In this document: one piece after another, positions 1 to 64,000 of the stretch | How the letters are laid out: each line of letters begins with the position of its first letter | How positions within the stretch are numbered: position 1 is the stretch's first letter | Assembly: GCA_021324155.1 (NCBI GenBank) | Contig: JAJPJQ010000016.1 | Coordinates: 1-64,000, forward strand | DNA length: 64,000 bases | Origin: Pseudomonadota bacterium | GTDB lineage: Bacteria > Desulfobacterota > Binatia > UBA9968 | Direction of reading: 5' to 3' | Translations under genes and position numbers: made by a program | Notes under the pieces: model-generated | The model's database searches: none | Told to the model about the DNA's origin: nothing | Seen by the model: the letters and a program-made list of their open reading frames with translations, nothing else

Positions 1-1
1 C

Positions 2-529
2 GACGTCCCGCGCGTGCTGCAAGCGGCGCTCAACCTGCCGATCCGCGTCGTCGAGCCGTACAAAGGCACTTCGGAGATCAAGCTCGCCGCCGAGGCCGGC
101 GAGCTCGCCGGCGGCTGCTGGGCATGGGAATCGATGAAGACGATGTGGCGGCAGGGCATCGATTCGGGCGACGCGAACGTAGTCGTACTGGCGATGCCGA
201 AAAAGCACGCCGAGCTGCCCAATGTGCCGGTGGCGATCGACTACGCCAAGACCGCCGAGGCGAAGCAGCTTCTGAAAACCGGCGTTCACGACACGGCGAC
301 GATCACGCGGCCTTATTTTCTGCCGCCGGGAACGCCGAAAGACCGCGTGCAGACATTGCGAAAAGCTTTCGCTGATACGCTGAAAGATTCCGAGTTCCTC
401 GCCGAAGCGAAGAAGGGCAACCTCGACATCGAGGCGGTGAGCGGGGAAGAGATCGAGAAGATCGTCGGCGAGCTTTTCAAGCTCGACCAGGCGATGGTGG
501 CGAAGTTGAAGACGGTGCTGGTGCCGTAG
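2..529 (+). CDS. Tripartite tricarboxylate transporter (Bug/TctC) substrate-binding protein, C-terminal part
   Basis: The frame is open from base 2 to a TAG at 527-529, so the gene begins left of the window and about 175 residues of its C-terminal half remain. The tail resembles Bug/TctC periplasmic receptors: a GELAGGCWAWESMKT stretch, then a PPGTPKDRVQTLRKAFADTL segment, which in this family (usually about 320 residues) lies in the second lobe. Such proteins deliver carboxylates to TctAB-type or similar permeases; no permease is visible here. The GTG at 14 is internal and not the true start. The gene converges on the short-chain dehydrogenase at 536-1273. The ligand cannot be read from the sequence. 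Confidence 0.72.
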   Translation, partial: DVPRVLQAALNLPIRVVEPYKGTSEIKLAAEAGELAGGCWAWESMKTMWRQGIDSGDANVVVLAMPKKHAELPNVPVAIDYAKTAEAKQLLKTGVHDTATITRPYFLPPGTPKDRVQTLRKAFADTLKDSEFLAEAKKGNLDIEAVSGEEIEKIVGELFKLDQAMVAKLKTVLVP

Positions 530-535
530 TACGTT

Positions 536-1273
536 TCAGCCCCGCGCGTCGACTTCCAGCCGGCCGTCTTTAAGCGTCAGGCGCTGCCCCGAAAGCTCCA
601 TCCCGGCTTCCGCCGCGAGAATGAAGCGATTGCCCGCCGAATCCGGTCCCGGCATTATCCTGCGCACCGCCTCGGGCGCGTCCTCGGTCGCGATCGCGCC
701 GCCGGGGGAGACCGAAACGACGCAGATGTTATCTTCGCGCACTTCCTCGGCGACGAAGCGCGTGAAGGTCCGGATGGCGTCCTTCGAGACGGAGTAGACG
801 CACGAGCCCAGCGTCTTCGGCGGACTGCCGCCGTACAAATTGATAATGTGGCCGGAGCGGCGCTCCTGCATGTACGGGAGTGCGTGCTTCGTGCAGAGGA
901 ACGTGCCGCCCAGGTTCGTCTGCATCACCTTGTCCCAAAAATCTTTTTCCATGTCGCGCACCATCGGCCAGCGCGGCACGCCCCAGCCGAAGTGCGTGAC
1001 GACGCCGGCGTTGTTGACCAACACATCGATCGCGCCGAAGCGATCGGCCGTCGCTTTCATAAACGAGCGGACTTCGTTTTCGTCGCGCACGTCGAGCTTC
1101 AGCGCGAGCGGGTCGGCGCCGATCTCTCGCAGCTCGGCTTCGGTCTGCTTCATGCGCTCGAGATCGATATCGCCGATCGCGAGCTTCGCTCCCTCGCGCG
1201 CGAAGCCGTGCGCGATGTAGCGGCCGATGCCTTTGGCCCCGCCTGTGACAACGACGACTTTGTCTTTCAGCAT
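536..1273 (-). CDS. Short-chain dehydrogenase/reductase (SDR)
   Basis: A 245-residue classical SDR, NAD(P)-dependent and presumably cytosolic. The Rossmann glycine motif TGGAKGIG is at residues 10-17, NNAG at 87-90, the structural Asn at 120 and the catalytic YSVSK (Y160, K164) follow. Odd point: the catalytic Ser, normally 13 residues before Tyr in an NxSS context, is replaced by INLYGGS. Position 147 is Tyr, and the nearest Ser is 150. Activity may therefore rely on a shifted Ser or be altered. The ATG start gives a normal family length. It lies 41 bases downstream of the EamA gene on the same strand, so the two may be cotranscribed. Substrate unknown. Confidence 0.9.
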   Translation of the reverse strand: MLKDKVVVVTGGAKGIGRYIAHGFAREGAKLAIGDIDLERMKQTEAELREIGADPLALKLDVRDENEVRSFMKATADRFGAIDVLVNNAGVVTHFGWGVPRWPMVRDMEKDFWDKVMQTNLGGTFLCTKHALPYMQERRSGHIINLYGGSPPKTLGSCVYSVSKDAIRTFTRFVAEEVREDNICVVSVSPGGAIATEDAPEAVRRIMPGPDSAGNRFILAAEAGMELSGQRLTLKDGRLEVDARG

Positions 1274-1314
1274 GCGGTACTCATACCGGAGAAATTACCC
1301 TCTGTCGACGCTTC

Positions 1315-2154
1315 TCACAGGATCTTCATCGCTACCGCGCCGGCTGTGACCAGAGCGGCGGCCGCGTAGCGAACCGGGCCGAAGCGCTCGCCCAAGAACA
1401 GCGCCGCGATGATCGCGCCGAAAATAACCGAGGTCTCGCGCAGCGCGGCGACGAGCGCGATCGGAATATAGGCCATCGCGTAAAGCGCCAGGCCGTACGA
1501 GGTAAAGGTGCACAGGCCGACGATCGCGCCAACGCGCCAGCGGCGCTTGAAGTGTCGGATAAAGCCGCTGGGCCCAGAGAAAATGAAAAATAGAAGAAAC
1601 GGGACTGGCTGAAAGAGGAACAGCCAAACGACGTAGCTCCACGGATTTCCCGAAAAACGCAGACCGATGCCGTCGACCACCGTGTACATGGCGATAACGA
1701 CGGCGTTCAACAGGCCGGCGGCGGTCGGACGAAAGCCTACTTTTCGCGACCACCACGCGTCGGAGGTGAGCAACAATATCCCCGACGACAAAAGCATAAT
1801 GCCGAGCTTTCCGCCCGGCGTCAGCGGCTCGATCACGATGCTCGCCGCAATCGCCGTCAACATCGGCGCGAGGCCGCGCATGAGCGGATAGATATAGCTC
1901 ATGTCGCCGAGGCGGTAACCGAGCGCGACAAGCGAGAAGTAGGCGATGTGAATGATGACCGAAGCGATCAGATAGGGCCGGCTCGCAGCCGCGAGAGGCG
2001 GAACCCAAGGAAGCAGCAGGGCGCCGACTGCGGCCGAGCCGAGCGTCACAAGCACGGTGTCATGGAACTTATTGTCGCTGGACTTGATGACGGCGTTCCA
2101 GGCGGCATGCAGCCCGGCTGCGAACAAAACGACGAGCATCCAGGAGAACGGCAT
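1315..2154 (-). CDS. EamA/DMT-family membrane transporter
   Basis: A 279-residue hydrophobic protein with about ten predicted membrane helices in two similar halves, typical of the drug/metabolite transporter EamA family of inner-membrane exporters. The first helix begins right after the start (MPFSWMLVVLFAAGLHAAWNA), the second half contains the typical P-rich FQPVPFLLFF segment, and LRETSVIFGAIIAALFLGE is a characteristic late-helix motif of this family. Substrate cannot be predicted. It is transcribed away from the amidohydrolase operon at 2252, with a 97-base divergent spacer, and is followed by the SDR gene on the same strand. Confidence 0.88.
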   Translation of the reverse strand: MPFSWMLVVLFAAGLHAAWNAVIKSSDNKFHDTVLVTLGSAAVGALLLPWVPPLAAASRPYLIASVIIHIAYFSLVALGYRLGDMSYIYPLMRGLAPMLTAIAASIVIEPLTPGGKLGIMLLSSGILLLTSDAWWSRKVGFRPTAAGLLNAVVIAMYTVVDGIGLRFSGNPWSYVVWLFLFQPVPFLLFFIFSGPSGFIRHFKRRWRVGAIVGLCTFTSYGLALYAMAYIPIALVAALRETSVIFGAIIAALFLGERFGPVRYAAAALVTAGAVAMKIL

Positions 2155-2205
2155 GGCCCTGTGTAGCCGGTCGCGTCCGCATCTTCAACATGCCGAAACG
2201 CACCG

Positions 2206-2234
2206 TTGACACTCTCGGAACGCCGGTGATAGCT
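2206..2234 (+). promoter_or_regulatory. Sigma-70-like promoter for the 2252 operon
   Basis: TTGACA at 2206-2211 is a perfect -35 box. It is separated by 17 bases from ATAGCT at 2229-2234, a weak -10. It lies in the divergent spacer just upstream of the AGGGGGAG ribosome-binding site of the amidohydrolase gene, so it probably drives the four-gene operon 2252-6461. Confidence 0.5.
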
Positions 2235-2251
2235 TCGCTGCAGGGGGAGTT

Positions 2252-3334
2252 ATGCGGATCATCGACGCGGACGGACACGTACAGGATAAAAATCTTCCCT
2301 GGCGCGACTTGCTGCCCAAAGCGTTCCAGTCGCGCGCGCCGCATATCGTCAAGGACAATCGCGGCATCGAGTTCATCATGATGGAAGGCCGCCTCTGCCC
2401 CAAGCCGGTCGGGAAAGCCTGCAGCTTCGTCGGCGCGCCGCGCAATCGGAAACAGCAGGAAACCACCGGCATGGAAGATCCCGTCCAGCGCTTGAAAGAC
2501 ATGGACCTGGAAGGCATCGACACGGCCGTGCTCTTCGGCACGAGCCCGTTCTTGAGCCTGCCGTTCGTCGAGGACAAACAGCTCGCGGCGGCGATCTCGG
2601 AAGTCTACAACAACTGGCTCGCGGATTATTGCCGTACCGATCCGCGTCGTCTAAAAGGCGTCGCGCTCGTGCCGATCCAGGACCCGCCAGCGGCGGTAAA
2701 AGAGCTGCGCCGCGCCGTCAAAGAACTCGGCTTCGTGGCCGTGGCGACTCCGGTCCACTCCTCCTCGGGTAAAAATCTCGATCATCCGGACCTGGAGCCG
2801 TTCTTCGCCGAGGCCGACCGCCTCGGCGTTCCCGTATGCGTTCACACCGGCGCCGGCGACGGCGTCGCCGCCGGGACCGAGCGCTTCGACCATCCGTTTT
2901 ACACGCACGCGATGACGCATCCGTTCGAGCAGATGATCGCCGTGCTTTGCGTCGTCGTCGGCGGCATCCTGGAAAAATTTCCCCGCCTCAAAGTCGCGTT
3001 CATGGAAGCCGGCGCCGGCTGGGTGCCGTATTGGATGGAGCGCCTCGACGAGCATTATGAGTATCTCCAGCCGACCGTGCCGTGGCTGCCGAAGCCGCCG
3101 AGCGAATATATGCGCGGCGAGCAGCTCTATTATTCTTTCGAGCCGGACGAGCGGACGATCAAGTACGTGGCGGAGTTCATCGGAGACGAGCGGCTGGTTT
3201 TCGCCTCCGACTACAACCATTCCGATTCGAAATTTCCGCATACCGTGGAAAGCGTCACCGGGCGCGAAGACATTCCGCCGAAGCTCATGGCCAAGATCAT
3301 GGGCGAGAACGCGGCGCGACTGTATCGTTTGTAG
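2252..3334 (+). CDS. Amidohydrolase-2 family metal-dependent hydrolase/decarboxylase
   Basis: A 360-residue TIM-barrel protein of the ACMSD/gamma-resorcylate-decarboxylase-like amidohydrolase superfamily (PF04909). The N-terminal metal site reads IDADGHV (D5, D7, H9) rather than the HxH of classical members. Later ligands are plausible in VPVCVHTGAG, in the HAMTHPFEQM segment and in the C-terminal ASDYNHSD, where the conserved Asp lies. The family performs C-C or C-N bond hydrolysis or non-oxidative decarboxylation of aromatic and unsaturated acids. The ATG is preceded by AGGGGGAG. It is the first gene of an operon with a gentisate-dioxygenase-like bicupin 8 bases downstream, so an aromatic acid substrate is likely; this is inferred from context. 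Confidence 0.85.
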   Translation: MRIIDADGHVQDKNLPWRDLLPKAFQSRAPHIVKDNRGIEFIMMEGRLCPKPVGKACSFVGAPRNRKQQETTGMEDPVQRLKDMDLEGIDTAVLFGTSPFLSLPFVEDKQLAAAISEVYNNWLADYCRTDPRRLKGVALVPIQDPPAAVKELRRAVKELGFVAVATPVHSSSGKNLDHPDLEPFFAEADRLGVPVCVHTGAGDGVAAGTERFDHPFYTHAMTHPFEQMIAVLCVVVGGILEKFPRLKVAFMEAGAGWVPYWMERLDEHYEYLQPTVPWLPKPPSEYMRGEQLYYSFEPDERTIKYVAEFIGDERLVFASDYNHSDSKFPHTVESVTGREDIPPKLMAKIMGENAARLYRL

Positions 3335-3342
3335 AGGCGACC

Positions 3343-4359
3343 ATGGCGGACCTCAAAGCTTTCGAGGAAGAGCTGCGCAAGAAAAATTTTGCCGGCTACT
3401 GGCAGACGGTGCAGGGCGAGCGCTACCGCGAGCCGGCGGCGACCTTCGCGCCGTGCCTCTGGAAAGGCAAAGAGCTCTACGCCGCGATGGAAAAAGCCGG
3501 CGAGCTGCTCGGCCTCGAGTCGACGTTTCGCCGCGTCATCCAGATGAAGCATCCCGCGCTGCCGACCGGGACGACGCACACGCTGACGCTGAACCTGCAA
3601 TTGCTAAAGCCCGGCGAGCACGCCGCGGCGCACCGGCACATGGCCGGCGCGATCCGATTCATCACGAAAGGGCGCGGCGCGCGGCTCGTCGTCGACGGCG
3701 AGTCGTTCGAGATCGGCGAAGGCGATTTCGCCACGACGCCGAATTGGAGTTGGCACGACCACGTCAACGAAGGCAGCGAGACCCTCATGTGGCTCGACGT
3801 GCTCGACTCGCCGCTCGTGCGCATGCTGCAGGTTGATTTTCACGAGCCGGCCCCGGAGCCGCACCAGCGGATCACGCGCGCGGAGGGCGCTTCCTACGCC
3901 GAATTCGGCCCGTTGCGCCCGAGCTGGGTGCGGAGCGATTCGATTCAGCCGCCGGCCTACGTCTACCGCTGGGAAGATACCGAGCGGACGCTGAAGAGCG
4001 TCGGCGAGCGGCCCGGCGATGCTTACGACGGCATCGTCCTCAATTACGTCAACCCGTTGACCGGCGGCGCGACGCTGCCGACGTTCAACTGCGCCATCCA
4101 GATGATCCGCCCGGGAGAGAAGACGCTCGCGCACCGGCACACGAGCTCGACGATCTGCTATGTCTTTAGGGGATGCGGGACATCCTTCATCGGCGACGAG
4201 CGCTTCGACTGGGAAGAGGGCGATTCGTTCGTCGCGCCGCTGTGGCAGCCGCATCGGCACGAAAATAATCACAAGGAACCGGCGATTCTTTTCACCATGA
4301 GCGACGCGCCGCTGATGCGCGCGCTCGGCTTCTACCGCGAACAGGAGGAAAAGGGATGA
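3343..4359 (+). CDS. Gentisate 1,2-dioxygenase-like bicupin
   Basis: A 338-residue protein with two cupin domains, the architecture of gentisate/1-hydroxy-2-naphthoate/salicylate dioxygenases, which cleave aromatic rings with Fe(II) and O2. The N-terminal cupin has HRH at 97-99 and a third His in NWSWHDH (H138), the expected iron triad. The C-terminal cupin repeats the pattern (LAHRHTSSTICYVFRG, then PLWQPHRHEN). I chose the ATG at 3343 because it follows the previous stop by 8 bases; an in-frame upstream extension lacks family similarity. It overlaps the next gene by ATGA. The ring-cleavage role fits the amidohydrolase and binding-protein neighbours. The exact substrate (gentisate or salicylate type) is not determinable. 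Confidence 0.85.
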   Translation: MADLKAFEEELRKKNFAGYWQTVQGERYREPAATFAPCLWKGKELYAAMEKAGELLGLESTFRRVIQMKHPALPTGTTHTLTLNLQLLKPGEHAAAHRHMAGAIRFITKGRGARLVVDGESFEIGEGDFATTPNWSWHDHVNEGSETLMWLDVLDSPLVRMLQVDFHEPAPEPHQRITRAEGASYAEFGPLRPSWVRSDSIQPPAYVYRWEDTERTLKSVGERPGDAYDGIVLNYVNPLTGGATLPTFNCAIQMIRPGEKTLAHRHTSSTICYVFRGCGTSFIGDERFDWEEGDSFVAPLWQPHRHENNHKEPAILFTMSDAPLMRALGFYREQEEKG

Positions 4360-5351
4360 GGATAGTACTCATCCGCATTTTTTCGGCTATCGCGCTGCTC
4401 GGCCTGTTTTTCCCGCCCATCGCCGCCGCGCAGAAGCTCGTCGTCGGCTGGTCGGCGGTGAGCGCGCTCAACTCGCCGTACTGGGTGATGCAGGACGGCG
4501 GTTTTTTAAAGCAGGAGGGGCTCGATACCGACCTGATCTATATCGCCAGCTCCTCGACCATTGCCCAGGCGCAGCTTGCCGGCGACGTTTCGGTCTCGAC
4601 CGCCAACAGCCAGGTGATCGCCGACATCGGCCTGCAAGGCGGCGATCTGATCGCGATGGGCTCGGTCATCAACGTCGCCGCCTTCTACATCATGGCCGCG
4701 CCGGAGATCAAAAGGGTCGAGGACTTGCGCGGCAAGCCCGTCGGCGTCACGCGCTACGGCGCCTCGACGGATTTCTCCATGCGGCTATTTCTGCGCAAAT
4801 ACGGCCTCGAGCCGGTGCGTGACGTGCCGATCATCCAGATCGGCGAGATGCCGGCGATCGCCGCGGCGATCTCGAAGAAATCGATCTACGCCGCGCCGAT
4901 GTCCTACCCGATGGCCTATATCGCCGAGCAGGCCGGCGTTAAGACGCTCGCCAATCTCGCCAAAGAAGACATCCCGTTCGTCCACGTCGGGATCGGCGTC
5001 ACGCGCCGGTTCGTGAAGGACCATCGCGCGCAGGCGAAGGCGATTCTGCGCGCGTACGGCCGCGCGGTGCATTTCATGCACACGAAAAAGGAAGAATATA
5101 AAAAGATCCTCGCGAAATATACCAAGGTCACGGACCCCGGGATGCTCGACGGCACCGTGCAGTATGCGTACGATTTCGTCGAGAAGGTGCCGCTCGTCAA
5201 GCCGCAGGCGTTCCAGGTGACGCTCGACGTAATCGCGCAGAAAAATCCCAAGGCCAAGTCGGCGAAGCCCGAGCAATTCTTCGACAACAGCCTGGTTCAG
5301 GAACTGATCAACGAGAAGTTCTTCGTCTCGCTCTGGGGCAAGAATCCGTAA
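4356..5351 (+). CDS. NMT1/THI5-like (SsuA-type) periplasmic substrate-binding protein
   Basis: A 331-residue secreted receptor. The N-terminus has a Sec signal peptide (positive start, hydrophobic core, cleavage likely after IAAAQ near residue 25). The mature part shows the NMT1 pattern: a WVMQDGGFLKQEGLDTDLIYI segment near the start, VEDLRGKPVGVTRYGASTDFSMR in the hinge region and a helical C-terminus ending NEKFFVSLWG. The family binds sulfonates, pyrimidine precursors, nitrate or aromatic acids for ABC importers. No permease or ATPase gene is adjacent. It is translationally coupled (ATGA) to the dioxygenase, so the ligand is probably the dioxygenase-pathway substrate; this is inference. 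Confidence 0.87.
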   Translation: MRIVLIRIFSAIALLGLFFPPIAAAQKLVVGWSAVSALNSPYWVMQDGGFLKQEGLDTDLIYIASSSTIAQAQLAGDVSVSTANSQVIADIGLQGGDLIAMGSVINVAAFYIMAAPEIKRVEDLRGKPVGVTRYGASTDFSMRLFLRKYGLEPVRDVPIIQIGEMPAIAAAISKKSIYAAPMSYPMAYIAEQAGVKTLANLAKEDIPFVHVGIGVTRRFVKDHRAQAKAILRAYGRAVHFMHTKKEEYKKILAKYTKVTDPGMLDGTVQYAYDFVEKVPLVKPQAFQVTLDVIAQKNPKAKSAKPEQFFDNSLVQELINEKFFVSLWGKNP

Positions 5352-5357
5352 CTTCGC

Positions 5358-6461
5358 GTGACCCTGATTCTCAACAACGACGACGTCCGCAGCGTCCTCA
5401 CGATGGAGGTTGCGATGCGCGCGCTCGAGGAAGCGTACGCGCAGCTCGCGCGCGAGGAGGCGGTCTGCCGCCCGCGCATCGACATCCAGATCCCGACGTC
5501 CGATCCGAATAAAGTCTACCAATGGGGCACGATGGAGGGCGGATCGATCTCCGGCTACTTCGCGATCCGCATGAAATCGGATGTCATTTACGAGCAGGAA
5601 TACAACGGGGCGGTCACGCAGGAGAAATATTGCGTCCGGCCGGGCAACTACTGCGGCCTCATTCTTCTCACCAGCATCGAGAACGGCGAGCCGCTCGCGC
5701 TGATCAACGACGGCTATCTCCAGCACATCCGCGTCGGCGCGGACTCCGGCATCGGGACGAAATATATGGCCAAGAAGGAGGCGCGCGTCGTCGGCATGCT
5801 CGGCTCCGGCGGCATGGCGCGCTCGCACGCCGAATCTTTTCTGCTGGCGCGGAAGATACGTCGAATCCAGGTCTACAGCCCGACGAAGGAGCACCGCGAG
5901 GATTACGCGCGGGAAGTCGGCGAGCGCTTCGACATCGAGGTCGAGGCGGTCGACAGCCCGCGCGACGTTTACCGCGGCGCCGACATCGTCGCCGGCTGTA
6001 CCGACTCCGCGATTCCGATCATCGTCGGCGATTGGCTGGAAGAGGGGACGCATGTCACGTGCATCGGCGGCCACCCTGACGAGGCGACGATAAAGCGCAT
6101 CGACGTGTCCCTGCGCCTCGGCAACGCTCCAGCTCCCTGGGGCCGGCCGGAGCTGGAGCTGCCCGATGAATATCTCACCTATGCCGCCAAATCGCAGACT
6201 CCGTCGAACCGCCGTATGAAGACGCCCGGCAAGAAAGCGCATGGCGCGATCGCGGAAGACCGCGCCATTACCCTGGCCGAACTTCTCGGCGGGAAAAAGC
6301 CCGGCCGGACGTCTTCCCGGCAAATTACCTACTCCGAGCGCGGCAACGTCCAGGGAGCGCAGTTCTTCGCCGTCGCCGGCAAGGTCTACGAGCTCGCGAA
6401 GCAAAAAGGGCTCGGCAAAGAAATTCCCACCGAGTGGCTGCTGCAGGATATCCGCGATTAA
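5358..6461 (+). CDS. Ornithine cyclodeaminase/mu-crystallin family protein
   Basis: A 367-residue NAD(P)-dependent enzyme of the OCD/mu-crystallin family, which includes ornithine cyclodeaminases, alanine dehydrogenases and ketimine reductases. It begins at GTG, six bases after the binding-protein gene. The substrate-domain motif FAIRMKSDV contains the Lys that is catalytic in ornithine cyclodeaminase. The Rossmann motif VVGMLGSGGMARSHAESF lies near residues 145-160. The last gene of the 2252-6461 operon. Its 19567 paralog shares the MKSD motif, whereas the 8822 and 20726 paralogs do not. Cyclodeamination and imine reduction are both possible; substrate unknown. Confidence 0.87.
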   Translation: MTLILNNDDVRSVLTMEVAMRALEEAYAQLAREEAVCRPRIDIQIPTSDPNKVYQWGTMEGGSISGYFAIRMKSDVIYEQEYNGAVTQEKYCVRPGNYCGLILLTSIENGEPLALINDGYLQHIRVGADSGIGTKYMAKKEARVVGMLGSGGMARSHAESFLLARKIRRIQVYSPTKEHREDYAREVGERFDIEVEAVDSPRDVYRGADIVAGCTDSAIPIIVGDWLEEGTHVTCIGGHPDEATIKRIDVSLRLGNAPAPWGRPELELPDEYLTYAAKSQTPSNRRMKTPGKKAHGAIAEDRAITLAELLGGKKPGRTSSRQITYSERGNVQGAQFFAVAGKVYELAKQKGLGKEIPTEWLLQDIRD

Positions 6462-6471
6462 TTTCCGGTCG

Positions 6472-8019
6472 ATGAGTCTACAGCCACCGGGCACCGGCAG
6501 CCCGCGGATTTTTCTTTCCAGTCTCACTGTCATCTTTGCGGCGGCGCTCGCGCCCATCTTGCTCCACTTGATGGCAAGCATTTTCTATCGCCAGCCGCTT
6601 AACTATAACGAGGGCTGGAACGTCTACTTCGTCGCTAAGCTGCTCGCCGGTCAGCCGTTGTACGTGCCGCTCGACCGCTTTCCGCTGACGCCGCTCAACT
6701 ATCCGCCGCTCTCTTTCTTCATCATCGGCGCGCTCAGCGCCTGGACGGGAGATATTCTCCTGACCGGCCGCGTCGTCACGCTGCTTTCATCAGTTCTGGT
6801 CGCGGCCGCGATTTACGGAATCGTCAAAAACGCTACCGGAAAAATCGCCGCAGCGCTGTTCGCTTCGCTTCTCTGGATTTCCCTCATGGCGCGCTTCGCT
6901 CCGGCGCGCCTCGTCATGTACGACCCGCAGATGCTCGCGCACGCCTTCTCGGTCGGCGCGCTCTGGCTCTATTCGCGGTCGCGCGGCGAGCTTACGGTCG
7001 GCCGCGCGTGGCTTCTCGCCGCCATATGCTGCATCGGCATTTTCATCAAACATCTCGTCGTCGCCGTTCCCGCAACGCTCGCGTTCGCGCTGTTTCTCGA
7101 AAATCGCGCCGCGTTTCGTCATTTCGCGGCCGGTGGAATCGTGATCGGCGCCGTCTTCGCCGCCGGCTGGTTGAGCTACGGCGGCGGCAACGTGCTGCCG
7201 AACTTCATGGACACGGGCCGGCCGACGCAGAACGCGCGCCTGTTTGCGCGCCTCTCGCAAATGTTTGTGCGGCACTTCTTGGCCGTGGTGTTCGCGCCTT
7301 TCCTCTGGTTATTGGCGAAGTTTGGCGGGCAATGGACGGTGTATTTCGTTTATTTCGGCGTTTCGTTTGCGATCGGCGCGTATACCTCGCGCGGGGTCGG
7401 CGTCGATACCAACGCGTGGTTCGATTTATTCATCGCCGCGGCGATACTTTTCGGCGCAGCCGCCGCTTATCTGCCGCTCTGGAGTCATGGCGAAAACAGA
7501 CGGCGCGCTGCGATTGCCTACGCCGTCGTGTTGAGCTCATTGCTGCCGTTGGTGTTCGGCCTGCCGTTCGCCTTACAACGGTCGCTCGATTACGGCCGTC
7601 TGCGACGCGCGCAGGAAGCGTACCGCCGCGAGGTTGCGTTGCTGCGGTCGATCCCCGGCGCGGCGCTGTCTGAAAGCCTTCTCCTGGGCTACGACGCCGG
7701 CAAGGAAATCCTCGTCGATCCGATTAACACTGCGCAGATGATCGCGATGGGGCGGATTCGAGAGAGCCTTCTGACGGACCCCATCAAGGAGCGGCGATTC
7801 GGCGCCATCGTGCTCGACGCGGATCTCGACGACGCGCTTTGCGGCGCGCGCTATCTCTCCTTCACGACGCTGACCCGCTGGACGCCGGGCACGCTTGCAG
7901 CGATTGCGGAAAATTATCGTCGATTCGAGACGGAGCGAGCGCCGCGGTTCTTTTACGTGCCGCGCCCGGCCGGAGATTACGGCAGCGGCGTATGCCGCTC
8001 GCCGGAGCACGGTTCCTGA
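6472..8019 (+). CDS. Multi-spanning membrane glycosyltransferase (GT-C/family-39-like)
   Basis: About 515 residues if started at the ATG at 6472, 10 bases after the previous stop. A longer in-frame start would lie inside the OCD gene and is rejected. The N-terminus has a first helix and then a loop with NYNEGWNVYFVAKLL, the acidic first-loop signature of GT-C sugar transferases, and an LNYPPLSFFIIG motif typical of such polytopic enzymes. About ten membrane helices follow, then a soluble C-terminal part. Such enzymes transfer sugars from polyprenyl-phosphate donors to lipids or proteins outside the membrane. The next gene is a polyprenyl-phosphate sugar synthase-like GT2, which would make the donor. 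Acceptor unknown. Confidence 0.72.
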   Translation: MSLQPPGTGSPRIFLSSLTVIFAAALAPILLHLMASIFYRQPLNYNEGWNVYFVAKLLAGQPLYVPLDRFPLTPLNYPPLSFFIIGALSAWTGDILLTGRVVTLLSSVLVAAAIYGIVKNATGKIAAALFASLLWISLMARFAPARLVMYDPQMLAHAFSVGALWLYSRSRGELTVGRAWLLAAICCIGIFIKHLVVAVPATLAFALFLENRAAFRHFAAGGIVIGAVFAAGWLSYGGGNVLPNFMDTGRPTQNARLFARLSQMFVRHFLAVVFAPFLWLLAKFGGQWTVYFVYFGVSFAIGAYTSRGVGVDTNAWFDLFIAAAILFGAAAAYLPLWSHGENRRRAAIAYAVVLSSLLPLVFGLPFALQRSLDYGRLRRAQEAYRREVALLRSIPGAALSESLLLGYDAGKEILVDPINTAQMIAMGRIRESLLTDPIKERRFGAIVLDADLDDALCGARYLSFTTLTRWTPGTLAAIAENYRRFETERAPRFFYVPRPAGDYGSGVCRSPEHGS

Positions 8020-8021
8020 AC

Positions 8022-8741
8022 ATGGCGGCACCCGAAGTTTCCGTTGTCCTTCCGGCGCTGAACGAGGAAAAAACCGTCGGCGCGGTGATCGAGCGTGTGC
8101 TCGCCGTTCTCGAAAGTGAACGGATCGCCGGGGAAGTCATTCTGATCGACGGCTGCAGCAGCGACCGAACCGGCGCGATCGGCGATGCGATCGCCTCACG
8201 GGACGAGCGCGTGCGCGTCATCCATCTCGGCCCCGGTGCGCCGGGCAATCTCGGCCTTTCGCTCCGCGAAGGGTTTCGCGCCGCCCGCGGTAAGTTCATC
8301 GTTACCCTGGACTGCGATCTCTCCCACGAACCCGGCGAGATCCCCAAGCTGCTGGAGCGCAGAGACGAAGCGGATCTGATTATCGGGTCGCGCTTCGTGA
8401 AGGGCGGCAAAGCGGAGCTACCGTTCAAACGGCATGTGCTCACGCGAGCGTATAATTTCATGGCGAAGCATTTTGTGGGCGTCAAGATCAAGGATCTCAC
8501 GACCGGCTTCCGCCTATATAGAAAAGCAAAACTCGACGGCCTGGAGCTAATGAGCCGCGGCTTCGGCTTGCAGGTCGAAACGGTCGTCAAGGCGCGCGCG
8601 AACGGCTGGAAGCTGATGGAAGTTCCGATCCACTACCGGAGGAGCGATAAAAAATCGACACTGATCTACCGCCAGCAGTTCGTCTCCTACATGGCGCCGC
8701 TGTTATTCGGTCTCAAGGCGCGTTTCGCCGCGCGCAATTGA
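8022..8741 (+). CDS. GT2 glycosyltransferase, dolichyl/polyprenyl-phosphate mannose synthase-like
   Basis: A 239-residue GT-A fold enzyme. The start EVSVVLPALNEEKTVGAVIE is the canonical GT2 nucleotide-sugar pocket, followed by ILIDGCSSDRTG and the metal-binding DCDLSHEP (DxD-type). The segment LTTGFRLYRK is typical of DPM1-like synthases, and IHYRRSDKKSTLI lies near the C-terminus. The family makes polyprenyl-phosphate mannose or glucose at the cytoplasmic membrane face. The ATG at 8022 follows the stop of the membrane glycosyltransferase by two bases, so the pair is coupled and probably forms a donor-synthesis plus transfer unit. Confidence 0.82.
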   Translation: MAAPEVSVVLPALNEEKTVGAVIERVLAVLESERIAGEVILIDGCSSDRTGAIGDAIASRDERVRVIHLGPGAPGNLGLSLREGFRAARGKFIVTLDCDLSHEPGEIPKLLERRDEADLIIGSRFVKGGKAELPFKRHVLTRAYNFMAKHFVGVKIKDLTTGFRLYRKAKLDGLELMSRGFGLQVETVVKARANGWKLMEVPIHYRRSDKKSTLIYRQQFVSYMAPLLFGLKARFAARN

Positions 8742-8821
8742 CTTAGGCGCGGGGTTTGATACTTCTTGCGCGAAGGAAAGTTCCGCGCCTCGCGGTCCCG
8801 GACATGTCCAGCTGAAGCGTT

Positions 8822-9877
8822 ATGGAAGCAGTGCTGTTAAAGCCCGATCAGGTCAAAGGCGTCGTGACGATGGCGGAGGCGATCGACGCGGTGCGCACCG
8901 GGTTTCTCGCCTGGGGCGAAAATCCCGAATTCAACGCACCGCGGCGCCGCATTCACATCCCGACGGGCGTAAGGGTCAGTGTGCATCAGGGCGGCGTTCC
9001 TCCCGCCGGCGCGACGGGTCTCATGACGCACTGCGAATGGGTCAAGCCGTTTTCCGATCACCAGGAATACCCGCGGCTCAATCATCCCGTCACCGTGCTC
9101 TACGACGCGGCCGAGGGAGAGCTCAAGGCGATCATCATCGGCGAATTCACCTGCGGCGAGTTGCCGGACAACGTGGCCGTTACGGGACTACGCACGGCCG
9201 CGACGAGCGCGGTCGGAACGGATCTACTGGCCCGGCAAGATGCTGACACAGTGGGTATTTTCGGCGCCTCCGGCCAGGCGCGAAACCATTTGGTCGCGCT
9301 CGCGAGAATTCGGAGACTCAAGCGTGTCAAAGTCTACAGCCGAACGCCGGAGAATCGAAACCGTTTCGCGCTTGAGATGGCGCCGATCCTCGACGCCGAC
9401 ATCGAAGCGGTTGCACGCCCCGAAGAGGCGGTGCGCGGTATGGACATCGTCCTCACGGCGACGAATTCGAGCGTGCCGGTGTTCGCCGGCGAGTGGCTGG
9501 AGGCCGGAACGCACGTCACCTCGATCGTCGGCAGCAACGTGGGATTGGTCAAGGGCGGCTTCGCGACTGCCAAGCGGCGCGAGATCGACGACGCCACGCT
9601 CAGGCGCAGCGATGTCCTGGGCATCGCCTCCGTTCAGCAGGCGATCCAGGATGAGCAGGCGGATATCTTCGACCCGGTCGCCCGCGGCGTCGTCCGCTGG
9701 GAGCAGTGGGTGGAGATCGGAGCGATCCTGGCCGGTAAAACACCCGGCAGGTCGCATGCAGACCAAATTACATTGTTCAAAAATAATGCGGGGCAGGGAG
9801 TCGCGGACGTCGCGCTGGGGGCGCTGGTATTGGAAAAAGTTCGGCGGCGGGGCGGCGGCGAGTTACTGAAAGTATAG
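8822..9877 (+). CDS. Ornithine cyclodeaminase/mu-crystallin family protein (divergent paralog)
   Basis: A 351-residue OCD-family protein with the Rossmann motif GIFGASGQARNHL near residue 145. The substrate domain differs from the paralogs: the usual MKSD motif is absent, and the corresponding stretch reads GATGLMTHCEWVKPFSDHQEY, so the catalytic Lys of true cyclodeaminases is not obviously conserved. It is more likely a reductase/dehydrogenase of the alanine dehydrogenase or ketimine reductase type. It opens a new operon: an 80-base gap precedes it and an amidohydrolase follows 18 bases downstream. Substrate unknown. Confidence 0.82.
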   Translation: MEAVLLKPDQVKGVVTMAEAIDAVRTGFLAWGENPEFNAPRRRIHIPTGVRVSVHQGGVPPAGATGLMTHCEWVKPFSDHQEYPRLNHPVTVLYDAAEGELKAIIIGEFTCGELPDNVAVTGLRTAATSAVGTDLLARQDADTVGIFGASGQARNHLVALARIRRLKRVKVYSRTPENRNRFALEMAPILDADIEAVARPEEAVRGMDIVLTATNSSVPVFAGEWLEAGTHVTSIVGSNVGLVKGGFATAKRREIDDATLRRSDVLGIASVQQAIQDEQADIFDPVARGVVRWEQWVEIGAILAGKTPGRSHADQITLFKNNAGQGVADVALGALVLEKVRRRGGGELLKV

Positions 9878-9895
9878 AAAAGGGCATTACACAAA

Positions 9896-11005
9896 ATGAA
9901 AGACGGATTTAAGGTACTCGACTCCGACATGCATCTGAGAGAGCCGGGCGACTTGTGGGAGAAATATATGGATCCCGCATATCGCGACCGCGCGCCGAAA
10001 ATTTTGAGCTCGACGGCGCGGAGCTCGGCTATGGTCCTGCTCGACGGAAAAATCCTGCAAGGCTACAAGCCGACCTATCGCGGCGGCATTTTCGATGCGA
10101 CGCGCATCGATAAAGAGATCGCCGATTACCGCGCGCGGGGTTTCGATGCCGCGACGCAGCTTCAGGCGATGGATCGCGAAGGCTTGGACGTCGCGGCGCT
10201 TTATCCCTCGATCGGCTTGGGCATCATGATGCGCGAGGAGATGGATGGGAAGCTCTCGGCCGCGATTGCGCGCGCCTACAACGACTGGCTCCACGACTTT
10301 TGCGAGACCGATCCCAAGCGTCTCAAGGGCGTCGCGATGCTTCCGCTGCACGATCCCAACGAGGCTGTTAAAGAGGCCGAGCGCGCCGTAGGCAAGCTCG
10401 GCTTCGTCGGCGTCTTCACGCGCCCCGAGCCGCTGCGCAACATGCCGTGGCACGCGCGTTATTTCGATTCGCTCTGGTCTTGCCTGGAGGATCTCGGCGT
10501 GCCGATCGGTTTTCATTCCGCGGCGGCGGCCGGTGAAGTGCCGCAGATCGGCGACCGCTTAGGCGACAATCTGCTGCTCAGGCACGTCGTCTCTCATCCG
10601 CTGGAAAATATGGTCGCGATGGCCGACATCATTGGCGGCGGCGTTTGCGACCGCCATCCGAAACTGAAGCTGGCGTTTCTCGAATGCTACTGCGGCTGGG
10701 TGTCTTTTCTTCTCCATCGCTTGGACAACGCGATGGAGAAGGGCCGGTTCCCCACCGCCGGGAAGCTAAAGCCCAGCGAATACTTCCGGCGCCAGTGCTG
10801 GATCTCCACCGAACATGAAAAAGAGCTGCCGATGATCATCAAGCTCATCGGCGACGACAACATCGTCTTCTCCACCGACTATCCGCACGGCGACTCGGAT
10901 TTTCCGGAGGCCGTTGAAGAATTTCTCGAGATGGACGGCGTCTCGAAGGAGAGCCGAAGAAAGATCCTCTGGGATAACTGCGCGCGGCTGTACGGACTCG
11001 CTTGA
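9896..11005 (+). CDS. Amidohydrolase-2 family metal-dependent hydrolase
   Basis: A 369-residue paralog of the protein at 2252. The N-terminal metal site is LDSDMHL (D-x-D-x-H). Other family marks are ARAYNDWLHDFCETDPKRLKG (shared closely with the 2252 and 18455 copies), a late HPLENM segment and the C-terminal FSTDYPHGDSDFPEA containing the conserved Asp. It sits between an OCD-family gene and the molybdenum hydroxylase large subunit, whose GTG follows the stop by one base. A hydrolytic or decarboxylating step on a small carboxylate or aromatic acid is likely; the reaction is not proven. Confidence 0.85.
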   Translation: MKDGFKVLDSDMHLREPGDLWEKYMDPAYRDRAPKILSSTARSSAMVLLDGKILQGYKPTYRGGIFDATRIDKEIADYRARGFDAATQLQAMDREGLDVAALYPSIGLGIMMREEMDGKLSAAIARAYNDWLHDFCETDPKRLKGVAMLPLHDPNEAVKEAERAVGKLGFVGVFTRPEPLRNMPWHARYFDSLWSCLEDLGVPIGFHSAAAAGEVPQIGDRLGDNLLLRHVVSHPLENMVAMADIIGGGVCDRHPKLKLAFLECYCGWVSFLLHRLDNAMEKGRFPTAGKLKPSEYFRRQCWISTEHEKELPMIIKLIGDDNIVFSTDYPHGDSDFPEAVEEFLEMDGVSKESRRKILWDNCARLYGLA

Positions 11006-11006
11006 C

Positions 11007-13289
11007 GTGAAACCGATATTTCGCAGCATCGGAAAGGCACTTCCCCGCGTCGAGGGCGAAGGGAAGGTGACCGGTCGAACTAAATACGCGGCGGACCTGG
11101 CATTCGAGGGGCTGCTGTGGGCGAAGGTGCTGCGCGCGTCGCTCGCGCACGCGCGCATCGTAAAAGTAGACACCGCTAAAGCGAAGGCGCTGAACGGCGT
11201 GCGCGCCGTTCTCACGGGCGCCGACGTAAAAGGCGTCTTCGTCGGCACGCGAGTGAAAGATCAGCCGGTGCTGGCGAACGACAAAGTGCGCATGTTCGGC
11301 GACGCGGTGGCGGCGGTGGCGGCCGACACCGAAGCGATCGCCGAGGAGGCGATCGGGCTCATCGATATCGAGTACGAAGAGCTTCCCCACATCGAAGATC
11401 CGGTAGAAGCGCTGAAACCGACCTCGCCGCTGATTCACGAAGATCGCAACAAGTACAAGAATTCGCCCAAGCTGCCCGAAGGCATGTCGGGCCACAACCT
11501 GCAGTCCTTCGTCGTGTGGAAGAACGGCGATCTCGAAGCCGGATTCGCCAAGGCGGCGCGGATTTTCGAGCACACGTTTCGCACGCCGCTGTCGCACCAC
11601 GGATACATCGAGCCGTCAGCCTGCACCGTGCAGGCGCATCCCGACGGCCGTGTGGAAGTCTGGGCGTCGAACAAAGGGCCGTGGGGCCTGCGCGAGCAGA
11701 TGGCGGAAGACTTCGGCGTGCCGAAAGAAAAAATCAAGGTTCACATCGTGCATGTCGGCGGTGATTTCGGCGCCAAGGCCTCGTTGATCGACGTCCCGAT
11801 CGCTTATTTTTTATCCAAAGCGTCCGGCGGTAGGCCGGTCAAGCTGGTTTTCGACTATACCGAGGAGCTGCTCGCGGGCGGGCACCGCCATCCCGCGGTG
11901 ATACATCTGCGCACCGGGATCGCGCGCGACGGGACCTTCACGGCCGTGCAAGGCACGATTCACTTCAGCGGCGGCGCGTACGGGGCGCCCAAGGCGAATC
12001 CGCAGGTCACGGTGCTCGGCGGGCGCCGGCTGGCGAGCATGTATCGCGTGCCGGCGATCAGCTGCGAGACCTACTGCGCGTATACCAATCAGGTCCCGTG
12101 CACGCAGACGCGGACGCCGGGCAGCCCGCAGGTCGTGTTCGCGTTCGAATCGCAGGTCGACATCATCGCCAAAGAGATGGGCATCGACCCGCTCGAGCTC
12201 CGCCGCAGAAATATTCTGCGCGACGGTGATGCGAATCCCATGGGTGAGAAGTGGAGCGATATTCTCATGGGCGAGGTGCTGGAGCGCGCCGTCAAGACTT
12301 CCGGCTGGAAGCAGAACGGCGCGAAGCCGAATCGCGGCTGGGGCATCGCGCTTTACGACCGCGGCACGCCGGAGGGCAAGGCGAGCTCGGCGCTCATCCT
12401 GAACGGCGACGGCAGGGTCGATATCCTCACCGGCGTTCCCGACGTCGGACCGGGATACTATACCATCAGCCAGCAGATGGTCTGCGAGATCCTCGGTGTG
12501 CCGCCGGAGAAGGTCGGCGTGGTTTTCAAAGACACCGACAGCCTGCCCTTCGATCCGGGAACGGGCGGCAGCAAGCAGACCAACACTTCCGGCCATGCGG
12601 TGAAAAAATCGGCCGACGAGGTGCGCCAGAAGCTAATCGAGCTGGCGGCGCGCGAACTCGGCTGTACGCGGGCGGAAATCCGCCAGGAGGGCGGCAAACT
12701 TTCGGCGCCCAATAAAAAATCGACGACGACGCAGAAGATGATCGAGCTGGCCGTTAAGGAAAACGGCGGCCGCCCGGTCTTTCATCTCACCAATTTCGTC
12801 CCCGAGAACATGCCGAAGGTCACCGGCTTCGCCGCGCAAGTCGCAGAGGTTGAAGTCGATCCGGCAACCGGTCAAGTGCGGGTGATTAATCTGACGACGG
12901 CGCACGATACCGGCACCGTGCTCAACCGTCTCACCTTGACGGGGCAGATCGACGGCGGCGTCGTCACCGGTTTGGGCTTCGCGCTGATGGAGGAAAATCC
13001 GCTGATCGACGGCAAGATCGCTACATTGAGCCTCGGCGAATCCAAGCTGCCGTCGATCGCCGACGTGCCGCCGTTGAAGACGGTCTTGATCGAGAGTCCC
13101 ACGGGACCGACGCCGTTTGGCGGCAAGGCGATCGCCGAAAACCCCAACGTGCCGACCGCCGCCGCCATCGCCAATGCCGTAGCGGACGCGGTGGGCGTGC
13201 GAATCTTCGATCTTCCGATCACGGCGGAGAAAGTCTACCTGAGCTTGCAAAACGACGCGGGGGCGGGGCATGGAAAGGCCAAATCCTAA
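11007..13289 (+). CDS. Xanthine dehydrogenase/aldehyde oxidase family molybdenum-binding (large) subunit
   Basis: About 760 residues from GTG 11007, one base after the previous stop. An a/b hammerhead domain comes first (IGKALPRVEGEGKVTGRTKY, residues about 5-25). The molybdopterin domains follow, with SHHGYIEPSACTVQ, the GGDFGAK loop (canonical GGGFGGK), TRTPGSPQVVFAFESQVD and, near the C-terminus, KAIAENPNVPTAAAIANAV. That last stretch carries the conserved active-site Glu before the AIANAV helix. These enzymes hydroxylate heteroaromatics, aldehydes or CO with water as oxygen donor. No FAD or 2Fe-2S subunit gene is nearby, so partners must be encoded elsewhere. It overlaps the next gene by 20 bases. 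Confidence 0.88.
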   Translation: MKPIFRSIGKALPRVEGEGKVTGRTKYAADLAFEGLLWAKVLRASLAHARIVKVDTAKAKALNGVRAVLTGADVKGVFVGTRVKDQPVLANDKVRMFGDAVAAVAADTEAIAEEAIGLIDIEYEELPHIEDPVEALKPTSPLIHEDRNKYKNSPKLPEGMSGHNLQSFVVWKNGDLEAGFAKAARIFEHTFRTPLSHHGYIEPSACTVQAHPDGRVEVWASNKGPWGLREQMAEDFGVPKEKIKVHIVHVGGDFGAKASLIDVPIAYFLSKASGGRPVKLVFDYTEELLAGGHRHPAVIHLRTGIARDGTFTAVQGTIHFSGGAYGAPKANPQVTVLGGRRLASMYRVPAISCETYCAYTNQVPCTQTRTPGSPQVVFAFESQVDIIAKEMGIDPLELRRRNILRDGDANPMGEKWSDILMGEVLERAVKTSGWKQNGAKPNRGWGIALYDRGTPEGKASSALILNGDGRVDILTGVPDVGPGYYTISQQMVCEILGVPPEKVGVVFKDTDSLPFDPGTGGSKQTNTSGHAVKKSADEVRQKLIELAARELGCTRAEIRQEGGKLSAPNKKSTTTQKMIELAVKENGGRPVFHLTNFVPENMPKVTGFAAQVAEVEVDPATGQVRVINLTTAHDTGTVLNRLTLTGQIDGGVVTGLGFALMEENPLIDGKIATLSLGESKLPSIADVPPLKTVLIESPTGPTPFGGKAIAENPNVPTAAAIANAVADAVGVRIFDLPITAEKVYLSLQNDAGAGHGKAKS

Positions 13290-14286
13290 AGCTTCGCTTT
13301 ACTTTCTTTTCATTCTGCTTTTCTCCATCCTTCTGCCTCCGGCAGCGCGCCAGTCTGCCGCCCAGGAAAAAAAGACGATCCGCGTCGCGTTCGTGAGCCT
13401 CTCCTGGCACCAGGAGCTGCCTTTCCGCGCGGCGCTCGTGCGCGGATTTTTCAAAGAGCAGGGGCTCGCGATCGAGCCGATCCTGATCCGCGGCGGCCCG
13501 GCGGCGATCGCCGCGCTCGCGTCCGGCGACGTCGACTTCGGCAGCATCGGCGGCGCGCAGGCGCCGATCCGCAGCCGAGCGCGCGGCCTCGATATTTTCA
13601 TCATCGGCTCGCTGTCGAACCGCGTGAACTATACGATGCTCGGCGCGCGCGACGTGCGCAGCGTGCGCGACCTCAAAGGCAAGATCATCGGCGTCACCGG
13701 CGCGGGCGCTTTTTCCGACTTCGTCGTGCGCATGTTTCTCAAGCAAAACGGATTCGATCCGGACAAGGACGTCATCCTGAGGCCGCTCGGAGGCACGGTG
13801 CTGCGCGTCTCGGCGCTGGAGAAGGGTATCATCGCCGCCGCGCCGTTTTCCGCCGAGGAGGCCGTTGGACTGCTCAAAAAGGGTTTTCCGATGATCTCCA
13901 ATTTGAGCGAGACGCTCGCGATCCCGCAAAGCATCCTGGTCGCGCGCGGCGAGGTCTTGGAAAAGTATCCCGAGACGAGCAAGCGGTTCTTGAAAGCGCT
14001 CATCCAGGGGCTGCGCCTCGTTCGCAGCGGCAAAAAAGAAGCGATGCAGGCCGGCTACGACGCCGGGCTCAAGGGCGATCCCGATATCGTGGGCCGCGCG
14101 TACGATCTCTATCAGGCGGCCTATACGACCGATCTCTCGGTCGCCGCCGAGGGCATCCAGCTCATGCTCGACGAGGATATTCGGAACGGCGTGGTCGATA
14201 AAACCATGACGCTCGACAAGGTCGTCAATCAGCGCGTTTTGAAGCGGGCGCAGGACGAGCTCAGAGCCGAAGGGCGGTTGAAATAA
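13270..14286 (+). CDS. NMT1/THI5-like periplasmic substrate-binding protein
   Basis: A 338-residue secreted binding protein. The signal peptide is clear: MERPNPK, a long hydrophobic core (LYFLFILLFSILLPPA), then cleavage near SAAQEK. The mature part has VSLSWHQELPFRAALVRGFF, GDVDFGSIGGAQAPI and VRDLKGKIIGVTGAGAFSDFVVRMF, matching NMT1-type receptors. The ATG lies inside the end of the molybdenum hydroxylase gene (20-base overlap), so the two are cotranscribed and probably handle the same compound. No dedicated permease follows; the next operon is an unrelated iron/polyamine-type importer 99 bases downstream. Confidence 0.86.
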   Translation: MERPNPKASLYFLFILLFSILLPPAARQSAAQEKKTIRVAFVSLSWHQELPFRAALVRGFFKEQGLAIEPILIRGGPAAIAALASGDVDFGSIGGAQAPIRSRARGLDIFIIGSLSNRVNYTMLGARDVRSVRDLKGKIIGVTGAGAFSDFVVRMFLKQNGFDPDKDVILRPLGGTVLRVSALEKGIIAAAPFSAEEAVGLLKKGFPMISNLSETLAIPQSILVARGEVLEKYPETSKRFLKALIQGLRLVRSGKKEAMQAGYDAGLKGDPDIVGRAYDLYQAAYTTDLSVAAEGIQLMLDEDIRNGVVDKTMTLDKVVNQRVLKRAQDELRAEGRLK

Positions 14287-14320
14287 CCATACCTGCGTAA
14301 AAAGAAAGCCAATGCAAGCT

Positions 14321-14350
14321 TTCGGCTCGCGCGGAGAAATCCTCTATACT
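14321..14350 (+). promoter_or_regulatory. Possible promoter of the ABC importer operon
   Basis: A good -10 (TATACT, 14345-14350) lies 36 bases upstream of the ATPase start. The -35 is weak (TTCGGC at 14321-14326, 18-base spacer). A TGCAAG/CTTGCAAG repeat flanks the region and could be an operator. Confidence 0.33.
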
Positions 14351-14385
14351 TGCAAGTTACTCCACCGACAAGGTAATGCTTAAGT

Positions 14386-15516
14386 ATGTCCATCGTTAAA
14401 GTCGAAGGTCTCTACAAGACCTTCGCCGACTATCGCGCGCTCGACGGCGTCGACTTCGAATTCAAACACGGCGTGCTCAGCATCCTCGGTCCCTCCGGCT
14501 GCGGCAAGACCACTTTGCTGCGCTGCATCGCCGGGTTGGAAGTCCCGGACGACGGCGCGATCTGGATCGACGGCAAAGTTCAGACCGACATTCGCAAAGG
14601 CATTCTCGTCCCGCCGTACTCGCGCGAGATCGGCTTCGTCTTTCAGAATTACGCGCTCTGGCCGCACATGACGGTGTACAACAATGTCGCGTTCGGCTTG
14701 AAGCTGAGGAAAGTCCCGGACAGGGATATCCGCCGGCGCGTGCTCGCCTCGCTCGACCTCGTCGGATTGCCCAAGCTCGAAGATCGCTACCCGTCGCAGC
14801 TATCCGGCGGGCAGCAGCAGCGCGTCGCGCTGGCGCGGAGCCTGGCCATGGAGCCGCGCCTGATCTTGCTCGACGAACCGCTCAGCAACCTGGACGCGAA
14901 GCTCCGCGAGGAGATGCGCGTCGAGCTAAAGAAATTGATCAAGAAGGTCAACATCAGCGCGATCTACGTCACGCACGATCAGGAGGAGGCGTTCGTCATC
15001 TCGGATTACGTTATCGTCATGGAGCGCGGCAAGATCCTGCAGTACGCGACGCCGGACGATATCTACAACTGGCCGGCGCATCAGTTCGTCGCCTCCTTCA
15101 TCGGCCGCTCGGTGTTGGTCGACGGGCAGGTCATGCAGGCGACCGGCGATGAAATGAAGGTCATGATACCGGACTTCAACCGCGCGGTCCTGACCTGCCG
15201 CCGCCCCAACGGTGTTGCGGTCGGCGAAACCTGTCAACTCGTCATTCGCACGAGCGAAGTGAAGCTCAGCAGCCGGCCGTTCGAGCAGACCGAGAACGTG
15301 CTTCAGGGCGTGATGACGAGCCGCGACTACCGCGGCGGTCTGACCGACCACAGAGTCCAGATCGGCTCGCGCGAGATCGTCGTCACCTCGCACAAGCTCT
15401 GTCCCATGATCAGCGTCGAAGGCGACGGAAACAAGGTTTTTCTCTATGTCGACAAAGGCGCAATCAGCGTCATCTCCGATCAGCCAGCCGTTTCCGCTCA
15501 AGCAGCGGCGCATTAG
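14386..15516 (+). CDS. ABC transporter ATP-binding protein, iron(III)/polyamine/sulfate type
   Basis: A 376-residue ATPase of the FbpC/PotA/UgpC class. Visible motifs: Walker A GPSGCGKTT (35-43), Q-loop VFQNYALWPHM (Q87), signature LSGGQQQR (139-146), Walker B LILLDEP (159-165), D-loop SNLD and switch His in VTHD (H197). The C-terminal 130 residues form a TOBE-like regulatory domain. It energises import across the inner membrane. Its last 71 bases overlap the start of the permease gene, and the binding protein follows, so this is the only complete ABC importer in the window. Confidence 0.93.
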   Translation: MSIVKVEGLYKTFADYRALDGVDFEFKHGVLSILGPSGCGKTTLLRCIAGLEVPDDGAIWIDGKVQTDIRKGILVPPYSREIGFVFQNYALWPHMTVYNNVAFGLKLRKVPDRDIRRRVLASLDLVGLPKLEDRYPSQLSGGQQQRVALARSLAMEPRLILLDEPLSNLDAKLREEMRVELKKLIKKVNISAIYVTHDQEEAFVISDYVIVMERGKILQYATPDDIYNWPAHQFVASFIGRSVLVDGQVMQATGDEMKVMIPDFNRAVLTCRRPNGVAVGETCQLVIRTSEVKLSSRPFEQTENVLQGVMTSRDYRGGLTDHRVQIGSREIVVTSHKLCPMISVEGDGNKVFLYVDKGAISVISDQPAVSAQAAAH

Positions 15517-17209
15517 CTGGAATGCCCTGCGGATCGCGTACCGCCAGGGCGCATTGATCCCGCTTTTTTCCAGCGTGCTCGCGGGCTCGCTCATCGTCAC
15601 GCCCGTCATCATCGTCATCGTGAGGAGCTTCACCACGGCGCGCCTCGGCGCCGCCGTCGGCTTCAGCTTGGACAATTACATGCGCGTGCTGCACGATCCG
15701 AAGATCCTGCCGATGCTGCAGAATTCGATCGTGTACGCCGGCGGGTCGGCGCTTTTCGGCACGCTCGTCGGCGCGATGCTGGCTTGGATCGTGGCGCGCA
15801 CGAATACGCCGGGCAAGACGTTGGTCGAGCTGATGCCGCTCTATCCGATCCTGATGCCGCCGGTGATGAAGAACATCGCCTGGGTGCTCCTGCTCTCGCC
15901 GAAATCCGGCATTCTGAATAACATGCTCCAGCAAGCGTTCGGCATCGACCATCCGGTGTTTAACGCATTCTCGATGCCGGCGATGATTTGGGTCTTCGGC
16001 CTCACCTGCGTGACGCTGGGGTATCTGTTCCTGCTGCCCGTCTTCCTTTCCTTCGACCCGTCGCTCGAGGAGAGCGCTTATATCGCCGGCAGCAGGCCGA
16101 TGCGGACCTTGCTGCGCATCACATTTCCGCTCGCAATTCCGGCGTTTCTCTCGGCGCTGGTGCTGAATTTTCTCCGCGGTCTGCGCTCGTTCGAGACGCC
16201 GGTGCTGCAGGGCAGCCCGGGCGGCATCGACGTGTTTGTCTCGAAGGTCTACGACTCCATGTCGATCGACTACAACCCGGGCCTCGCCACCGCCTACAGC
16301 GCGGTGCTGATCGTGCTTTCGGTCGCGGCGCTGATCCTCTACGTGCGCACGACGCGCTTCTCCGAGCGCTATGCGACGATCACCGGCAAGGGGTACCGAG
16401 TCAAGGTCGTCGACATCGGGTGGTGGAAGTACGCGGCGTTTGTCGCCGTGTTCGTCTATTTTCTGATCGGCATCGCGATTCCATTCGTCGTGCTGATTAT
16501 CACGTCGCTGATCCCGTACTATGACTACGAGACTTTCATGAAGTTTCCTACCAACGTCGACCTCGCTAGCTATCACCGGGTGATGCACCACCCGAGCTTC
16601 GTGAGCGGCCTCTACAATTCGCTCGCGCTGTCGATCGTCATCGCGGTCGTGACCGTGTTTGCCGGCATCGTCATGGCCTTCACGATCTATCGGACCAAAG
16701 TCTACGGCAGCAAGGTGTTCGAGTTCATCGGCACGATTCCGCTCGCTTTTCCTCCGCTCGTGCTTTCGCTGGGACTCATCATCGCGGTTATCGACTCGCC
16801 GTTTTACAATACGCTCTGGGCGCTCGGGGCCGGACTTTTCATCGCCTATTTTCCCTACGCGCTCCGGAACGCCTCGGGCGCGATCGTTAACATCCACCGA
16901 GAGCTCGACGAGGCGGCGTGGGTCCACGGCGCGCGCTGGCGGCACGTCTTCTTCAGGGTGACCCTGCCGCTGCTCAAGCCGTCGATCGCCGGCGCGCTGT
17001 TCTATATTTTCATCGAGGCGCTGCGCAATATCGACGTCGCGGTGCTGCTGGTCGCGCCGGGAATGGAATATGGCCCGGTCACGCTCTTCGAATATTTCCG
17101 CGTCGGCCAGTGGGCCGAGGCGGCGGCGGGCGGCGTGATCTATCTCGTGATCCTAATTGTGACGGTGACCATCGCTAAATTTGTGTTTAACGTGAAGTTC
17201 AGCCTATAA
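15446..17209 (+). CDS. ABC transporter permease, fused two-domain iron(III)-type
   Basis: A 587-residue membrane protein with two tandem BPD_transp_1 (FbpB-like) permease domains, about 12 helices in all. Each half carries an EAA loop: LEESAYIAGSRPMRTLLRI near residues 210-230 in the first half and ELDEAAWVHGARWRHVFFRV near residue 490 in the second. The loops dock onto the ATPase encoded just upstream. The chosen ATG overlaps the ATPase gene by 71 bases; a shorter start is possible, and the first 30 residues are hydrophilic. Importers of this class carry Fe3+, thiamine, polyamines or phosphonates; the substrate here is unresolved. Confidence 0.9.
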   Translation: MSTKAQSASSPISQPFPLKQRRISWNALRIAYRQGALIPLFSSVLAGSLIVTPVIIVIVRSFTTARLGAAVGFSLDNYMRVLHDPKILPMLQNSIVYAGGSALFGTLVGAMLAWIVARTNTPGKTLVELMPLYPILMPPVMKNIAWVLLLSPKSGILNNMLQQAFGIDHPVFNAFSMPAMIWVFGLTCVTLGYLFLLPVFLSFDPSLEESAYIAGSRPMRTLLRITFPLAIPAFLSALVLNFLRGLRSFETPVLQGSPGGIDVFVSKVYDSMSIDYNPGLATAYSAVLIVLSVAALILYVRTTRFSERYATITGKGYRVKVVDIGWWKYAAFVAVFVYFLIGIAIPFVVLIITSLIPYYDYETFMKFPTNVDLASYHRVMHHPSFVSGLYNSLALSIVIAVVTVFAGIVMAFTIYRTKVYGSKVFEFIGTIPLAFPPLVLSLGLIIAVIDSPFYNTLWALGAGLFIAYFPYALRNASGAIVNIHRELDEAAWVHGARWRHVFFRVTLPLLKPSIAGALFYIFIEALRNIDVAVLLVAPGMEYGPVTLFEYFRVGQWAEAAAGGVIYLVILIVTVTIAKFVFNVKFSL

Positions 17210-17241
17210 ACACGCTATTGCAAAGCGGCTATCCCGGAGTC

Positions 17242-17270
17242 TTGCAAGCAGGGACGGCTTGCCGATAGTA
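17242..17270 (+). promoter_or_regulatory. Possible internal promoter for the binding-protein gene
   Basis: TTGCAA (17242-17247) and ATAGTA (17265-17270), with a 17-base spacer, lie in the 89-base gap between permease and binding protein. An extra promoter would raise binding-protein output relative to the membrane parts, a common arrangement. Confidence 0.35.
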
Positions 17271-17298
17271 TCACAGCATCGAGGAAAGGAGCCTGAAT

Positions 17299-18354
17299 AT
17301 GAAGATCAAAGTCCTGTCGGCGGCCGTCGTCGCAGCCGTCGTCGCCTGGAGCGGCGCCGTCTTTGCGGCGAGCGCGCCGAACGATCCGTATCCTAAGGCC
17401 GCCGCCGCGCTTTACGAGAAAGCGAAGCAGGAAGGCGCCGTTATCGCCTACACGGTCTGGGACGTCGAGCACATCGTCGCGATTCTCGACGCCTTCTCCA
17501 AACGTTATCCGGGCATCAAGACCTCCTACTGGCAGGGGCGGAATCCGGAGATCGTTCAGCGTACCGTGACGGAGTTTCAGGCGGGCAAGGAGAGCGTCGA
17601 TATCATCCTTTCGGACAATGCGCCGCCCGTCATCCGCGCCGCGGGCGCGATCCAGCCATACGAGACGGTGCAGAAGGATTTTCTTGTCCTGCACGACCCG
17701 ACGATGCCTATCGTGAGCCTTCAGATTCAGGCGCTGGTGTACAATACGAAAAAGTTAAAACCCGGCGATCTGCCGAAGAATTGGGAAGACGTCGCGAATC
17801 CAAAATATAAGGGCAATGTCGCACTCGACGATCCGATGCGCGCGGGCCCGCTCAGCTCGCAACTCGCCGGACTCAAAGAGCTGTGGAAGAACGACGCCAA
17901 GTTCGCCGCCTACGTCAAAGGGCTGAAGGCCCTCAATGTCCCGGTGAATAAGAGCACGAGCGCGATGTTTCGGCTGGTCGTCTCGGGAGAATACGCCATT
18001 TGCCAGCCGGCGCTGTTACACGACGCGATGGAGGAAAGAGACGAAAAGCATTCGCCCGTCGAGATCGTCAAGACCGCCCCGCCTGTCGTCTTTCCGCGCT
18101 ATGGCGGGATCTACGCCAAGGCGCCGCATCCCAACGCGGCGAAGCTTTTAGCGGAATGGTTGATCACGCCCGAAGGCCAGGCAACGCTCGACAAGGTCGG
18201 GCGCGAGGCTTCGCGCAAAGGCTTCCAGTCGAAGACTTCGATCGAGCACGCTTACCCGAAGGGCACCAAGCCGATCCCGGTAAACGACAAAGGCTTCATG
18301 GAAGACCCGAAGAAATGGCTCGACACGAACGTCAAGCCATTATGGGAAGGATAA
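17299..18354 (+). CDS. Extracellular solute-binding protein of the iron(III)/polyamine ABC importer
   Basis: A 351-residue periplasmic receptor, family 1/8 (FbpA/AfuA/PotD-like). It has a Sec signal peptide (MKIKVLSAAVVAAVVAWSGA, cleavage near FAASA). Recognisable features are LYEKAKQEGAVIAYTVWD near the start, DIILSDNAPPVIRAAGAI, the hinge segment VYNTKKLKPGDLPKNWEDVANPKYKGNVALDDP, and a C-terminal KLLAEWLITPEGQ. AAAGGAG precedes the ATG. Together with 14386 and 15446 it forms a full importer. The FbpA tyrosine pair typical of direct Fe3+ ligation is not evident, so an organic ligand is equally possible. Confidence 0.9.
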   Translation: MKIKVLSAAVVAAVVAWSGAVFAASAPNDPYPKAAAALYEKAKQEGAVIAYTVWDVEHIVAILDAFSKRYPGIKTSYWQGRNPEIVQRTVTEFQAGKESVDIILSDNAPPVIRAAGAIQPYETVQKDFLVLHDPTMPIVSLQIQALVYNTKKLKPGDLPKNWEDVANPKYKGNVALDDPMRAGPLSSQLAGLKELWKNDAKFAAYVKGLKALNVPVNKSTSAMFRLVVSGEYAICQPALLHDAMEERDEKHSPVEIVKTAPPVVFPRYGGIYAKAPHPNAAKLLAEWLITPEGQATLDKVGREASRKGFQSKTSIEHAYPKGTKPIPVNDKGFMEDPKKWLDTNVKPLWEG

Positions 18355-18361
18355 AAACGTT

Positions 18362-18420
18362 GCAGGTTCCAGGTTCAGGTCCCTATCCGCCTTGAAACCT
18401 GAAACTTGAAACTCGAAACG
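18362..18420. repeat. Intergenic GTTTC(A/G)AG heptamer-type repeat, copy 1
   Basis: Between the binding-protein gene and its terminator, short degenerate units of the form AGGTTCAGG and GAAACTTGAAACTCGAAAC follow one another and are partly self-complementary. Similar tracts occur at 23955-24027 and 59687-59712, all between genes. Confidence 0.55.
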
Positions 18421-18427
18421 AAAAAAG

Positions 18428-18456
18428 GGAGCGAGGAAACTCGCTCCTTTTTTTTT
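18428..18456. terminator. Bidirectional rho-independent terminator
   Basis: GGAGCGAG (18428-18435), GAAA loop and CTCGCTCC (18440-18447) form a perfect 8-bp stem with a GNRA-type loop. A T run (18448-18456) follows and an A run (18421-18426) precedes, so it can stop transcription both from the importer operon and from the convergent amidohydrolase gene, whose stop codon abuts it. Confidence 0.9.
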
Positions 18457-19552
18457 ATCCTGTGGCGGCGAGCCGTTTCGTTGTTTCCAGCCTCTCCGTG
18501 AGGCGCGGATAAAAGCGCAGCGTATTATCGAAGAAGATGCTGCGCCTGAGCTCTTCGCTGACGTCCTTGCGGCCGATCAGCGCCGGAATATCGTGTTTGA
18601 AGTCGCGCTGATCGCGCTCGTGGGGATAGTCAGACGCCCACAGAATGACGTCCGGCCTGATCGTCTCCGCCGCAAGCGGCAGCGCCGTCTCCTCGACCTC
18701 GACTGCAAAGAAGATATTCCCGCCACGAAAGTACTCACTCGGCTTTTTCTTGCAGCGGGGCGAATACTGGCCTTTGCGCTCCAGCTCCTCGTCCATGCGG
18801 TCCATCATCCACGGCGCCCAGCCGATGCCGCATTCGAGGCAGCCGAAGCGGAGCTTGGGGAACAGCTCAAAGACGCCTTCGAAGATCATGCTGACGAGCT
18901 GGCGCATCTGCGCGAACGGATGCTCCAGCGTATGTGCGACGGTGAAGTTTGCCGCCATATCGAGTCCGAGATTGGGAAAGCTCAAGCCGCCGTGAGTCGA
19001 CACCGGTACGTCGAGGCGCTCGGCCTCGCGCCAAAGCGGATAAAAATCTTCGCCGCTGAATAGCTTGCCGCCGATGGCGACGGCCGGCAGCACCGCGCCG
19101 ACCATGCCGAGCTCTTCGACCGCGCGGCGCAACTCTTTTACCGCCTCGTCGATATCCTGCACCGGCAGGAGGGCAACGCCGACGAGCCGCGGGCTCACCT
19201 TCATGAACCGATGATAGAGCCAGTCGTTGTAGGCGCGCGCGAGCGTGATCGCCCAATCGCGGTCCTGGATCGCCGCGTGCGTCAGTCCCTGCGTGGGATA
19301 GAGAACGGTCAGCTCGATGTGATTCTTGTCGAGAAAGGCGAGCCAGTCTTGCGCGCTCGGGCCGCTGCCGCCGCCGGCCCAGCCGCCGCGCTTTCTGAGC
19401 GAGCGCAGATAGCCGTCCATCGTGAGCCCAGGCCAGAACGAATAGCTCCGGTGCCATTCGAGATCCGCGTACGGCGGGCCGATATACTCGCGCAACTGAT
19501 CGTCCAGCTCCATCACGTGGCCGTCGGCGTCGAGAATGCGATATTCGGACAT
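18455..19552 (-). CDS. Amidohydrolase-2 family metal-dependent hydrolase
   Basis: A 365-residue paralog of the genes at 2252, 9896 and 22927. The ATG at 19552 is chosen because GGAGG lies just upstream; an upstream in-frame start adds 14 unconserved residues. The N-terminal metal motif is ILDADGHVMEL, the middle has ARAYNDWLYHRFMKVSPRLVG, and the C-terminal WASDYPHERDQRDF carries the conserved Asp with neighbouring His. Second gene of a minus-strand operon, 14 bases downstream of an OCD-family gene. Metal-dependent hydrolase or decarboxylase; substrate unknown. Confidence 0.86.
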   Translation of the reverse strand: MSEYRILDADGHVMELDDQLREYIGPPYADLEWHRSYSFWPGLTMDGYLRSLRKRGGWAGGGSGPSAQDWLAFLDKNHIELTVLYPTQGLTHAAIQDRDWAITLARAYNDWLYHRFMKVSPRLVGVALLPVQDIDEAVKELRRAVEELGMVGAVLPAVAIGGKLFSGEDFYPLWREAERLDVPVSTHGGLSFPNLGLDMAANFTVAHTLEHPFAQMRQLVSMIFEGVFELFPKLRFGCLECGIGWAPWMMDRMDEELERKGQYSPRCKKKPSEYFRGGNIFFAVEVEETALPLAAETIRPDVILWASDYPHERDQRDFKHDIPALIGRKDVSEELRRSIFFDNTLRFYPRLTERLETTKRLAATG

Positions 19553-19566
19553 AAAGCCTCCTTCGA

Positions 19567-20664
19567 TCAGTCGCGAATATTCTGCACGAACCACTCGCGC
19601 GGCAGCGGGTGGCCCAAGCCTTTCGCCATGGCGCGCTCGTAGGCGAGTCCGCCGACGGCGGCGAACTGGAGCCCCTGCGTGCCCTGGTTATTCAGAAACG
19701 TGATTTGATCGTCGCTCGTCCGGCCGGCCCAGCGGCCCGCCATGACGTCGGGCACGGTGCCGATCTCCGCGTTGTCGATCTCGCGCGTCGGCGCGAGCGG
19801 GACTTTTTTCTTCTCCTCATCGGTTCCGTAGAAATAAGCGAACATGCCGTCGCTACCGCCGATCGTGTTCGGCAACTTCTCGTCGAGGACGAGAGTCGAG
19901 TTGCCGAGCCGCGCCATCACGTCGGCGCGCTTGAGCACCTCGGGGCCCGCCTCGTTGTTGCGCACGTTTGTGATGTGCATACCGGGCTCGAGCCACTCGG
20001 CCTCGATCACCGGCACCAGCGAATCGGTCGTCATGGCGACGATGCCGCAACCGCGCACGGCTTTCTCCGGCCGGTCGACCGGCTCGACGGCGATCTTCAG
20101 CTGCGCCTCCATCTCGCGCGCGTAACTCTCCCGGTTCGCCTTCGTCGGGCTGAAGACGCGGATCTTCTCGATTCGCCGCACGTGACAGATCGCTTCGGCG
20201 TAGGTCCGCGCCATGCCGCCGGAGCCGAGCATGCCGAGGATGCGCGAGTTTTCGCGCGAGAGATATTTGGCTCCCAGGCCGGCGCACGCGCCGACGCGCA
20301 TGTGCTGCAGATAGCCGTCGTTGATAAGGCAGAGCGGCTCGGCGTTGCGCACGCTCAAGACGAAAATGAGGCCGCAGTACGTGCCGCGCTCGATGCAGTA
20401 TTTGTCCTCGACCTGAAAGTCGCCCTGGCGCTCCCAGGCGAGCATGTCGGACTTCATGCGGATGGCGAAAACGCCGCGCTTGCGCGACGCGCCCTCCATC
20501 GTACCCCAGCGGTAATAGTGCGGCTCCTGCGGGACGTAGAAATCGATGCGCGGGCGATAGCCTGCGCGCAGCTCGTTCAACTCGCGATAGGCGTCTTCCA
20601 TCGCCTCGATGCAGGAAGGCATGTCTAGCACTTGCGCCACGTGTTCGTTGGTGAGAAAGATCAT
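19567..20664 (-). CDS. Ornithine cyclodeaminase/mu-crystallin family protein
   Basis: A 365-residue OCD-family enzyme. The substrate domain keeps FAIRMKSDM with the Lys that is catalytic in ornithine cyclodeaminase, and the Rossmann motif ILGMLGSGGMARTYAE lies near residues 143-158. It is the closest look-alike in this window of the 5358 protein: both have the MEG-S-G start of the substrate loop and an RGTYCGL/RPGNYCGL segment. AGGAGGCC precedes the ATG. It heads the operon with the amidohydrolase at 18455 and is transcribed divergently from a third paralog at 20726 across a 61-base spacer. Confidence 0.87.
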   Translation of the reverse strand: MIFLTNEHVAQVLDMPSCIEAMEDAYRELNELRAGYRPRIDFYVPQEPHYYRWGTMEGASRKRGVFAIRMKSDMLAWERQGDFQVEDKYCIERGTYCGLIFVLSVRNAEPLCLINDGYLQHMRVGACAGLGAKYLSRENSRILGMLGSGGMARTYAEAICHVRRIEKIRVFSPTKANRESYAREMEAQLKIAVEPVDRPEKAVRGCGIVAMTTDSLVPVIEAEWLEPGMHITNVRNNEAGPEVLKRADVMARLGNSTLVLDEKLPNTIGGSDGMFAYFYGTDEEKKKVPLAPTREIDNAEIGTVPDVMAGRWAGRTSDDQITFLNNQGTQGLQFAAVGGLAYERAMAKGLGHPLPREWFVQNIRD

Positions 20665-20687
20665 CTTGGCCTCCTCTGATGAGTCGT

Positions 20688-20716
20688 GCTATAGCGTCAG
20701 CGGACGGCGATGTAAA
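20688..20716 (-). promoter_or_regulatory. Promoter of the 19567 operon, overlapping a divergent promoter
   Basis: On the minus strand TTTACA (20716-20711) and TATAGC (20693-20688) are spaced by 17 bases, a good sigma-70 promoter. On the plus strand TTGGCC (20666-20671) and CTATAG (20689-20694), also 17 apart, could serve the 20726 gene. The two -10 boxes overlap in the palindromic CTATAG, so the promoters would compete. Confidence 0.5.
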
Positions 20717-20725
20717 GGGAAGCTC

Positions 20726-21820
20726 ATGCTGATACTAAGCAACGACGAGATCGAATCACTGCTCACGATGGACGGCGCGATGGCGCTTTTGGAAAAGGCC
20801 TATCACGCGCAGGCCGCGGGGAAAGCGACGTACCGGCCGCGCGCCGATTTGTACGTGCCGTCGCCGGCCGAAGGCGGCGTTTACGCTTTTAAATCGATGG
20901 AAGGCGGCATGGCCGATCCGCCCGTTGTCGCGCTGCGCCTGAACTCCGACGTCATCCATTGGGAGCACCGGGGCGGCACGCTCGTCAAGGACAAGATTCC
21001 GCGGGCGCCCGGAGGGCAATGGGTGGGCCTCGTGCTGTTGTTCTCCGCGGCCACGGGCGAGCCGCTCGCGATCTTTCCCGACGGTGTCATGCAGCGCATC
21101 CGCGTGGCGGCGACGAGCGCGCTCGCCGCGGCGCGTATGGCGCGGGAAGACGCTTCTGTGCTCGGCATGCTCGGCTCCGGCTGGCAGGCGGGCTCGCACG
21201 TGCCCGCGATATGCGCGGTTAGAAAGATCAAACGCGTGCAGATCTTCAGCCCGACGAAAGCGAACCGCGAGCGCTTTGCGGGCGAGATGGCCGCGCTCAC
21301 CGGCATCGAATGTCTTGCGGTCGAGAGCGCCGAGGCCGCGGCTGCGGGATCCGATATCCTTGTCGCGGCTACGAACGCGGCGTCGCCGGTCGTCAAACCG
21401 GAATGGCTCAAGCCGGGAATGTTTCTCACGTGCGTCAAAGACAGCGAGCTAGGCGAAGCGACGATCCGCAAATGCGACCGCGTCGTCATCCACGTGCGGC
21501 GGCACGCGCCGGATAATTATATCGCCGGAATCGACGAGAAGGTCTCGGCGCACGATCCGATCGACGTGCTGAGCGGGAAGACGAGCGCCTCCGAGGCCGA
21601 GCCGCCGCCGTTCTGGACCGCCAACCCGGAGATGAAGCACCTGATCTCGGGAAAAGTTCCCGGCCGCGCATCGCGCGACGAGATCACTTGCTTCATCAAT
21701 AACATCGGCATCGGGCTGCAGTTCGCCGCGCTCGGCGCCGCCGTGCTGGAGCAGGCGCGCGCCAAAGGCGTCGGCAGAGAGCTTCCGACCGAGTGGTTCA
21801 CCCAAACCGTCCATCCCTAG
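20726..21820 (+). CDS. Ornithine cyclodeaminase/mu-crystallin family protein (Lys-to-Asn variant)
   Basis: A 364-residue OCD-family protein from ATG 20726. The Rossmann motif is VLGMLGSGWQAGSHVPAI, near residue 150. In the substrate domain the MKSD of the 5358 and 19567 paralogs is replaced by VALRLNSDVIHWEH, so the catalytic Lys is Asn here. A cyclodeaminase mechanism is therefore unlikely; a dehydrogenase, reductase or binding role is more plausible. A tail insertion with SASEAEPPPFWTANPEMKHL is not seen in the paralogs. It is divergent from 19567 and followed, after 100 bases, by a binding-protein gene. Confidence 0.85.
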   Translation: MLILSNDEIESLLTMDGAMALLEKAYHAQAAGKATYRPRADLYVPSPAEGGVYAFKSMEGGMADPPVVALRLNSDVIHWEHRGGTLVKDKIPRAPGGQWVGLVLLFSAATGEPLAIFPDGVMQRIRVAATSALAAARMAREDASVLGMLGSGWQAGSHVPAICAVRKIKRVQIFSPTKANRERFAGEMAALTGIECLAVESAEAAAAGSDILVAATNAASPVVKPEWLKPGMFLTCVKDSELGEATIRKCDRVVIHVRRHAPDNYIAGIDEKVSAHDPIDVLSGKTSASEAEPPPFWTANPEMKHLISGKVPGRASRDEITCFINNIGIGLQFAALGAAVLEQARAKGVGRELPTEWFTQTVHP

Positions 21821-21920
21821 GGTCCCCGCCCGCGTCTGGACAGTCCGCATCAAAAGCGATAAAAAGCGCATTGGTCTATCTAGATTTCTCATTAACCTCC
21901 GAACCGTTGCGGCGGATAAC

Positions 21921-22916
21921 ATGAGAAGCAAAAACCGATTCGCAATTCTGCTAGCCGTCCTTGTCGTTTTAGCCGTCGGCCGAGCGGCGCTCGCCGCCGA
22001 GAAGCTCGTCGGCCTCTACTCGGCCCAGGTCATGTCGCAATCGCTGCCCTGGATCGCGCAGGAGGCCAAACTCTTTCCGAAATACAACCTCGATTTCGAC
22101 CTCGTCTATATTTCGTCTTCTCCGATGGCGACCGCTGCGATCGTCGGCGGCGACGTCGAGGTCATCCTGACGGGCGGAGTCGGCATCGTGCGCGCCTACG
22201 TCCAGGGCAATACCGACCTCGCGTTCATCGGCGGCGTCAAAAACGTCATGACGCAGAGCGTCGTCGCCGGACCGGCGATCAAGCGTCCGGAGGATTTGAA
22301 AGGCAAAAAAGTCGGGGTCAGCCGCATCGGCGGCAACACGCATTATTTCATGATCCAGATTGCCCGCCGGCACGGGCTGGAGCCGGGGCGCGATTTTACG
22401 TTCATCCAGACGGGCGGCGATCCCGAAGCGATGGCAGCGGTCATCTCGGGAAGCATCGACGCGGCGGTGCTGACGCCGCCGTCGGACGCGATCGCGCTGG
22501 CGCAGGGACAACACTATGTCGTCTACGGCCCGGATTTGAAAATTCCCTACGCCGCGACGATCTTCGTCGCCAAGCGCTCGACGATGGACAAGCGGCCGAC
22601 GGCGATGCGCTCGTTCATGCGCGCGATGGCCGAGTCGGAAAAGATCATGCACACCGACCGCGATCTGGTTTACCGCGTCTTAGGAAAAAAGCTGCGGGTC
22701 ACCGATAAGCGTATCCTCGACGCCGCGTACAACGCCGAGATCAAGGCGCTGGAGTCGCGTCTCGCGATCAGCACCGAAGCGGTTCAGGCGATGATCGAGG
22801 ATGTGGCGCAGACCGACCCGCGCGCGAAGAAGGTGAAAGCGCACGAGATGATCGATATGCGCTATATCGACGAGATGGAAAAAAGCGGTTTCTTCGATCA
22901 GATATGGAAGAAGTAA
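21921..22916 (+). CDS. NMT1/THI5-like periplasmic substrate-binding protein
   Basis: A 331-residue secreted receptor with a signal peptide (MRSKNRFAILLAVLVVLAVG, cleavage around ALAAE). Family marks: LPWIAQEAKLFPKYNLDFDL, GDVEVILTGGVGIVRAYVQG, IKRPEDLKGKKVGVSRIGG and the C-terminal MEKSGFFDQIWK. It closely resembles the 58119 copy in layout. The next gene, an amidohydrolase, begins 10 bases downstream with its own AAGGAG site, so the two form an operon. No permease or ATPase gene accompanies it. Confidence 0.88.
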   Translation: MRSKNRFAILLAVLVVLAVGRAALAAEKLVGLYSAQVMSQSLPWIAQEAKLFPKYNLDFDLVYISSSPMATAAIVGGDVEVILTGGVGIVRAYVQGNTDLAFIGGVKNVMTQSVVAGPAIKRPEDLKGKKVGVSRIGGNTHYFMIQIARRHGLEPGRDFTFIQTGGDPEAMAAVISGSIDAAVLTPPSDAIALAQGQHYVVYGPDLKIPYAATIFVAKRSTMDKRPTAMRSFMRAMAESEKIMHTDRDLVYRVLGKKLRVTDKRILDAAYNAEIKALESRLAISTEAVQAMIEDVAQTDPRAKKVKAHEMIDMRYIDEMEKSGFFDQIWKK

Positions 22917-22926
22917 GGAGAACGCC

Positions 22927-23949
22927 ATGCCATCACTCCGAGAATCTCTCAAAGTTATCGACTCCGACGGCCATGCGCGCGACATCGACGAGCTTTTGAA
23001 GCCTTATCTGCCCGAACCGTACCGGAGCCGCAGAGCGCCGTTGCTGCCGCGCGAGACCTTCGACCGCAATCTGGGGGGCACGCTCGGACACGCGGGCGTA
23101 AAGCTGGAAGATCGTCTGTCGGCGATGGACACGCAGCAGATCGATACCGCGGTACTTTATCCGACATCGGGATTAGGGATTGGGCGCGTGCGGGAGAAAG
23201 ATTATTCCGTCGCCCTCTGCCGCGCGTACAACGACTTTATCTCCGATTATTGCAAAGGGTCGCCGCGTTTGAAGGCGGTAGCGAATCTGCCGGTGAACGA
23301 TCCGGAAGCCGCGACCGCCGAGCTGCGGCGCGCGGTGACGAAGCTCGGCCTCTGCGGCGGCATGCTCGCCGCGCAGGCGCACAACAAGAATCTGGGCGCG
23401 AAGGAATTCCATCGGCTTTACCAGGAGGCGGAGGCGCTCGACACGCCGATTGCGATCCACGCGTTCGGCGGCGACGAGCCCGGCACGGATATTTTCGAGC
23501 AATTCATCGCCATTCATACGTGCGGCCATCCGTTTCCGGTGCTGCGGCAGCTGACGGCGATGGTCTTCGCCGGCATCCCCGAATTATTTCCCAAGCTCCG
23601 CATCGGCTATCTCGAGATCGGCTGCGGCTGGATCCCTTACTGGGCCGAGCGCATGGACGAGGAGTGGGAGAAGCGCGGCAAGGTCGAGGCGCCGCTCTGC
23701 AAGAAGAAGCCGAGTGAATATCTCACTGGTGGGAAGATCTATTACGGCTGCGAGCCGGAAGAGAAGATGATGGGCTACATCGTGAACGAGATCGGGTCGG
23801 AGACGCTCATGTACGCTTCGGACTATCCGCATTGGGACATGACCTGGCCGGAGTCGGCCTCGATCGTTTGGGCGCGCGAAGATCTTTCGGCCGAAGCGAA
23901 GAAAAATATTCTCAGCGATAACGCCAGGCGGTTTTACAATCTAAGCTGA
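22927..23949 (+). CDS. Amidohydrolase-2 family metal-dependent hydrolase
   Basis: A 340-residue amidohydrolase with the N-terminal metal motif VIDSDGHARDI, CRAYNDFISDYCKGSPRLKA in the middle, IHTCGHPFPVLRQ late, and ASDYPHWDMTWPES at the C-terminal active-site Asp. AAGGAG lies 7 bases before the ATG. It is paired with the binding protein at 21921, supporting a role in metabolising the imported ligand. It is the fourth family member in the window. Substrate and exact reaction (hydrolysis or decarboxylation) unknown. Confidence 0.86.
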   Translation: MPSLRESLKVIDSDGHARDIDELLKPYLPEPYRSRRAPLLPRETFDRNLGGTLGHAGVKLEDRLSAMDTQQIDTAVLYPTSGLGIGRVREKDYSVALCRAYNDFISDYCKGSPRLKAVANLPVNDPEAATAELRRAVTKLGLCGGMLAAQAHNKNLGAKEFHRLYQEAEALDTPIAIHAFGGDEPGTDIFEQFIAIHTCGHPFPVLRQLTAMVFAGIPELFPKLRIGYLEIGCGWIPYWAERMDEEWEKRGKVEAPLCKKKPSEYLTGGKIYYGCEPEEKMMGYIVNEIGSETLMYASDYPHWDMTWPESASIVWAREDLSAEAKKNILSDNARRFYNLS

Positions 23950-23954
23950 AGTTT

Positions 23955-24027
23955 TGGGTTTCTAATTTCGAGTTTCGAGTAAATACCAGACGCTCTGTCT
24001 CGAAACCCGAAACCCGGACTCGAAACT
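23955..24027. repeat. Intergenic GTTTC(G/A)AG repeat with inverted arms, copy 2
   Basis: AGTTTCGAGT (23971-23980) is a perfect inverted match of ACTCGAAACT (24018-24027). Further GAAACCC units lie between. The tract could form a hairpin, but no T run follows, so it is not a clear terminator. Same sequence style as 18362-18420 and 59687-59712. Confidence 0.55.
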
Positions 24028-24044
24028 AAACGTCACAGGAGAGA

Positions 24045-25784
24045 ATGATGATTGAGACTAAGGGATTAACCGGCGCACAGACCTTGCTTCGCGTTCTCCA
24101 CGGCATGGGGGTCGAGCGCATTTTCGCCTCGCCGGGCTCCGAGTGGTCGCCGGTCTGGGAAGCGCTCGCCGAGCCGGGCGAGCATATGCCGCTTTACATG
24201 AGCACGCGGCACGAAGAAGTCGCCGTCGGCATGGCGAGCGGCTACGCGAAATCCACCGGCAAACTGCCGGCCGTCATGATTCACACGACCGTCGGCGCAC
24301 TCCACGCCACGATGGCGATGCGCGGCGCGCTGCACGAGCAGGTGCCGATGGTCGTCTTCACCGGCGAGTCGATCGCCTTCGGCGAGGATCCGGGCCCCGA
24401 CGTCGGCGGCCAGTGGCTGAGCCACTTATCCGACATGGGCGGGCCGGCGCGCCTCGTCGAGCCGACGATGAAGTGGAGCTTCGGCGTCAATACGAAATCC
24501 ATTTTGCCGGCGACGATCCAGCGCGCGTGCAAGCTCGCGATGTCGATGCCGCGCGGGCCGGTCTTCGTCTCGATTCCGATGGAGTATCTATTCGATCAGA
24601 TGACGCACAACGCGCCGTCGGAGAGGGGCGAGCAGCCCGCGCCCGTCGCCGACCCCAAGGGCATCGAACAGCTCGCGGACATGCTCACGGGCGCGAAAAA
24701 TCCCGTCATCATCGTCGAAGACGCTGGGCGGACCCGCAAGTCGGTCGACTGTCTCGTCGAGATCGCCGAGCTGCTGGGGGCAGCCGTCTGTGAGACGCGC
24801 AGCACCGGCTGCATCAATTTTCCGCGCACGCATGCGCTGCACGCGGGCTATGAGCCCGCCGAGCATTTGAAAGACGCCGATGTGCTGTTTTTGCTGTCGG
24901 TGATCGCGCCGTGGCATCCGGCGTCGCGCCGCCCGGGAGTGGCGAACGCGAAAATCGCCGTGCTCGACGAGAATCCGCTGCGCATCGAGATGCCGTATTT
25001 GGGCTACCCGGCCGATCTCTGTCTCACGGGCGAGATCGAGACCTCGCTCGAAGCGTTGCTCGCAGCGATCAAAAATCGGATTAAAAAGGGGGACAGCGAG
25101 AGGGCGAAGCGCGCCGACGCGTGGAAGAACCGCAACGAGGCCCGCAGGAAAAAATGGCGCGAAGAGGCGGAAGCGCTCGCGCAGCAGCAGCCGATGGACA
25201 CGCGCTGGGTCGCGCATGAAGTCAGCCGCGCGCTGCCGGCGGACGCGATGGTGGTTGAAGAAACGATCACGCATCGCCTCGCCGTGCACCGCTATTTCGA
25301 CGGACTGAAACCGGGATCGTTTTTCGCCGGCTGCATCGGCGGGCTGGGGACGGGATTGTCGACGGCGCTCGGCGTAAAGGCGGCGAATCCGAAGCGACCG
25401 GTGATTTGTCTGATCGGCGACGGCTCTTTCAATTACGATCCGGCGCCGGCCGCGCTGGGCGCGGCGCAGGAGCACAATCTGCCGTTCCTGATCGTCATGT
25501 TCAACAACCAGGGTTATCTCTCGCAGAAATCCGGCGTGCCGAAATATTATCCCAACGGCTGGGCGGTCAAGGCGAAAAAGTTCGCCGGACTCGACATCGC
25601 GCCGTGCCCGGATTATTCGACCATTGTGAAGGCTTTCGACGGCTACGGCGAGAAAGTTGAAGCTCCAGGTGAGGTTCGAAAAGCCATCGAGCGCGGCTTG
25701 AAAGCGGTCGCCGCCGGTCAGACGGCGTTAATCGATTGCCGGCTCAGGCCGGTGTCCGAGATCGCGGATCGAGGCGAAGGGTAG
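24045..25784 (+). CDS. Thiamine-diphosphate-dependent enzyme (acetolactate synthase/benzoylformate decarboxylase-like)
   Basis: A 579-residue ThDP enzyme with the usual three domains: Pyr (1-180), central (190-345) and PP (380-560). The catalytic Glu lies in STRHEEVAVGMASGYAKSTG (residues 54-73). The ThDP motif GDGSFNYDPAPAALGAAQEH starts near residue 457, and NNQGY supplies the metal-binding Asn. CAGGAGAG precedes the tandem ATGs. The family includes acetolactate synthase, benzoylformate and oxalyl-CoA decarboxylases. The class II aldolase-like genes immediately downstream suggest a C-C bond-breaking pathway of 2-oxo acids. The FAD site of acetolactate synthases is not clear, so a decarboxylase or lyase role is favoured. 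Confidence 0.87.
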   Translation: MMIETKGLTGAQTLLRVLHGMGVERIFASPGSEWSPVWEALAEPGEHMPLYMSTRHEEVAVGMASGYAKSTGKLPAVMIHTTVGALHATMAMRGALHEQVPMVVFTGESIAFGEDPGPDVGGQWLSHLSDMGGPARLVEPTMKWSFGVNTKSILPATIQRACKLAMSMPRGPVFVSIPMEYLFDQMTHNAPSERGEQPAPVADPKGIEQLADMLTGAKNPVIIVEDAGRTRKSVDCLVEIAELLGAAVCETRSTGCINFPRTHALHAGYEPAEHLKDADVLFLLSVIAPWHPASRRPGVANAKIAVLDENPLRIEMPYLGYPADLCLTGEIETSLEALLAAIKNRIKKGDSERAKRADAWKNRNEARRKKWREEAEALAQQQPMDTRWVAHEVSRALPADAMVVEETITHRLAVHRYFDGLKPGSFFAGCIGGLGTGLSTALGVKAANPKRPVICLIGDGSFNYDPAPAALGAAQEHNLPFLIVMFNNQGYLSQKSGVPKYYPNGWAVKAKKFAGLDIAPCPDYSTIVKAFDGYGEKVEAPGEVRKAIERGLKAVAAGQTALIDCRLRPVSEIADRGEG

Positions 25785-25830
25785 CCGCAGCTTTTTCAGG
25801 TTTAGAGACCCGAGCTGAAGTAAAGACAGC

Positions 25831-25947
25831 ATGGCACCAATCGCGGAGCACATAAGCCGCGCGAGGAAAATGTTCCACAACATCAAAGCTCCCCGGATTC
25901 ATCCGGGTTGTGCCGAGCGACGGTCGGACAGGGCGCGCGGGGCATGA
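25831..25947 (+). CDS. Possible 38-residue leader peptide overlapping the aldolase start
   Basis: A short frame (MAPIAEHISRARKMFHNIKA...) whose TGA overlaps the ATG of the class II aldolase gene (ATGA at 25944). A perfect hairpin, CCCGGAT/ATCCGGG (25892-25907), lies inside it. It could couple translation, but no good ribosome-binding site or family match is visible. This may be chance. Confidence 0.2.
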   Translation: MAPIAEHISRARKMFHNIKAPRIHPGCAERRSDRARGA

Positions 25948-26732
25948 GCCGGAGGGAATTCCGGTTGAAAGCTGTCGCGCGCAAGACAAAAAAATCTTTC
26001 GGCCAGAGTATTAAAGTCGACGGGACGCTGGCGAAGAAAGTCGCCCTGTCGTGCCGCATTCTCGCGAAGCTCGGTTTGTTCAAAGAGACCACCGGCCACG
26101 TGAGCGCGCGCAGCCTCGACGGCCGCACGATGTTGATCCGCGGCCGCGGCGGCAGCGAGACCGGCCTCATCTTCACCCGGCCTAACGACATTGTTCTTTC
26201 CGACTTCGACGGCGCGCCGCTCAAGAATCGCGGCGGCTTGAAGACGCCGAACGAAGCCTGCATCCACGGCGAGATTTACAAACGCCGGCCGGAAGCCGGC
26301 GGCGTCGTGCACGCGCATCCGGCGTCGATCGTGCTGACGAGCATGGCGGGAATCCCGCTGCGGCCGATCTTCGGCGGCTACGATCCTCAGGGAATGCGGA
26401 TCGCGCTGCGCGGCGTACCGATGTACGAAAGCAGTCTCACGCTGCATTCCGTCGAACAGGTTCACGAGATGCTCGAAGTAATGGGCGAGAGCGACATCTG
26501 CGTGCTGCGCGGCCACGGCGTCGTCGTCGCGGGGAAAACGATCGAGGAGGCGACGATCAAGGCGATCAAGCTCGATCACCTCGCGGAGATGAATCTACGG
26601 GCGGCGATGCTAGGCAGCGTGCCGTCAGTGCCGCAGGAGGATATCGATCGCTTTCTTTCGCGGCGGCAGGCGCCGGGCCGAACGCAAGAACCGCTCTGGC
26701 GCTTCTACGAAGAATGGGAAAAACGAAACTGA
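25944..26732 (+). CDS. Class II aldolase/adducin family protein
   Basis: A 262-residue aldolase/adducin-fold protein. Zinc ligands are expected in the VVHAHPASI motif and in ICVLRGHGVVVAG, both typical of fuculose-phosphate aldolase/ribulose-5-phosphate epimerase relatives. The N-terminal KVALSCRILAKLGLFKETTGHVSAR and the FTRPNDIVLSDFDG segment fit the decarboxylase/aldolase branch. I use the ATG at 25944; a TTG 12 codons upstream is less likely. The next gene is a paralog 10 bases downstream. Together with the ThDP enzyme upstream they probably act on hydroxy-keto acids, by inference from family and context. Confidence 0.86.
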   Translation: MSRREFRLKAVARKTKKSFGQSIKVDGTLAKKVALSCRILAKLGLFKETTGHVSARSLDGRTMLIRGRGGSETGLIFTRPNDIVLSDFDGAPLKNRGGLKTPNEACIHGEIYKRRPEAGGVVHAHPASIVLTSMAGIPLRPIFGGYDPQGMRIALRGVPMYESSLTLHSVEQVHEMLEVMGESDICVLRGHGVVVAGKTIEEATIKAIKLDHLAEMNLRAAMLGSVPSVPQEDIDRFLSRRQAPGRTQEPLWRFYEEWEKRN

Positions 26733-26742
26733 AGGTCGTGCG

Positions 26743-27480
26743 ATGACCGACAAGATCGATATTGAAGCATTGAAGCAGCGCCTCGTCGAAGGCATTCAGG
26801 TGGTCTCCGGTGAAGGCATTCTTTCCGGATCGGGCCATCTGAGCGTGCGCGTTCCAGGGACGGAGACGTTCCTGATCAACCCGCGCTTCGCCGGCGTGCT
26901 CGCCGACGCCGGCGATATCTGCACCGTCGATTTCTCGGGCAAGCGCATCGGCGGCGCCGGCCCGATCCCTTCGGAGTCCGTCATTCACACCGCGATTTAC
27001 CGGCAGCGGCCGGACGTGTCGAGCGTGCTCCACTGCCACGCGCGCTATTCGGTGCTGATGGGTTTGCAGGAAGGCGGGCTCATTCCGTTCAATCGCGAGG
27101 CGCGCATTTTCGCCGACGGCGTACCGATTTTTCCGGACAGCCACGGCATCAACAGCGAAGCCCTGGCGGCCCGCATGGTCGAGGCGCTCGGGCCGCATCA
27201 CGCGATTTTTCTCCGCGGCCACGGCTGCGTCGTCACCGGACCGGGCATCGAGGGAACGTGCATCTCGGCGATCCAGCTCGAGCGCGCCTGCGAGGATCAG
27301 TTGTTTCTCATGAGCTTCTCGACGCCGAAGCCTTTACCTGACGCGGGCCGCGGGCGCGTGAAGGAGCGCCTCGAAAATCCCTACCGGGCGTGGCCATTTT
27401 TGCTCTACAAGCACAAGGTCAAATCGAAAGCCGAGATCCGCGCTGCGATCCGCACCCTCGATGAAGGCGAGCACTACTAG
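26743..27480 (+). CDS. Class II aldolase/adducin family protein (second copy)
   Basis: A 245-residue paralog of the preceding gene: LSGSGHLSVRVPGTETFLINPR near the N-terminus, the zinc motif VLHCHARYSVLM (HCH in place of HAH) and IFLRGHGCVVTGPG for the C-terminal His. Two different aldolase/adducin subunits side by side suggest either a heteromer or two consecutive steps. It is followed by three binding-protein-like genes in one run (27490-30390). Confidence 0.86.
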   Translation: MTDKIDIEALKQRLVEGIQVVSGEGILSGSGHLSVRVPGTETFLINPRFAGVLADAGDICTVDFSGKRIGGAGPIPSESVIHTAIYRQRPDVSSVLHCHARYSVLMGLQEGGLIPFNREARIFADGVPIFPDSHGINSEALAARMVEALGPHHAIFLRGHGCVVTGPGIEGTCISAIQLERACEDQLFLMSFSTPKPLPDAGRGRVKERLENPYRAWPFLLYKHKVKSKAEIRAAIRTLDEGEHY

Positions 27481-27489
27481 ATCGCATCC

Positions 27490-28497
27490 ATGAAAATTGC
27501 TTTCGCTTGTTTGTGCACGATCTCCGCGGCCGCGCTTCTCTTCCTCGCGCCCGAAGCTTATGCACAGAAAGAAACCGTAACCATCTCGTACGCTTCGGTG
27601 TCGGGAACGCGCGCGCCGCTCTGGATCGCGAAAGATCTCGGCCTCTATGAGAAATACGGGATCGACGGCAACCTCGTCTATATCGCCTCCGGCGTGACTT
27701 CCGTCAACGCCCTGCTGGGCGGAAGCGTTCAGGTGATCGCCGCCTCCGGCTCCTCCGCGGTCGCCGCGGCGGCGAACGGCGCGCCGGTCGTGATCATGGC
27801 CAGCTTGGGCGCGATCGCTTACAAGCTGATCGCGAATCCTTCGATCACTTCGCTGCAGGCTCTCAAAGGAAAAGTGATCGGCTCGAGCCGCATCGGCGCG
27901 GGCTCCGATTATGCGCTGAAGCGTCTGCTCCCAAAATTGGGATTGCAGCCGGGCAAGGACGTGCAGTTGATTCCCACCGGCATCAGCGAATCCGATCGCC
28001 GCATCGTCATCATGCTGCAGGGGAAGATCGACGCGACGCTCGCGACGGTCGACAATATTCTGCAGCTCGAATTGCAGGGACAGAAAGTCTCCGTGCTCGC
28101 GGACTTGCTTCAGGAAGGCGTTTACACGACGGGCAGCGATATCTCGACAAGCCGGCAGTTCATGAAAGAGAAGCGCCGACAGCTGAAAGCTTTCCTCATG
28201 GCGATCACCGAGGCGGTCAAAGTAGGGCGGAGCAACAAAGAGCTCGCATTCAAGGTCTATCGGCGCCACATGAAGGTCGAAGACCCACGACTGCTCGAAT
28301 CCATGTACAAAAATTATCTGCTCGGCACGATCCCGCAGAAACCCTATCCGCGCGCCGAAGCGCTGCAAAACGACATCGAAGACCTGAGCTATACGTATCC
28401 GCAACTGAAGGGACGCCGCATCGAGGAATTCACGGATCTCTCGATCGTGAAAGAGCTCGAGAGCGAAGGGTTCTTTACCAAGCTCTACGGCAAATGA
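27490..28497 (+). CDS. NMT1/THI5-like periplasmic substrate-binding protein
   Basis: A 335-residue secreted binding protein: signal peptide MKIAFACLCTISAAALLFLA with cleavage near AYAQKE, then SGTRAPLWIAKDLGLYEKYG, ALLGGSVQVIAASGSSAVAA, LQALKGKVIGSSRIGAGSDY and the C-terminal ESEGFFTKLYGK. All are NMT1-family traits. It lies nine bases after the aldolase gene and overlaps the next binding-protein gene by ATGA. No ABC permease or ATPase is encoded nearby. Confidence 0.87.
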   Translation: MKIAFACLCTISAAALLFLAPEAYAQKETVTISYASVSGTRAPLWIAKDLGLYEKYGIDGNLVYIASGVTSVNALLGGSVQVIAASGSSAVAAAANGAPVVIMASLGAIAYKLIANPSITSLQALKGKVIGSSRIGAGSDYALKRLLPKLGLQPGKDVQLIPTGISESDRRIVIMLQGKIDATLATVDNILQLELQGQKVSVLADLLQEGVYTTGSDISTSRQFMKEKRRQLKAFLMAITEAVKVGRSNKELAFKVYRRHMKVEDPRLLESMYKNYLLGTIPQKPYPRAEALQNDIEDLSYTYPQLKGRRIEEFTDLSIVKELESEGFFTKLYGK

Positions 28498-29459
28498 AAA
28501 TATCGGATCGCTTTTTTGCCGCTTTCGCTTTCATCGTCCTCCTTGCCGTTTCGATAACCGCTGACGCCGCAGAGACTATTCGCATCGGCTATACCAACGC
28601 CCAAGGCGCCAAGATACCCGTCTTCATCGCGAAGGAGCAGAGAATCTTCGACAAGTACGGCCTCGACGCGCGTCTGACGCGCGTCAGTCCCGGCCGGCTG
28701 GCGGTGCCGAGGCTTATATCCGGCGAAATCCAATTTTTCCTCGGCAATTCCGGTCCGGTGATCGAGGCGATCGCGACGGAGCGGGCGCCGCTCGTCATCA
28801 TCGCGAGCCTCGGAAAAGAGCGTTTCGCGATTTTTACGAATCCTGACATCCGCCGCATCGATGCGCTTAAGGGCAAGCGCTTCGGCGTCAGCACGCCGGG
28901 CGCGAGTCAGGACCGCCTCGCGGCGCGCGCGCTCAAGAAGCTCGGCCTCGATGCGGCCAAAGACGTGCGCATCGTCGCCACCGGCTTAAGCGGGTCGAGC
29001 GAGCGTCTTCAGGCGCTCGCGCGCGGGGAGGTCGACGCGGTCACGGCGACAGCCGACGATCTGCTCGAGCTCCCGCCTCGCGAGCGCGCAAAGGTACGCA
29101 AGCTCGTCGAGCTCGCCGATATCGGGATTCTCGTGAGCGGCGCCGACATTTCCGCCGGCCGGAGCTATTTGCGCGCGCAGAGCGGCACGGCACGGCGCTT
29201 TCTGCAGGCCGTCGAGGAGGCTCTCGCCGTCGCGCGCCAGCGACCCGATCTCGTCGCCGCCGCGTATGAAAAATACGCCGGCCGCAGCGATCCCAAAGCT
29301 TTGGACATGAAAGTGAACGAATATTACGCGGGGAAGCCGCCGGACAGACCCTATCCCGACAAGGCCGCCGTCGCCAGCGCAATAGAAGAGCTGAAAGAAA
29401 AAAATCCCGACCTCAAGCCCGACGATCCGGCCGCATACGTCGACGAGAGCCTGTATTGA
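28494..29459 (+). CDS. NMT1/THI5-like periplasmic substrate-binding protein
   Basis: A 321-residue paralog translationally coupled (ATGA) to the preceding binding protein. The signal peptide is MKISDRFFAAFAFIVLLAVS, with cleavage near TADAAE. The mature part has GAKIPVFIAKEQRIFDKYGLDARL, GEIQFFLGNSGPVIEAIAT, IDALKGKRFGVSTPGASQDR and repeated helical segments. Unlike 27490 it lacks the FFxxLYG tail and ends DDPAAYVDESLY. Tandem receptors of different type suggest two ligands or a two-step hand-over. Confidence 0.83.
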   Translation: MKISDRFFAAFAFIVLLAVSITADAAETIRIGYTNAQGAKIPVFIAKEQRIFDKYGLDARLTRVSPGRLAVPRLISGEIQFFLGNSGPVIEAIATERAPLVIIASLGKERFAIFTNPDIRRIDALKGKRFGVSTPGASQDRLAARALKKLGLDAAKDVRIVATGLSGSSERLQALARGEVDAVTATADDLLELPPRERAKVRKLVELADIGILVSGADISAGRSYLRAQSGTARRFLQAVEEALAVARQRPDLVAAAYEKYAGRSDPKALDMKVNEYYAGKPPDRPYPDKAAVASAIEELKEKNPDLKPDDPAAYVDESLY

Positions 29460-29460
29460 G

Positions 29461-30390
29461 ATGAGACGCATACGGCTCGCCTATCGCGACGACGACCGCA
29501 CGCCGGTGATTTTCTGCATTAGGGAGATGGCGCGCCGCCACTACGACATCGAAGTCGAAGTCATTCAAATAAAACCCACGCAAGATTACGAAGCCGCGCT
29601 TTTCAATGGCGCGTGCGACGTTATCATCGAGCACCTCGAATACCTTTACGACGAGGCGGCCAGAGGGAAAAGAGTCGTTCTCTTTTCGGCGCCGAGCAGA
29701 GGCGGAAATCTCGAGCTCGTCGTCTCACCGCGTGTCGCGCGGCCGGAAGATTTAAAAGGCGGGACGATGGCGGTGCGAACGCAGGGGCAGCCGCACGCGG
29801 TGGCGTTGTGGCTCGAGATGATGGGCCTTGAAAGAGACGTTCGCACCGCCGACGTTCCCGATAAGGAAGTCGGCCGCTGGGGACAATGGAAAAAAATCGT
29901 CTCCGGCGAATGCGTCGCGACGTTCATGTCCTCGCTTTATCTGCCGCACGCGCTCGCCGCCGGCTTGAAAGTCCTGGAGGTTCCGGAGATTCCGATCGTC
30001 GGCCAGTACGCGCAGGCATGCCTGGCGGAATTCGCCGCGGCGAATTCCGCGTTGGTGATGGATTACGTCAAAGCCTCGATTCACGCCGTCTGCCTCATGC
30101 TTTACCGCCGCGAGGAGGCGCTGGAAATCGCCGCGCAGGAGCCGATGCGCCGGATGAAAATCGCAAGCCGCGAAGAGCTGGAGCGGCAATTCGATGCCAT
30201 CGTCAAGTCGCTGAAACCCAAGCCGTATCCGACGCCGCAGGCGATCGCGAATACCTTCGAGATCGCCGTGCTCGATTACCCCGCGGCCAGAGAGATCAAT
30301 CCGATGTCGCTCTGGGATCTTCACTGGGTGAAACAGCTGGACGACTCGGGGTTTATCGACGGACTCGTCGCGAATCTTGCAAAGCCATAG
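29461..30390 (+). CDS. NMT1-like binding-protein homologue lacking a signal peptide
   Basis: A 309-residue protein whose fold resembles the preceding receptors: a DYEAALFNGACDVIIEHLEYL lobe, RPEDLKGGTMAVRTQGQPHAVALW at the hinge and LDDSGFIDGLVANL at the end. It starts MRRIRLAYRDDD with no hydrophobic signal, and no in-frame secreted start precedes it (the upstream stop is one base away). It would therefore be cytosolic, acting as a sensor or as an enzyme of the pyrimidine-precursor (THI5) type, or it has lost export. It is the last gene before the tRNA. Confidence 0.72.
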   Translation: MRRIRLAYRDDDRTPVIFCIREMARRHYDIEVEVIQIKPTQDYEAALFNGACDVIIEHLEYLYDEAARGKRVVLFSAPSRGGNLELVVSPRVARPEDLKGGTMAVRTQGQPHAVALWLEMMGLERDVRTADVPDKEVGRWGQWKKIVSGECVATFMSSLYLPHALAAGLKVLEVPEIPIVGQYAQACLAEFAAANSALVMDYVKASIHAVCLMLYRREEALEIAAQEPMRRMKIASREELERQFDAIVKSLKPKPYPTPQAIANTFEIAVLDYPAAREINPMSLWDLHWVKQLDDSGFIDGLVANLAKP

Positions 30391-30419
30391 CGATCGGCAT
30401 AGAAAACAAACACTCTTCC

Positions 30420-30493
30420 GCCCCCGTAGCTCAGATGGATAGAGCACAGGATTCCTAATCCTGGGGCCGTGGGTTCGAATCCCGCCGGGGGCA
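30420..30493 (+). tRNA. tRNA-Arg (anticodon CCU)
   Basis: A full cloverleaf can be folded. Acceptor stem GCCCCCG (30420-30426) pairs with CGGGGGC (30486-30492), with discriminator A at 30493. The D arm is GCTC/GAGC. The anticodon arm is CAGGA-TTCCTAA-TCCTG with anticodon CCT, and the T arm is GTGGG-TTCGAAT-CCCGC. It decodes AGG. CCA is not encoded. Its 3' part, from within the anticodon loop onward, is the integration site of the element to the right: 46 bases from 30452 are repeated at 45617. Confidence 0.95.
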
Positions 30494-30497
30494 AATA
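30452..30497. repeat. attL (46-bp direct repeat, tRNA 3' half)
   Basis: From the anticodon loop of tRNA-Arg(CCU) to four bases past the discriminator. It is identical to 45617-45662; the bases on both sides differ (A versus T upstream, A versus T downstream). The tRNA stays intact at this end, so integration does not destroy it. Confidence 0.95.
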
Positions 30498-30783
30498 ATA
30501 ACAACAACTTAGCACGCGGCATTTTAGAAAATGTGTCCAATGCCGCCAAAATCCCGCCATCGCGGGAGAGTTGGGAAAAAACCGCAAAAATTCCTCTACT
30601 TGATTCGTTTCCCCGGCGTCAGTCGAACTTTGCCGGAGAAATTTTCCGCCACAGGATTTGCCATCCTGTACGGCCTTGTAACAGCGCGAAATTAAAGGCC
30701 ATGCCGCCACGTTGCCGCCTCGCCCGTCGAGCGCGGGGCGCGGTTCATTCGCTTTCGATTCGCTACGACGGAGGGCCGCGCTA
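30498..30783. other. Non-coding left arm of the element
   Basis: No supported gene. It holds CATTTTAGAAAATG (perfect palindrome), TCCCGC/GCGGGA (a short hairpin) and copies of TGCCGCC at 30541, 30702 and 30713. The same AATGCCGCC word recurs twice beside attR, so these may be arm-type integrase sites. Confidence 0.45.
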
Positions 30784-31251
30784 ATGGGCGGCGTGAAGGG
30801 CCGGAGCGGACCTCCGGGCAACCTGAATTCTGCGCGCAGCGGCGCGGCGTCGTACTGGCGGCGGCGCGCGCTACGCCCCGTCGACCGTTGGGTTCTACCG
30901 CTTACCGCAAAGTACGGCGCTGAGATTGTCGAGCAGAAGGGCGGGCGGGAAAACATAGCGCCGACCGTGTTGCGGCAGATTGAGCTAGCGCAGGCCGCGC
31001 GGACGGCTTGGCTTTTGGCGTTGGCCGACGAGCCGCCGAACTGGGAACGCGGCGGCGTCTACATGGGCCTTGAATTCAAAATACTGAAAGCCCTCGGCGG
31101 CGAGCGCTTTGTTAAGACGGTTACGCTTCAAGACATACTAGAGGCGCGCGTTAGCAGTGACGACCAGACACTTTCTAACGGCGACACGGCCACAGAGCCG
31201 GACAGTGCGGAGAACGTGTCACAGCGGGGCGAGCGGGGCGAAGGGCAATAA
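30784..31251 (+). CDS. Hypothetical phage-type protein
   Basis: A 155-residue protein from ATG 30784, rich in Arg/Ala and without membrane segments. The N-terminus MGGVKGRSGPPGNLNSARSGA recalls short Gly/Arg/Asn motifs at the start of small-terminase or capsid-associated phage proteins, but I do not recognise a family. A helical middle (TVLRQIELAQAARTAWLLALADE) is predicted. An in-frame upstream extension (from 30712) lacks support. It is the first gene inside attL and could be a small DNA-binding terminase-type subunit; that is speculative. Confidence 0.5.
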   Translation: MGGVKGRSGPPGNLNSARSGAASYWRRRALRPVDRWVLPLTAKYGAEIVEQKGGRENIAPTVLRQIELAQAARTAWLLALADEPPNWERGGVYMGLEFKILKALGGERFVKTVTLQDILEARVSSDDQTLSNGDTATEPDSAENVSQRGERGEGQ

Positions 31252-31266
31252 TAACGGAGGTTCAAC

Positions 31267-31623
31267 ATGAGACGCGGTAAGTGGCAACGGTTGATCTTGA
31301 GCGAGCTTGAGAAGCGCCCGGCTTTTTACGTGCGGGAAATATTGCCGAGCGGTTCCCGGCGCTCCGATTGTGTCGCCCTACACTACGCCGTGAAGCTTCT
31401 AGAGCAGCGGGGCGAGATTGGGGTCCGCCACTTTTACAAGAGCGTTGTGACGCGACCCGGCTACCAGTTCGACCGCATCGCGTACGACCGGCAGCTACGG
31501 GAAAAGCAGCGCGGAGAAAATATTGTCGAGGTTCCATCGGTGGAACATTGGCAATATTTGCCCGACACGAACGGCGACAGCGACAAGGAAAATATTGTCG
31601 AGGTTTCAGCGGTGAGACCTTAG
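31267..31623 (+). CDS. Small winged-helix-like hypothetical protein
   Basis: A 118-residue protein with a strong ACGGAGG site 9 bases before the ATG. Residues 1-75 (KWQRLILSELEKRPAFYVREIL, then ALHYAVKLLEQRGEIGVRHF) look like a winged helix, with two helices and a beta-wing. The C-terminal 35 residues contain two copies of ENIVEV, produced by a 72-base-spaced repeat with internal inverted repeats (see 31516-31632). Role perhaps transcriptional control of the element; no specific family is recognised. Confidence 0.6.
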   Translation: MRRGKWQRLILSELEKRPAFYVREILPSGSRRSDCVALHYAVKLLEQRGEIGVRHFYKSVVTRPGYQFDRIAYDRQLREKQRGENIVEVPSVEHWQYLPDTNGDSDKENIVEVSAVRP

Positions 31624-31632
31624 CAATGTTTG
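31516..31632. repeat. Two-copy nested inverted repeat upstream of the methyltransferase gene
   Basis: Copy 1: AAATATTG (31518) pairs with CAATATTT (31552), and inside it GTTCCA (31531) pairs with TGGAAC (31541). Copy 2, 72 bases later: AAATATTG (31590) with CAATGTTT (31624), and GGTTTCA (31602) with TGAGACC (31613). The changes in copy 2 keep pairing through G-T wobbles, as expected for a conserved RNA hairpin. A third, diverged trace lies at 32603-32645. Confidence 0.6.
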
Positions 31633-31658
31633 AGTGAGCAATACGGAGCGTTGAATAT

Positions 31659-32411
31659 TTGAAACCGTTTTACCAGAGCGACGACGTAACCATTTACCAC
31701 GGGCGGGCCGAGGCGGCGTTGCCGGGACCTGAACCCGGCAGCATCGACCTCGTGCTTACCGACCCGCCTTACGCCGTCTCAAAACCCGGCGAGGACATAG
31801 TTGTTACCGGCCATGCGCCGTACCGTCGCGACTTCGGCGAGTGGGATCGGGAATTTTCTCCTGCGTTTTTGCTTGAGCAGTCGGCGCGGTTACTACGTCC
31901 GGGCGGTTCGTTCGTCGCGTTCTGTAGTGACGACTTGGTCGCGAACTACCACAGCACACCGTTGAAGCATCGCAAGCTAGGCGTGTGGGCGAAAACTAAC
32001 CCGCCCTGTCGAGTTCGGCCCGGCTACCAGCACGGCGGCGAGTTGTGGGTCTACCAGACAAAGCCGGGAGCCGCGCCCACATGGAACGGCGGCGCTTGTC
32101 AGTCAAACATCATAACGACGGCGAACGCGCGCAGTACGGAAGGCCCGTTGCTTCACCCGAACCAAAAGCCGCTAGCTTTAATTTCCGGTTTCATCGCGCG
32201 CCACTCAAACCCCGGCGACTTGGTTCTAGACCCGTACATGGGGAGCGGGACAACGGCGGTAGCGTGTCGGAATTTGGGGCGGCGTTTCGTGGGCGTCGAG
32301 CAGTCAGAACAATTTTGCGCCGTAGCCGTCGAGCGCCTAGCGCAGCGAACCCTTGAGCTAGAGCAGCGCCGAGAGCCGGAGCAAGTGAGCATGTTTCAGG
32401 AGGCCGTTTGA
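31659..32411 (+). CDS. Orphan site-specific DNA methyltransferase (beta class)
   Basis: A 250-residue amino-methyltransferase from TTG 31659, with GGAG about 14 bases upstream. Catalytic motif IV DPPY is at residues 35-38, and the AdoMet motif DPYMGSGTT is at 191-199, that is, motif IV before motif I, the beta arrangement. HPNQKP at 166-171 is typical too. It modifies adenine-N6 or cytosine-N4. No restriction endonuclease is adjacent, so it is probably a phage-type anti-restriction or regulatory methylase. The C-terminus ends EQVSMFQEAV. The next gene starts inside the stop codon region (TTGA overlap). Confidence 0.9.
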   Translation: MKPFYQSDDVTIYHGRAEAALPGPEPGSIDLVLTDPPYAVSKPGEDIVVTGHAPYRRDFGEWDREFSPAFLLEQSARLLRPGGSFVAFCSDDLVANYHSTPLKHRKLGVWAKTNPPCRVRPGYQHGGELWVYQTKPGAAPTWNGGACQSNIITTANARSTEGPLLHPNQKPLALISGFIARHSNPGDLVLDPYMGSGTTAVACRNLGRRFVGVEQSEQFCAVAVERLAQRTLELEQRREPEQVSMFQEAV

Positions 32412-32686
32412 AAAACAAAAGACACCGTTGCGCACTTTGTAGTCGTTCAATCCCGGAACATGAGGAGCAATGCTCGCAATGCATGTACCGGCGCGTCATG
32501 CGCGCGGGCGGCTTATTTAAGCAGCGCGGCATGTTTCGGCGTGAGGGATGGAAGCAGAAGACTTTCGGGCAATGGAAACAGAGGCGCGAGCGGCCCGCAT
32601 CTCAGCGCAACCTTAGCGGCGAAACCCTCGGGATGTTTTTTGAATTCGAAAAAGAACAGCGCGAGCAGCGGAAAGGGCAACAGTGA
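32408..32686 (+). CDS. Small CxxC zinc-finger protein
   Basis: A 92-residue basic protein from TTG 32408, overlapping the methyltransferase stop by four bases. CALC and CSQC near residues 8-24 form a four-cysteine zinc site. The rest is Arg/Gln-rich (RREGWKQKTFGQWKQRRE), with a NLSGETLGMFF motif near residue 70. Such small zinc-binding proteins are common in phage early or cargo operons. Function unknown. Confidence 0.62.
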   Translation: MKNKRHRCALCSRSIPEHEEQCSQCMYRRVMRAGGLFKQRGMFRREGWKQKTFGQWKQRRERPASQRNLSGETLGMFFEFEKEQREQRKGQQ

Positions 32687-32949
32687 TTGACGAACTAAAT
32701 AAAGCGGCGGGCGATTTGGCGGCACGTTGGGGAGTAATCGAGGAGTTTCACACGAGGACCGGCGAAATCGCCGCCAAGATGAAGACGGCGGCGAATGCAA
32801 TCGAGCGCGGCCACGAAAGCGGCCCCGCTTTGGCGGCGGAAGTAGTGGCGGAAGCGGCGCAAGCCATAATTGAATTCGAAAAGTCATGGAACATTCTGAC
32901 ACTGGCGGAAGCGGCAGCATCGAAACAGGAAACCAAGGAGGTTCAATGA
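32683..32949 (+). CDS. Hypothetical alpha-helical protein
   Basis: An 88-residue protein from GTG 32683, overlapping the previous stop by four bases. It is almost entirely helical and Ala/Glu-rich (AAKMKTAANAIERG, AAEVVAEAAQAIIEFEKSW). There is no signal or membrane helix. It is part of a tightly overlapped run leading to the terminase. Unrecognised family. Confidence 0.55.
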   Translation: MIDELNKAAGDLAARWGVIEEFHTRTGEIAAKMKTAANAIERGHESGPALAAEVVAEAAQAIIEFEKSWNILTLAEAAASKQETKEVQ

Positions 32950-33647
32950 AGGCAGCGAGTAAAGTTGAAAAATTCAGCTTAGAGCTAGACGGCGCAAAGG
33001 CCAAGCTCGCCGCATACGAGAAAGAGCGCGACGAGCTAGCCGATAAGCGCATACCGCTTGAGAACGAGAGGGCGGCGTTAGTTTTACCGAGCCGCGACGG
33101 CGATAAAGCAGCGGCCACACGGCTAAAGACCGTCAAGGGGGAAATCGTTTCCCTTGCCGAGTCCGAGGCCGAATTGGCCGACGTTATAGAGCAGCAGCGC
33201 GAGAGAATCGCGGCGCTTGAAATCGCCGTCAGAGCCGCCATCAAACAAGCCGACAAAAACGAGCGCGACGAAATCGACAAGACGCTAGGCGCACAGGCGG
33301 CGAAGGTTGACGCGCTCCTCGCCGAGCTTGTGGCCGCGCTACAAGAACACAATGCGACGTTTGGCGAGCGGAACAGAATTAGCGCCCGTTTAGGCGACGG
33401 TCGCCCCGTGGGTCTTAAACACGCCCTGCGCACAATTTTAGCCACTGTCAGCGATCTCGAAAAATTCGGCCTAGTTCGCGAAGGCCGCGCATATAGGAGC
33501 AGTTATGCGGGACTACTGGCGCGGGCTCTAAAAGAGCGATTCGACGCGAGCGCCACAGACGCGCCGGTAGTTGACCAGGGTGCGGCGCTAGCGAATGTAA
33601 AAGAGTTCCTCGCTGAAAAGCAGAAGCGGGCGGCGGTTAACGAGTGA
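32946..33647 (+). CDS. Coiled-coil hypothetical protein
   Basis: A 233-residue protein from ATG 32946, chosen because AAGGAGG precedes it and it overlaps the prior stop as ATGA. Residues 1-125 are heptad-like and highly charged (KVEKFSLELDGAKAKLAAYE, ESEAELADVIEQQRERIAAL), predicting a long coiled coil. The C-terminal part is more globular. It may be a scaffold-like or tether protein; no family is recognised. Position before TerL is where a small terminase or DNA-recognition protein often lies. Confidence 0.6.
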   Translation: MKAASKVEKFSLELDGAKAKLAAYEKERDELADKRIPLENERAALVLPSRDGDKAAATRLKTVKGEIVSLAESEAELADVIEQQRERIAALEIAVRAAIKQADKNERDEIDKTLGAQAAKVDALLAELVAALQEHNATFGERNRISARLGDGRPVGLKHALRTILATVSDLEKFGLVREGRAYRSSYAGLLARALKERFDASATDAPVVDQGAALANVKEFLAEKQKRAAVNE

Positions 33648-34042
33648 AGTCCGACAGTGAAATTTTGAAAGCCTGGTTAGAAAAGAATCAGCCGGAGCGG
33701 CTTCCGCTTGGCATTGCGCGTCCGATTCCGAAAGTGACGCCTCGAATTCTCATGGATTCAATCTTCCCGACGAAGGCGAGGCGGCGCGTGTCGGGCGGCG
33801 GGACTTCGAAAAAGTCTCCTCGCCCGTCAACGCCGAAAAATACTAAACGGAAACGACCGGCGAAGTCCTCGGCTAGCAAGTGGCAGCGCAGCGGGTCCAG
33901 CGGCTTGACGGTTCTCGGCGTTGATAAAGACGAGGCCTTGCGAATTGTGACGGCGGCATTCGCCGCACAGGAAAGCGACGCGCAGCGGGAAGGGGAAATA
34001 AAATGTCACGTTCAGATTTTCGAGCGTAGGGCGGTGAAGTGA
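33644..34042 (+). CDS. Hypothetical basic protein
   Basis: A 132-residue protein from GTG 33644, overlapping its neighbours by four bases on both sides. The middle is strongly basic and Ser/Pro-rich (TSKKSPRPSTPKNTKRKRPA), flanked by short ordered ends (SDSEILKAWLEKN and DKDEALRIVTAAFAAQ). The basic linker suggests nucleic-acid contact. It directly precedes TerL and could be a DNA-recognition partner of it. No family recognised. Confidence 0.55.
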   Translation: MKSDSEILKAWLEKNQPERLPLGIARPIPKVTPRILMDSIFPTKARRRVSGGGTSKKSPRPSTPKNTKRKRPAKSSASKWQRSGSSGLTVLGVDKDEALRIVTAAFAAQESDAQREGEIKCHVQIFERRAVK

Positions 34043-35625
34043 GCGCAAAGAAAAAAATTAGCATCATAGAGGCGATTCACGACCGGCGACTGTTCGGCGG
34101 GCTTCCCGCGTTCAAGAGCCTTACCAGTTGGGGCGCTTGGCTTTCGTTCCTGAAAACCCTTTTCGGAATTGAAATGGACGCCGACGAGTTCGAGGCGTTC
34201 AAGAAATGCACAGGGCGAACACAGGCCCCACGAAAGGAATTCGCGGAAGCTTTTCTAATTATTGGCCGACGTGGCGGTAAATCGTTCGTCGCGGCGTTAA
34301 CCGCTGTTTTCGTCGCGGCGTTTTCGAGCTTCGCCGGACATTTGAACGTCGGCGAAGTCGCGACAATTCTAGTCTTAGCCCGCGACCGCGAACAAGCGCG
34401 CGTAGTGTTCCGTTATGCGCGCGGCATAATCGAGGCGGTTCCAGTGTTGCGGCAAATGGTCGTCAACGTCCGGGCCGACGAAATCGAATTAGACAACGGC
34501 GCGGTCCTAGCGGTGAAAACTTCCGACTATAGAGCAGTGCGCGGCGCGACCGTCGCTTGTGCCATTTGCGACGAAATTGCTTTTTGGGACAGCGAAGGCG
34601 TGAACCCGGACAACGCCGTGCTAGCAGCTTTGCGCCCGGCAATGAGCACAATTCCCGGCGCTAAACTGCTTTGCATCTCTACCGGCTACGCGAAGGCCGG
34701 AACCCTTTTTGAAAACTACCGGGATCACTTTGGCCGCGACGATTCCGACGTGCTCGTGTGGCAAGCGGACACCCGCACCATGAACCCGACCATAAGCGAA
34801 AGGCTGATTGAAAAAGAAATCGCCCGCGACCCGGAAGCGGCGCGCGCAGAGTGGGGCGGGCTTTTCCGCGAGGACGTGTCGGCGGCGTTCCCGCTAGAGC
34901 TTTTGGAGAAGTGCATAATCCCCGGGCGTTCTGTTTTACCGTACTCGCCGGACTTCGCCTACAAAGCCTTTAGCGACCCGAGCGGCGGGCGGCGTGACAA
35001 GTGGGCGCAAGCAATCGGCCACTATGACGGAAGGAAGCTCATTATTGACCGCCTCGACTTTTGGAAAAGTCCGCTGGATACGGCGGCAGTGACGGCGGAA
35101 TGCGCAAACATTCTTAAGTCCTATAGGGTCCTCGCGACAACGGGCGACAACTACGCGGGTGCGTGGCCGGTCGGTGAGTTCGCCAAGAATGGAATTGCAT
35201 ACGAGCAGGCGGCGAAACCGAAGTCAGAACTGTACTTGAGCCTGATTCCGCTTTTGTCAGCGGGCGACGTTGAGCTACCCGACAATAAAGAAATGCTGAC
35301 GGAGTTTAGACGACTAGAGCGACGGCGCGGACGTAACGGGAAAGATTCAATCGACCACTTGCCGAGTTTGTTTGATGACGTGGCAAACGCGACGGCTGGT
35401 CTATGCTATTTGCTTTCGAATGAGCGCGGGAACGTCGGGACGTTTTGGTCGGGTGGTGAACGGACGTTTGGCGGGGAGTCTGCCCTTTACGATGACGCCT
35501 TGGTCGTTGACGGCGACAGACGCGGCGGCAGTCGTTCGGCGTGGGACTTCGGCGACGACGACGGCGGGTCGCATACGCGGGAATATTTCACATGGCAAAA
35601 CGGCGGCGGCTGGCGACGTACGTAA
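34039..35625 (+). CDS. terL: Phage terminase large subunit (ATPase-nuclease)
   Basis: A 528-residue packaging motor protein. The variant Walker A is IGRRGGKS (75-82), and Walker B with catalytic acid is CAICDEIAFW (174-183; D178, E179). LLCISTGYAKAGTL is the coupling motif III. The RNase-H-like nuclease half starts near residue 305 with the acidic AFSDPSGGRRDKW strand, and a further acidic site is expected near SLFDDVANAT. Full length for the family (about 500). It starts at GTG 34039, overlapping the previous gene. No portal gene follows, which is unusual. It implies that the element packages its own DNA, perhaps into another phage's capsids. Confidence 0.9.
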   Translation: MSAKKKISIIEAIHDRRLFGGLPAFKSLTSWGAWLSFLKTLFGIEMDADEFEAFKKCTGRTQAPRKEFAEAFLIIGRRGGKSFVAALTAVFVAAFSSFAGHLNVGEVATILVLARDREQARVVFRYARGIIEAVPVLRQMVVNVRADEIELDNGAVLAVKTSDYRAVRGATVACAICDEIAFWDSEGVNPDNAVLAALRPAMSTIPGAKLLCISTGYAKAGTLFENYRDHFGRDDSDVLVWQADTRTMNPTISERLIEKEIARDPEAARAEWGGLFREDVSAAFPLELLEKCIIPGRSVLPYSPDFAYKAFSDPSGGRRDKWAQAIGHYDGRKLIIDRLDFWKSPLDTAAVTAECANILKSYRVLATTGDNYAGAWPVGEFAKNGIAYEQAAKPKSELYLSLIPLLSAGDVELPDNKEMLTEFRRLERRRGRNGKDSIDHLPSLFDDVANATAGLCYLLSNERGNVGTFWSGGERTFGGESALYDDALVVDGDRRGGSRSAWDFGDDDGGSHTREYFTWQNGGGWRRT

Positions 35626-35652
35626 AGGTAAGGGAGAGAAAGAGGCAAGGCG

Positions 35653-36630
35653 ATGACTGAGGATTTTCCGAATCAAGAGGTCTTCCGGGCGGGTCGCTGG
35701 AATAACGATGACTACTCGATTTCCGATTTGGATGCGATTTGCGAGGCGGCGGACAAGGTCGGTTTCCGAATCCCGATCAAGGTCGGCCACAGCGAAACGC
35801 AAGAGCTACCGGCAGCGGGTTTTGTGGAAAACGTTCGGCGGGTCGGCGACAAGTTGGTAGGCGATTTCAAAAATGTGCCGCGCAAAATCGCCGAGCTAAT
35901 CAAGCAGGGCGGATTTCTTTCCAAGTCCGCCGAAATTTATTGGAACTGGCAGCACGGCGCAACCGGGAAAATGTTCCCACGGGTTTTAAAAGCCGTGGCG
36001 ATTTTAGGGCAGTCAATCCCCGCTGTGTCGGGCTTGAATGACCTAGCCGGGCTCTACGACGAACGCGGGAATATTTTTCGACGTTACGAAATTAGAGAGG
36101 AGACAGAAAATATGCAGTACCTAAGTGCAAGTGACGAACTTAATAAAAAAGCGTGCGCCCACATGGACGCGACGGGCCTCGCGTATTCTAACGCGCTTAA
36201 GCACATCGCGCACGAGGAGCCGGAATTGTTCTACCGCTACGAGCGCGAACAGTCCGGGCGGGTTTATTGGGATTCGGCTTTTGGGCCGGTCGAAACGAAT
36301 CAGACCGGCGCGAGCGCTAAAAATTCTCTTGGTAGAATTCTAAGCGGTGTCCAAAAAACTCCGGGCGGGGTTTTCGACAGCGCGGACTTTGTGGCGAGCT
36401 TCGAGCGTAACCGTGCGACCGTCGAGGCGGCTGGCGCTGAAACCCTAACTCGCTTGCGGACTCAGTGGATTAAAAACAACGGCGTACCCGGACAAGAGTC
36501 GTTATGGCGCGGCACGGCGACTAAGGCGGTCTTGACTCAGCACCCCGAGCTTTCGAGCTTACTGAACGGCGGCGCAATTACACCGGAAGTGATCGCTACC
36601 ATCATGGGCCGCGAAATTTCGGTCGAGTAG
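35653..36630 (+). CDS. Putative phage prohead protease/scaffold (Mu gpI-like)
   Basis: A 325-residue protein. The N-terminal half (about 1-150) has IPIKVGHSETQELPAAGFVENVRRVGDKLVGDFKNVP and then FLSKSAEIYWNW, resembling Mu-type protease/scaffold proteins, in which a GH..PA.G pattern and a following KSAEI segment are common. The C-terminal half is helical and Ala/Glu-rich with a repeat-like TLTRLRTQWIKNNG, as in scaffold regions. It lies 27 bases after TerL. The protease assignment rests on pattern memory and genome order. Catalytic residues are not certain. The expected capsid gene downstream is missing; a structured non-coding stretch sits there instead. Confidence 0.55.
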   Translation: MTEDFPNQEVFRAGRWNNDDYSISDLDAICEAADKVGFRIPIKVGHSETQELPAAGFVENVRRVGDKLVGDFKNVPRKIAELIKQGGFLSKSAEIYWNWQHGATGKMFPRVLKAVAILGQSIPAVSGLNDLAGLYDERGNIFRRYEIREETENMQYLSASDELNKKACAHMDATGLAYSNALKHIAHEEPELFYRYEREQSGRVYWDSAFGPVETNQTGASAKNSLGRILSGVQKTPGGVFDSADFVASFERNRATVEAAGAETLTRLRTQWIKNNGVPGQESLWRGTATKAVLTQHPELSSLLNGGAITPEVIATIMGREISVE

Positions 36631-36639
36631 TTTTAACAG

Positions 36640-36846
36640 TTTCGGCGGCGCGTCCAAATTAGGCCCTGGACGCCTTAGGTCGGTGCGGACCCGCCGAAAA
36701 TAGTTTCGGGCGGCGCGCACGGCCTGCGCTCGCGTTACCGTTAGCAGCGGGACGACGCCCGAAAAGAAACCCCGAGCCCGCGCCCGTTTCGCGGCGGGAA
36801 ACCTCCCTCGGTTGCATTGTGGCGACCGAGCTGCGGGCCGGGGAAA
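36640..36846 (+). ncRNA. Candidate structured RNA with three multi-branched domains
   Basis: A 240-base gene-free interval. Domain 1: TTTCGGCGG (36640) pairs perfectly with CCGCCGAAA (36691), enclosing GCGTCC/GGACGC (36650/36668). Domain 2: TTTCGGGCG (36704) pairs with CGCCCGAAA (36756), enclosing GCGC/GCGC and CCG/CGG hairpins. Domain 3: CCCCG-GCCCGC (36770-36781, one bulged A) pairs with GCGGGC-CGGGG (36833-36843), enclosing CCCG/CGGG and CTCGGT/ACCGAG (36807/36825). Domains 1 and 2 share 5' sequence (TTTCGG..GGCGCG), so they look like a duplication. Stops occur in all plus-strand frames. It may be a separate RNA or a leader of the gene at 36871. Confidence 0.6.
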
Positions 36847-36870
36847 CTTTCTCAGTGAAAGGAAAGCAGC

Positions 36871-37203
36871 ATGGCAACAAATTTTATTCAGGGGCATAGC
36901 AGGCGGGTTTTGTTTTCGAATACCGCGTTGACGGTTCCCGGTTCTACGGGTCTAGGAGCCTACGACGTTAAAGCCTACTCGCGCTTTACTGGACTGTTTA
37001 GCGTTGTTGGTTCGCTGACGTTTCTTTACCGCCTAGGTGTGAACTCGGGAACCTACCAAGTCTCTAGCTCGTTCGTCGTTAACAGCGGCGGCAGCGCCTT
37101 TGACGTGCTTAACGTCGGCGGCAACGTCGCGGACTTCAGCTTTTCAGCGGCGAACAGTCAATCAAACGTTGTGGCCCACGTTTTGGGCGAGCCGCTACGA
37201 TGA
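36871..37203 (+). CDS. Small beta-rich virion-like hypothetical protein
   Basis: A 110-residue protein with a GAAAGGA site before ATG 36871. The sequence is Ser/Val/Gly-rich and beta-strand-like (RRVLFSNTALTVPGSTGLGAY, FLYRLGVNSGTYQVSSSFVV), without charged helices, as in phage decoration or head-tail proteins. It overlaps the next gene by four bases. It follows the structured RNA candidate directly, so its translation could be controlled by it. Family not recognised. Confidence 0.55.
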   Translation: MATNFIQGHSRRVLFSNTALTVPGSTGLGAYDVKAYSRFTGLFSVVGSLTFLYRLGVNSGTYQVSSSFVVNSGGSAFDVLNVGGNVADFSFSAANSQSNVVAHVLGEPLR

Positions 37204-37883
37204 GCATCGCACTAATAGGGACGACTGCGTATCACGTCGTAGCCGTAGCCGACCGGCGCGCAATGGTTATGGGGCCGGACGGTGAAAGCAAAATTCAAGG
37301 CGAGGATTGCACGAAGATAAAACCCGTGAGCAGCTTTGTCGGCGTCGGCGTCGTAGGCTTCGGCGGTATTGATAATATCGCCGAGACCGTACCGGATGGA
37401 CTACGAACGGAATTTCGAGAGGACAGAATCAAGCAATGGGCCGAAAACGTGCGGCGGTTATACAGCAGCGGCGGGAAGCTCTGGCCGGAGTTCTACTGGT
37501 ATTCAAGGCACGTCAAGCCGACCGCGTATCTGTTCGGTATCGACCGATACGCTAAACCGGGCATCGCTATAGTAGCGGCGCAAAATGACTTTACGCCGGA
37601 AGTCTCCCGCGCTTTTTTTCTCACGATGAACGAACCGGCAGGAATGTTGCCGGGGCGCGAGTTGGTTTCGTATCTAACACCGGGGAAAACCGTTCTCGAA
37701 GGTTGGCGCGGACCCGACGATGAAAAGCGCGCCGTACGAGATTTGACGCGCGCCCTATTGGGAATAGCGGCTGATATTCATGCGGACGGCGTTGAATCGG
37801 TCGGCGGTGATTTCGACATAATCACTATTGGAACCGGGGGTTATAACGTGCGCCGGTTTTTGAAAAAGGCTAAAGCGGCATGA
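37200..37883 (+). CDS. Putative Ntn-hydrolase (proteasome-beta/HslV-like) phage protein
   Basis: A 227-residue protein beginning MSIALIG-TTAYHVVAVADRRA. The Gly-Thr-Thr junction, the VAVADRRA strand and the later TKIKPV followed by VGVGVVGFGG mimic the start of proteasome beta subunits. There Gly(-1)/Thr1 is the self-cleavage site, Asp17 and Lys33 are catalytic and a GxxG turn follows. Here the presumed nucleophile is T8 and the Asp is D18, a shorter T-to-D distance than in proteasomes. The Lys could be K39. Middle and C-terminal parts are not obviously proteasomal. Its role in the element (virion maturation or tail processing) is inference; an inactive Ntn-fold protein is possible. Confidence 0.45.
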   Translation: MSIALIGTTAYHVVAVADRRAMVMGPDGESKIQGEDCTKIKPVSSFVGVGVVGFGGIDNIAETVPDGLRTEFREDRIKQWAENVRRLYSSGGKLWPEFYWYSRHVKPTAYLFGIDRYAKPGIAIVAAQNDFTPEVSRAFFLTMNEPAGMLPGRELVSYLTPGKTVLEGWRGPDDEKRAVRDLTRALLGIAADIHADGVESVGGDFDIITIGTGGYNVRRFLKKAKAA

Positions 37884-38575
37884 GCACGTCAGTACGCCCG
37901 ATAGACCTCGTCATAACTCCGACCTCATGCGCAGATTTATGGGGTCACATCGTCTACAGGAACACGGTTAATTGCTTCACGTCGGCGACAACAATCGGCT
38001 TTACAGCCGGAACGACGTTCAAAGATACAAACGTTACGTATGCGACTACGTATTTCTATTGGGTCGCGCCCGTCGACTTTAGTTTCAACGTCGGAAGCTG
38101 GACGGGTCCGGCGACAGGAGTCGCGAGCCACGTAGTCACGACCGACATTTCGTGCGGTGCCGTAAGTGGCGTCGTGACCTTCGCGAATGTCGGCAACATA
38201 AAAATTTCCGGCTTCGTTAGCGCCGACACGATAGGCTTTGTCACAATCACAACGCAGGGCGGGCCGGTTCTGGTAGTCGGCGGCTTCGATGCAGAGGATG
38301 AATTCTCTAATAAGCCGTTTGATGCTTTCGGCGGGATAGACCGCGACGCGATGGGTAACAACTTAGTTACAAGGCACGCGTTCATTGGCTTAAATAACGC
38401 GCAATTCAACAACACGACCGTCCAGCATTTTGAATTGAGCTACATTGACCCTAGTCCTAGCAGCGGGTCACACACATACTACCTGACCGGGACGGCGAAC
38501 GGCGGCGCGACTACCGGCAGCAATTCCTTGAACATCAAGAACCGAAATATTCAGGCGGTAGAGCTAAAGCGATAG
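37880..38575 (+). CDS. Putative tail-fibre/receptor-binding-like protein
   Basis: A 231-residue protein overlapping the previous gene by four bases. Residues 1-95 resemble a fibronectin-III-like domain (YRNTVNCFTSATTIGFTAG, DTNVTYATTYFYWVAPVDFSFN). The rest is Thr/Gly/Ser-rich and beta-like (FVSADTIGFVTITTQGG, SSGSHTYYLTGTANGG). This composition is typical of phage host-recognition or tail tip proteins. No specific family is recognised. It lies in the virion-like block after TerL. Confidence 0.5.
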   Translation: MSTSVRPIDLVITPTSCADLWGHIVYRNTVNCFTSATTIGFTAGTTFKDTNVTYATTYFYWVAPVDFSFNVGSWTGPATGVASHVVTTDISCGAVSGVVTFANVGNIKISGFVSADTIGFVTITTQGGPVLVVGGFDAEDEFSNKPFDAFGGIDRDAMGNNLVTRHAFIGLNNAQFNNTTVQHFELSYIDPSPSSGSHTYYLTGTANGGATTGSNSLNIKNRNIQAVELKR

Positions 38576-38584
38576 GAGGCGTGA

Positions 38585-38809
38585 ATGCCGAGCATCATAG
38601 TCTTTCATCCCGACACCGGCGAGATCATCGGGCGTATCAGCGTAAGCGACCCCGCGCAGCTTGCGAACTACCCGAATCACATCGAGCTTGACGCCGAGGA
38701 TTTTCAGTCGAAGCCGGAACTATGGGCCGAAGTTCACCCGCAACGGCGCGAGCTACACCCGAAGCATGGACACGCCGACCCGACGACAAAGCGGCGGCAG
38801 CGGCCTTAG
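38585..38809 (+). CDS. Small hypothetical phage protein
   Basis: A 74-residue protein with AGGAGG immediately upstream. The first part IIVFHPDTGEIIGRISVSDPAQL resembles short beta-hairpin proteins found after tail genes in many prophages; the tail is basic (RRELHPKHGHADPTTKRRQR). Last gene of the virion-like block. Function unknown. Confidence 0.5.
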   Translation: MPSIIVFHPDTGEIIGRISVSDPAQLANYPNHIELDAEDFQSKPELWAEVHPQRRELHPKHGHADPTTKRRQRP

Positions 38810-39000
38810 CTTATTTCGTGGCAGGTTTTTACCAGGACCGGCGTATAGTACCGGCCTTGATATGCGATGGCGTAAAGCGCGCTAAGCTGGCGTAAGCAGT
38901 CGGCCTCGGCTTTATGTCCGCCTAGGACAACATCGGGAGCGCCGACAAGTGGCGCCCTAACGATGAACCACCATAGGTAGACGGCTAAGAGTCTTTTCAT
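38806..39000 (-). CDS. Possible small membrane or secreted protein, leaderless
   Basis: A 64-residue frame on the minus strand starting MKRLLAVYLWWFIVRAPLVG, which looks like a signal peptide or one membrane helix, followed by a soluble tail with two Cys. A promoter-like pair (39037-39008) would begin transcription at about the start codon, so translation would be leaderless. No ribosome-binding site or family match. It sits opposite the main transcription direction of the element, as lysogenic-expressed genes often do. Confidence 0.35.
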   Translation of the reverse strand: MKRLLAVYLWWFIVRAPLVGAPDVVLGGHKAEADCLRQLSALYAIAYQGRYYTPVLVKTCHEIS

Positions 39001-39007
39001 TTGGCGA

Positions 39008-39037
39008 CATATACCACGGTTAATAGCAGAACGTAAA
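39008..39037 (-). promoter_or_regulatory. Outward promoter 1 with shared 33-bp motif
   Basis: On the minus strand TTTACG and TATATG are 18 bases apart. The full 33-base segment 39037-39005 matches 25 of 33 bases of plus-strand 39359-39391, including the identical core AACCGTGGTAT, which overlaps the -10. This suggests common control of two outward promoters. Confidence 0.45.
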
Positions 39038-39117
39038 CCGCCACCCGCATAATTAACAGTCCCAATAATTATTGACGCCGCTTTCCCGCGACCTCCACGT
39101 TTGCTATTGTCGGCCCC

Positions 39118-39351
39118 ATGAAGCGACGGCGGCAAAGGTTCTACTCGATCTCCGAAGCGGCCAAGGCGTTAGGCACTACTCGGCCCGCCGTTCACAAGGC
39201 CATTAAGCAAGGGCGGCTAGACGCCGAGCGCGGAACGTTCGAAGTCGAGCGGGTAGTTAAGACCAAAGTGCGCGGCTGGCGCATTTCGGCGGCGGCGCTC
39301 AAGGCTTACCGGGTAAGTGAAGCCCACCAGGACGCCGGGAAAAAAAACTGA
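39118..39351 (+). CDS. Small helix-turn-helix DNA-binding protein
   Basis: A 77-residue protein whose residues 8-40 (FYSISEAAKALGTTRPAVHKAIKQGRLDAE) form a MerR/excisionase-type HTH, followed by a VVKTKVRGWRISAAALKAY wing. It lies between two outward-facing promoters that share a 33-base motif, so it is a good candidate for their regulator. No clear Shine-Dalgarno sequence is seen. Confidence 0.72.
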   Translation: MKRRRQRFYSISEAAKALGTTRPAVHKAIKQGRLDAERGTFEVERVVKTKVRGWRISAAALKAYRVSEAHQDAGKKN

Positions 39352-39358
39352 CTGACGG

Positions 39359-39388
39359 TTGATGGACTGTTATAAACCGTGGTATGGG
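39359..39388 (+). promoter_or_regulatory. Outward promoter 2 with shared 33-bp motif
   Basis: TTGATG (39359-39364) and TATGGG (39383-39388) are separated by 18 bases, upstream of the AGGAGG and ATG of the 39410 gene. The -10 region contains the AACCGTGGTAT core shared with promoter 1 at 39008-39037, in inverted orientation. Confidence 0.45.
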
Positions 39389-39409
39389 TCGGCCTAGGAG
39401 GTTTGGCCC

Positions 39410-39604
39410 ATGCTCATACACGCCGAAGGCACAAACCGGGGAGACGCTCCGGTCAGGCTCTACCACATAGACCCCACTACCGGCAGCATATTTATAGGTG
39501 ACAGCAAGGCCCGCGTCATGGTGACGCCGAGCGAAGCGCGCAAGCTAGTCGAGCTACTAACCGCCGAACTCAACCGCAACGGGGTGAACCATGAAAACAG
39601 TTAG
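39410..39604 (+). CDS. Small hypothetical protein
   Basis: A 64-residue protein with a strong AGGAGG site before ATG 39410. Sequence LYHIDPTTGSIFIGDSKARV then PSEARKLVELLTAELN suggests a beta-hairpin plus helix. It overlaps the next gene by 14 bases. First gene of the early rightward run 39410-41977. No family recognised. Confidence 0.55.
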   Translation: MLIHAEGTNRGDAPVRLYHIDPTTGSIFIGDSKARVMVTPSEARKLVELLTAELNRNGVNHENS

Positions 39605-39836
39605 AACACGGCGTCAGCCCAAGCTCCGTAACGTCCGCGTCTGGGCCGAGACTGACGGCCTAAAATACTGCGTTGCCGACCGGGTCCTGCGCGACGGTTC
39701 CACGGTACAATTCAACTATGTCGAGCCGGTGAAGCGCCCTGGACGGCCCCGCGAGCGCACACATAGAAAAACTAATGTGCGCAGGAAAAAACGCGCACAA
39801 TTGCCCGTAGCGCCACGATCTCGGCCCGGCCCTTAA
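39591..39836 (+). CDS. Small basic hypothetical protein
   Basis: An 81-residue Arg/Lys-rich protein (RTRRQPKLRNVRVWAETDGL ... RPGRPRERTHRKTNVRRKKR). It starts within the end of the 39410 gene, so it is probably translationally coupled. Nucleic-acid binding is plausible from charge alone. A run of ten C residues (39845-39854) follows the gene. Confidence 0.45.
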   Translation: MKTVRTRRQPKLRNVRVWAETDGLKYCVADRVLRDGSTVQFNYVEPVKRPGRPRERTHRKTNVRRKKRAQLPVAPRSRPGP

Positions 39837-39883
39837 TCTGAGTACCCCCCCCCCGTTTTTCTGTAAAAAGTCAGCCTTGGACC

Positions 39884-39913
39884 TTGACTCGACGTATGCG
39901 AGTCCTCTAGTAT
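39884..39913 (+). promoter_or_regulatory. Promoter with overlapping operator of the RHH gene
   Basis: TTGACT (39884-39889) and TAGTAT (39908-39913), 18-base spacer, make a strong promoter. GACTCG/CGAGTC, a perfect inverted repeat with a 7-base spacer (39886-39904), fills the spacer. GTAT/ATAC and AGTA/TACT repeats follow (39910-39929). This is the expected layout for autorepression by the ribbon-helix-helix protein at 39950. Confidence 0.6.
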
Positions 39914-39949
39914 GAACGTACTAATATACGGGTGGGGGGTGAATATCCA

Positions 39950-40150
39950 ATGATGGTAACGACGACAATCAGCCTAGAAGAGGCGACCATGAAGTCGCTA
40001 AAGCATTTCGCGGTCGAACGCGGGACCAATGTCCGCGTTCTTATCCGCGAAGCAGTCGAGGAGTTTGTCCGGGAGAATATTGGCCGCAAGCTGACCGGCG
40101 GCAGCTACGCAACGCCGAAGGTGAAAAAGAAAACCGAGGTGAAACAGTGA
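39950..40150 (+). CDS. Ribbon-helix-helix (CopG/Arc-like) regulator
   Basis: A 66-residue protein from ATG 39950. TTTISLEEATMKSLKHFAVE then TNVRVLIREAVEEFVREN gives one beta strand and two helices, the RHH dimer fold that inserts a beta-sheet into the major groove. The C-terminal tail is Lys-rich. A GTG six codons upstream is possible. It is preceded by a strong promoter overlapped by inverted repeats, consistent with autoregulation of the integration genes downstream. Confidence 0.72.
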   Translation: MMVTTTISLEEATMKSLKHFAVERGTNVRVLIREAVEEFVRENIGRKLTGGSYATPKVKKKTEVKQ

Positions 40151-40500
40151 AGCACAAAACAGCGAAACCGAACGTTCAAAAAGCAATGTGGCGGCTGACG
40201 GGTGAGCCGACCGTATTGTCGCGACGGCTAGCGTTGCAGCGCATCGCGAAGATTATGCACGACGAGCCTAAAAAGCGTTGGGGCTATAAGCGCCGGGGGT
40301 ACAAATTCAGTAGGCACCCTCACGCAGAGGCGATTGTCTACTATCTCGGCGTCGGCCTCTGCTACAAGCCGATGGGATTTAGAGACACCCGAACGGGGAA
40401 GCTCGCGAGAAGGCGGCTACGTCGTCGCATTGACAACCACTATTTAGAACGGTTCGCGCGCAAAGTCGGCGCGTTGAAAGAGTGGGAAAAATTAGCGTAG
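40147..40500 (+). CDS. Hypothetical basic protein
   Basis: A 117-residue protein from GTG 40147, overlapping the RHH gene by four bases. Very basic, with KKRWGYKRRGYKFSRHPHAE in the centre and LARRRLRRRIDNHYLERFAR near the end. No signal or membrane helix. Probably cotranscribed with the RHH regulator. No family recognised; DNA or RNA binding is possible from charge. Confidence 0.5.
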   Translation: MKHKTAKPNVQKAMWRLTGEPTVLSRRLALQRIAKIMHDEPKKRWGYKRRGYKFSRHPHAEAIVYYLGVGLCYKPMGFRDTRTGKLARRRLRRRIDNHYLERFARKVGALKEWEKLA

Positions 40501-40569
40501 GCGGTGACGCCGAATAGCGTATTTCACAACGAGAACAAAAAGTGGACGGGAAGGGTAGCGTTGTGAATC

Positions 40570-40860
40570 GTGAAAATTCTTGGCGATGACTTACGAGCCG
40601 AAATCAAAGCGTTGGTCGTTGAAGCAGTCCGCGAAGTGCTGGCGGAAAATGAAAAGCGGCCCGAGCGGAAAGACTATATGACGGCTAAAGAACTAGCGGC
40701 AGAATTCGGGCTCAAGCGAACCTGGTTCGAGGCGTTGGGCCGGGCCGGTGAAATTCCGCGATGCAAGCCGGGACGGTACGTACTGTTTAAGCGTGAAGAT
40801 GTGGCGCGGTACCTGGAAAAAAACATGGAGGGTGGGCAAAATGGCAATAAACAAAACTGA
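40570..40860 (+). CDS. Excisionase-like helix-turn-helix protein
   Basis: A 96-residue protein from GTG 40570. Residues 36-75 (DYMTAKELAAEFGLKRTWFE ... GRYVLFKREDVARYL) are a standard HTH-17/excisionase domain: wHTH with recognition helix and beta-wing ending in the DVxxYL motif. Its end overlaps the integrase start by 20 bases. That coupling makes it the likely recombination directionality factor (Xis). Confidence 0.78.
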   Translation: MKILGDDLRAEIKALVVEAVREVLAENEKRPERKDYMTAKELAAEFGLKRTWFEALGRAGEIPRCKPGRYVLFKREDVARYLEKNMEGGQNGNKQN

Positions 40861-41977
40861 CGCCGATACATTCATGGTCGACTACCGCGACCAGGAAGGA
40901 AAGCGGCGGCAAAAGACTTTCGACACATATAAGGAAGCCCGAGAATATGAGAAGCGGACGCTTGGACAAATTCAGTCGGGCGAATTCATAGCGCCGTCCG
41001 GCGCGACGGTGAAGGAGATCGCCGAGAAGTGGCTTGCGCGAAAGCAAGAAGCCGGAAAGACACAGGCTGACGGAAAGTTTAAGCCGACCTACCGCCGGTC
41101 AACGCTTGCGGCATGGAAAAACCACATTGACCACCACATTGTTTCTGCTTTGGGAAAAGTAAAAATCCAACACCTCGACGTTGAGCGCGTCGAGTCGGCG
41201 GCGTCAGAGTGGGAAAAAGCCACGTCGGCCAAAACGGCAAACAAGATGCTTACGACCTTGACCGCCGTCATGGACCTAGCCTTGCGCTACAAGCTCACTC
41301 GGGAGAATCCGGCAGAGCGGGCCGAACGCTTGAAAGTCGAAACCGACGAAGAGGACGGCGAAGTCGTTACGCCGGACAAAATATACAATGAAGCCGAGCT
41401 TAAAAAGTTACTCAAGGCGTCCGAGAAGTTACCGCTTGCCGAGGGGCTCTTGGTTCGCGTCCCGGCGCTACTTGGCTTGCGTATAGGCGAAGTCCTGGGC
41501 TTAACGTGGGGCGCTATCGACTTGAAAGAGGGTAGGCTGTCCGTCCGGTTTGCGCTCGCGGACGGTGACAAGGGGAGCGGCGCGCTACTTCAACCGCCTA
41601 AGTCAAAGTCGAGCCGCCGTACCCTGGTCATGTCCGATGGACTACGGCGTGACTTCGCGGCGCTCAAGCTGGCGGCAGAACTCAAGGGCGACGACGACCT
41701 CATATTCGTGACGCCGGAAGAAAAAAAACCGTTCCACAGAAAGGCAGCGACGAAGATACTGGACCGCGCCATAATCGGGGCTGGCATCGAGCGCCGGACG
41801 TTTCATGCTTTGCGGCATACCTTCGCCTCTGTTCTCTTAATGCGCGGCAAACCCCCCGTTGAAGTCGCGGCCAAGCTTGGTCACAAGGACCCGAACGTCA
41901 CACTACGCGTTTACGCCCATTTCATCCGGCGAGAGAACGAAGCGGCCGACTTGGCCGACCTGGAGGGTGTGGGGTGA
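40841..41977 (+). CDS. int: Tyrosine recombinase/phage integrase
   Basis: A 378-residue integrase from ATG 40841. The N-terminal arm-binding part (1-50) and SAM-like core-binding domain (55-155) precede the catalytic domain. Catalytic residues: R214 (LLGLRIGEVLGL), Lys in the KSKSSRR hairpin, H322 and R325 (HALRHTF), H348 (LGHKDPN) and nucleophile Y358 (LRVYAHF). It would recombine the 46-base tRNA-Arg site. It lies mid-element, 3.6 kb from attR rather than next to an att site, which is unusual. Confidence 0.93.
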   Translation: MAINKTDADTFMVDYRDQEGKRRQKTFDTYKEAREYEKRTLGQIQSGEFIAPSGATVKEIAEKWLARKQEAGKTQADGKFKPTYRRSTLAAWKNHIDHHIVSALGKVKIQHLDVERVESAASEWEKATSAKTANKMLTTLTAVMDLALRYKLTRENPAERAERLKVETDEEDGEVVTPDKIYNEAELKKLLKASEKLPLAEGLLVRVPALLGLRIGEVLGLTWGAIDLKEGRLSVRFALADGDKGSGALLQPPKSKSSRRTLVMSDGLRRDFAALKLAAELKGDDDLIFVTPEEKKPFHRKAATKILDRAIIGAGIERRTFHALRHTFASVLLMRGKPPVEVAAKLGHKDPNVTLRVYAHFIRRENEAADLADLEGVG

Positions 41978-41998
41978 ATGGTGCAACGCGTGTTCGCT

Positions 41999-42628
41999 TT
42001 ATGCCTTATCGCGTTGCTCTTTTTGGCGCTGCCGAATGGCGGTAATCAATTCAGCTATATCGTTTACGGTATTAGCTGAGACGGTTTCATTTTGTGTAGG
42101 ACGTTGGGCGTGGTCGCGTCGATGCATGAGCAGAAACATGAGAACGCCAACCGAGAAATTGTAGCGCTCAAATGATTTTGACTTCATTGGCCCAAGCGGA
42201 AGCATGGAAGCAAGCGGAGCAACGGTGCTATCATCCGGGAGCTTTAGCTTGTCGCATCGTTGTTTAATGCTGTCGGACTCAAATGTGTGTTGTCCGTGCC
42301 CATGTGCAAGGTCGTTCCGAATCTTACGGATGAGGTTAAGGTCGTGATGCTCTGTTTTAGAGATCAAACCCAAAGCCGCCGCCAGCTCAATGCGGGAATA
42401 GAAGCTTGCAATTGGTCCGAGTCCGGTCAGCAAGCGGGGGGCGAGTTTTTTGTCGGCTATAAAAACCGCCTCAAATAGGCTCCCTAAAATATCGTCCAGG
42501 TAAGCCGCGCCGTCTAATCCATGCACGCGGAGTCCGTACTGTTGCATGATTCGAAACGTTGCCTCTAGGCTTTTCAAATCTAATCTTTTAATGTGTTCAA
42601 TTAAATTGTCGTCTCTTTTTGTTTCCAT
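41999..42628 (-). CDS. MltR/HEPN-like protein, candidate cargo or defence gene
   Basis: A 209-residue protein on the opposite strand to the element's other genes. Residues 63-110 (APRLLTGLGPIASFYSRIEL ... HHDLNLIRKIRNDLAH) closely match the MltR (mannitol-operon repressor) core. RNDLAH (R104-H109) equals the Rx4H motif of HEPN domains, many of which are RNases in toxin or antiphage systems. N- and C-terminal helical extensions are unlike a DNA-binding repressor. Upstream DNA is AT-rich, unlike the surroundings. The position behind integrase is typical for satellite cargo. RNase activity is inference. Confidence 0.7.
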   Translation of the reverse strand: METKRDDNLIEHIKRLDLKSLEATFRIMQQYGLRVHGLDGAAYLDDILGSLFEAVFIADKKLAPRLLTGLGPIASFYSRIELAAALGLISKTEHHDLNLIRKIRNDLAHGHGQHTFESDSIKQRCDKLKLPDDSTVAPLASMLPLGPMKSKSFERYNFSVGVLMFLLMHRRDHAQRPTQNETVSANTVNDIAELITAIRQRQKEQRDKA

Positions 42629-42858
42629 AACGTCGATTGTCTCACCGTTTGTGAAGTGTCGTCAAACGAGCGACTCGGGTAAGGTTATACTAAACAAGAA
42701 TATAAAGTTGGTTATAAACAAAAAAAATATATTGACTATAAAAAGATTTGGTTCCAAAATGTGTCTTAGTTCACAATAGGCGCAGGGAACGCCTAAGAGT
42801 GAATCAAAACCGCGACGGTACGGCCCGGCGCGGGATCGGTTAAAGGGTTTAGAAAATT

Positions 42859-42913
42859 AACGTCGAAGGGAGGACCCCGGTTGGGCCGGGGCCTTGCTTC
42901 GACGTTTTTTTTT
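42859..42913 (+). terminator. Long hairpin with T run: terminator or attenuator
   Basis: AACGTCGAAG (42859-42868) pairs perfectly with CTTCGACGTT (42897-42906), enclosing CCCCGG/CCGGGG, and a run of T follows to about 42913. It ends 15 bases before the 42928 gene, so it either ends a small RNA from about 42780 or attenuates the replication operon. Confidence 0.8.
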
Positions 42914-42927
42914 GGGGGAAAAAGGCA

Positions 42928-43146
42928 ATGGCAGATTTGAAGTTAAAAGCGGCGCTAGTCGGAAAGTTTCGGACGCAAACAGCCGCCTCGCGCGAGCTTA
43001 ACATTACCGAGTCCCGGCTATCACGGCTGGTCAACGGTTGGGAGCGTCCGTCAGAGAAAGAGCTTGACACGTTCGCCAAGGCGTTTGGCCGGAGCTTCGC
43101 CCACAACTACCGGCGTCGCATTGGCGATGGTGCGGAGGCGGCGTAG
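42928..43146 (+). CDS. Cro/C1-like helix-turn-helix regulator
   Basis: A 72-residue HTH_3 protein: KLKAALVGKFRTQTAASREL then NITESRLSRLVNGWERPSEKE gives helices 1-4 of a lambda Cro/C1 fold with the recognition helix TESRLSRLVNG. Lacks a dimer or protease domain. It starts 15 bases after the T run of a strong hairpin and heads the replication operon 42928-45372, so it may be the early repressor/antirepressor switch. Confidence 0.78.
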   Translation: MADLKLKAALVGKFRTQTAASRELNITESRLSRLVNGWERPSEKELDTFAKAFGRSFAHNYRRRIGDGAEAA

Positions 43147-43148
43147 CC

Positions 43149-43451
43149 GTGAGAATGCCTTTCGGAAAACACAAAGGCCGCGAGCTTCGGGACCTTCCCA
43201 ATGACTACCTCGCATGGCTTGCCGACCGCGAGCTTCGCGAGCCGTTGCGTTCGGAAGTCGAAGCCGAACGCGCGAGACGCTGCTACACGCAAGAAACCGC
43301 CGAGCAATACGACCGCGCAGTCGCCGCGCGCATCGTCGCGACTGGATACCGGCAACTTTCGAAACAGCTACACCCGGACGCGGGCGGAAGCCACGCGGAT
43401 ATGCTCGCGCTAAACGCCGCGCGGCAATACCTGGAGGGCCGTTTGCTTTGA
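43149..43451 (+). CDS. DUF3820-J-domain-like fusion
   Basis: A 100-residue protein. Residues 1-30 (MPFGKHKGRELRDLPNDYLAWL) are the DUF3820 core found in phage replication regions. The C-terminal part, YRQLSKQLHPDAGGSHADML with HPD at 75-77, has the helix-HPD-helix pattern of DnaJ J-domains, which stimulate Hsp70 ATPase. Its stop overlaps the next start by one base. Recruitment of host DnaK to the replication complex, as lambda P/DnaJ do, is an inference. Confidence 0.65.
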   Translation: MRMPFGKHKGRELRDLPNDYLAWLADRELREPLRSEVEAERARRCYTQETAEQYDRAVAARIVATGYRQLSKQLHPDAGGSHADMLALNAARQYLEGRLL

Positions 43452-44005
43452 TGGACGCTGTTTCAATTCTTGAAGTCGTTTCGCCGCACGTCGAGCTTAG
43501 ACGCGCCGGGCGTGAGTTCGTCGGGCTTTGTCCGTTCCACGCGGAGAAAACGCCTAGCTTTCACGTCAACGAAGAAAAGGGCGTCATGTATTGCCACGGT
43601 TGCCACGAGGGCGGCGATGCTTTCACATTCATTCAAAAGATGCACGGCGTTGACTTTCGCGGGGCGCTGAAAATTCTCGGCAAAGATAGCGACGGCTACC
43701 GGCCCGACCCGGAAATCATCCGGCAGCGACGGCGGCGGGAAGCCGTGGCCGCGTGGGCGCATGGTGTATCTGTTCGGCTACGCGACCGCCTCCGAGAAAT
43801 CGGCAACGAGGCGCACGTCGCGCGGAAAGTCCGGCGCGAGCTGTCCGGGGCGGACGTTGAGCTATTGCGCGAGCGCGAGGCCGACCTACGCCGTCAATGG
43901 GAAATTTTGAGCACGCTTGACGATGATATCGCGACAGACGCGACCGCCATGTACGAGACGCGGGCCGAAATCGACAGCATTTTGGAGGCGGCATGCCGGG
44001 AGTAA
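43451..44005 (+). CDS. CHC2 zinc-finger primase fragment (DnaG N-terminal domain)
   Basis: A 184-residue protein from ATG 43451. The CHC2 zinc ribbon has ligands C27, H30, C48 and C51 (LCPFHAEKTPSF ... VMYCHGCHEGGDAFTF), the template-recognition domain of DnaG-type primases. After it comes only a charged helical region; no TOPRIM catalytic core is present, so it cannot prime alone. It overlaps the helicase gene by 13 bases and may recruit DNA for it, or for the host primase. Confidence 0.85.
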   Translation: MDAVSILEVVSPHVELRRAGREFVGLCPFHAEKTPSFHVNEEKGVMYCHGCHEGGDAFTFIQKMHGVDFRGALKILGKDSDGYRPDPEIIRQRRRREAVAAWAHGVSVRLRDRLREIGNEAHVARKVRRELSGADVELLREREADLRRQWEILSTLDDDIATDATAMYETRAEIDSILEAACRE

Positions 44006-45372
44006 CCCCGTTAAGGCCAAAGAAAATGCCCGCCGACCAGCCGCACAACACAGACATGGGAAATTCGGCGCGCATGTCCCGGCAGCATGACGGCGAAATA
44101 AAGTATTCGCGTGGCCTAGGGTGGCTTGCATGGGACGGCGCGCGGTTCGCCCGTGACGATGGCGGCGAGATCGAGCGCCGCGCGAGAGAGACGGTAAAAG
44201 AAATTTATATCGAGGCCGCGAACGCGCCGGACAAGGAAAGCCGCGAAGCGTTGGCAGCGTGGGCCGTGAAGTCGGAAAGCGAGCAGAAAATTAAGTCGAT
44301 GATATCTCTTTGCCGGTCGGAGGCGAACGTCGCCGTTCGCGCGGACGTGTTCGACCGCGACCCGTTTTTACTGAATTGCACTAACGGGACGCTAGACCTT
44401 CGGACGCGCGAGCTAAGGCCGCACAACAGGGCCGACCTCCTAACCAAAGTCTGCGGGACGCGCTACGACGAAGCCGCCGTTTGCCCGGTGTGGGAAAAGT
44501 TCCTCGCCGAAATTCTGCCGGACAAGGAATTAGTTACCTATGTGCGAAAGCTTTTCGGCTTGTGTCTGTCCGGCGACGCGTCGGAGCAGATGCTAAACAT
44601 TTTTTGGGGAAGTGGGGGCAACGGCAAATCGACCCTGGCCAATGTCATGTGGGCGGTTCTGGGCGACTACGCCGAAAAGGCGCAAGCCGAAACTTTGTTG
44701 ACGGCCCACAGGAGCGGCGGGACGGCGCGCAGCGACATTGTTAGACTACAGGGCGCGCGGCTTGTGACCGCCAGCGAAAGCGAAGCCGGACGGGCTCTAG
44801 CCGAGGCTTTAGTTAAGGAATTAACCGGCAATGAACCAATAACGGCGCGGCCACTGTATCAATCGGAGTTCACGTTTGAGGTTCAATTCAAATTAATTTT
44901 GAGCACAAACCATAAGCCGTCCATCCGTGGGAACGATTACGCAATTTGGCGGCGCATTCGCTTGGTTCCGTTTGTGGTGAAAATAACCGACGACAAGCAA
45001 GACAAGGCTTTGCCGGACAAACTACGCGCGGAACTGCCGGGCATCTTGCGTTGGGCCGTCGAGGGTTACGAGCTTTGGCGGGAAAAGGGGCTTGAGCCGC
45101 CGGAAGCCGTCCGGGCGGCGTCAGCGGAATATAAGGCAGAGCAAGACGTGTTGGCCGACTTCTTAGCGGCGAAGTGTGAGGACGACCCCGAAGCCACGAC
45201 CACAGCGGCGGCGCTCTATTCGGCGTACATGGAATTTTCCGACGAGCTTAAACTCCGCGCCCGAGACATACTAAGCAACAAGGCGTTTAACATGGCGCTG
45301 ACCGAGCGTGGCATCGAGGGCGACCGGAGCCGCGCTGGTAAATTTTACTACGGCCTCAAGCTGAAAGTGTGA
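43993..45372 (+). CDS. D5/P4-type SF3 helicase (primase C-terminal part)
   Basis: A 459-residue replication protein. A D5_N-like domain (about 60-190, including FLLNCTNGTLDLRTRELRPH) precedes the SF3 ATPase with Walker A GSGGNGKST (206-214), Walker B-like and sensor segments KLILSTNHKPSI and RRIRLVPF. A PriCT-like tail ends the protein. In P4 alpha and relatives a primase domain is fused N-terminally. Here it is replaced by the separate CHC2 protein. It unwinds the element's origin. It is the last gene before attR. Confidence 0.9.
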   Translation: MPGVTPLRPKKMPADQPHNTDMGNSARMSRQHDGEIKYSRGLGWLAWDGARFARDDGGEIERRARETVKEIYIEAANAPDKESREALAAWAVKSESEQKIKSMISLCRSEANVAVRADVFDRDPFLLNCTNGTLDLRTRELRPHNRADLLTKVCGTRYDEAAVCPVWEKFLAEILPDKELVTYVRKLFGLCLSGDASEQMLNIFWGSGGNGKSTLANVMWAVLGDYAEKAQAETLLTAHRSGGTARSDIVRLQGARLVTASESEAGRALAEALVKELTGNEPITARPLYQSEFTFEVQFKLILSTNHKPSIRGNDYAIWRRIRLVPFVVKITDDKQDKALPDKLRAELPGILRWAVEGYELWREKGLEPPEAVRAASAEYKAEQDVLADFLAAKCEDDPEATTTAAALYSAYMEFSDELKLRARDILSNKAFNMALTERGIEGDRSRAGKFYYGLKLKV

Positions 45373-45616
45373 CGCTGTGACGCATTTACGCTGTTTTTCA
45401 AAAGTCCCATACGAGGTAATTCTAAAGAAAGTCTCAAAAACGCGTCGAATCCGTCACTGCGTCACGGACGCACCAAAACGGGCGCGACAAATGCCGCCTC
45501 AATGCCGCCATTGCCTACGCTCGTCTACGCTTTTGGTGAATTACGAAAACGAAAAAAGCCTTGAATTTACTAGCGTAGCAGAGCCTACAGAAGCCTACAT
45601 GAAACAGCGAACATAT
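45373..45616. other. Non-coding right arm of the element
   Basis: No supported gene. It has TGTGACGC twice in tandem at the helicase stop, AATGCCGCC twice with 11-base spacing (45490 and 45501), GCCTACGC/GTCTACGC 10 bases apart (45513 and 45523) and AGCCTACA twice just before attR. These are plausible arm-type integrase sites or origin iterons. Confidence 0.5.
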
Positions 45617-45662
45617 TTCCTAATCCTGGGGCCGTGGGTTCGAATCCCGCCGGGGGCAAATA
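45617..45662. repeat. attR (46-bp direct repeat, tRNA 3' remnant)
   Basis: Identical to 30452-30497. It contains only the 3' half of tRNA-Arg(CCU), from the anticodon loop on, with no acceptor 5' strand, so it is not a functional tRNA. Confidence 0.95.
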
Positions 45663-45788
45663 TTCACCCGAGAGAGGTTTGGTTTCTCTCCGCATCTGCG
45701 TCAAAACAGTCCTTGCTTGCCTGACGCGCCAAAGCTAATATAGCCGGCCGAAGCTGGCCTTCCACGATGAAAGAAGCGCAACGCTGTC

Positions 45789-46055
45789 ATGCCCGGCCCC
45801 GCGCCAAATAAACGGGCTTTTTTGCGGCCGATTCTGGACCGGATAGAAGATGGGTGGGAGATTCGGAAGCCGCCGGCTTCCGACCCCGGAGACGCCGACT
45901 ACGTCTGCATTTTTATCCATCCGAAGACCGGGCGCGAGGCGCGCACGGCGATCCCGACGAACTGGTTTCGCGATTCCGGGATGTTTCCGGAAATCGAGCT
46001 CGCCGTGCGCATGGCGATCCGCAACGCCGTCGCGCCGGCCCCGCCGAAGTCGTAA
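45789..46055 (+). CDS. Hypothetical protein
   Basis: An 88-residue protein just outside attR. The sequence DGWEIRKPPASDPGDADYVC with FIHPKTGREARTAIPTNWFRDSG suggests a small beta-alpha fold; no signal peptide, no membrane helix, no obvious ribosome-binding site. The ending is Ala/Pro-rich. It converges on the VOC gene at 46070 with a TTAGCGCTAA palindrome between. Unknown family. Confidence 0.5.
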   Translation: MPGPAPNKRAFLRPILDRIEDGWEIRKPPASDPGDADYVCIFIHPKTGREARTAIPTNWFRDSGMFPEIELAVRMAIRNAVAPAPPKS

Positions 46056-46069
46056 TTAGCGCTAACTCG

Positions 46070-46837
46070 CTATTCCGACCAAAGCGCCGCGCCGTGGGTG
46101 CTCTGCAAATCCATGGCCGGCAGTTCTTTTTTGCCGCGCAAAGTGGCGGCGAAAGGGGAGGGGCCGTTGCTATGAAGCCATTCTGCAAGGGCGCCGGAGT
46201 TTTCGCTCGGCGCGAGCAGCTCCAGCCGATGCGGTCCGATGGGAAATGCGACACCGTTGGCTTTGAACTCTTCGCGGACGATTTTTTCGCCTGCGGTATG
46301 GAGCGCCGCTTCGTACCAGCGCGCGACGGCGGGCAAATCGTCTACCGCAACGAGGACGGCGTCGATGCCCGCGGCGCCGTTCGGATGATCGACTTCGCGC
46401 GGGACGCGCTCTTCGCGCGGCGTCACGTCCTGGATCAAAAACGGCGCGACGCCGCGGTGCGGCGCGACCGCCAAGGACAGCAGCCACTTTAATTGATAGC
46501 CGTCGGGGCGCGTTCGCGACCACGGCACGGGATCTTCGATCTTCACGCCCGCGCGGCGCAGCTTCGCGGTGTCGCCGGCGAGATCGTCGGTGCGAAAGCA
46601 GAAATCGACGAAGCCTTCATGCTTTTGCAGCGCGGCCCACCAGCGATGCTCGGGGTTGTCGCGGTAGAATGAAATCAGCTCGATGTACGAGCCGTCGGCG
46701 AAGGCGATGAGGCCGTTGTAGGTGCCGACCGGATGGCGCCCGCCGGGCACGACGGCGAAGCCGAGATTTTTGTAATCGTCGATCGCCCGCTCGAGGTCGC
46801 GAACCGCGATCACGATATGGTCCAAGCCGGCCAGCAT
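46070..46837 (-). CDS. Glyoxalase-like (VOC) two-module protein
   Basis: A 255-residue protein with two vicinal-oxygen-chelate modules: LDHIVIAVRDLERAIDDYKN at the N-terminus and AGIDAVLVAVDDLPAVARWYEAAL starting near residue 155. The first fits the glyoxalase-like domain PF13468 and carries metal-ligand candidates H7 and E54-type residues (GSYIELISFY). The second half lacks the first His, so only one site may bind metal. Substrate unknown. It lies 32 bases downstream of an LLM flavoprotein gene on the same strand. Confidence 0.8.
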   Translation of the reverse strand: MLAGLDHIVIAVRDLERAIDDYKNLGFAVVPGGRHPVGTYNGLIAFADGSYIELISFYRDNPEHRWWAALQKHEGFVDFCFRTDDLAGDTAKLRRAGVKIEDPVPWSRTRPDGYQLKWLLSLAVAPHRGVAPFLIQDVTPREERVPREVDHPNGAAGIDAVLVAVDDLPAVARWYEAALHTAGEKIVREEFKANGVAFPIGPHRLELLAPSENSGALAEWLHSNGPSPFAATLRGKKELPAMDLQSTHGAALWSE

Positions 46838-46868
46838 TCACGATCATCCCAAGGCTGCAAAAACACAC

Positions 46869-47873
46869 TTACGCGAAGGCGGGCACGATTTCCTCGACGA
46901 AGCGCCGGAGCTGCGTCTGCTGGTCCCAGGAAGTCAGACGCAAAGTAATATGTTGCAGGCCGGCATTAAAGTAATCCTTTAATTCTTGAATGCATTCCTT
47001 CGGATTCCCGGCGGTTGTGAAGCCTTTCACGAACGCCGCGCTGAAGTTCGAGGTGTAGTATTTATCGAGAAACGCCTTGCTCTCGGCGAGCGCGGCGTTT
47101 CGGTCCGGCTGAATGTTGATGTTGTGGTAGAGCGCGTTGCCGAGCTGCGCCGGGTCGCGCCCCTCTTCCCGCGTCATCTCCAGCACGCGCGCCCACTGAC
47201 GCTTGAATTCCTCCGGGCTCACCTTGTTCGTCATCCAGCCGTCCGCGTACTTCGCCACGCGCCGGAAGCTCCGCTCGACGATATCCGTCGGCGCGCTCGC
47301 GCCGTCCTTCCACGTGAGCCCCGTCGGATTGCTCGCGATCCAGATCGGGCACGGCTGCTGCACCGGGCGCGGCTCCAGCGTTACGCCGTCGAAGTTGTAG
47401 AACTTGCCGTGGTGCGACGCGTTTTTCTCCGCGAATAATTTCCGCAGAATCTCAATCCCCTCGATCATCCGCGCGGGCCGCTCCTTCGCCTGAATGCCCA
47501 TCACCGCATGCTCCAGCGCCTGCGCCTTGCTCTGCTCGTCGGGGCCGCCCATGCACACGACGAGCCAGCTGCGCCCCTCGGAGATCACATCCAGGCTCGC
47601 CCACTGCTGCGCGAACAGCACCGGATGGCGGTGCGGAAACGTCGCCATGCAGCCGACCGCGAGGCGGACTTTTTTCGTCACCGCGGCGAGCGCGGAGAGC
47701 AGCGCGACCGATTCCAGCCGCGGCTTCGCCAGCAGGCTGTCGCCGACCCAGACCGCGTCGAAGGCGCCGGAGGCCTCGGCCTGCTCGGTCATGTTAATGA
47801 GATCGCGCGCTTTCACCGCGCCGATGATGACGCCGCGGTTCGCCAGCGTGAGGCCGAAGGAGTGCCGCATCAT
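46869..47873 (-). CDS. Luciferase-like monooxygenase (LLM class, F420- or FMN-dependent)
   Basis: A TIM-barrel flavoprotein, 334 residues if begun at the ATG at 47873; a longer start adds 16 unconserved residues. Family signs: SFGLTLANRGVIIGAVKARD at the start, FDAVWVGDSLLAKPRLESVALLSALAAVTKKVRLA, the PHRHPVLFAQQWASLDVISEGR stretch and the RFVEEIVPAF tail. It uses reduced FMN or F420; LLM members act on sulfonates, aromatics, alkanes and methylenetetrahydromethanopterin. Back to back with the UbiD gene (90 bases apart). Confidence 0.86.
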   Translation of the reverse strand: MMRHSFGLTLANRGVIIGAVKARDLINMTEQAEASGAFDAVWVGDSLLAKPRLESVALLSALAAVTKKVRLAVGCMATFPHRHPVLFAQQWASLDVISEGRSWLVVCMGGPDEQSKAQALEHAVMGIQAKERPARMIEGIEILRKLFAEKNASHHGKFYNFDGVTLEPRPVQQPCPIWIASNPTGLTWKDGASAPTDIVERSFRRVAKYADGWMTNKVSPEEFKRQWARVLEMTREEGRDPAQLGNALYHNINIQPDRNAALAESKAFLDKYYTSNFSAAFVKGFTTAGNPKECIQELKDYFNAGLQHITLRLTSWDQQTQLRRFVEEIVPAFA

Positions 47874-47962
47874 CCTGGCGTATCCGCGCCGATGCGCGTT
47901 GTCAAGCGAGCGCGTTGACACGATGAAGCCGGCTGACTAAGGTGCGGACTTTGGGGGACGCT

Positions 47963-49549
47963 ATGGAATCGAGCTTCAGAGGTTTTCTCAAATCCCTGCG
48001 CGAGCACGGCGAGCTGGTCGAGATTTCCCGCCCGGTCGATCTGCGCAACGTCGCCGCGCTCGTGCCGCAGTCCGACAAGGCGATCCAATTCGGCAACGTG
48101 CGCGGCTACCCGACGCCGGTGGTCTCGGGCTTGCTCAACTCGCGCGCGCGCCTCGCGCTCGCGATGGGCGTCGAGTACCGCGCGATCGAGGGCAAGCTGC
48201 GCGCCGCAATGGACCGGCCCATCGAGCCGAAAATCACCAAGCGCGCGCCGGTCAAAGAAGTGATCAACACCGGCGGCAAAGTCGATCTGTACAAATTGCC
48301 CGTGCCGGTCTTCGGCCTGATGGACGGCGGCCCGATGATTACCGGCGGCGTCGTCATCGCCGAAGACCCCGAGTACGGCACGAACGCCGGCATGTACCGC
48401 TTGATGATCAAGGAGAAAAACGTCACCGGCATCGACATCGTCACGCCGAACAATCTCCGGCGCTACGCCGAGCGCGCGCTGCAGAAAAGAAAGCCGCTGC
48501 CGATCTCGATCTCGATCGGCGTCCATCCCTACGAGATGATCGCCTCGACCTTCAAGGCCGCGCTCGGCCAGAACGAGCTCGGCTTCGCGGGCGGGCTGCG
48601 CGGCGAAGCGCTCAAGCTCGCGCCGGGCGAGACCGTCCCGGTGCCGTGCATCGCCGACGCCGAGATCGTGCTCGAAGGGGAGATCCCGCCCGAGGGCTGG
48701 GTCCATCCCGAGGGGCCGTTCTCGGAATTCAACCGCCTGATGGGCGGGCTGCACATGAACCCGCGCGTGAGGATCAAGGCCGTCATGCAGCGGAGAGAGC
48801 CGATCTACTACGCGCTCCACATGCCGTGGGAAAATATCTGGATGAGCGCGCCGATCTACGAGGCGGCGGCGTACCGCGTGCTGCGCGAGGCGGGCGTGAC
48901 GGCGACCGCGGTCAACGTGACGCCCGGCGGCTGCTGCCACTGGCACATCGCCGCGTCGATCAAAAAATCGCCCGGCGACGGCAAGAATGCGATCATGGCG
49001 CTGCTGTCGATCGCCGACATCAAGCACGTGGTCGTGACCGACGACGATATCGACGTCTTCGACCCGGTCGATCTCGAATGGGCGATCGCCACGCGCGTCC
49101 AGGCCGACCGCGACGTGCTCATCGTCGCCAACGCGCGCTCCAAGCCGCTCGATCCCTCGCTCCCGCCGGTCCCCGGCGGCATCCCGACCACTGCGAAGAT
49201 GGGCATCGACGCGACGATCCCGGAGAACGTGCCGCGCGAGCGCTACAAGCGCATCGTCTATCTCAATGAGGGCAGGGCGAAGCTAAAAAATTATCTCGAT
49301 CCGGCGGGGAAGGGCGACGAGAAAAAATCCCGTCCCGGCAACGGGACGGCGTCCACGCTCGAAGAGCGCCTGCTCACGGCGCTGGCGAAGTCGCACGCCT
49401 TTTTCGCGGAGATTCTGGAGACGTTCCGTAGCGAAGAGTTCGGCGACATCGCCGCCGCGATAGGCAAACTCAACCGCGAGAAGAAGATCGCGCAGGATGC
49501 CGAAGGGAAGTACTACGCCGTCGCCGAGGGCTTGAGCCAAACACGATAG
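47963..49549 (+). CDS. UbiD-family (de)carboxylase
   Basis: A 528-residue prenylated-FMN enzyme from ATG 47963 (GGGGGA upstream). The N-terminal FRGFLKSLREHGELVEISRPVDL, the PITGG-type segment and the EGWVHPEGPFSEF loop, which holds a conserved acidic triad member, fit the family. So do the central TAVNVTPGGCCHWHIAASIK and the late AIATRVQADRDVLIV. UbiD enzymes reversibly (de)carboxylate aromatic or unsaturated acids. A C-terminal extension (about 450-528) with helical TLEERLLTALAKSHAFFAEI is longer than in many homologues. No UbiX gene is in the window. Its 3' end overlaps the convergent LLM gene by 37 bases. Confidence 0.9.
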   Translation: MESSFRGFLKSLREHGELVEISRPVDLRNVAALVPQSDKAIQFGNVRGYPTPVVSGLLNSRARLALAMGVEYRAIEGKLRAAMDRPIEPKITKRAPVKEVINTGGKVDLYKLPVPVFGLMDGGPMITGGVVIAEDPEYGTNAGMYRLMIKEKNVTGIDIVTPNNLRRYAERALQKRKPLPISISIGVHPYEMIASTFKAALGQNELGFAGGLRGEALKLAPGETVPVPCIADAEIVLEGEIPPEGWVHPEGPFSEFNRLMGGLHMNPRVRIKAVMQRREPIYYALHMPWENIWMSAPIYEAAAYRVLREAGVTATAVNVTPGGCCHWHIAASIKKSPGDGKNAIMALLSIADIKHVVVTDDDIDVFDPVDLEWAIATRVQADRDVLIVANARSKPLDPSLPPVPGGIPTTAKMGIDATIPENVPRERYKRIVYLNEGRAKLKNYLDPAGKGDEKKSRPGNGTASTLEERLLTALAKSHAFFAEILETFRSEEFGDIAAAIGKLNREKKIAQDAEGKYYAVAEGLSQTR

Positions 49550-50634
49550 CCGTTCTTCGGATAGTCGAGCGCGTCGATGGCGAGATTTTTCAGCTCGGGC
49601 ATGACGCGCTCGGCGAAGAGCTTGAGCGAGCGCATCACCTTGTCGTGCTCCAGCGCGCCGAAGGTGAACTCGCCGAGGAAGGTATCGGCGCCGGCCTCGC
49701 GCGCGATCTTCTCGATCTGCTTGACGACCGTCTCGGGCGACCCGCAGATGAACGACCCCTCGCGGATCGCGTTGTCGACGTCGAGCAATTCTTTCTTCCG
49801 CTCCTCGCGCGTGATGTTGGCGAGGTTCTCGTTGCCGTAGCCGCCGTACGCCCGTCCGCCGCCGACGCGGTGCCAGAAATAAATCCAGTGGTCCTTCGAC
49901 TCGTCGTAGGCTTTCTTGTCGGTCTCGCCGACGTACATCTGGCGCATCAGCGCGACGCTCGGGCGCGGGCCCGCCGGCTTGGCCTTGTGGTAGGTCTCGC
50001 GAAAATAATCGAAGATCTCGCGCACGACGTCCATCTTCGGCGGGCACCACTGCACGGTGCTGAAGCCCTCGCGCGCCGCCGCCGCGACCGACTCGGGGCT
50101 ACGCGTCGGCATCCACAGCGGCGGGTGCGGCTTCTGCACCAGCGGAATGTTCAGCTCGGCGTTGTCGACCTTGAAATATTTTCCCTGGTGGCTGAAGCGC
50201 GGGTTGCTCCACATGCCCTTGATGATCTTGTACGCCTCCCACGTGACGTCGTTCTTCTCGTCCCACGGCGCATCGTAGGCGGAGAAGGCGTACTTGCCGA
50301 TGCCGCTGCCGATGCCGCACTCGAAGCGCCCGCCGGTCACGTTGTCGAGAAACGCGACTTCCTCCGCGACGCGCACGGGATGCCAGAGCGGCAGCACGTA
50401 CACGAGCGGGCCCAGGCGGATGCGCTTGGTGCGCTGCGACGCCGCCGCCATCCACGCGCCGGCGCTCGGGCACTCGGCGAAGCCCAGATCGAAATGATGC
50501 TCGGCGACGAAGTAGTAGTCGAACCCCGCCTGGTCGAGATACTCGACCATGTCGAGATGCCGCGCGTAGAGGTCCTGATACGACAATTCCGGGCGGTCGT
50601 TTTTTTGCAAATGATCGAAGACGCCGAGCTTCAT
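49513..50634 (-). CDS. Luciferase-like monooxygenase (LLM class)
   Basis: A 373-residue LLM flavoprotein, start MKLGVFDHLQKND at 50634. An upstream start with a 12-residue tail is less likely. Family features: YLDQAGFDYYFVAEHHFDLG (the EHH motif is typical of bacterial luciferase-like oxidases), RIRLGPLVYVLPLWHPVRVAEEVAFLDNVTGGRF and VRSLKLFAERVMPELK. It is distinct from the LLM gene at 46869 (longer, EHH type). The reaction is likely an FMN-linked monooxygenation. It converges on UbiD with overlapping 3' ends. Confidence 0.86.
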   Translation of the reverse strand: MKLGVFDHLQKNDRPELSYQDLYARHLDMVEYLDQAGFDYYFVAEHHFDLGFAECPSAGAWMAAASQRTKRIRLGPLVYVLPLWHPVRVAEEVAFLDNVTGGRFECGIGSGIGKYAFSAYDAPWDEKNDVTWEAYKIIKGMWSNPRFSHQGKYFKVDNAELNIPLVQKPHPPLWMPTRSPESVAAAAREGFSTVQWCPPKMDVVREIFDYFRETYHKAKPAGPRPSVALMRQMYVGETDKKAYDESKDHWIYFWHRVGGGRAYGGYGNENLANITREERKKELLDVDNAIREGSFICGSPETVVKQIEKIAREAGADTFLGEFTFGALEHDKVMRSLKLFAERVMPELKNLAIDALDYPKNGYRVWLKPSATA

Positions 50635-50809
50635 GGGGGAAGTCTTACGATATAGCGGCGACGGGCGCAAGCGGGGGATTGCCCATGCAGCGTGCGAGGC
50701 TCGAGGGAGCGCCTTACCGCGGTCGGCTGAATAAAAGTGACCGCGAAAGCTCCGACGAGTGGGGTACCAAACGGGCGAGAGTTTTGTTACCTAGGGCTTT
50801 CCGATACCC

Positions 50810-50838
50810 TTGACACCCGTATCCTCACCATGGTAGCG
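50810..50838 (+). promoter_or_regulatory. Possible promoter of the secreted-protein pair
   Basis: TTGACA (50810-50815) is a perfect -35. The -10 at 17 bases, GTAGCG, is poor. It lies 46 bases upstream of the ATG at 50884. Confidence 0.3.
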
Positions 50839-50883
50839 CGAGGCTGTTTCTTTTCATTTTTCGCCTTCGAAGGAGGACTAGAG

Positions 50884-51342
50884 ATGTCCTACAAGGCTAT
50901 TCTATTGGGAATACTGCTGCTTCTCGCCCTGCCTGCCGTCTCGTCCGCGGTGACGCCCCTGGAGCTGTTTTATCACGCAACCGCTTCGGGCACGAACTTT
51001 TGCAATAACACCGCAACCAAGGTCAAGGAGGCTTTGATCATCGGATTTCTTTTGGGAGACGTCGCCTTTGAGTCCAACAACGTAATGGCTATCGAGGACG
51101 CTCAGAGCAATGTCATAGCCAGTCTGCAGCAAGAAGAAATTTTTGCGACGAGCCTTACGTCGGGCGGGTTTATGTACACTCGAAACGACAGCCTCGGTAA
51201 CATCAGCGCGTTCGCAGGCACGTTCCAAAATGACGCTAACACAGGCGTGTTAACGTCGTTCACGGGAACCGTTAATTTGACGTTTCAGAACGGCTGCTTC
51301 GAAACTCTGACCATCAAATCGGGCAAGCAAATAATTCAGTAG
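50884..51342 (+). CDS. Small secreted protein, paralog A
   Basis: A 152-residue protein from ATG 50884, with AAGGAGG upstream. An N-terminal signal peptide (MSYKAILLGILLLLALPAVSSA) ends at SSA|V. The mature part is helix-then-strand: an alpha region (ATKVKEALIIGFLLGDVAF) followed by GGFMYTRNDSLGNISAFAGTF and a TSFTGT repeat, ending in a beta edge. Exported, family not recognised. It is followed by paralog B 43 bases downstream with the same signal peptide and the same TSFTGT motif. Confidence 0.72.
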   Translation: MSYKAILLGILLLLALPAVSSAVTPLELFYHATASGTNFCNNTATKVKEALIIGFLLGDVAFESNNVMAIEDAQSNVIASLQQEEIFATSLTSGGFMYTRNDSLGNISAFAGTFQNDANTGVLTSFTGTVNLTFQNGCFETLTIKSGKQIIQ

Positions 51343-51385
51343 AAGCCGGCAAGCGCGACTTTTGCAGCCGCAAGGAGAACTCCAT

Positions 51386-51820
51386 ATGTCGTACAAAGCG
51401 ATCATACTCGGACTGCTGCTGATACTCTGCGTTCCCGCGGTATCGTCGGCGCAGTCGGACTACTCGGGTCAGGGTTCTTATCAGGCCTTCATAAATAGCA
51501 CCGTGAAAAAGTTGAAGCAGATCGTTTATCTCAGGATGAACGGCGCCTTGGACCTTGCGACCAGCCTGACTATTGCCAACGATCCGCAATTCAATGACGT
51601 CGTAGCCACGCTACAGATGAAGGATTATTTCGATACCAGCGCCTCGGCGGGTGCGTTTTCGTTTGTTCAGGATGACGGTCCCAATTCCAATTTCGGTGTT
51701 TTTATAGGGACGTTCAAAAGTAAGGCGGACGTGATCACGAGTTTCACGGGAACCCTTACCGAGATCTTTGCCGACGGGAGCTTCGACATCGTAACCATCA
51801 AAGCCAAGGCGCTGAAGTAA
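51386..51820 (+). CDS. Small secreted protein, paralog B
   Basis: A 144-residue protein from ATG 51386 (CAAGGAGA upstream). The signal peptide MSYKAIILGLLLILCVPAVSSA is nearly identical to that of paralog A, and the mature part keeps the layout TVKKLKQIVYLRMNGALDLA, GAFSFVQDDGP, FIGTFKSKADVITSFTGTLTEIF. The rest has diverged strongly, so this is an old tandem duplication with a conserved export signal. Function unknown; a host-surface or stress protein is possible. Confidence 0.72.
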   Translation: MSYKAIILGLLLILCVPAVSSAQSDYSGQGSYQAFINSTVKKLKQIVYLRMNGALDLATSLTIANDPQFNDVVATLQMKDYFDTSASAGAFSFVQDDGPNSNFGVFIGTFKSKADVITSFTGTLTEIFADGSFDIVTIKAKALK

Positions 51821-52313
51821 GCATCGGTAGAAGATCTAGGCGGGCGGAGGAGCGGCGCGGGAGTGCAATAGATTTTTGATGGGAGACGGGGTTGCCGTAG
51901 CGCGCTCAATTCCAAGAACCAAATATCAAGATTCAAGACCTGACCCCGCAGCTGCCCAGAAAAAATTCCAGAGCCTCTCTAATATTCAATGCAATCAAGA
52001 AACGGTCTAGTGTTCTATTGCTTTCTTCGACAGCAGTTTGGATTGCCATTCCCCCGGCACATCTTTAGCAACCATTAAAAACTGTCCGTGTAAATGCCTT
52101 CCGAGTTTGTTCTGCCTCTAAATCCATGTTTAAAATTTTCATCATTGAAAACTTCTAGAGATCCAAGCTGCTCATGTGTTGCAATATTATAACCGTTTGC
52201 GAGATCTGCACCGGTTTGAGGAAGATCATGCACAGGCTCAAGGAGTGGTAAGACGGTAATTAGAAGACGGGACATGTGGTGAAGGTCAAATGAACTTATG
52301 GCGCCGCCGCGTA
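51821..52313. other. Gene-poor stretch
   Basis: Almost 500 bases without a convincing gene, of visibly lower GC than the flanks. Apart from one weak minus-strand frame (52075-52275) I see no family match, tRNA or clear terminator. A CAAATATCAAGATTCAAGACC tract is the only repeat-like sequence. Confidence 0.5.
52075..52275 (-). CDS. Possible small hypothetical protein
   Basis: A 66-residue minus-strand frame from ATG 52275 (MSRLLITVLPLLEPVHDLPQ ...), ending in a polar tail. It has no ribosome-binding site, no signal clearly cleaved and no recognisable family. It lies just downstream of the membrane-protein gene on the same strand. Its coding nature is doubtful. Confidence 0.22.
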   Translation of the reverse strand: MSRLLITVLPLLEPVHDLPQTGADLANGYNIATHEQLGSLEVFNDENFKHGFRGRTNSEGIYTDSF

Positions 52314-52997
52314 TTATTTCAGCGCATCGAGTACCTTGTTGACGAATTCTGGAGCTTCGGCCGCCATCCTCATGTAGGACAAGCACGCTTCAGTGACGGC
52401 TGCGCCGAGCATTCCACAGATTGCATTCCAAAGCGTGCCGTTTAAAAATCTGCCGAGCAGTCGAGAGGCAAATTGCTCGCGCTTTGCGAGTTCGCCACGG
52501 GATGATTCACCATACTTTACGATATGTTGCCAAACGGACCACTTAGCACCGAGTTTAAAGACGAGCCACGCGCCCCCGATGAATGCGGACTGCCCAAAGG
52601 TTGCATAGAAAATCAGGCGCTCAAGGAAGCCGAGAAACGGCCCACCGCCCTCTGTCTCGAATTCACCCGTACTTTTGTACGGTGATCGAACCATCACATA
52701 GGTTTCCAAGAGAAACCGGCTTAATGAGCCGAGAGAGAGTGTTACCAGCACACCCAATAGGACTGATATAAGTTTTTGAAACAATTTAGGCGGCAGAACA
52801 TGGGTGAGAACCTGGCCGCTTGCGCAACCTATAACGAACGCCACCAGAGTGAGCAGGAAGCGTAGTGTATATACGATGTATTGTCTCGGCTCTCCGTCCC
52901 GGTCTTTAGGCCACCGCCCACCGAATACATACCGGATGAATAACGTCCACCACGAGACAGACTTTCCCGTCCACCACAGCGAGCCTAGCCTTTCCAT
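52314..52997 (-). CDS. Polytopic membrane protein of unknown function
   Basis: A 227-residue protein from ATG 52997; a TTG 13 codons upstream is the alternative. Four to five hydrophobic segments: YIVYTLRFLLTLVAFVIGCA, KLISVLLGVLVTLSLGSLS, LIFYATFGQSAFIGGAWLVF, LWNAICGMLGAAVTEACLS. Between them are soluble loops rich in Trp near the N-terminus. No family recognised. It lies in the gene-poor, lower-GC patch and may be laterally acquired. Confidence 0.55.
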   Translation of the reverse strand: MERLGSLWWTGKSVSWWTLFIRYVFGGRWPKDRDGEPRQYIVYTLRFLLTLVAFVIGCASGQVLTHVLPPKLFQKLISVLLGVLVTLSLGSLSRFLLETYVMVRSPYKSTGEFETEGGGPFLGFLERLIFYATFGQSAFIGGAWLVFKLGAKWSVWQHIVKYGESSRGELAKREQFASRLLGRFLNGTLWNAICGMLGAAVTEACLSYMRMAAEAPEFVNKVLDALK

Positions 52998-53036
52998 ATC
53001 GGCGGGATTGTCGCACCTAGAACCCACATCCGTCAA

Positions 53037-53571
53037 CGTCCGGAAATGAAGGCTATAAAGTTATCCCAAACCGGATTTTTTACTTGGCACGCGCGATTTG
53101 GGCTCAGCTATCGAGTCTTGAATTTGGCACTGTCGCGCAAATCGTAGTTACCGCCACAGCCCCTCGGCATTCGATCTTCGCGTGCTTGACGCTGCCTCGT
53201 GCAGCCCATTTTCCACCTCCTCCTTGCCACTAAAACTTACCGCAATGCTCTCTCTCCCGCCGCCCTGGGTCTTGTGCTCCTGAACCTCCAGTCCTGTGAA
53301 AAACTCCGATCGCTTTTACTGCGACATTCCCGAATGAAAAAGTCAGACCGAATTGAAGCTTCTGCGCTAGTCATCTCCGCAAGCCCGGGCCTGCGACTTG
53401 CTCTGGTTGTCGGCTACGAATGACTTATACTCTGGCCAATTTACGGATCGAGCATGACGCGTGACAACCGCTGAGCGACCGGCCCCCGCCGGCCGCTTCC
53501 GGGCGCAGTCAATACATATCAGGAATCTCCCACACTTCCCTAATGTCATAGGTTTCAGCTATCTCAGAAAT
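53037..53571. other. Gene-poor stretch holding a decayed VOC fragment
   Basis: About 530 bases with no intact gene. The only interpretable part is 53211-53338, a degraded copy of the start and promoter of the VOC gene at 57685. The rest shows no family or RNA signal. Confidence 0.55.
53211..53338 (+). pseudogene. Decayed 5' fragment of a VOC/glyoxalase gene (copy of 57685)
   Basis: The segment aligns with 57651-57780: CACCTCC..TCC then TAAAA.TTA.CGCAATG (start at 53245), CTGAAC.TCC and TCCGA.CGCTT.TAC.GCGA.ATT. In frame it retains SDRFYCDIPE against SERFYRDILG of the live gene, but an in-frame TGA and at least one frameshift break it. Homology ends near 53338. The upstream promoter-like region is copied as well. 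A relic of duplication followed by decay. Confidence 0.72.
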
Positions 53572-53775
53572 ATGAGCGGTACGTGGTCTTTGCAGCTGCG
53601 CTGCTACGACTGCAGCGGCGAGTTCCCGGTAAACGGGATCGCGGCAAAAGAGATCGATGCGACCGCCGATTCCATCGGCTGCCCTCATTGCGGGGCGAAG
53701 GCCGACGCCACGGTATGCTTTCCTTTAATGCCGCGCCGGCATTTGATCGTTCGTATGTCGCACGAGGATGCGTAG
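53572..53775 (+). CDS. Small zinc-ribbon protein, paralog 1
   Basis: A 67-residue protein from ATG 53572; a longer frame upstream is unconserved. TWSLQLRCYDCSGEFPVNGI then IGCPHCGAKADATVC gives two CxxC knuckles of a zinc ribbon. It resembles the proteins at 54001 and 54387 in layout (W-[ST]-L-x-L-x-C-x-x-C near the start, C-P-[HY]-C later). The three make a local family, probably small zinc-binding regulatory or structural proteins. No specific function known. Confidence 0.6.
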   Translation: MSGTWSLQLRCYDCSGEFPVNGIAAKEIDATADSIGCPHCGAKADATVCFPLMPRRHLIVRMSHEDA

Positions 53776-54000
53776 AGCCTAGGGCGATGCCGCATCCGCT
53801 ATTGCTCTCTCTCCGCCTTGTGGTTTTTAAATCAGGAAAGATAGACCGTGTTAAGCAACGTCTAGCAGTGCAGTAAAGCGACCGGCGATAATCGGCAGAG
53901 GCCGCCACCGTGCGGTAAGACCTGAGCGGATGAAATCGCCGCTTGCTGCGTCCGCTTTACGCCGATTCGCCGGACCTTGTCCCGGCCATTCCGCCTTGCG

Positions 54001-54204
54001 CTAGTTTTTTCTCGGCTGAAAGCCGACGACGTGGTGCCAGACGGCCAACGCCTCGGTGCCGGCGGCATCCTGGTCCGGCTGCTTCCGGCAGTGGGGGCAG
54101 GGGTGGGTCTGGGCGGTCTCGATGACCCGCTGGCCGGCCGGAAGTTCGACGTCGAATTCGCCGTCGCAGCTCTGGCAGCGCAATGTCCAGATTTCGGTCC
54201 CCAT
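54001..54204 (-). CDS. Small zinc-ribbon protein, paralog 2
   Basis: A 67-residue protein on the minus strand: TEIWTLRCQSCDGEFDVELP then HPCPHCRKQPDQD. Same CxxC...CPHC spacing as paralog 1, so zinc binding is likely. Between them, promoter-like or other features are not evident. The C-terminal WHHVVGFQPRKN is unlike paralog 1. Function unknown. Confidence 0.62.
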   Translation of the reverse strand: MGTEIWTLRCQSCDGEFDVELPAGQRVIETAQTHPCPHCRKQPDQDAAGTEALAVWHHVVGFQPRKN

Positions 54205-54386
54205 CGGGGCGGTATTTAGTAATTTCCGCGGTTTGTGTCAAGTTCGGCGGGTTGCGGGCTGAAGGGGCGTAGAGCTTGTCACAAACGCGGGCGGGCGACA
54301 ACCCGATGCCGAATTTTACCTATCTGAGGTTAATACCCTACAAGTCGCGCTGCGCGCGCGGACTATAATCGGAAACGAGTGTGTCT

Positions 54387-54776
54387 ATGGCGATCGGTCG
54401 GAGCGATAAGGCCTGGACGCTGGTTCTATGCTGCTACGCGTGTGAAAGCCGCTTCACGCTCAGGCGTCTCACGTTCGACAAAGTAAGCTCCGTTCCGCTT
54501 ACCGTGCCCTGTCCGTATTGCTCGGCGCGGCCGGTTGTAGGGCCGCGTAACGCGGGCGAGCGCCTTCAAGTTCATACCATCGTGGATTTGTCCGACGAGA
54601 CGCATTGCTATTATCGGAAATCGATCAACCGACAAACGTGGCATTCCACCGCCGAGTGCTCCCATTGGCCGCTGGACGATTTTATCGAGCTCGACAGCCG
54701 GCCGTTCGCCGGCGAGCTGTGCAGCGAGTGCCGGGGAGTTTTGGAAGATTTTAGAAAAAAGCCGCGAAGCTCGTGA
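54387..54776 (+). CDS. Zinc-ribbon protein, paralog 3 (longer)
   Basis: A 129-residue protein from ATG 54387 (a GTG two codons upstream is possible). The first half matches the family: AWTLVLCCYACESRFTLRRL and TVPCPYCSARPVVGPRNAGE. The second half adds HSTAECSHWPLDDF and ELCSECRGVLEDF, giving a second likely zinc site with CxxC and a preceding Cys/His cluster. It may be a fusion of the family ribbon to a second one. Function unknown. Confidence 0.62.
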   Translation: MAIGRSDKAWTLVLCCYACESRFTLRRLTFDKVSSVPLTVPCPYCSARPVVGPRNAGERLQVHTIVDLSDETHCYYRKSINRQTWHSTAECSHWPLDDFIELDSRPFAGELCSECRGVLEDFRKKPRSS

Positions 54777-54791
54777 CTCCGCCGCCGGAAG

Positions 54792-55127
54792 TCATGGCGT
54801 CGCGGTCTCCGAACGATAGGCGGCCGCACCGCTTTCGTCCGCTTCGCGGCATTCAAGCCGTGTACGAGCCTCCGCCGGCGTCGTCTTGATCAAGTAATAT
54901 CCGGCGCGCCAGCTATCGGATTCATCCCGGCTCACCTCGATGACCACATAGCGGCTCTCGTCTTTCAGAGTAAGCCGGGCGCCGCCGATTATCAGGGCGC
55001 CGGGGAGGCGCGACATTCTCCGGCGTTTAAGGCCGAGATGTTTTACGCACCAATCGACGTCTCGATCGGCCTGCTTGTAACCGCGCGTGGGCAGGCTCTT
55101 GTCGCCCACGAACCATACTATCGCCAT
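54792..55127 (-). CDS. Hypothetical protein
   Basis: A 111-residue protein from ATG 55127, converging on paralog 3 (15 bases apart). IVWFVGDKSLPTRGYKQADR, then LPGALIIGGARLTLKDESRYVVIEVSRDE and an SWRAGYYLIKTTPAEARTRL segment read as a small mixed alpha-beta domain. There is no signal or membrane segment. I do not recognise the family. Confidence 0.5.
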   Translation of the reverse strand: MAIVWFVGDKSLPTRGYKQADRDVDWCVKHLGLKRRRMSRLPGALIIGGARLTLKDESRYVVIEVSRDESDSWRAGYYLIKTTPAEARTRLECREADESGAAAYRSETATP

Positions 55128-55270
55128 TTTAAATAGCGTAGCGCGATGCAATGACGAAGATATGCGGGTTTATCACCCTTACGCGTAAAGCGCGCGCTCG
55201 GAGAGAATTTATTTTCAGCGGAACGAGTGGGTGAACGAGAATTAGCCGGCGCAATACGGCGCCGACACAA

Positions 55271-55852
55271 TCAGGTGAGGACGTCTTTGGTCGAGGTCAT
55301 GAGAAAGCAGGTGCAGCCGGTTTCGCTCCACACGCGATGGTCGACGGTGCCCGGCTCGCTGCGGAGAAAATCGCCGGGGTAGTAGGTTTTCTCGTCGACC
55401 TTCAGTATCCCGTGGAGCAGATGCAGCTCTTCGACGCCGGCGTGCGTGTGTCCGGGATAATCGGTTCCGGGATCGAGCCGGACGAGCATGCTGACGCTGT
55501 CGTTCTTCGGGTTCCGCGCGAGGATCTTGACGTAGATGCCCGGCGCGGCTTGTTCCCATTCGGGTTGAGCCCGCGTCTCCGGAGGAGGCACGAACGGCGG
55601 CGCGCCGGTTTCGCCGGCGATGCGCTCGGCGAGCCTGCCCCAGAGGGGCTCCGCGGGGCGGAGCACGTCGGTGGACCAGGCGGCGAACGAGCGGACGACG
55701 GGACGAAGCATTTCGAGCTCCTGACGGCATTCCGCGCACGATGCGATTTGCGCCTCGGCCGCGGCGATCTCGCGCGGCGGCAGCGACTGCAAGGCGTACA
55801 AGTGCACGATATCGAGATGCTCTTGGCCGTGCGTGTCGGATTGCAAAGTCAT
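55271..55852 (-). CDS. ChrR-like zinc anti-sigma factor with cupin domain
   Basis: A 193-residue protein from ATG 55852, overlapping the sigma-factor stop as ATGA. N-terminal zinc-anti-sigma motif HLYALQSLPPREIAAAEAQI with CAEC (HxnCxxC pattern) and a C-terminal cupin with PGHTHAGVEELHLLHG (HxH and Glu) and DHRVW. This is the ChrR architecture: the N-terminal domain holds the ECF sigma factor, and the cupin senses singlet oxygen, peroxide or a related signal. The cognate sigma factor is encoded directly upstream. Confidence 0.87.
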   Translation of the reverse strand: MTLQSDTHGQEHLDIVHLYALQSLPPREIAAAEAQIASCAECRQELEMLRPVVRSFAAWSTDVLRPAEPLWGRLAERIAGETGAPPFVPPPETRAQPEWEQAAPGIYVKILARNPKNDSVSMLVRLDPGTDYPGHTHAGVEELHLLHGILKVDEKTYYPGDFLRSEPGTVDHRVWSETGCTCFLMTSTKDVLT

Positions 55853-56457
55853 TCGGCCTTCTTTTGTTCCGCCATCATTTCGCGAAGCTTGCGCAATCCG
55901 GAGCGGATGCGCGTCTTCACGGTTCCGAGCGGTTGGTTCAATTTCTTCGCCGCTTCTTCGTACGTCAATTCCGAGAAGAATGCGGTCTCGATCGTGTTCC
56001 GTTCTTCCGGACTCAGCACCGCGAGCGCGCGGCGCAAAAGCCGGCTCTGTTCCTGGAAGAGAACGGCATGTTGAGGGTCGGCGACGCCCGGCGTCGAACC
56101 ATCGTCCTCCGGATAGGCGTTCACGCGCTTTTTTCTCTGCTCGAAGCGCACGCGGTCGATAGCCCGACTGCGCGCCTGATTCATGATCCAGCCGGCGACC
56201 GAGCCGTTGGCGGGATCGTAGGCCGCCGCTTTGCGCCACACGTCATGGAAGACGTCGACGGTGACTTCTTCGGCGGTCTCGCGATTGGGGATGATGCGCA
56301 TAATCAGCGTAAAGACGATTCGATGCGTCTGTTCGTACAGCGAATGCAGCGCGCGCTGGTCGCCGGCCGCGACGCCGCGGACGAGGTCGAGCCACTCGTC
56401 CTCGGGTACGCGCGCTTTCGACTTATCGGCATAGAGAATGTCCCCGAGGGTTTTCAT
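55849..56457 (-). CDS. ECF sigma factor (RNA polymerase sigma-70 family)
   Basis: A 202-residue sigma factor from ATG 56457; a longer start is unconserved. Region 2 (about 25-95) includes FTLIMRIIPNRETAEEVTVDVFHDVWRKAAAYDP, region 4 (about 140-195) includes LSPEERNTIETAFFSELTYEEAAKKLNQPLGTVKTRIRSGLRKLREM. It belongs to the ChrR/RpoE-like ECF class paired with cupin anti-sigma factors. It is in the same operon as the anti-sigma gene and divergent from the MEDS gene, which is a candidate target. Confidence 0.9.
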   Translation of the reverse strand: MKTLGDILYADKSKARVPEDEWLDLVRGVAAGDQRALHSLYEQTHRIVFTLIMRIIPNRETAEEVTVDVFHDVWRKAAAYDPANGSVAGWIMNQARSRAIDRVRFEQRKKRVNAYPEDDGSTPGVADPQHAVLFQEQSRLLRRALAVLSPEERNTIETAFFSELTYEEAAKKLNQPLGTVKTRIRSGLRKLREMMAEQKKAE

Positions 56458-56672
56458 GCGCGCAACAGAGGAAAAATATTGCCCGGCGCTATACATGTCA
56501 AGCGGGCGGGGTGCCTGTTGCGCCCACACATAACAAAACGGCATAACTCCGGCGCCGGATTGGAAAAATATAAGAAAATCCGTTTCGGCGCCAAAAAGAT
56601 CGCCTGCGGGCAATCTAAAATTCCGTCTTTGACGTTTTTGTTGATACAGAGACTGCTGCCGATGGAGAAGAC

Positions 56673-57275
56673 ATGACGCTCACGACGCAATCCGGGGGGA
56701 CCGCCCCCTCCGGAATTTCCGGAATCGAGGACCTGCGTTGGGGCAGCCATATCTGCCACTGGTATCTGAAAAAGGAAGACCTCGCGGCCACGCTGGTGCC
56801 GTACTTTGAGGCGGGGCTGAAAAACAACGAGCGATGCATCTGGGTCACCGCCGCGCCGTACGAGGCGGCTGATGCGAAGCGCGATCTCGAGGCGGTATTT
56901 CCGGACGTGGGCCGAGTGATCGCAGATAAACGATTGATTATGACCGACGCGGCCGGCTGGTACGGCGACGGGCGGGGCCTCCGCGGCGTAAAGATCATCG
57001 AGCAATGGCTCACGGCGGAGCGTGAAGCGCTGGCCGCCGGCTACAACGGCCTTCGCATCGCCGGCAACAGCTCGTTTGTCGGCGAAGACAGTTGGCGCAT
57101 CTTCATCGAGTACGAAAACGCCTTGAATCAAGAACTGCTGAAGGGTCACCGAATCATCGCGCTGTGCAGCTATAACCTGCTCGACGTCGAGTGGACGATC
57201 ATGTTCGATGCCGTTCACAGTCATCAATCTACAATCCATCGTGCTGAGAGCGGATGGAGGGCGTTGGAACTTTAA
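56673..57275 (+). CDS. MEDS-domain (DcmR-like) sensor protein
   Basis: A 200-residue protein with the MEDS fold of DcmR and related anti-anti-sigma sensors: RWGSHICHWYLKKEDLAATLVPYFEAGLKNNERCIWVT near the start, with the His-Cys-His (HICHW) ligand-type motif, and IIEQWLTAEREALAAGYNGLRIAGN later. MEDS domains sense small hydrophobic or halogenated compounds and often sit with sigma or kinase systems. It is divergent from the ECF sigma/anti-sigma operon, across 215 bases, and may be part of that response. The next small gene starts 17 bases after its stop. Confidence 0.82.
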   Translation: MTLTTQSGGTAPSGISGIEDLRWGSHICHWYLKKEDLAATLVPYFEAGLKNNERCIWVTAAPYEAADAKRDLEAVFPDVGRVIADKRLIMTDAAGWYGDGRGLRGVKIIEQWLTAEREALAAGYNGLRIAGNSSFVGEDSWRIFIEYENALNQELLKGHRIIALCSYNLLDVEWTIMFDAVHSHQSTIHRAESGWRALEL

Positions 57276-57292
57276 TCGCGCGGACGGGATTT

Positions 57293-57604
57293 ATGGAGCT
57301 ACGATTTCACCCGCTCATGTCTTATCGGAATATGGCGAACTGGCCTCCGGCTTGGATTGCGCGAGGCCGAGACAGTAACCAAGAGTTGCGCGGTGAAATC
57401 GGGGTCTTAAAAGAAGTCATCCCGTCGATTCTGCCGCCGACTACCAGGATATTTCTCGTCGTCGAGCACGGAGGCGGTGAATACATGGCGTGCCTGCTAT
57501 TCGACGATCCCTCATTTTGCGGGGGCATTTTTCGCGTCCTCCAAACACATTACGGTGCGACGATTCGAGATATCGGCAGCCTCGATATCTCCGGCGCGCT
57601 GTAA
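57293..57604 (+). CDS. Conserved hypothetical NWPP protein
   Basis: A 103-residue protein from ATG 57293; a longer frame overlapping the MEDS gene exists. MELRFHPLMSYRNMANWPPA matches a recurring small-protein start with an NWPPxW motif that I recall from soil-lineage genomes. The rest (IFLVVEHGGGEYMACLLFDD and IFRVLQTHYGATIRDIGSLD) suggests a compact alpha-beta fold. It follows the MEDS gene in the same operon. Function unknown. Confidence 0.65.
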   Translation: MELRFHPLMSYRNMANWPPAWIARGRDSNQELRGEIGVLKEVIPSILPPTTRIFLVVEHGGGEYMACLLFDDPSFCGGIFRVLQTHYGATIRDIGSLDISGAL

Positions 57605-57647
57605 CTTCTAATTTCCATCCGAGCCGGAACTCGCGCCGGCCCCTTTC

Positions 57648-57676
57648 TTGACACCTCCTTCCTTCCCAATTAAAAG
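57648..57676 (+). promoter_or_regulatory. Promoter of the VOC-SBP-dioxygenase operon
   Basis: TTGACA (57648-57653), 17-base spacer, TAAAAG (57671-57676). The start codon at 57685 is eight bases beyond the -10 and no ribosome-binding site is seen, so the transcript may be leaderless. A decayed copy of this region occurs before 53245. Confidence 0.55.
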
Positions 57677-57684
57677 TTAGCGCA

Positions 57685-58119
57685 ATGGCTATCGCCCGCG
57701 GCGTCCTCGGCCACGTCGTTCTGAACGTCCGGGACTTGAAGAAGTCCGAGCGCTTCTACCGCGATATTCTCGGCATGGCGGTGTCGGGGCGCAACCGGCG
57801 CACGAAGATGTCGTTTTTGAGCTTCGGCGCCGAGCATCACGACATCGCGCTGATGGAGCTGCCGCGCGGCGCGAAGCGGATCGGCGGCGACGGCGTGCCC
57901 GGGCTGCACCACTTCTGCGTCTACGTCGACGACGACAAGGCGGTCGACAACCTCTATCCGGTGTTGCAGAAGCGCGGCATCGACGTCGTGAGCGGCCCCG
58001 AGATCCTGGAGGTCGCGCAGAACCGCTCGGTCAGCTTTCTCGACCCCGACGGCAACCGCGTCGAGGTCGCGTGCAACCGCAACAAATTCGTCCGGCGGCG
58101 CCGAGCGCGGAGGAAATAA
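57685..58119 (+). CDS. Glyoxalase/VOC family dioxygenase-like protein
   Basis: A 144-residue single-domain vicinal-oxygen-chelate protein. Metal ligand candidates: H10 (GVLGHVVLNVRDLKKSERFY), H near GLHHFCVYVDDD and E in PDGNRVEVACN, the three positions used by glyoxalase/extradiol-type VOC enzymes. Possibly an extradiol dioxygenase or isomerase; the substrate is not predictable. Its promoter looks leaderless. The next gene starts at the base of its stop codon (TAATG). Confidence 0.82.
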   Translation: MAIARGVLGHVVLNVRDLKKSERFYRDILGMAVSGRNRRTKMSFLSFGAEHHDIALMELPRGAKRIGGDGVPGLHHFCVYVDDDKAVDNLYPVLQKRGIDVVSGPEILEVAQNRSVSFLDPDGNRVEVACNRNKFVRRRRARRK

Positions 58120-59111
58120 TGCGAATGAGTCTCAAGGCGCTCGCGGCGGCGGCGCTGATAATCATTTTCAGCGCCGCTTCGAGCCCGGCGCTCGACAAGG
58201 TGCCGATCGCGCACAGCGCGATGTCCGCGTCGCAGGCGATTCTCTATCTCACGCGCGACGCCGGCATCTTCGCCAAGTACGGCATCGACCCGCAGATCGT
58301 CTACATCGTCGGCGGGCCGACCAACACCGCCGCGCTGATCTCCGGCAGCGTCGATTTCAATATCTTCGCCGGGCCGTCGTCGGTCGCGGCGAACCTGTCG
58401 GGCGCGGACACCGCGATCCTGATGAGCTTCGTCAACACGCTCGAGCATTCGGTGTTCGCCGCGCCGTCGATCAAGAAGCCAGCCGATCTCAAGGGCAAGC
58501 GCATGGGCATCGCGCGCCCCGGATCGTCCGATCATTACGGCGCGGTGACGGCGCTGAGAAAATGGGGCCTGGAGCCGGACAAGGACGTCGCGCTGATTTC
58601 GATCGGCGGGCCGCCGGACCGCTACCTCGCGCTGCAGTCGGGCAGGGTGGACGCCGCGCTGTTCCAGCCGCCGCTCACGACCAAGGCGCAGAAGGCGGGC
58701 TTCAACCGCCTCGTCGCGCTGGTCGACCTCGGGCTCGATTATCTCGGCACCTCGTTCGCGACCACGCGGGCGGTCATCGACAAGAAGGAAGAGCTCGTGC
58801 GCCGCGTCACGAAAGCGTTCGTCGAAGGCATCCACTACTTCAAGACCAACAAGCAGGCCGGGCTGAAGGCGATCGCGAAGCTGATGAACACCAACGACCC
58901 CGAGGCGCTGGAGGAGTCGTACGACGCCTACGCGATCAAGTTCATGGCGCGCGTGCCGTATCCGACGCAAAAGGGGATCGAGGCGATCATCGACGACCTC
59001 GCCAAGACCAATCCCAAGGCGAAAGGCGCCGACCCGAAGCGCTTCGTCGAGCCGCGCTTCCTGAAAGAATTGGAAGACAGCGGCTTCGTCGCCAAGCTGT
59101 ACGGCAAATAA
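58119..59111 (+). CDS. NMT1/THI5-like periplasmic substrate-binding protein
   Basis: A 330-residue secreted receptor; signal peptide MRMSLKALAAAALIIIFSAA, cleavage near SPALDK. The mature part has MSASQAILYLTRDAGIFAKYG, GSVDFNIFAGPSSVAANLSG, KKPADLKGKRMGIARPGSS and the C-terminal LEDSGFVAKLYGK. It is coupled (TAATG) to the VOC gene and followed by 3-hydroxyanthranilate dioxygenase one base later. The ligand is probably a related anthranilate or kynurenine-type aromatic; inference from context. Confidence 0.88.
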   Translation: MRMSLKALAAAALIIIFSAASSPALDKVPIAHSAMSASQAILYLTRDAGIFAKYGIDPQIVYIVGGPTNTAALISGSVDFNIFAGPSSVAANLSGADTAILMSFVNTLEHSVFAAPSIKKPADLKGKRMGIARPGSSDHYGAVTALRKWGLEPDKDVALISIGGPPDRYLALQSGRVDAALFQPPLTTKAQKAGFNRLVALVDLGLDYLGTSFATTRAVIDKKEELVRRVTKAFVEGIHYFKTNKQAGLKAIAKLMNTNDPEALEESYDAYAIKFMARVPYPTQKGIEAIIDDLAKTNPKAKGADPKRFVEPRFLKELEDSGFVAKLYGK

Positions 59112-59112
59112 A

Positions 59113-59667
59113 ATGGATGCGCTCTCGACGTTTCATCTGAAGCGCTGGGTCGAGGAGAACGCGCATCTCTTCTCGCCGCCGTTCAAGACCAACCGGCTGC
59201 TCGTCCACCACCAGGATTTTCTCGTGATGATCCTGCGCGGGCCGAACACGCGGCTCGATTTCCACATCGATCCGGGCGACGAATTCTTTTACCAGGTCGA
59301 AGGCGACATGGAGCTGCACCTCAAGCCCGAGGGTAAAAGACGCGAGGTGGTGCACATTCGCGAGGGGGAGATTTTCGTCTGCCCCGGCAATCTGCCGCAT
59401 TCGCCGCGGCGGCCGGAAAACACCTGGGGGCTCGTGATCGAGCGCAAGCGCAACGCCCACGAGAACGAAGAGTTCGTCTGGTTCTGCGAGAAGTGCGACG
59501 CGAAGGTGCTCGCGCGCGCTGTCGTGCAGGGCGACGTCGGCGGCCAGGTGGCGAAAGTCTACGGCGAGTTCAACGCCGATCCGGCGCTCCGCACCTGCGC
59601 CGCCTGCGGCTATACGTTTCCGACTACGCCGATGGCCGAGCGGCTGAGCTTTTTGCAGCCGAAGTAA
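59113..59667 (+). CDS. nbaC: 3-hydroxyanthranilate 3,4-dioxygenase
   Basis: A 184-residue cupin that opens the ring of 3-hydroxyanthranilate to 2-amino-3-carboxymuconate semialdehyde (kynurenine or 2-nitrobenzoate route). Fe(II) ligands H51, E57 and H96 match the family (DFHIDPGDEFFY, PGNLPHSPRR), as do substrate residues R47, R99 and E110. The C-terminal rubredoxin-like iron site has CEKC and CAAC pairs, as in bacterial HAAO. Amidohydrolase-2 enzymes of the ACMSD type, the next step of the pathway, occur elsewhere in the window. It ends before a strong terminator. Confidence 0.93.
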   Translation: MDALSTFHLKRWVEENAHLFSPPFKTNRLLVHHQDFLVMILRGPNTRLDFHIDPGDEFFYQVEGDMELHLKPEGKRREVVHIREGEIFVCPGNLPHSPRRPENTWGLVIERKRNAHENEEFVWFCEKCDAKVLARAVVQGDVGGQVAKVYGEFNADPALRTCAACGYTFPTTPMAERLSFLQPK

Positions 59668-59686
59668 ACGTTTGCCGACCGGGGCG

Positions 59687-59712
59687 TTTCAGGTTTCAAG
59701 CTTCATGTTTCA
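59687..59712. repeat. Intergenic GTTTCAAG-type repeat, copy 3
   Basis: GTTTCAGG, TTTCAAGC and GTTTCAGG in succession, just before the terminator at 59714. Same sequence style as 18362-18420 and 23955-24027. Confidence 0.5.
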
Positions 59713-59713
59713 G

Positions 59714-59747
59714 GAAGGGGCACGGCGTGCCGTGCCCCTTCGTTTTT
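59714..59747 (+). terminator. Strong rho-independent terminator
   Basis: GAAGGGGCACGGC (59714-59726) and GCCGTGCCCCTTC (59729-59741) form a 13-bp perfect stem, followed by TTTTT (59743-59747). It ends the 57685-59667 operon. Confidence 0.9.
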
Positions 59748-59794
59748 GTGAGCAGTTCGCTCGCGAATCCCACCTTTGCTAAAATAGCTCCTCA

Positions 59795-60835
59795 ATGGAA
59801 CCCGCGACGAAGGAAAGACCTTCGCCTTCGCTCCAGCCCGACCTCGCGTCGCTGAGCGACGACGAATTGCTCAAGATGCGCATTTGCGACCTCAAGGTGC
59901 AGATCGCCGGCAGCGAGCTCGAAGCGCGCATCGCGCGATTCCATCGCGAATTGGGCGAGAAGGGCGTCGCGCTGAAGCCGCAGTGCTATCTCGGCGACGA
60001 GTGGTTCTGCGCCGAGGGCGCGGCGAACATCGCGATCCCGTTCTACCTCGCGCATCCGCGCCTTAAACGCCTCGAAGAAAAGATGATGATGGAGGTCGAG
60101 GGCGGCACCGAGGCGTGGTGCATGCGGCTCTTGCGCCACGAGATGGGGCACGTGATCATCCACGCGTACCTGCTCGCTAAAGACAAGGAATGGCAAAAAT
60201 TATTCGGCCCGCCGTCGCTCGAATACTCCGAGAGCTTCCGCGCGCGGCCGTATAGCAAGCGCTTCGTGCGCCATCTGGAGGGCTGGTACGCGCAGAGCCA
60301 TCCCGAGGAGGACTTCGCCGAGACGCTCGCGATCTGGCTCACGCCGGAGCTCGACTGGCGGAGCCAGTACCGCGGCTGGAAGGCGCTTGAGAAGCTCGAA
60401 TACGTCGACCGTCTGATGGCGAAGCTCGTCGGCCAGAAGCCCCTCGTGATGACGCGCAGCCACCTGAGCGAGGCGTCGCGGCTGCGCTCGCGCCTCGACG
60501 CGTATTACAAGAAGCGGCGCAAATTGTACGCGCAGGACTTTCCGGAATTTTTCGACGCCGATTTAAAAAAGCTCTTCGCCGCCGCCAGCTCGGCGCCGGA
60601 CGCTGAGCGCGCCGCCGCTTTTCTCCGGCGAAGCCGCAAGCCGATGCTCTCCGCGGTCGCGGCCTGGACGGGCGAGCCCAAGTTCACCGTCGATCGGCTT
60701 TTGCGCGCGCTGACCGAGCGCTGCGCCGCGCTCGATCTGCGCGTGCGCTCCGATTCCGCCGGCCTCGAAGTCGCCGCCTATCTCGCTACGCTCGCCGCGC
60801 ATTACCGAATGACGGGCAAATTCAAGGAGTCGTGA
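59795..60835 (+). CDS. Putative zinc-binding metallopeptidase (HEMGH zincin)
   Basis: A 346-residue protein. The zinc site HEMGH at 115-119 lies in LLRHEMGHVIIHAYLL, and the third ligand is likely in HPEEDFAETLA (residues 169-178), a gluzincin-like arrangement. The N-terminal part has CYLGDEWFCAEG. There is no signal peptide, so it is cytosolic. This type (putative zinc-binding metallopeptidase, PF15887-like) typically sits beside an ATP-grasp gene, as here (6 bases apart). Its substrate is unknown. A peptide or protein product of the ATP-grasp ligase is a reasonable guess. Confidence 0.8.
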   Translation: MEPATKERPSPSLQPDLASLSDDELLKMRICDLKVQIAGSELEARIARFHRELGEKGVALKPQCYLGDEWFCAEGAANIAIPFYLAHPRLKRLEEKMMMEVEGGTEAWCMRLLRHEMGHVIIHAYLLAKDKEWQKLFGPPSLEYSESFRARPYSKRFVRHLEGWYAQSHPEEDFAETLAIWLTPELDWRSQYRGWKALEKLEYVDRLMAKLVGQKPLVMTRSHLSEASRLRSRLDAYYKKRRKLYAQDFPEFFDADLKKLFAAASSAPDAERAAAFLRRSRKPMLSAVAAWTGEPKFTVDRLLRALTERCAALDLRVRSDSAGLEVAAYLATLAAHYRMTGKFKES

Positions 60836-60841
60836 CGATTC

Positions 60842-61855
60842 ATGCCAGCGCGGCGGAAACATAAAGTCCTGGTGCTGTTCGATTCGGCGGGAACGCCGCC
60901 GGACGATCAGGACTTCAGCCGTGAGCTGAAGACCGACGACTGGGCCACCGAGGCGCACGTCATAGACGCGCTCACGAAACTCGGCCACGAAGTGCGCACG
61001 ATCGGCGTCTACGAGGACCCCGGGCTGATTATCAGCGAGGTGAAAGCGCATCCGCCCGACGTCGTTTTCAATCTCGCGGAGCACTTCAACGCGCGCTCCG
61101 CCTACGACCGCAACGTCGCCGGTCTGCTGGAGATGCTCGATCTGCCTTACACCGGCTCGGGCCCGACCGGCCTCACGCTGTGCAAGCACAAAGGCATGGC
61201 GAAGGAGATTCTCGCGTATCATCACATCCGCGTGCCCGATTCCGCCGTTTTCCCGCCCGGCGGCGCGATCCGGCGCCCCAAGCGCCTCGCGTTTCCGCTC
61301 TTTATCAAACCTGTCGCGGAGGAGGCGTCGTACGGCATCGCGCAGGACTCGTTCGTGGAGAACGACCAGGCTTTCGAGGAACGCGTCCGTTTCATCCACG
61401 AGCGGATGAACCAGGCGGCGCTGGCGGAGGAGTACATCGAGGGGCGCGAGCTCTACGTCAGCATTCTCGGGAACGAGCGGCTGAACGTCTTTCCGTTGCG
61501 CGAGGTGATCTTTGCGGAGGTGCCCGAAGGGCAGCCGCGCTTCTCGACCTTCAAAGCGAAGTGGGACGACGCCTACCGGAAAAAGTGGGGCATTCAAAAT
61601 ATTTTCGCCGAAGGCGTCGGGAGCGAGATGAATGAGCGCATCGCGGACATCTGCAAGAAAGCCTATCGCGTGCTGCGCGTGCGCGGCTACGGTCGCATCG
61701 ACCTGCGCGTCACGCCGGCAGGCGAGATCGTGATTCTCGAGGCCAATCCCAACCCGAATCTCGAGCGCGAGGATGAATTCGCCCAGTCGGCGATGAAAGC
61801 GGGGTTGTCCTACGAAGCGCTGATCCAGCGCATCCTGCGGCTGGCGTTCCAGTAG
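60842..61855 (+). CDS. ATP-grasp ligase, D-alanine-D-alanine ligase-like
   Basis: A 337-residue ATP-grasp protein. Domain order: N-terminal Rossmann-like part (VLVLFDSAGTPP, PDVVFNLAEHFNARSA), the central ATP-binding lid PLFIKPVAEEASYGIAQDSF and YIEGRELYVSILGN, and the C-terminal metal-binding IDLRVTPAGEIVILEANPNPNL (E and N typical of Ddl). Substrate loops differ from true Ddl (the peptidoglycan GxxGxS variants are not clear), so it may ligate other amino acids or peptides. It starts 6 bases after the metallopeptidase stop. Confidence 0.85.
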   Translation: MPARRKHKVLVLFDSAGTPPDDQDFSRELKTDDWATEAHVIDALTKLGHEVRTIGVYEDPGLIISEVKAHPPDVVFNLAEHFNARSAYDRNVAGLLEMLDLPYTGSGPTGLTLCKHKGMAKEILAYHHIRVPDSAVFPPGGAIRRPKRLAFPLFIKPVAEEASYGIAQDSFVENDQAFEERVRFIHERMNQAALAEEYIEGRELYVSILGNERLNVFPLREVIFAEVPEGQPRFSTFKAKWDDAYRKKWGIQNIFAEGVGSEMNERIADICKKAYRVLRVRGYGRIDLRVTPAGEIVILEANPNPNLEREDEFAQSAMKAGLSYEALIQRILRLAFQ

Positions 61856-61884
61856 CAGGATGCGCCGGATCGCCGATAGATATT

Positions 61885-62361
61885 TTAGTGCGGGACCGGG
61901 CGGTCGCCGCGCTCGCGCATGCTGTAACGCTTACCGTCGCGCTCCCGGGCGCAGAAGCGCTCCTTGGTGTCGATCGCTTTGCGCGTATTCTCGATGTTCG
62001 CGAGCACTTGAAAACAAGTCTCGTTTCTCCTGAAGCGGTAGCCTTGCGCCGCGGGAATGGTGATTTCATTGTCCCCCGGGCGTAGGACGCGCGTGACGCC
62101 GCGCGCCACCACCGTGTCGCCGGGCTTCTCGCGGATCTCGAACAGCGTCTCGCACTCGCCCGAGCCGTCGACGTGGACTCTGATGCGCCAGTTCTCGATG
62201 CGCTGGCCGCGATTCACGGGATCCGGCGACATGTCGAGGTCCTCGATTGAAATCCGATGATTTCCGCCGCAGTGAATCCGGCCGCGGTCCGCCGCGTGCG
62301 CGAGGCCGAAACCGCCCAAGACCAGAGCCATGACCGGAACGATTATTGATATGATTTTCAT
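61885..62361 (-). CDS. Small secreted protein
   Basis: A 158-residue protein from ATG 62361 with AGGAGGAGG upstream. Signal peptide MKIISIIVPVMALVLGGFGLAHA, cleavage at HA|ADRG. The mature domain has two Cys pairs (IHCGGNHRISIEDLDMS, SGECETLFEIREKPGD) and an ERFCARERDGKRYSM tail, a compact beta-rich fold, with a disulfide probably linking the N-terminal Cys. Family not recognised. An in-frame extension to 62577 is unlikely. Confidence 0.7.
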   Translation of the reverse strand: MKIISIIVPVMALVLGGFGLAHAADRGRIHCGGNHRISIEDLDMSPDPVNRGQRIENWRIRVHVDGSGECETLFEIREKPGDTVVARGVTRVLRPGDNEITIPAAQGYRFRRNETCFQVLANIENTRKAIDTKERFCARERDGKRYSMRERGDRPVPH

Positions 62362-62485
62362 TCTTCCTCCTCCTTCGCCACTACAGGCACTAATCAGAGT
62401 AGCGGTCTGTTTCCTTACCGCCAATAGAGTAAATACCTGAGTATTCTTTATGGAAAACCGGCCAAGCTTCGGATAAAACGGCAAA

Positions 62486-63283
62486 ATGTTTTTGCTGAAG
62501 CAGTTCTTGAAGCCGCTTCTCTTGCCGCCGATGCCGTGGTTCGTGCTGCTCCTGCTGGCGGGCATTTTCTGGCGCAAACGCTGGGGACGGGCGCTTTTTT
62601 GGACGGCCTTCGGCGCGGTTTTTCTTTTTCACAGTCCTTACTTCAGCAGAGTCCTGCGCGATCCGCTGGAGACGCGCTATGCCCCGTTGATCGACCCGGC
62701 CGCCGCCGAGCCGTACGACGCGATCGTCGTCCTGATGGCCGGTGTTATTCCCGCGGGCGGGCTGGTTCCTTTTCCCACCGTAAGCGAGGCGCTGTTTCAC
62801 CGTCTCGACGAGGCGTGGCGACTGTATCGCATTCGGCCGAAGCCGATCATCGTCTCCGGCGGCCACGTCAACCCGTTGACAAAGCCGCAGAACGAAAACC
62901 AGATCGCCTGCGACTATCTGATTCTGTGGGGCGTCCCGCGCGCGCACATCGTTCCCGAGCCGTACTCGCGCGATACGTTCGAGAGCGCGATCGAGGTCGC
63001 CAAGATTCTTCGGCAGAAGGGCTGGAAGCGGTACCTGCTCGTCACGTCGGCAACGCATATGCCGCGCAGCATGCTTGCGTTCGGCTCGCTGGCGCCGGAG
63101 CCGCTGGCAGCCCCAGGCGATTTCAACTACGCCGGCGACGGCAGCGCCTGGGACTTGGCGGGCGAGGACGCCGCGTTTAAAATCGGCGAGGCGATCTACG
63201 AATATATCGGCCTGATCAATTATCGCTGGCGGATGTACTTCTATCTCAAGCGCAATGCGGCGGCTAGCGGTACAACGCAGTAA
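62486..63283 (+). CDS. YdcF/SanA (DUF218)-family membrane protein
   Basis: A 265-residue protein with two N-terminal membrane helices (FLKPLLLPPMPWFVLLLLAGI, ALFWTAFGAVFLFHSPYF) and a DUF218 domain: PYDAIVVLMAGVIPAGG, KPIIVSGGHVNPLTKPQNEN, YSRDTFESAIEVAKILR and YLLVTSATHMPRS. ElyC/SanA/YdcF proteins act in cell-envelope integrity and peptidoglycan precursor metabolism. The exact activity is undefined. Its end overlaps the convergent binding-protein gene by 20 bases. Confidence 0.85.
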   Translation: MFLLKQFLKPLLLPPMPWFVLLLLAGIFWRKRWGRALFWTAFGAVFLFHSPYFSRVLRDPLETRYAPLIDPAAAEPYDAIVVLMAGVIPAGGLVPFPTVSEALFHRLDEAWRLYRIRPKPIIVSGGHVNPLTKPQNENQIACDYLILWGVPRAHIVPEPYSRDTFESAIEVAKILRQKGWKRYLLVTSATHMPRSMLAFGSLAPEPLAAPGDFNYAGDGSAWDLAGEDAAFKIGEAIYEYIGLINYRWRMYFYLKRNAAASGTTQ

Positions 63284-64000
63284 CGAAGCCGCTCTTCTCG
63301 ATCTCGCGCAGCGGCCCGTTGTCGATGAACTGATCGGCCTTGGCACCCTTCGCGCGCGCGTCCGTTTGCGCCATCCAGCCGAGCAAGAGCTGCATGCCTT
63401 CCGGGGTCGAAAGCGGCAACGGCTGAAGAATGTTCTTGTAGAGATCGTAAATTTGCGCGAGCGCGTCCTTATCGTCGATCTTCAGATATTTCGAGAGTAT
63501 CGGAATCGTCTCGTCGCGGTTGGTTTTGAAGTAGTGGATCGCTTCCACGATCGCCTTCATGTATAAATTCACCGTCTCCGGATGCGCCTTCAACATCGCC
63601 CGCGAGGTGCCGATGGTATTCTGCGGAAAATCGATTTTCGCCGACAGCGGGTCGGCGAGCGTGGTCATGCCGGCTTTTTTCGCGAGGATGTAGAATTCCG
63701 GCGTGATCACCGTCGATTCGACGGCGCCCTTCGTAATCGCCGCGAGGCGCGTGCTCGTGCCGCCCACCTGAAGCAGCGTCACGTCTTTATCCGCGTTCAA
63801 CCCGAGCTTTTGGAGAATGAGCCGGGCGGCGAGATCCGACGCGCTCCCGAAGCGGGAGATCGCCAGGCGCTTGCCCTTGAGTTGTTCGGCGGTTTTGATT
63901 TCTTTCTGCGCGATGAGACTGAACGCCGAGCGGTTCTCGAGGCCCGAGATGCAGACGACGTCCGATCCGGCGAGACCGCTGCTGAGGATCACGCCGCCCG
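63264..64000 (-). CDS. NMT1/THI5-like periplasmic substrate-binding protein, partial
   Basis: The frame stays open to the right edge of the window, so the signal peptide and the beginning lie outside. The remaining 245 residues show the NMT1 pattern: IKTAEQLKGKRLAISRFGSASDLAARL, ITKGAVESTVITPEFYILAKKAG, and the C-terminal EIEKSGFVTALYR. It overlaps the 3' end of the YdcF-like gene. The eighth protein of this family in the window. Confidence 0.85.
   Translation of the reverse strand, partial: GGVILSSGLAGSDVVCISGLENRSAFSLIAQKEIKTAEQLKGKRLAISRFGSASDLAARLILQKLGLNADKDVTLLQVGGTSTRLAAITKGAVESTVITPEFYILAKKAGMTTLADPLSAKIDFPQNTIGTSRAMLKAHPETVNLYMKAIVEAIHYFKTNRDETIPILSKYLKIDDKDALAQIYDLYKNILQPLPLSTPEGMQLLLGWMAQTDARAKGAKADQFIDNGPLREIEKSGFVTALYR

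Follow-up and report, generated by a model that had tools for sequence, protein, structure and literature searches.

Capsid-forming PICIs (cf-PICIs), a kind of integrated phage satellite, have their own terminase and head maturation protease genes and additionally encode a major capsid protein, a portal and connectors (PMC10690885). P4-like satellites combine tRNA-associated integration with a tyrosine integrase and a P4-family D5-type primase; P4 depends on the terminase and cos sites of its helper (PMC10690885). Structured intercistronic regions and mRNA leaders occur in phage and bacterial operons, where they are non-coding, lie between co-directional genes and end near a ribosome-binding site. 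P4 uses a structured RNA, the immunity RNA, located near its primase gene; the pRNA of phi29 is a multi-branched packaging RNA in a packaging gene context, analogous in size to the spacer described here; and some of the GOLLD, ROOL and OLE RNAs are associated with phages or mobile elements. GOLLD, ROOL and OLE are large, ornate bacterial non-coding RNAs of complex fold, whose structures have been reported (PMC12286853).

Here we describe a structure-rich spacer in a satellite-like element of a Binatia genome, in a window of 64,000 nt (the whole stretch of DNA analysed). Like the intercistronic regions and leaders above, the spacer is non-coding, structured, placed between co-directional genes and ends near a putative ribosome-binding site; it differs from them in its length (207 nt), its three enclosed domains, a possible swap of stem arms and the lack of an Rfam family. 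Unlike the P4 immunity RNA, it lies away from the primase gene. Unlike phi29 pRNA, it has no packaging-RNA match in Rfam even at E-values up to 5, and the accompanying terminase large subunit (TerL) is of an ordinary terminase type. GOLLD, ROOL and OLE RNAs are much larger.

A satellite-like element at tRNA-Arg(CCU)

Perfect repeats of 46 bp bound the element. The left copy (30452–30497, plus strand) lies inside and just past a tRNA-Arg(CCU) gene (30420–30493) and the identical right copy lies at 45617–45662 (plus strand), which gives the element a length of about 15.2 kb. Its plus strand encodes TerL (34039–35625; PF03354, phrog_2/9), a 325-aa head maturation protease/scaffold protein immediately upstream of the spacer (35653–36630; phrog_3894, E = 8.5e-24; phrog_976, E = 3.4e-23), a tyrosine integrase (40748–41977) and a P4/D5-type primase-helicase (43993–45372) accompanied by a primase-like ORF (43214–44005). 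A DNA methyltransferase and excisionase/HTH-like proteins are also encoded, and an ORF at 33644–34042 is, from its position, a candidate small terminase subunit (TerS). Neither profile searches nor tblastn with related capsid proteins detected capsid, portal or tail-tube genes among the main ORFs of the element, and two ORFs (37880–38575 and 38585–38809) gave weak tail-fibre-like matches.

The presence of TerL, protease, integrase and P4-type primase, with capsid, portal and tail-tube genes undetected, makes the element satellite-like; we infer that it would be mobilised by a helper. It shares TerL and protease with cf-PICIs but not the major capsid and portal proteins, and shares its tRNA-associated integration, integrase and primase with P4-like satellites but, unlike P4, has its own TerL and head protease. 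Judged by its gene content, the tRNA-Arg(CCU) element (30452–45662) is thus satellite-like and neither a cf-PICI nor a plain P4-like element. In a general PHROG search, none of the element’s matches bore the names psu, delta or sid.

Downstream of the spacer, a 110-aa ORF (36871–37203, plus strand) is preceded by a purine-rich Shine-Dalgarno-like GGAAAG just 3′ of the spacer structures, roughly 15–20 nt beyond the end of the last domain, and is followed by a larger ORF of 227 aa (37200–37883). AlphaFold models of both were of low confidence (pLDDT 38), a single-sequence model of the 110-aa ORF being uninformative. The strongest local structure of the element lies elsewhere, at 42750–42930 (z about −5 on the minus strand and −4.4 on the plus strand), in an intergenic region with a 209-aa minus-strand ORF on one side and an HTH gene at 42928 on the other; it may be a bidirectional terminator or an operator/origin region.

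The spacer and its predicted folds

Between the protease stop codon and the start codon of the 110-aa ORF lies a non-coding spacer of 240 nt (36631–36870, plus strand; GC 0.64). It contains a 207-nt stretch (36640–36846) that an earlier note, made from the letters of the window, had described as gene-free and folded into three successive multi-branched domains at the place where a capsid gene is normally found. The placement was borne out: the stretch lies directly 3′ of a head-protease gene, in a phage-like mobile element, with no capsid gene following. The claim that no frame is open through it needed narrowing; there is no sense-strand ORF of at least 60 aa, but a minus-strand ATG ORF of 112 aa (36559–36897) spans the whole 207-nt stretch. 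We rejected a minus-strand gene because this ORF, although present, has no Pfam or PHROG match; the ORF is probably spurious and the stretch therefore probably non-coding even so. A dispersed repeat or MITE was ruled out, since BLAST of the spacer against its own genome returned the self-match alone.

The three stem-enclosed domains, with outer stems of 9, 9 and 11 bp, lie one after another on the plus strand as the note had described. Domain 1 (36640–36699) is closed by a 9-bp stem, 36640–36648/36691–36699 (TTTCGGCGG/CCGCCGAAA), around a 7-bp hairpin (36650–36656/36667–36673) and a small hairpin near 36678–36691. Domain 2 (36704–36764), also closed by 9 bp (36704–36712/36756–36764; TTTCGGGCG/CGCCCGAAA), holds two hairpins, near 36715–36729 and 36733–36754. 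The 11-bp outer stem of domain 3 (36770–36843) pairs 36770–36781 with 36833–36843 around one bulged A, as CCCCG(A)GCCCGC/GCGGGC-CGGGG, and encloses two or three hairpins, CTCGGTTG/CGACCGAG among them. The shared 5′ arm of domains 1 and 2, which the note had also pointed out, takes the form of an 11-nt direct repeat (AACAGTTTCGG/AATAGTTTCGG).

The stems exist, but the three-domain layout is not the predicted minimum, because domains 1 and 2 share arms and a swapped pairing is lower in energy. In the predicted minimum free energy (MFE) structure (−105.8 kcal/mol), the outermost arms, 5′ of domain 1 and 3′ of domain 2, pair with each other, and the two arms between them form a hairpin, CCGCCGAAA-ATAG-TTTCGGGCGG (36691–36713, plus strand). 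This hairpin cannot coexist with the outer stem of either domain. The three-domain layout, at −104.6 kcal/mol, lies 1.2 kcal/mol above this, and in the equilibrium ensemble its domain 1 and 2 outer pairs have a probability of about 0.04. During transcription, we infer, local folding would give the three-domain layout an initial advantage. The two nearly isoenergetic predicted folds (arms 1:2 plus 3:4, or 2:3 plus 1:4) could be switchable; the arm swap would be either a switch or a by-product of arm duplication.

No Rfam family matched the spacer at its gathering score and none was credible at a permissive E-value (up to 5), in keeping with the earlier statement that no known RNA family has this layout; the best sub-threshold match, to serC, scored 17.4 bits, where the gathering score is 35. 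Packaging RNA, C4 antisense RNA, riboswitches and other known families were set aside on this basis. We also rejected an intrinsic terminator: the TTT...AAA flanks have the wrong orientation for the plus strand, and terminator-like matches were not above those in shuffled sequences. No promoter-like site was found in the spacer region, which suits read-through transcription of the operon.

A diverged cousin and related phage loci

One diverged cousin of the locus was found, L005 (the same as L079), in a genome (G008) of the same family as the window genome; this family also includes a related record, a Deltaproteobacteria MAG from groundwater. The two loci share the gene order TerL–protease–spacer–small ORF–larger ORF, with proteases 30–33% identical and TerL proteins about 30% identical, and L005 also carries an integrase. 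Its contig stops inside TerL, so the L005 element is incomplete. The larger ORFs (5449–6270 in L005) show marginal similarity (E = 0.002), and the 110-aa ORF shows none to its L005 counterpart. Both larger ORFs start like a proteasome-type Ntn hydrolase (MSIALIGTTAYHVVAVADRR in the window, MSLGIAFKGPEGIVLAADSR in L005), with no Pfam match.

The L005 spacer, of 187 nt, occupies the same place after the protease gene and is itself structured (z −3.2 over 187 nt and −4.6 over 180 nt). Its first domain has a 10-bp outer stem (TTTGACCGGC/GCCGGTCAAA) that begins within the last protease codons and encloses two hairpins, and its second domain (domain B) reaches z −5.4. The window and L005 spacers cannot be aligned in sequence, and neither is found by a covariance model built from the other. 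Both being structured and yet unalignable, they support a structured spacer maintained or re-made at this position rather than one conserved RNA. Elsewhere in L005, the ORF encoding a replication-like protein with an HTH domain contains a very strong inverted-repeat structure (3745–3864; z −5.9 on one strand and −5.4 on the other), which may be an intragenic replication origin.

A further cousin, present as two copies in genome G041, has TerL and protease, with a capsid gene undetected, and is without a comparable spacer. These copies, L122 and L123, are TerL–HNH-like–protease elements about 42 kb apart on contig 3 (about 248.9–253.4 kb and 291.3–295.8 kb); they are identical over roughly 4.5 kb, after which their downstream parts diverge.

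No second sequence-level homologue of the spacer was found in the genomes searched by protease, and in the 35 genomes of the order and the fetched loci searched, single-sequence covariance models built from either spacer detected no relative; those of their weak matches (E 0.1–0.7) that were checked lay in stretches without related genes. The searched parts of the IMG/VR, phage and plasmid collections likewise yielded no further copy. IMG/VR scans with the 110-aa ORF, TerL, protease and larger ORF returned no homologues, and a search of IMG/VR with a protease alignment returned 69 phage loci. Where downstream genes are readable in these protease-bearing phages, an ORF of about 119 aa and one of about 316 aa follow, presumably encoding the decoration and major capsid proteins, mostly after a gap of 0–60 nt. 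Wherever the downstream region is readable in the 69 loci, the presumed capsid gene follows and no spacer this long precedes the next gene; one locus, L011, has a gap of 132 nt. A long spacer is therefore unusual, as ordinary phages with this protease mostly have the short gap.

Searches of IMG/VR with TerL alignments returned 9 and 79 loci, and one of the 66 examined, an ordinary-looking phage contig, carries this protease. TerL relatives about 35–47% identical occur widely, in small elements and plasmids as well as in viral contigs. Those 38–47% identical include a Methylobacterium plasmid (L174, 8977–10377), a Komagataeibacter plasmid (L175, 7941–9380; the gene after TerL is annotated DUF2213) and L117–L121; these are small elements with primase and/or recombinase genes, found on alphaproteobacterial plasmids and in genomes of the window’s phylum, and the phage records searched contained almost no relatives of this kind. 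The Methylobacterium plasmid has, two genes past TerL, a very strongly folded spacer (about 11437–11620; z about −5.9) with several successive hairpins, one of the TTTTTCC...GGAA...AAAAA type. Across 43 related loci, structured windows 3′ of TerL formed scattered peaks with no common position.

Candidate functions of the spacer

The most economical reading, which we put forward tentatively, is that the spacer is a cis-acting structured intercistronic leader in the TerL–protease operon of this 15.2 kb element, which resembles a phage satellite. The reading draws directly on the stems, the alternative fold, the operon position and the structure-rich spacer in the same place in the diverged cousin. 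The operon would be transcribed through the spacer, which would then act in cis as RNA; its compact domains would separate the protease message from that of the next gene, as a barrier or a processing point, and would form a stabilising 5′ leader for the downstream message. The protease and the next gene would in this way be expressed in different amounts, and the arms shared by domains 1 and 2 may allow this to be switched. Several observations speak against this reading: the two spacers that do not align, the modest folding energy of the window spacer as a whole and its absence from the peaks of a sliding scan, the better minus-strand folding of domain 1, the missing promoter-like site, the dissimilar small ORFs of the two loci, and the G041 cousin, which has TerL and protease but no such spacer. 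The earlier note had proposed a structured RNA or cis-leader, perhaps for packaging or late-gene control; the structured part of that proposal agrees with the structure-rich spacer, the absence of an Rfam match and the structured counterpart in L005, while nothing found here bears out packaging or a discrete transcript. The spacer may be a new structured leader, matching no Rfam family, and because it is known from two unalignable examples with modest statistics, we treat it as a candidate of a known kind and not as a new class.

A somewhat unlikely alternative is that the spacer is GC-rich, palindrome-rich intergenic filler without specific function, its domains being mostly what a GC-rich sequence would be expected to give, together with a small local duplication of the domain 1 and 2 arms. 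Comparison with shuffled sequences, which the earlier note had suggested, gave a mixed answer: domain 3 folds clearly better (z about −3.9), domains 1 and 2 do not by energy alone (z −1.7 and −1.1), and the 207 nt as a whole do so modestly (z −2.15; 7 of 200 shuffles fold at least as well). A sliding 120-nt scan of the element (255 windows) does not place the spacer among its structured peaks, the window’s genome has 5.5 stems of 9 bp or more per 10 kb, and the lack of a homologue by sequence or covariance model would also suit filler. Domain 3 and the structured L005 counterpart speak against filler, and so does the shuffling result for the stems: 0.15% of dinucleotide shuffles (n = 2000; P = 0.0015) contained a pair of perfect, disjoint stems each 9 bp or longer. 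Stems of the TTT...AAA type that have this spacing and at least 9 bp number three in 411 kb of the same genome (G000), two of them in the spacer, and the sole example in the 131 kb of G008 examined is the one in the L005 spacer.

The cis-leader must also be weighed against a site acting as DNA, an unlikely reading in which the palindromes are recognised by protein, for example as a packaging (pac/cos) site by the terminase genes, or as a replication or regulatory site. The spacer does lie within the terminase–protease cluster of an element with its own TerL, and perfect inverted repeats with repeated half-sites would suit a DNA-binding dimer or a cruciform. DNA palindromes do not, however, require one strand to fold better than the other, and both spacers fold better overall as the plus strand than as the minus strand (z −2.3 versus −1.5 in the window, −4.6 versus −3.3 in L005). 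RNA is therefore mildly favoured over DNA, although domain 1 by itself behaves in the opposite way and folds better as the minus strand. The primase is 7–9 kb distant, and the window and L005 spacers share no DNA motif.

Rather less probable is a discrete, trans-acting structured satellite RNA, for example one that redirects packaging or interferes with a helper phage. Satellites divert helper encapsidation by several routes (PMC10690885), and a multi-domain fold with no open sense frame would fit such an RNA, as would the fact that a cis target is not proven. Promoter- and terminator-like sites particular to the spacer did not exceed chance, though, and the spacer sits midway in a co-directional gene series; the Rfam searches, at gathering score and at a permissive E-value, likewise speak against it. 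We consider it very improbable that a capsid-less satellite family with its own terminase and head protease uses a structured RNA at the capsid-gene position to hijack helper heads, the RNA either serving in packaging or switching protease dosage, and the two members being alike in where the fold lies and in its style but not in sequence. That the spacer is the decayed remains of the decoration or capsid gene that directly follows this protease in ordinary phages and is absent here is scarcely credible: tblastn of the decoration and capsid proteins of 12 related phage loci gave no convincing similarity to the spacer, whose sequence is palindromic, not codon-like, and whose length falls far short of that of a capsid gene.

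As a cis-leader, the spacer is at present a candidate, represented by two examples that give no homologous alignment. Should it function at the RNA level, it would add a new structured element to a little-described, satellite-like group with terminase and protease and a capsid gene undetected, and would offer a way to study how these elements balance the genes acting on their helper’s heads. The element family itself, comprising small TerL-bearing elements in groundwater Deltaproteobacteria and on alphaproteobacterial plasmids, may be the more durable finding.
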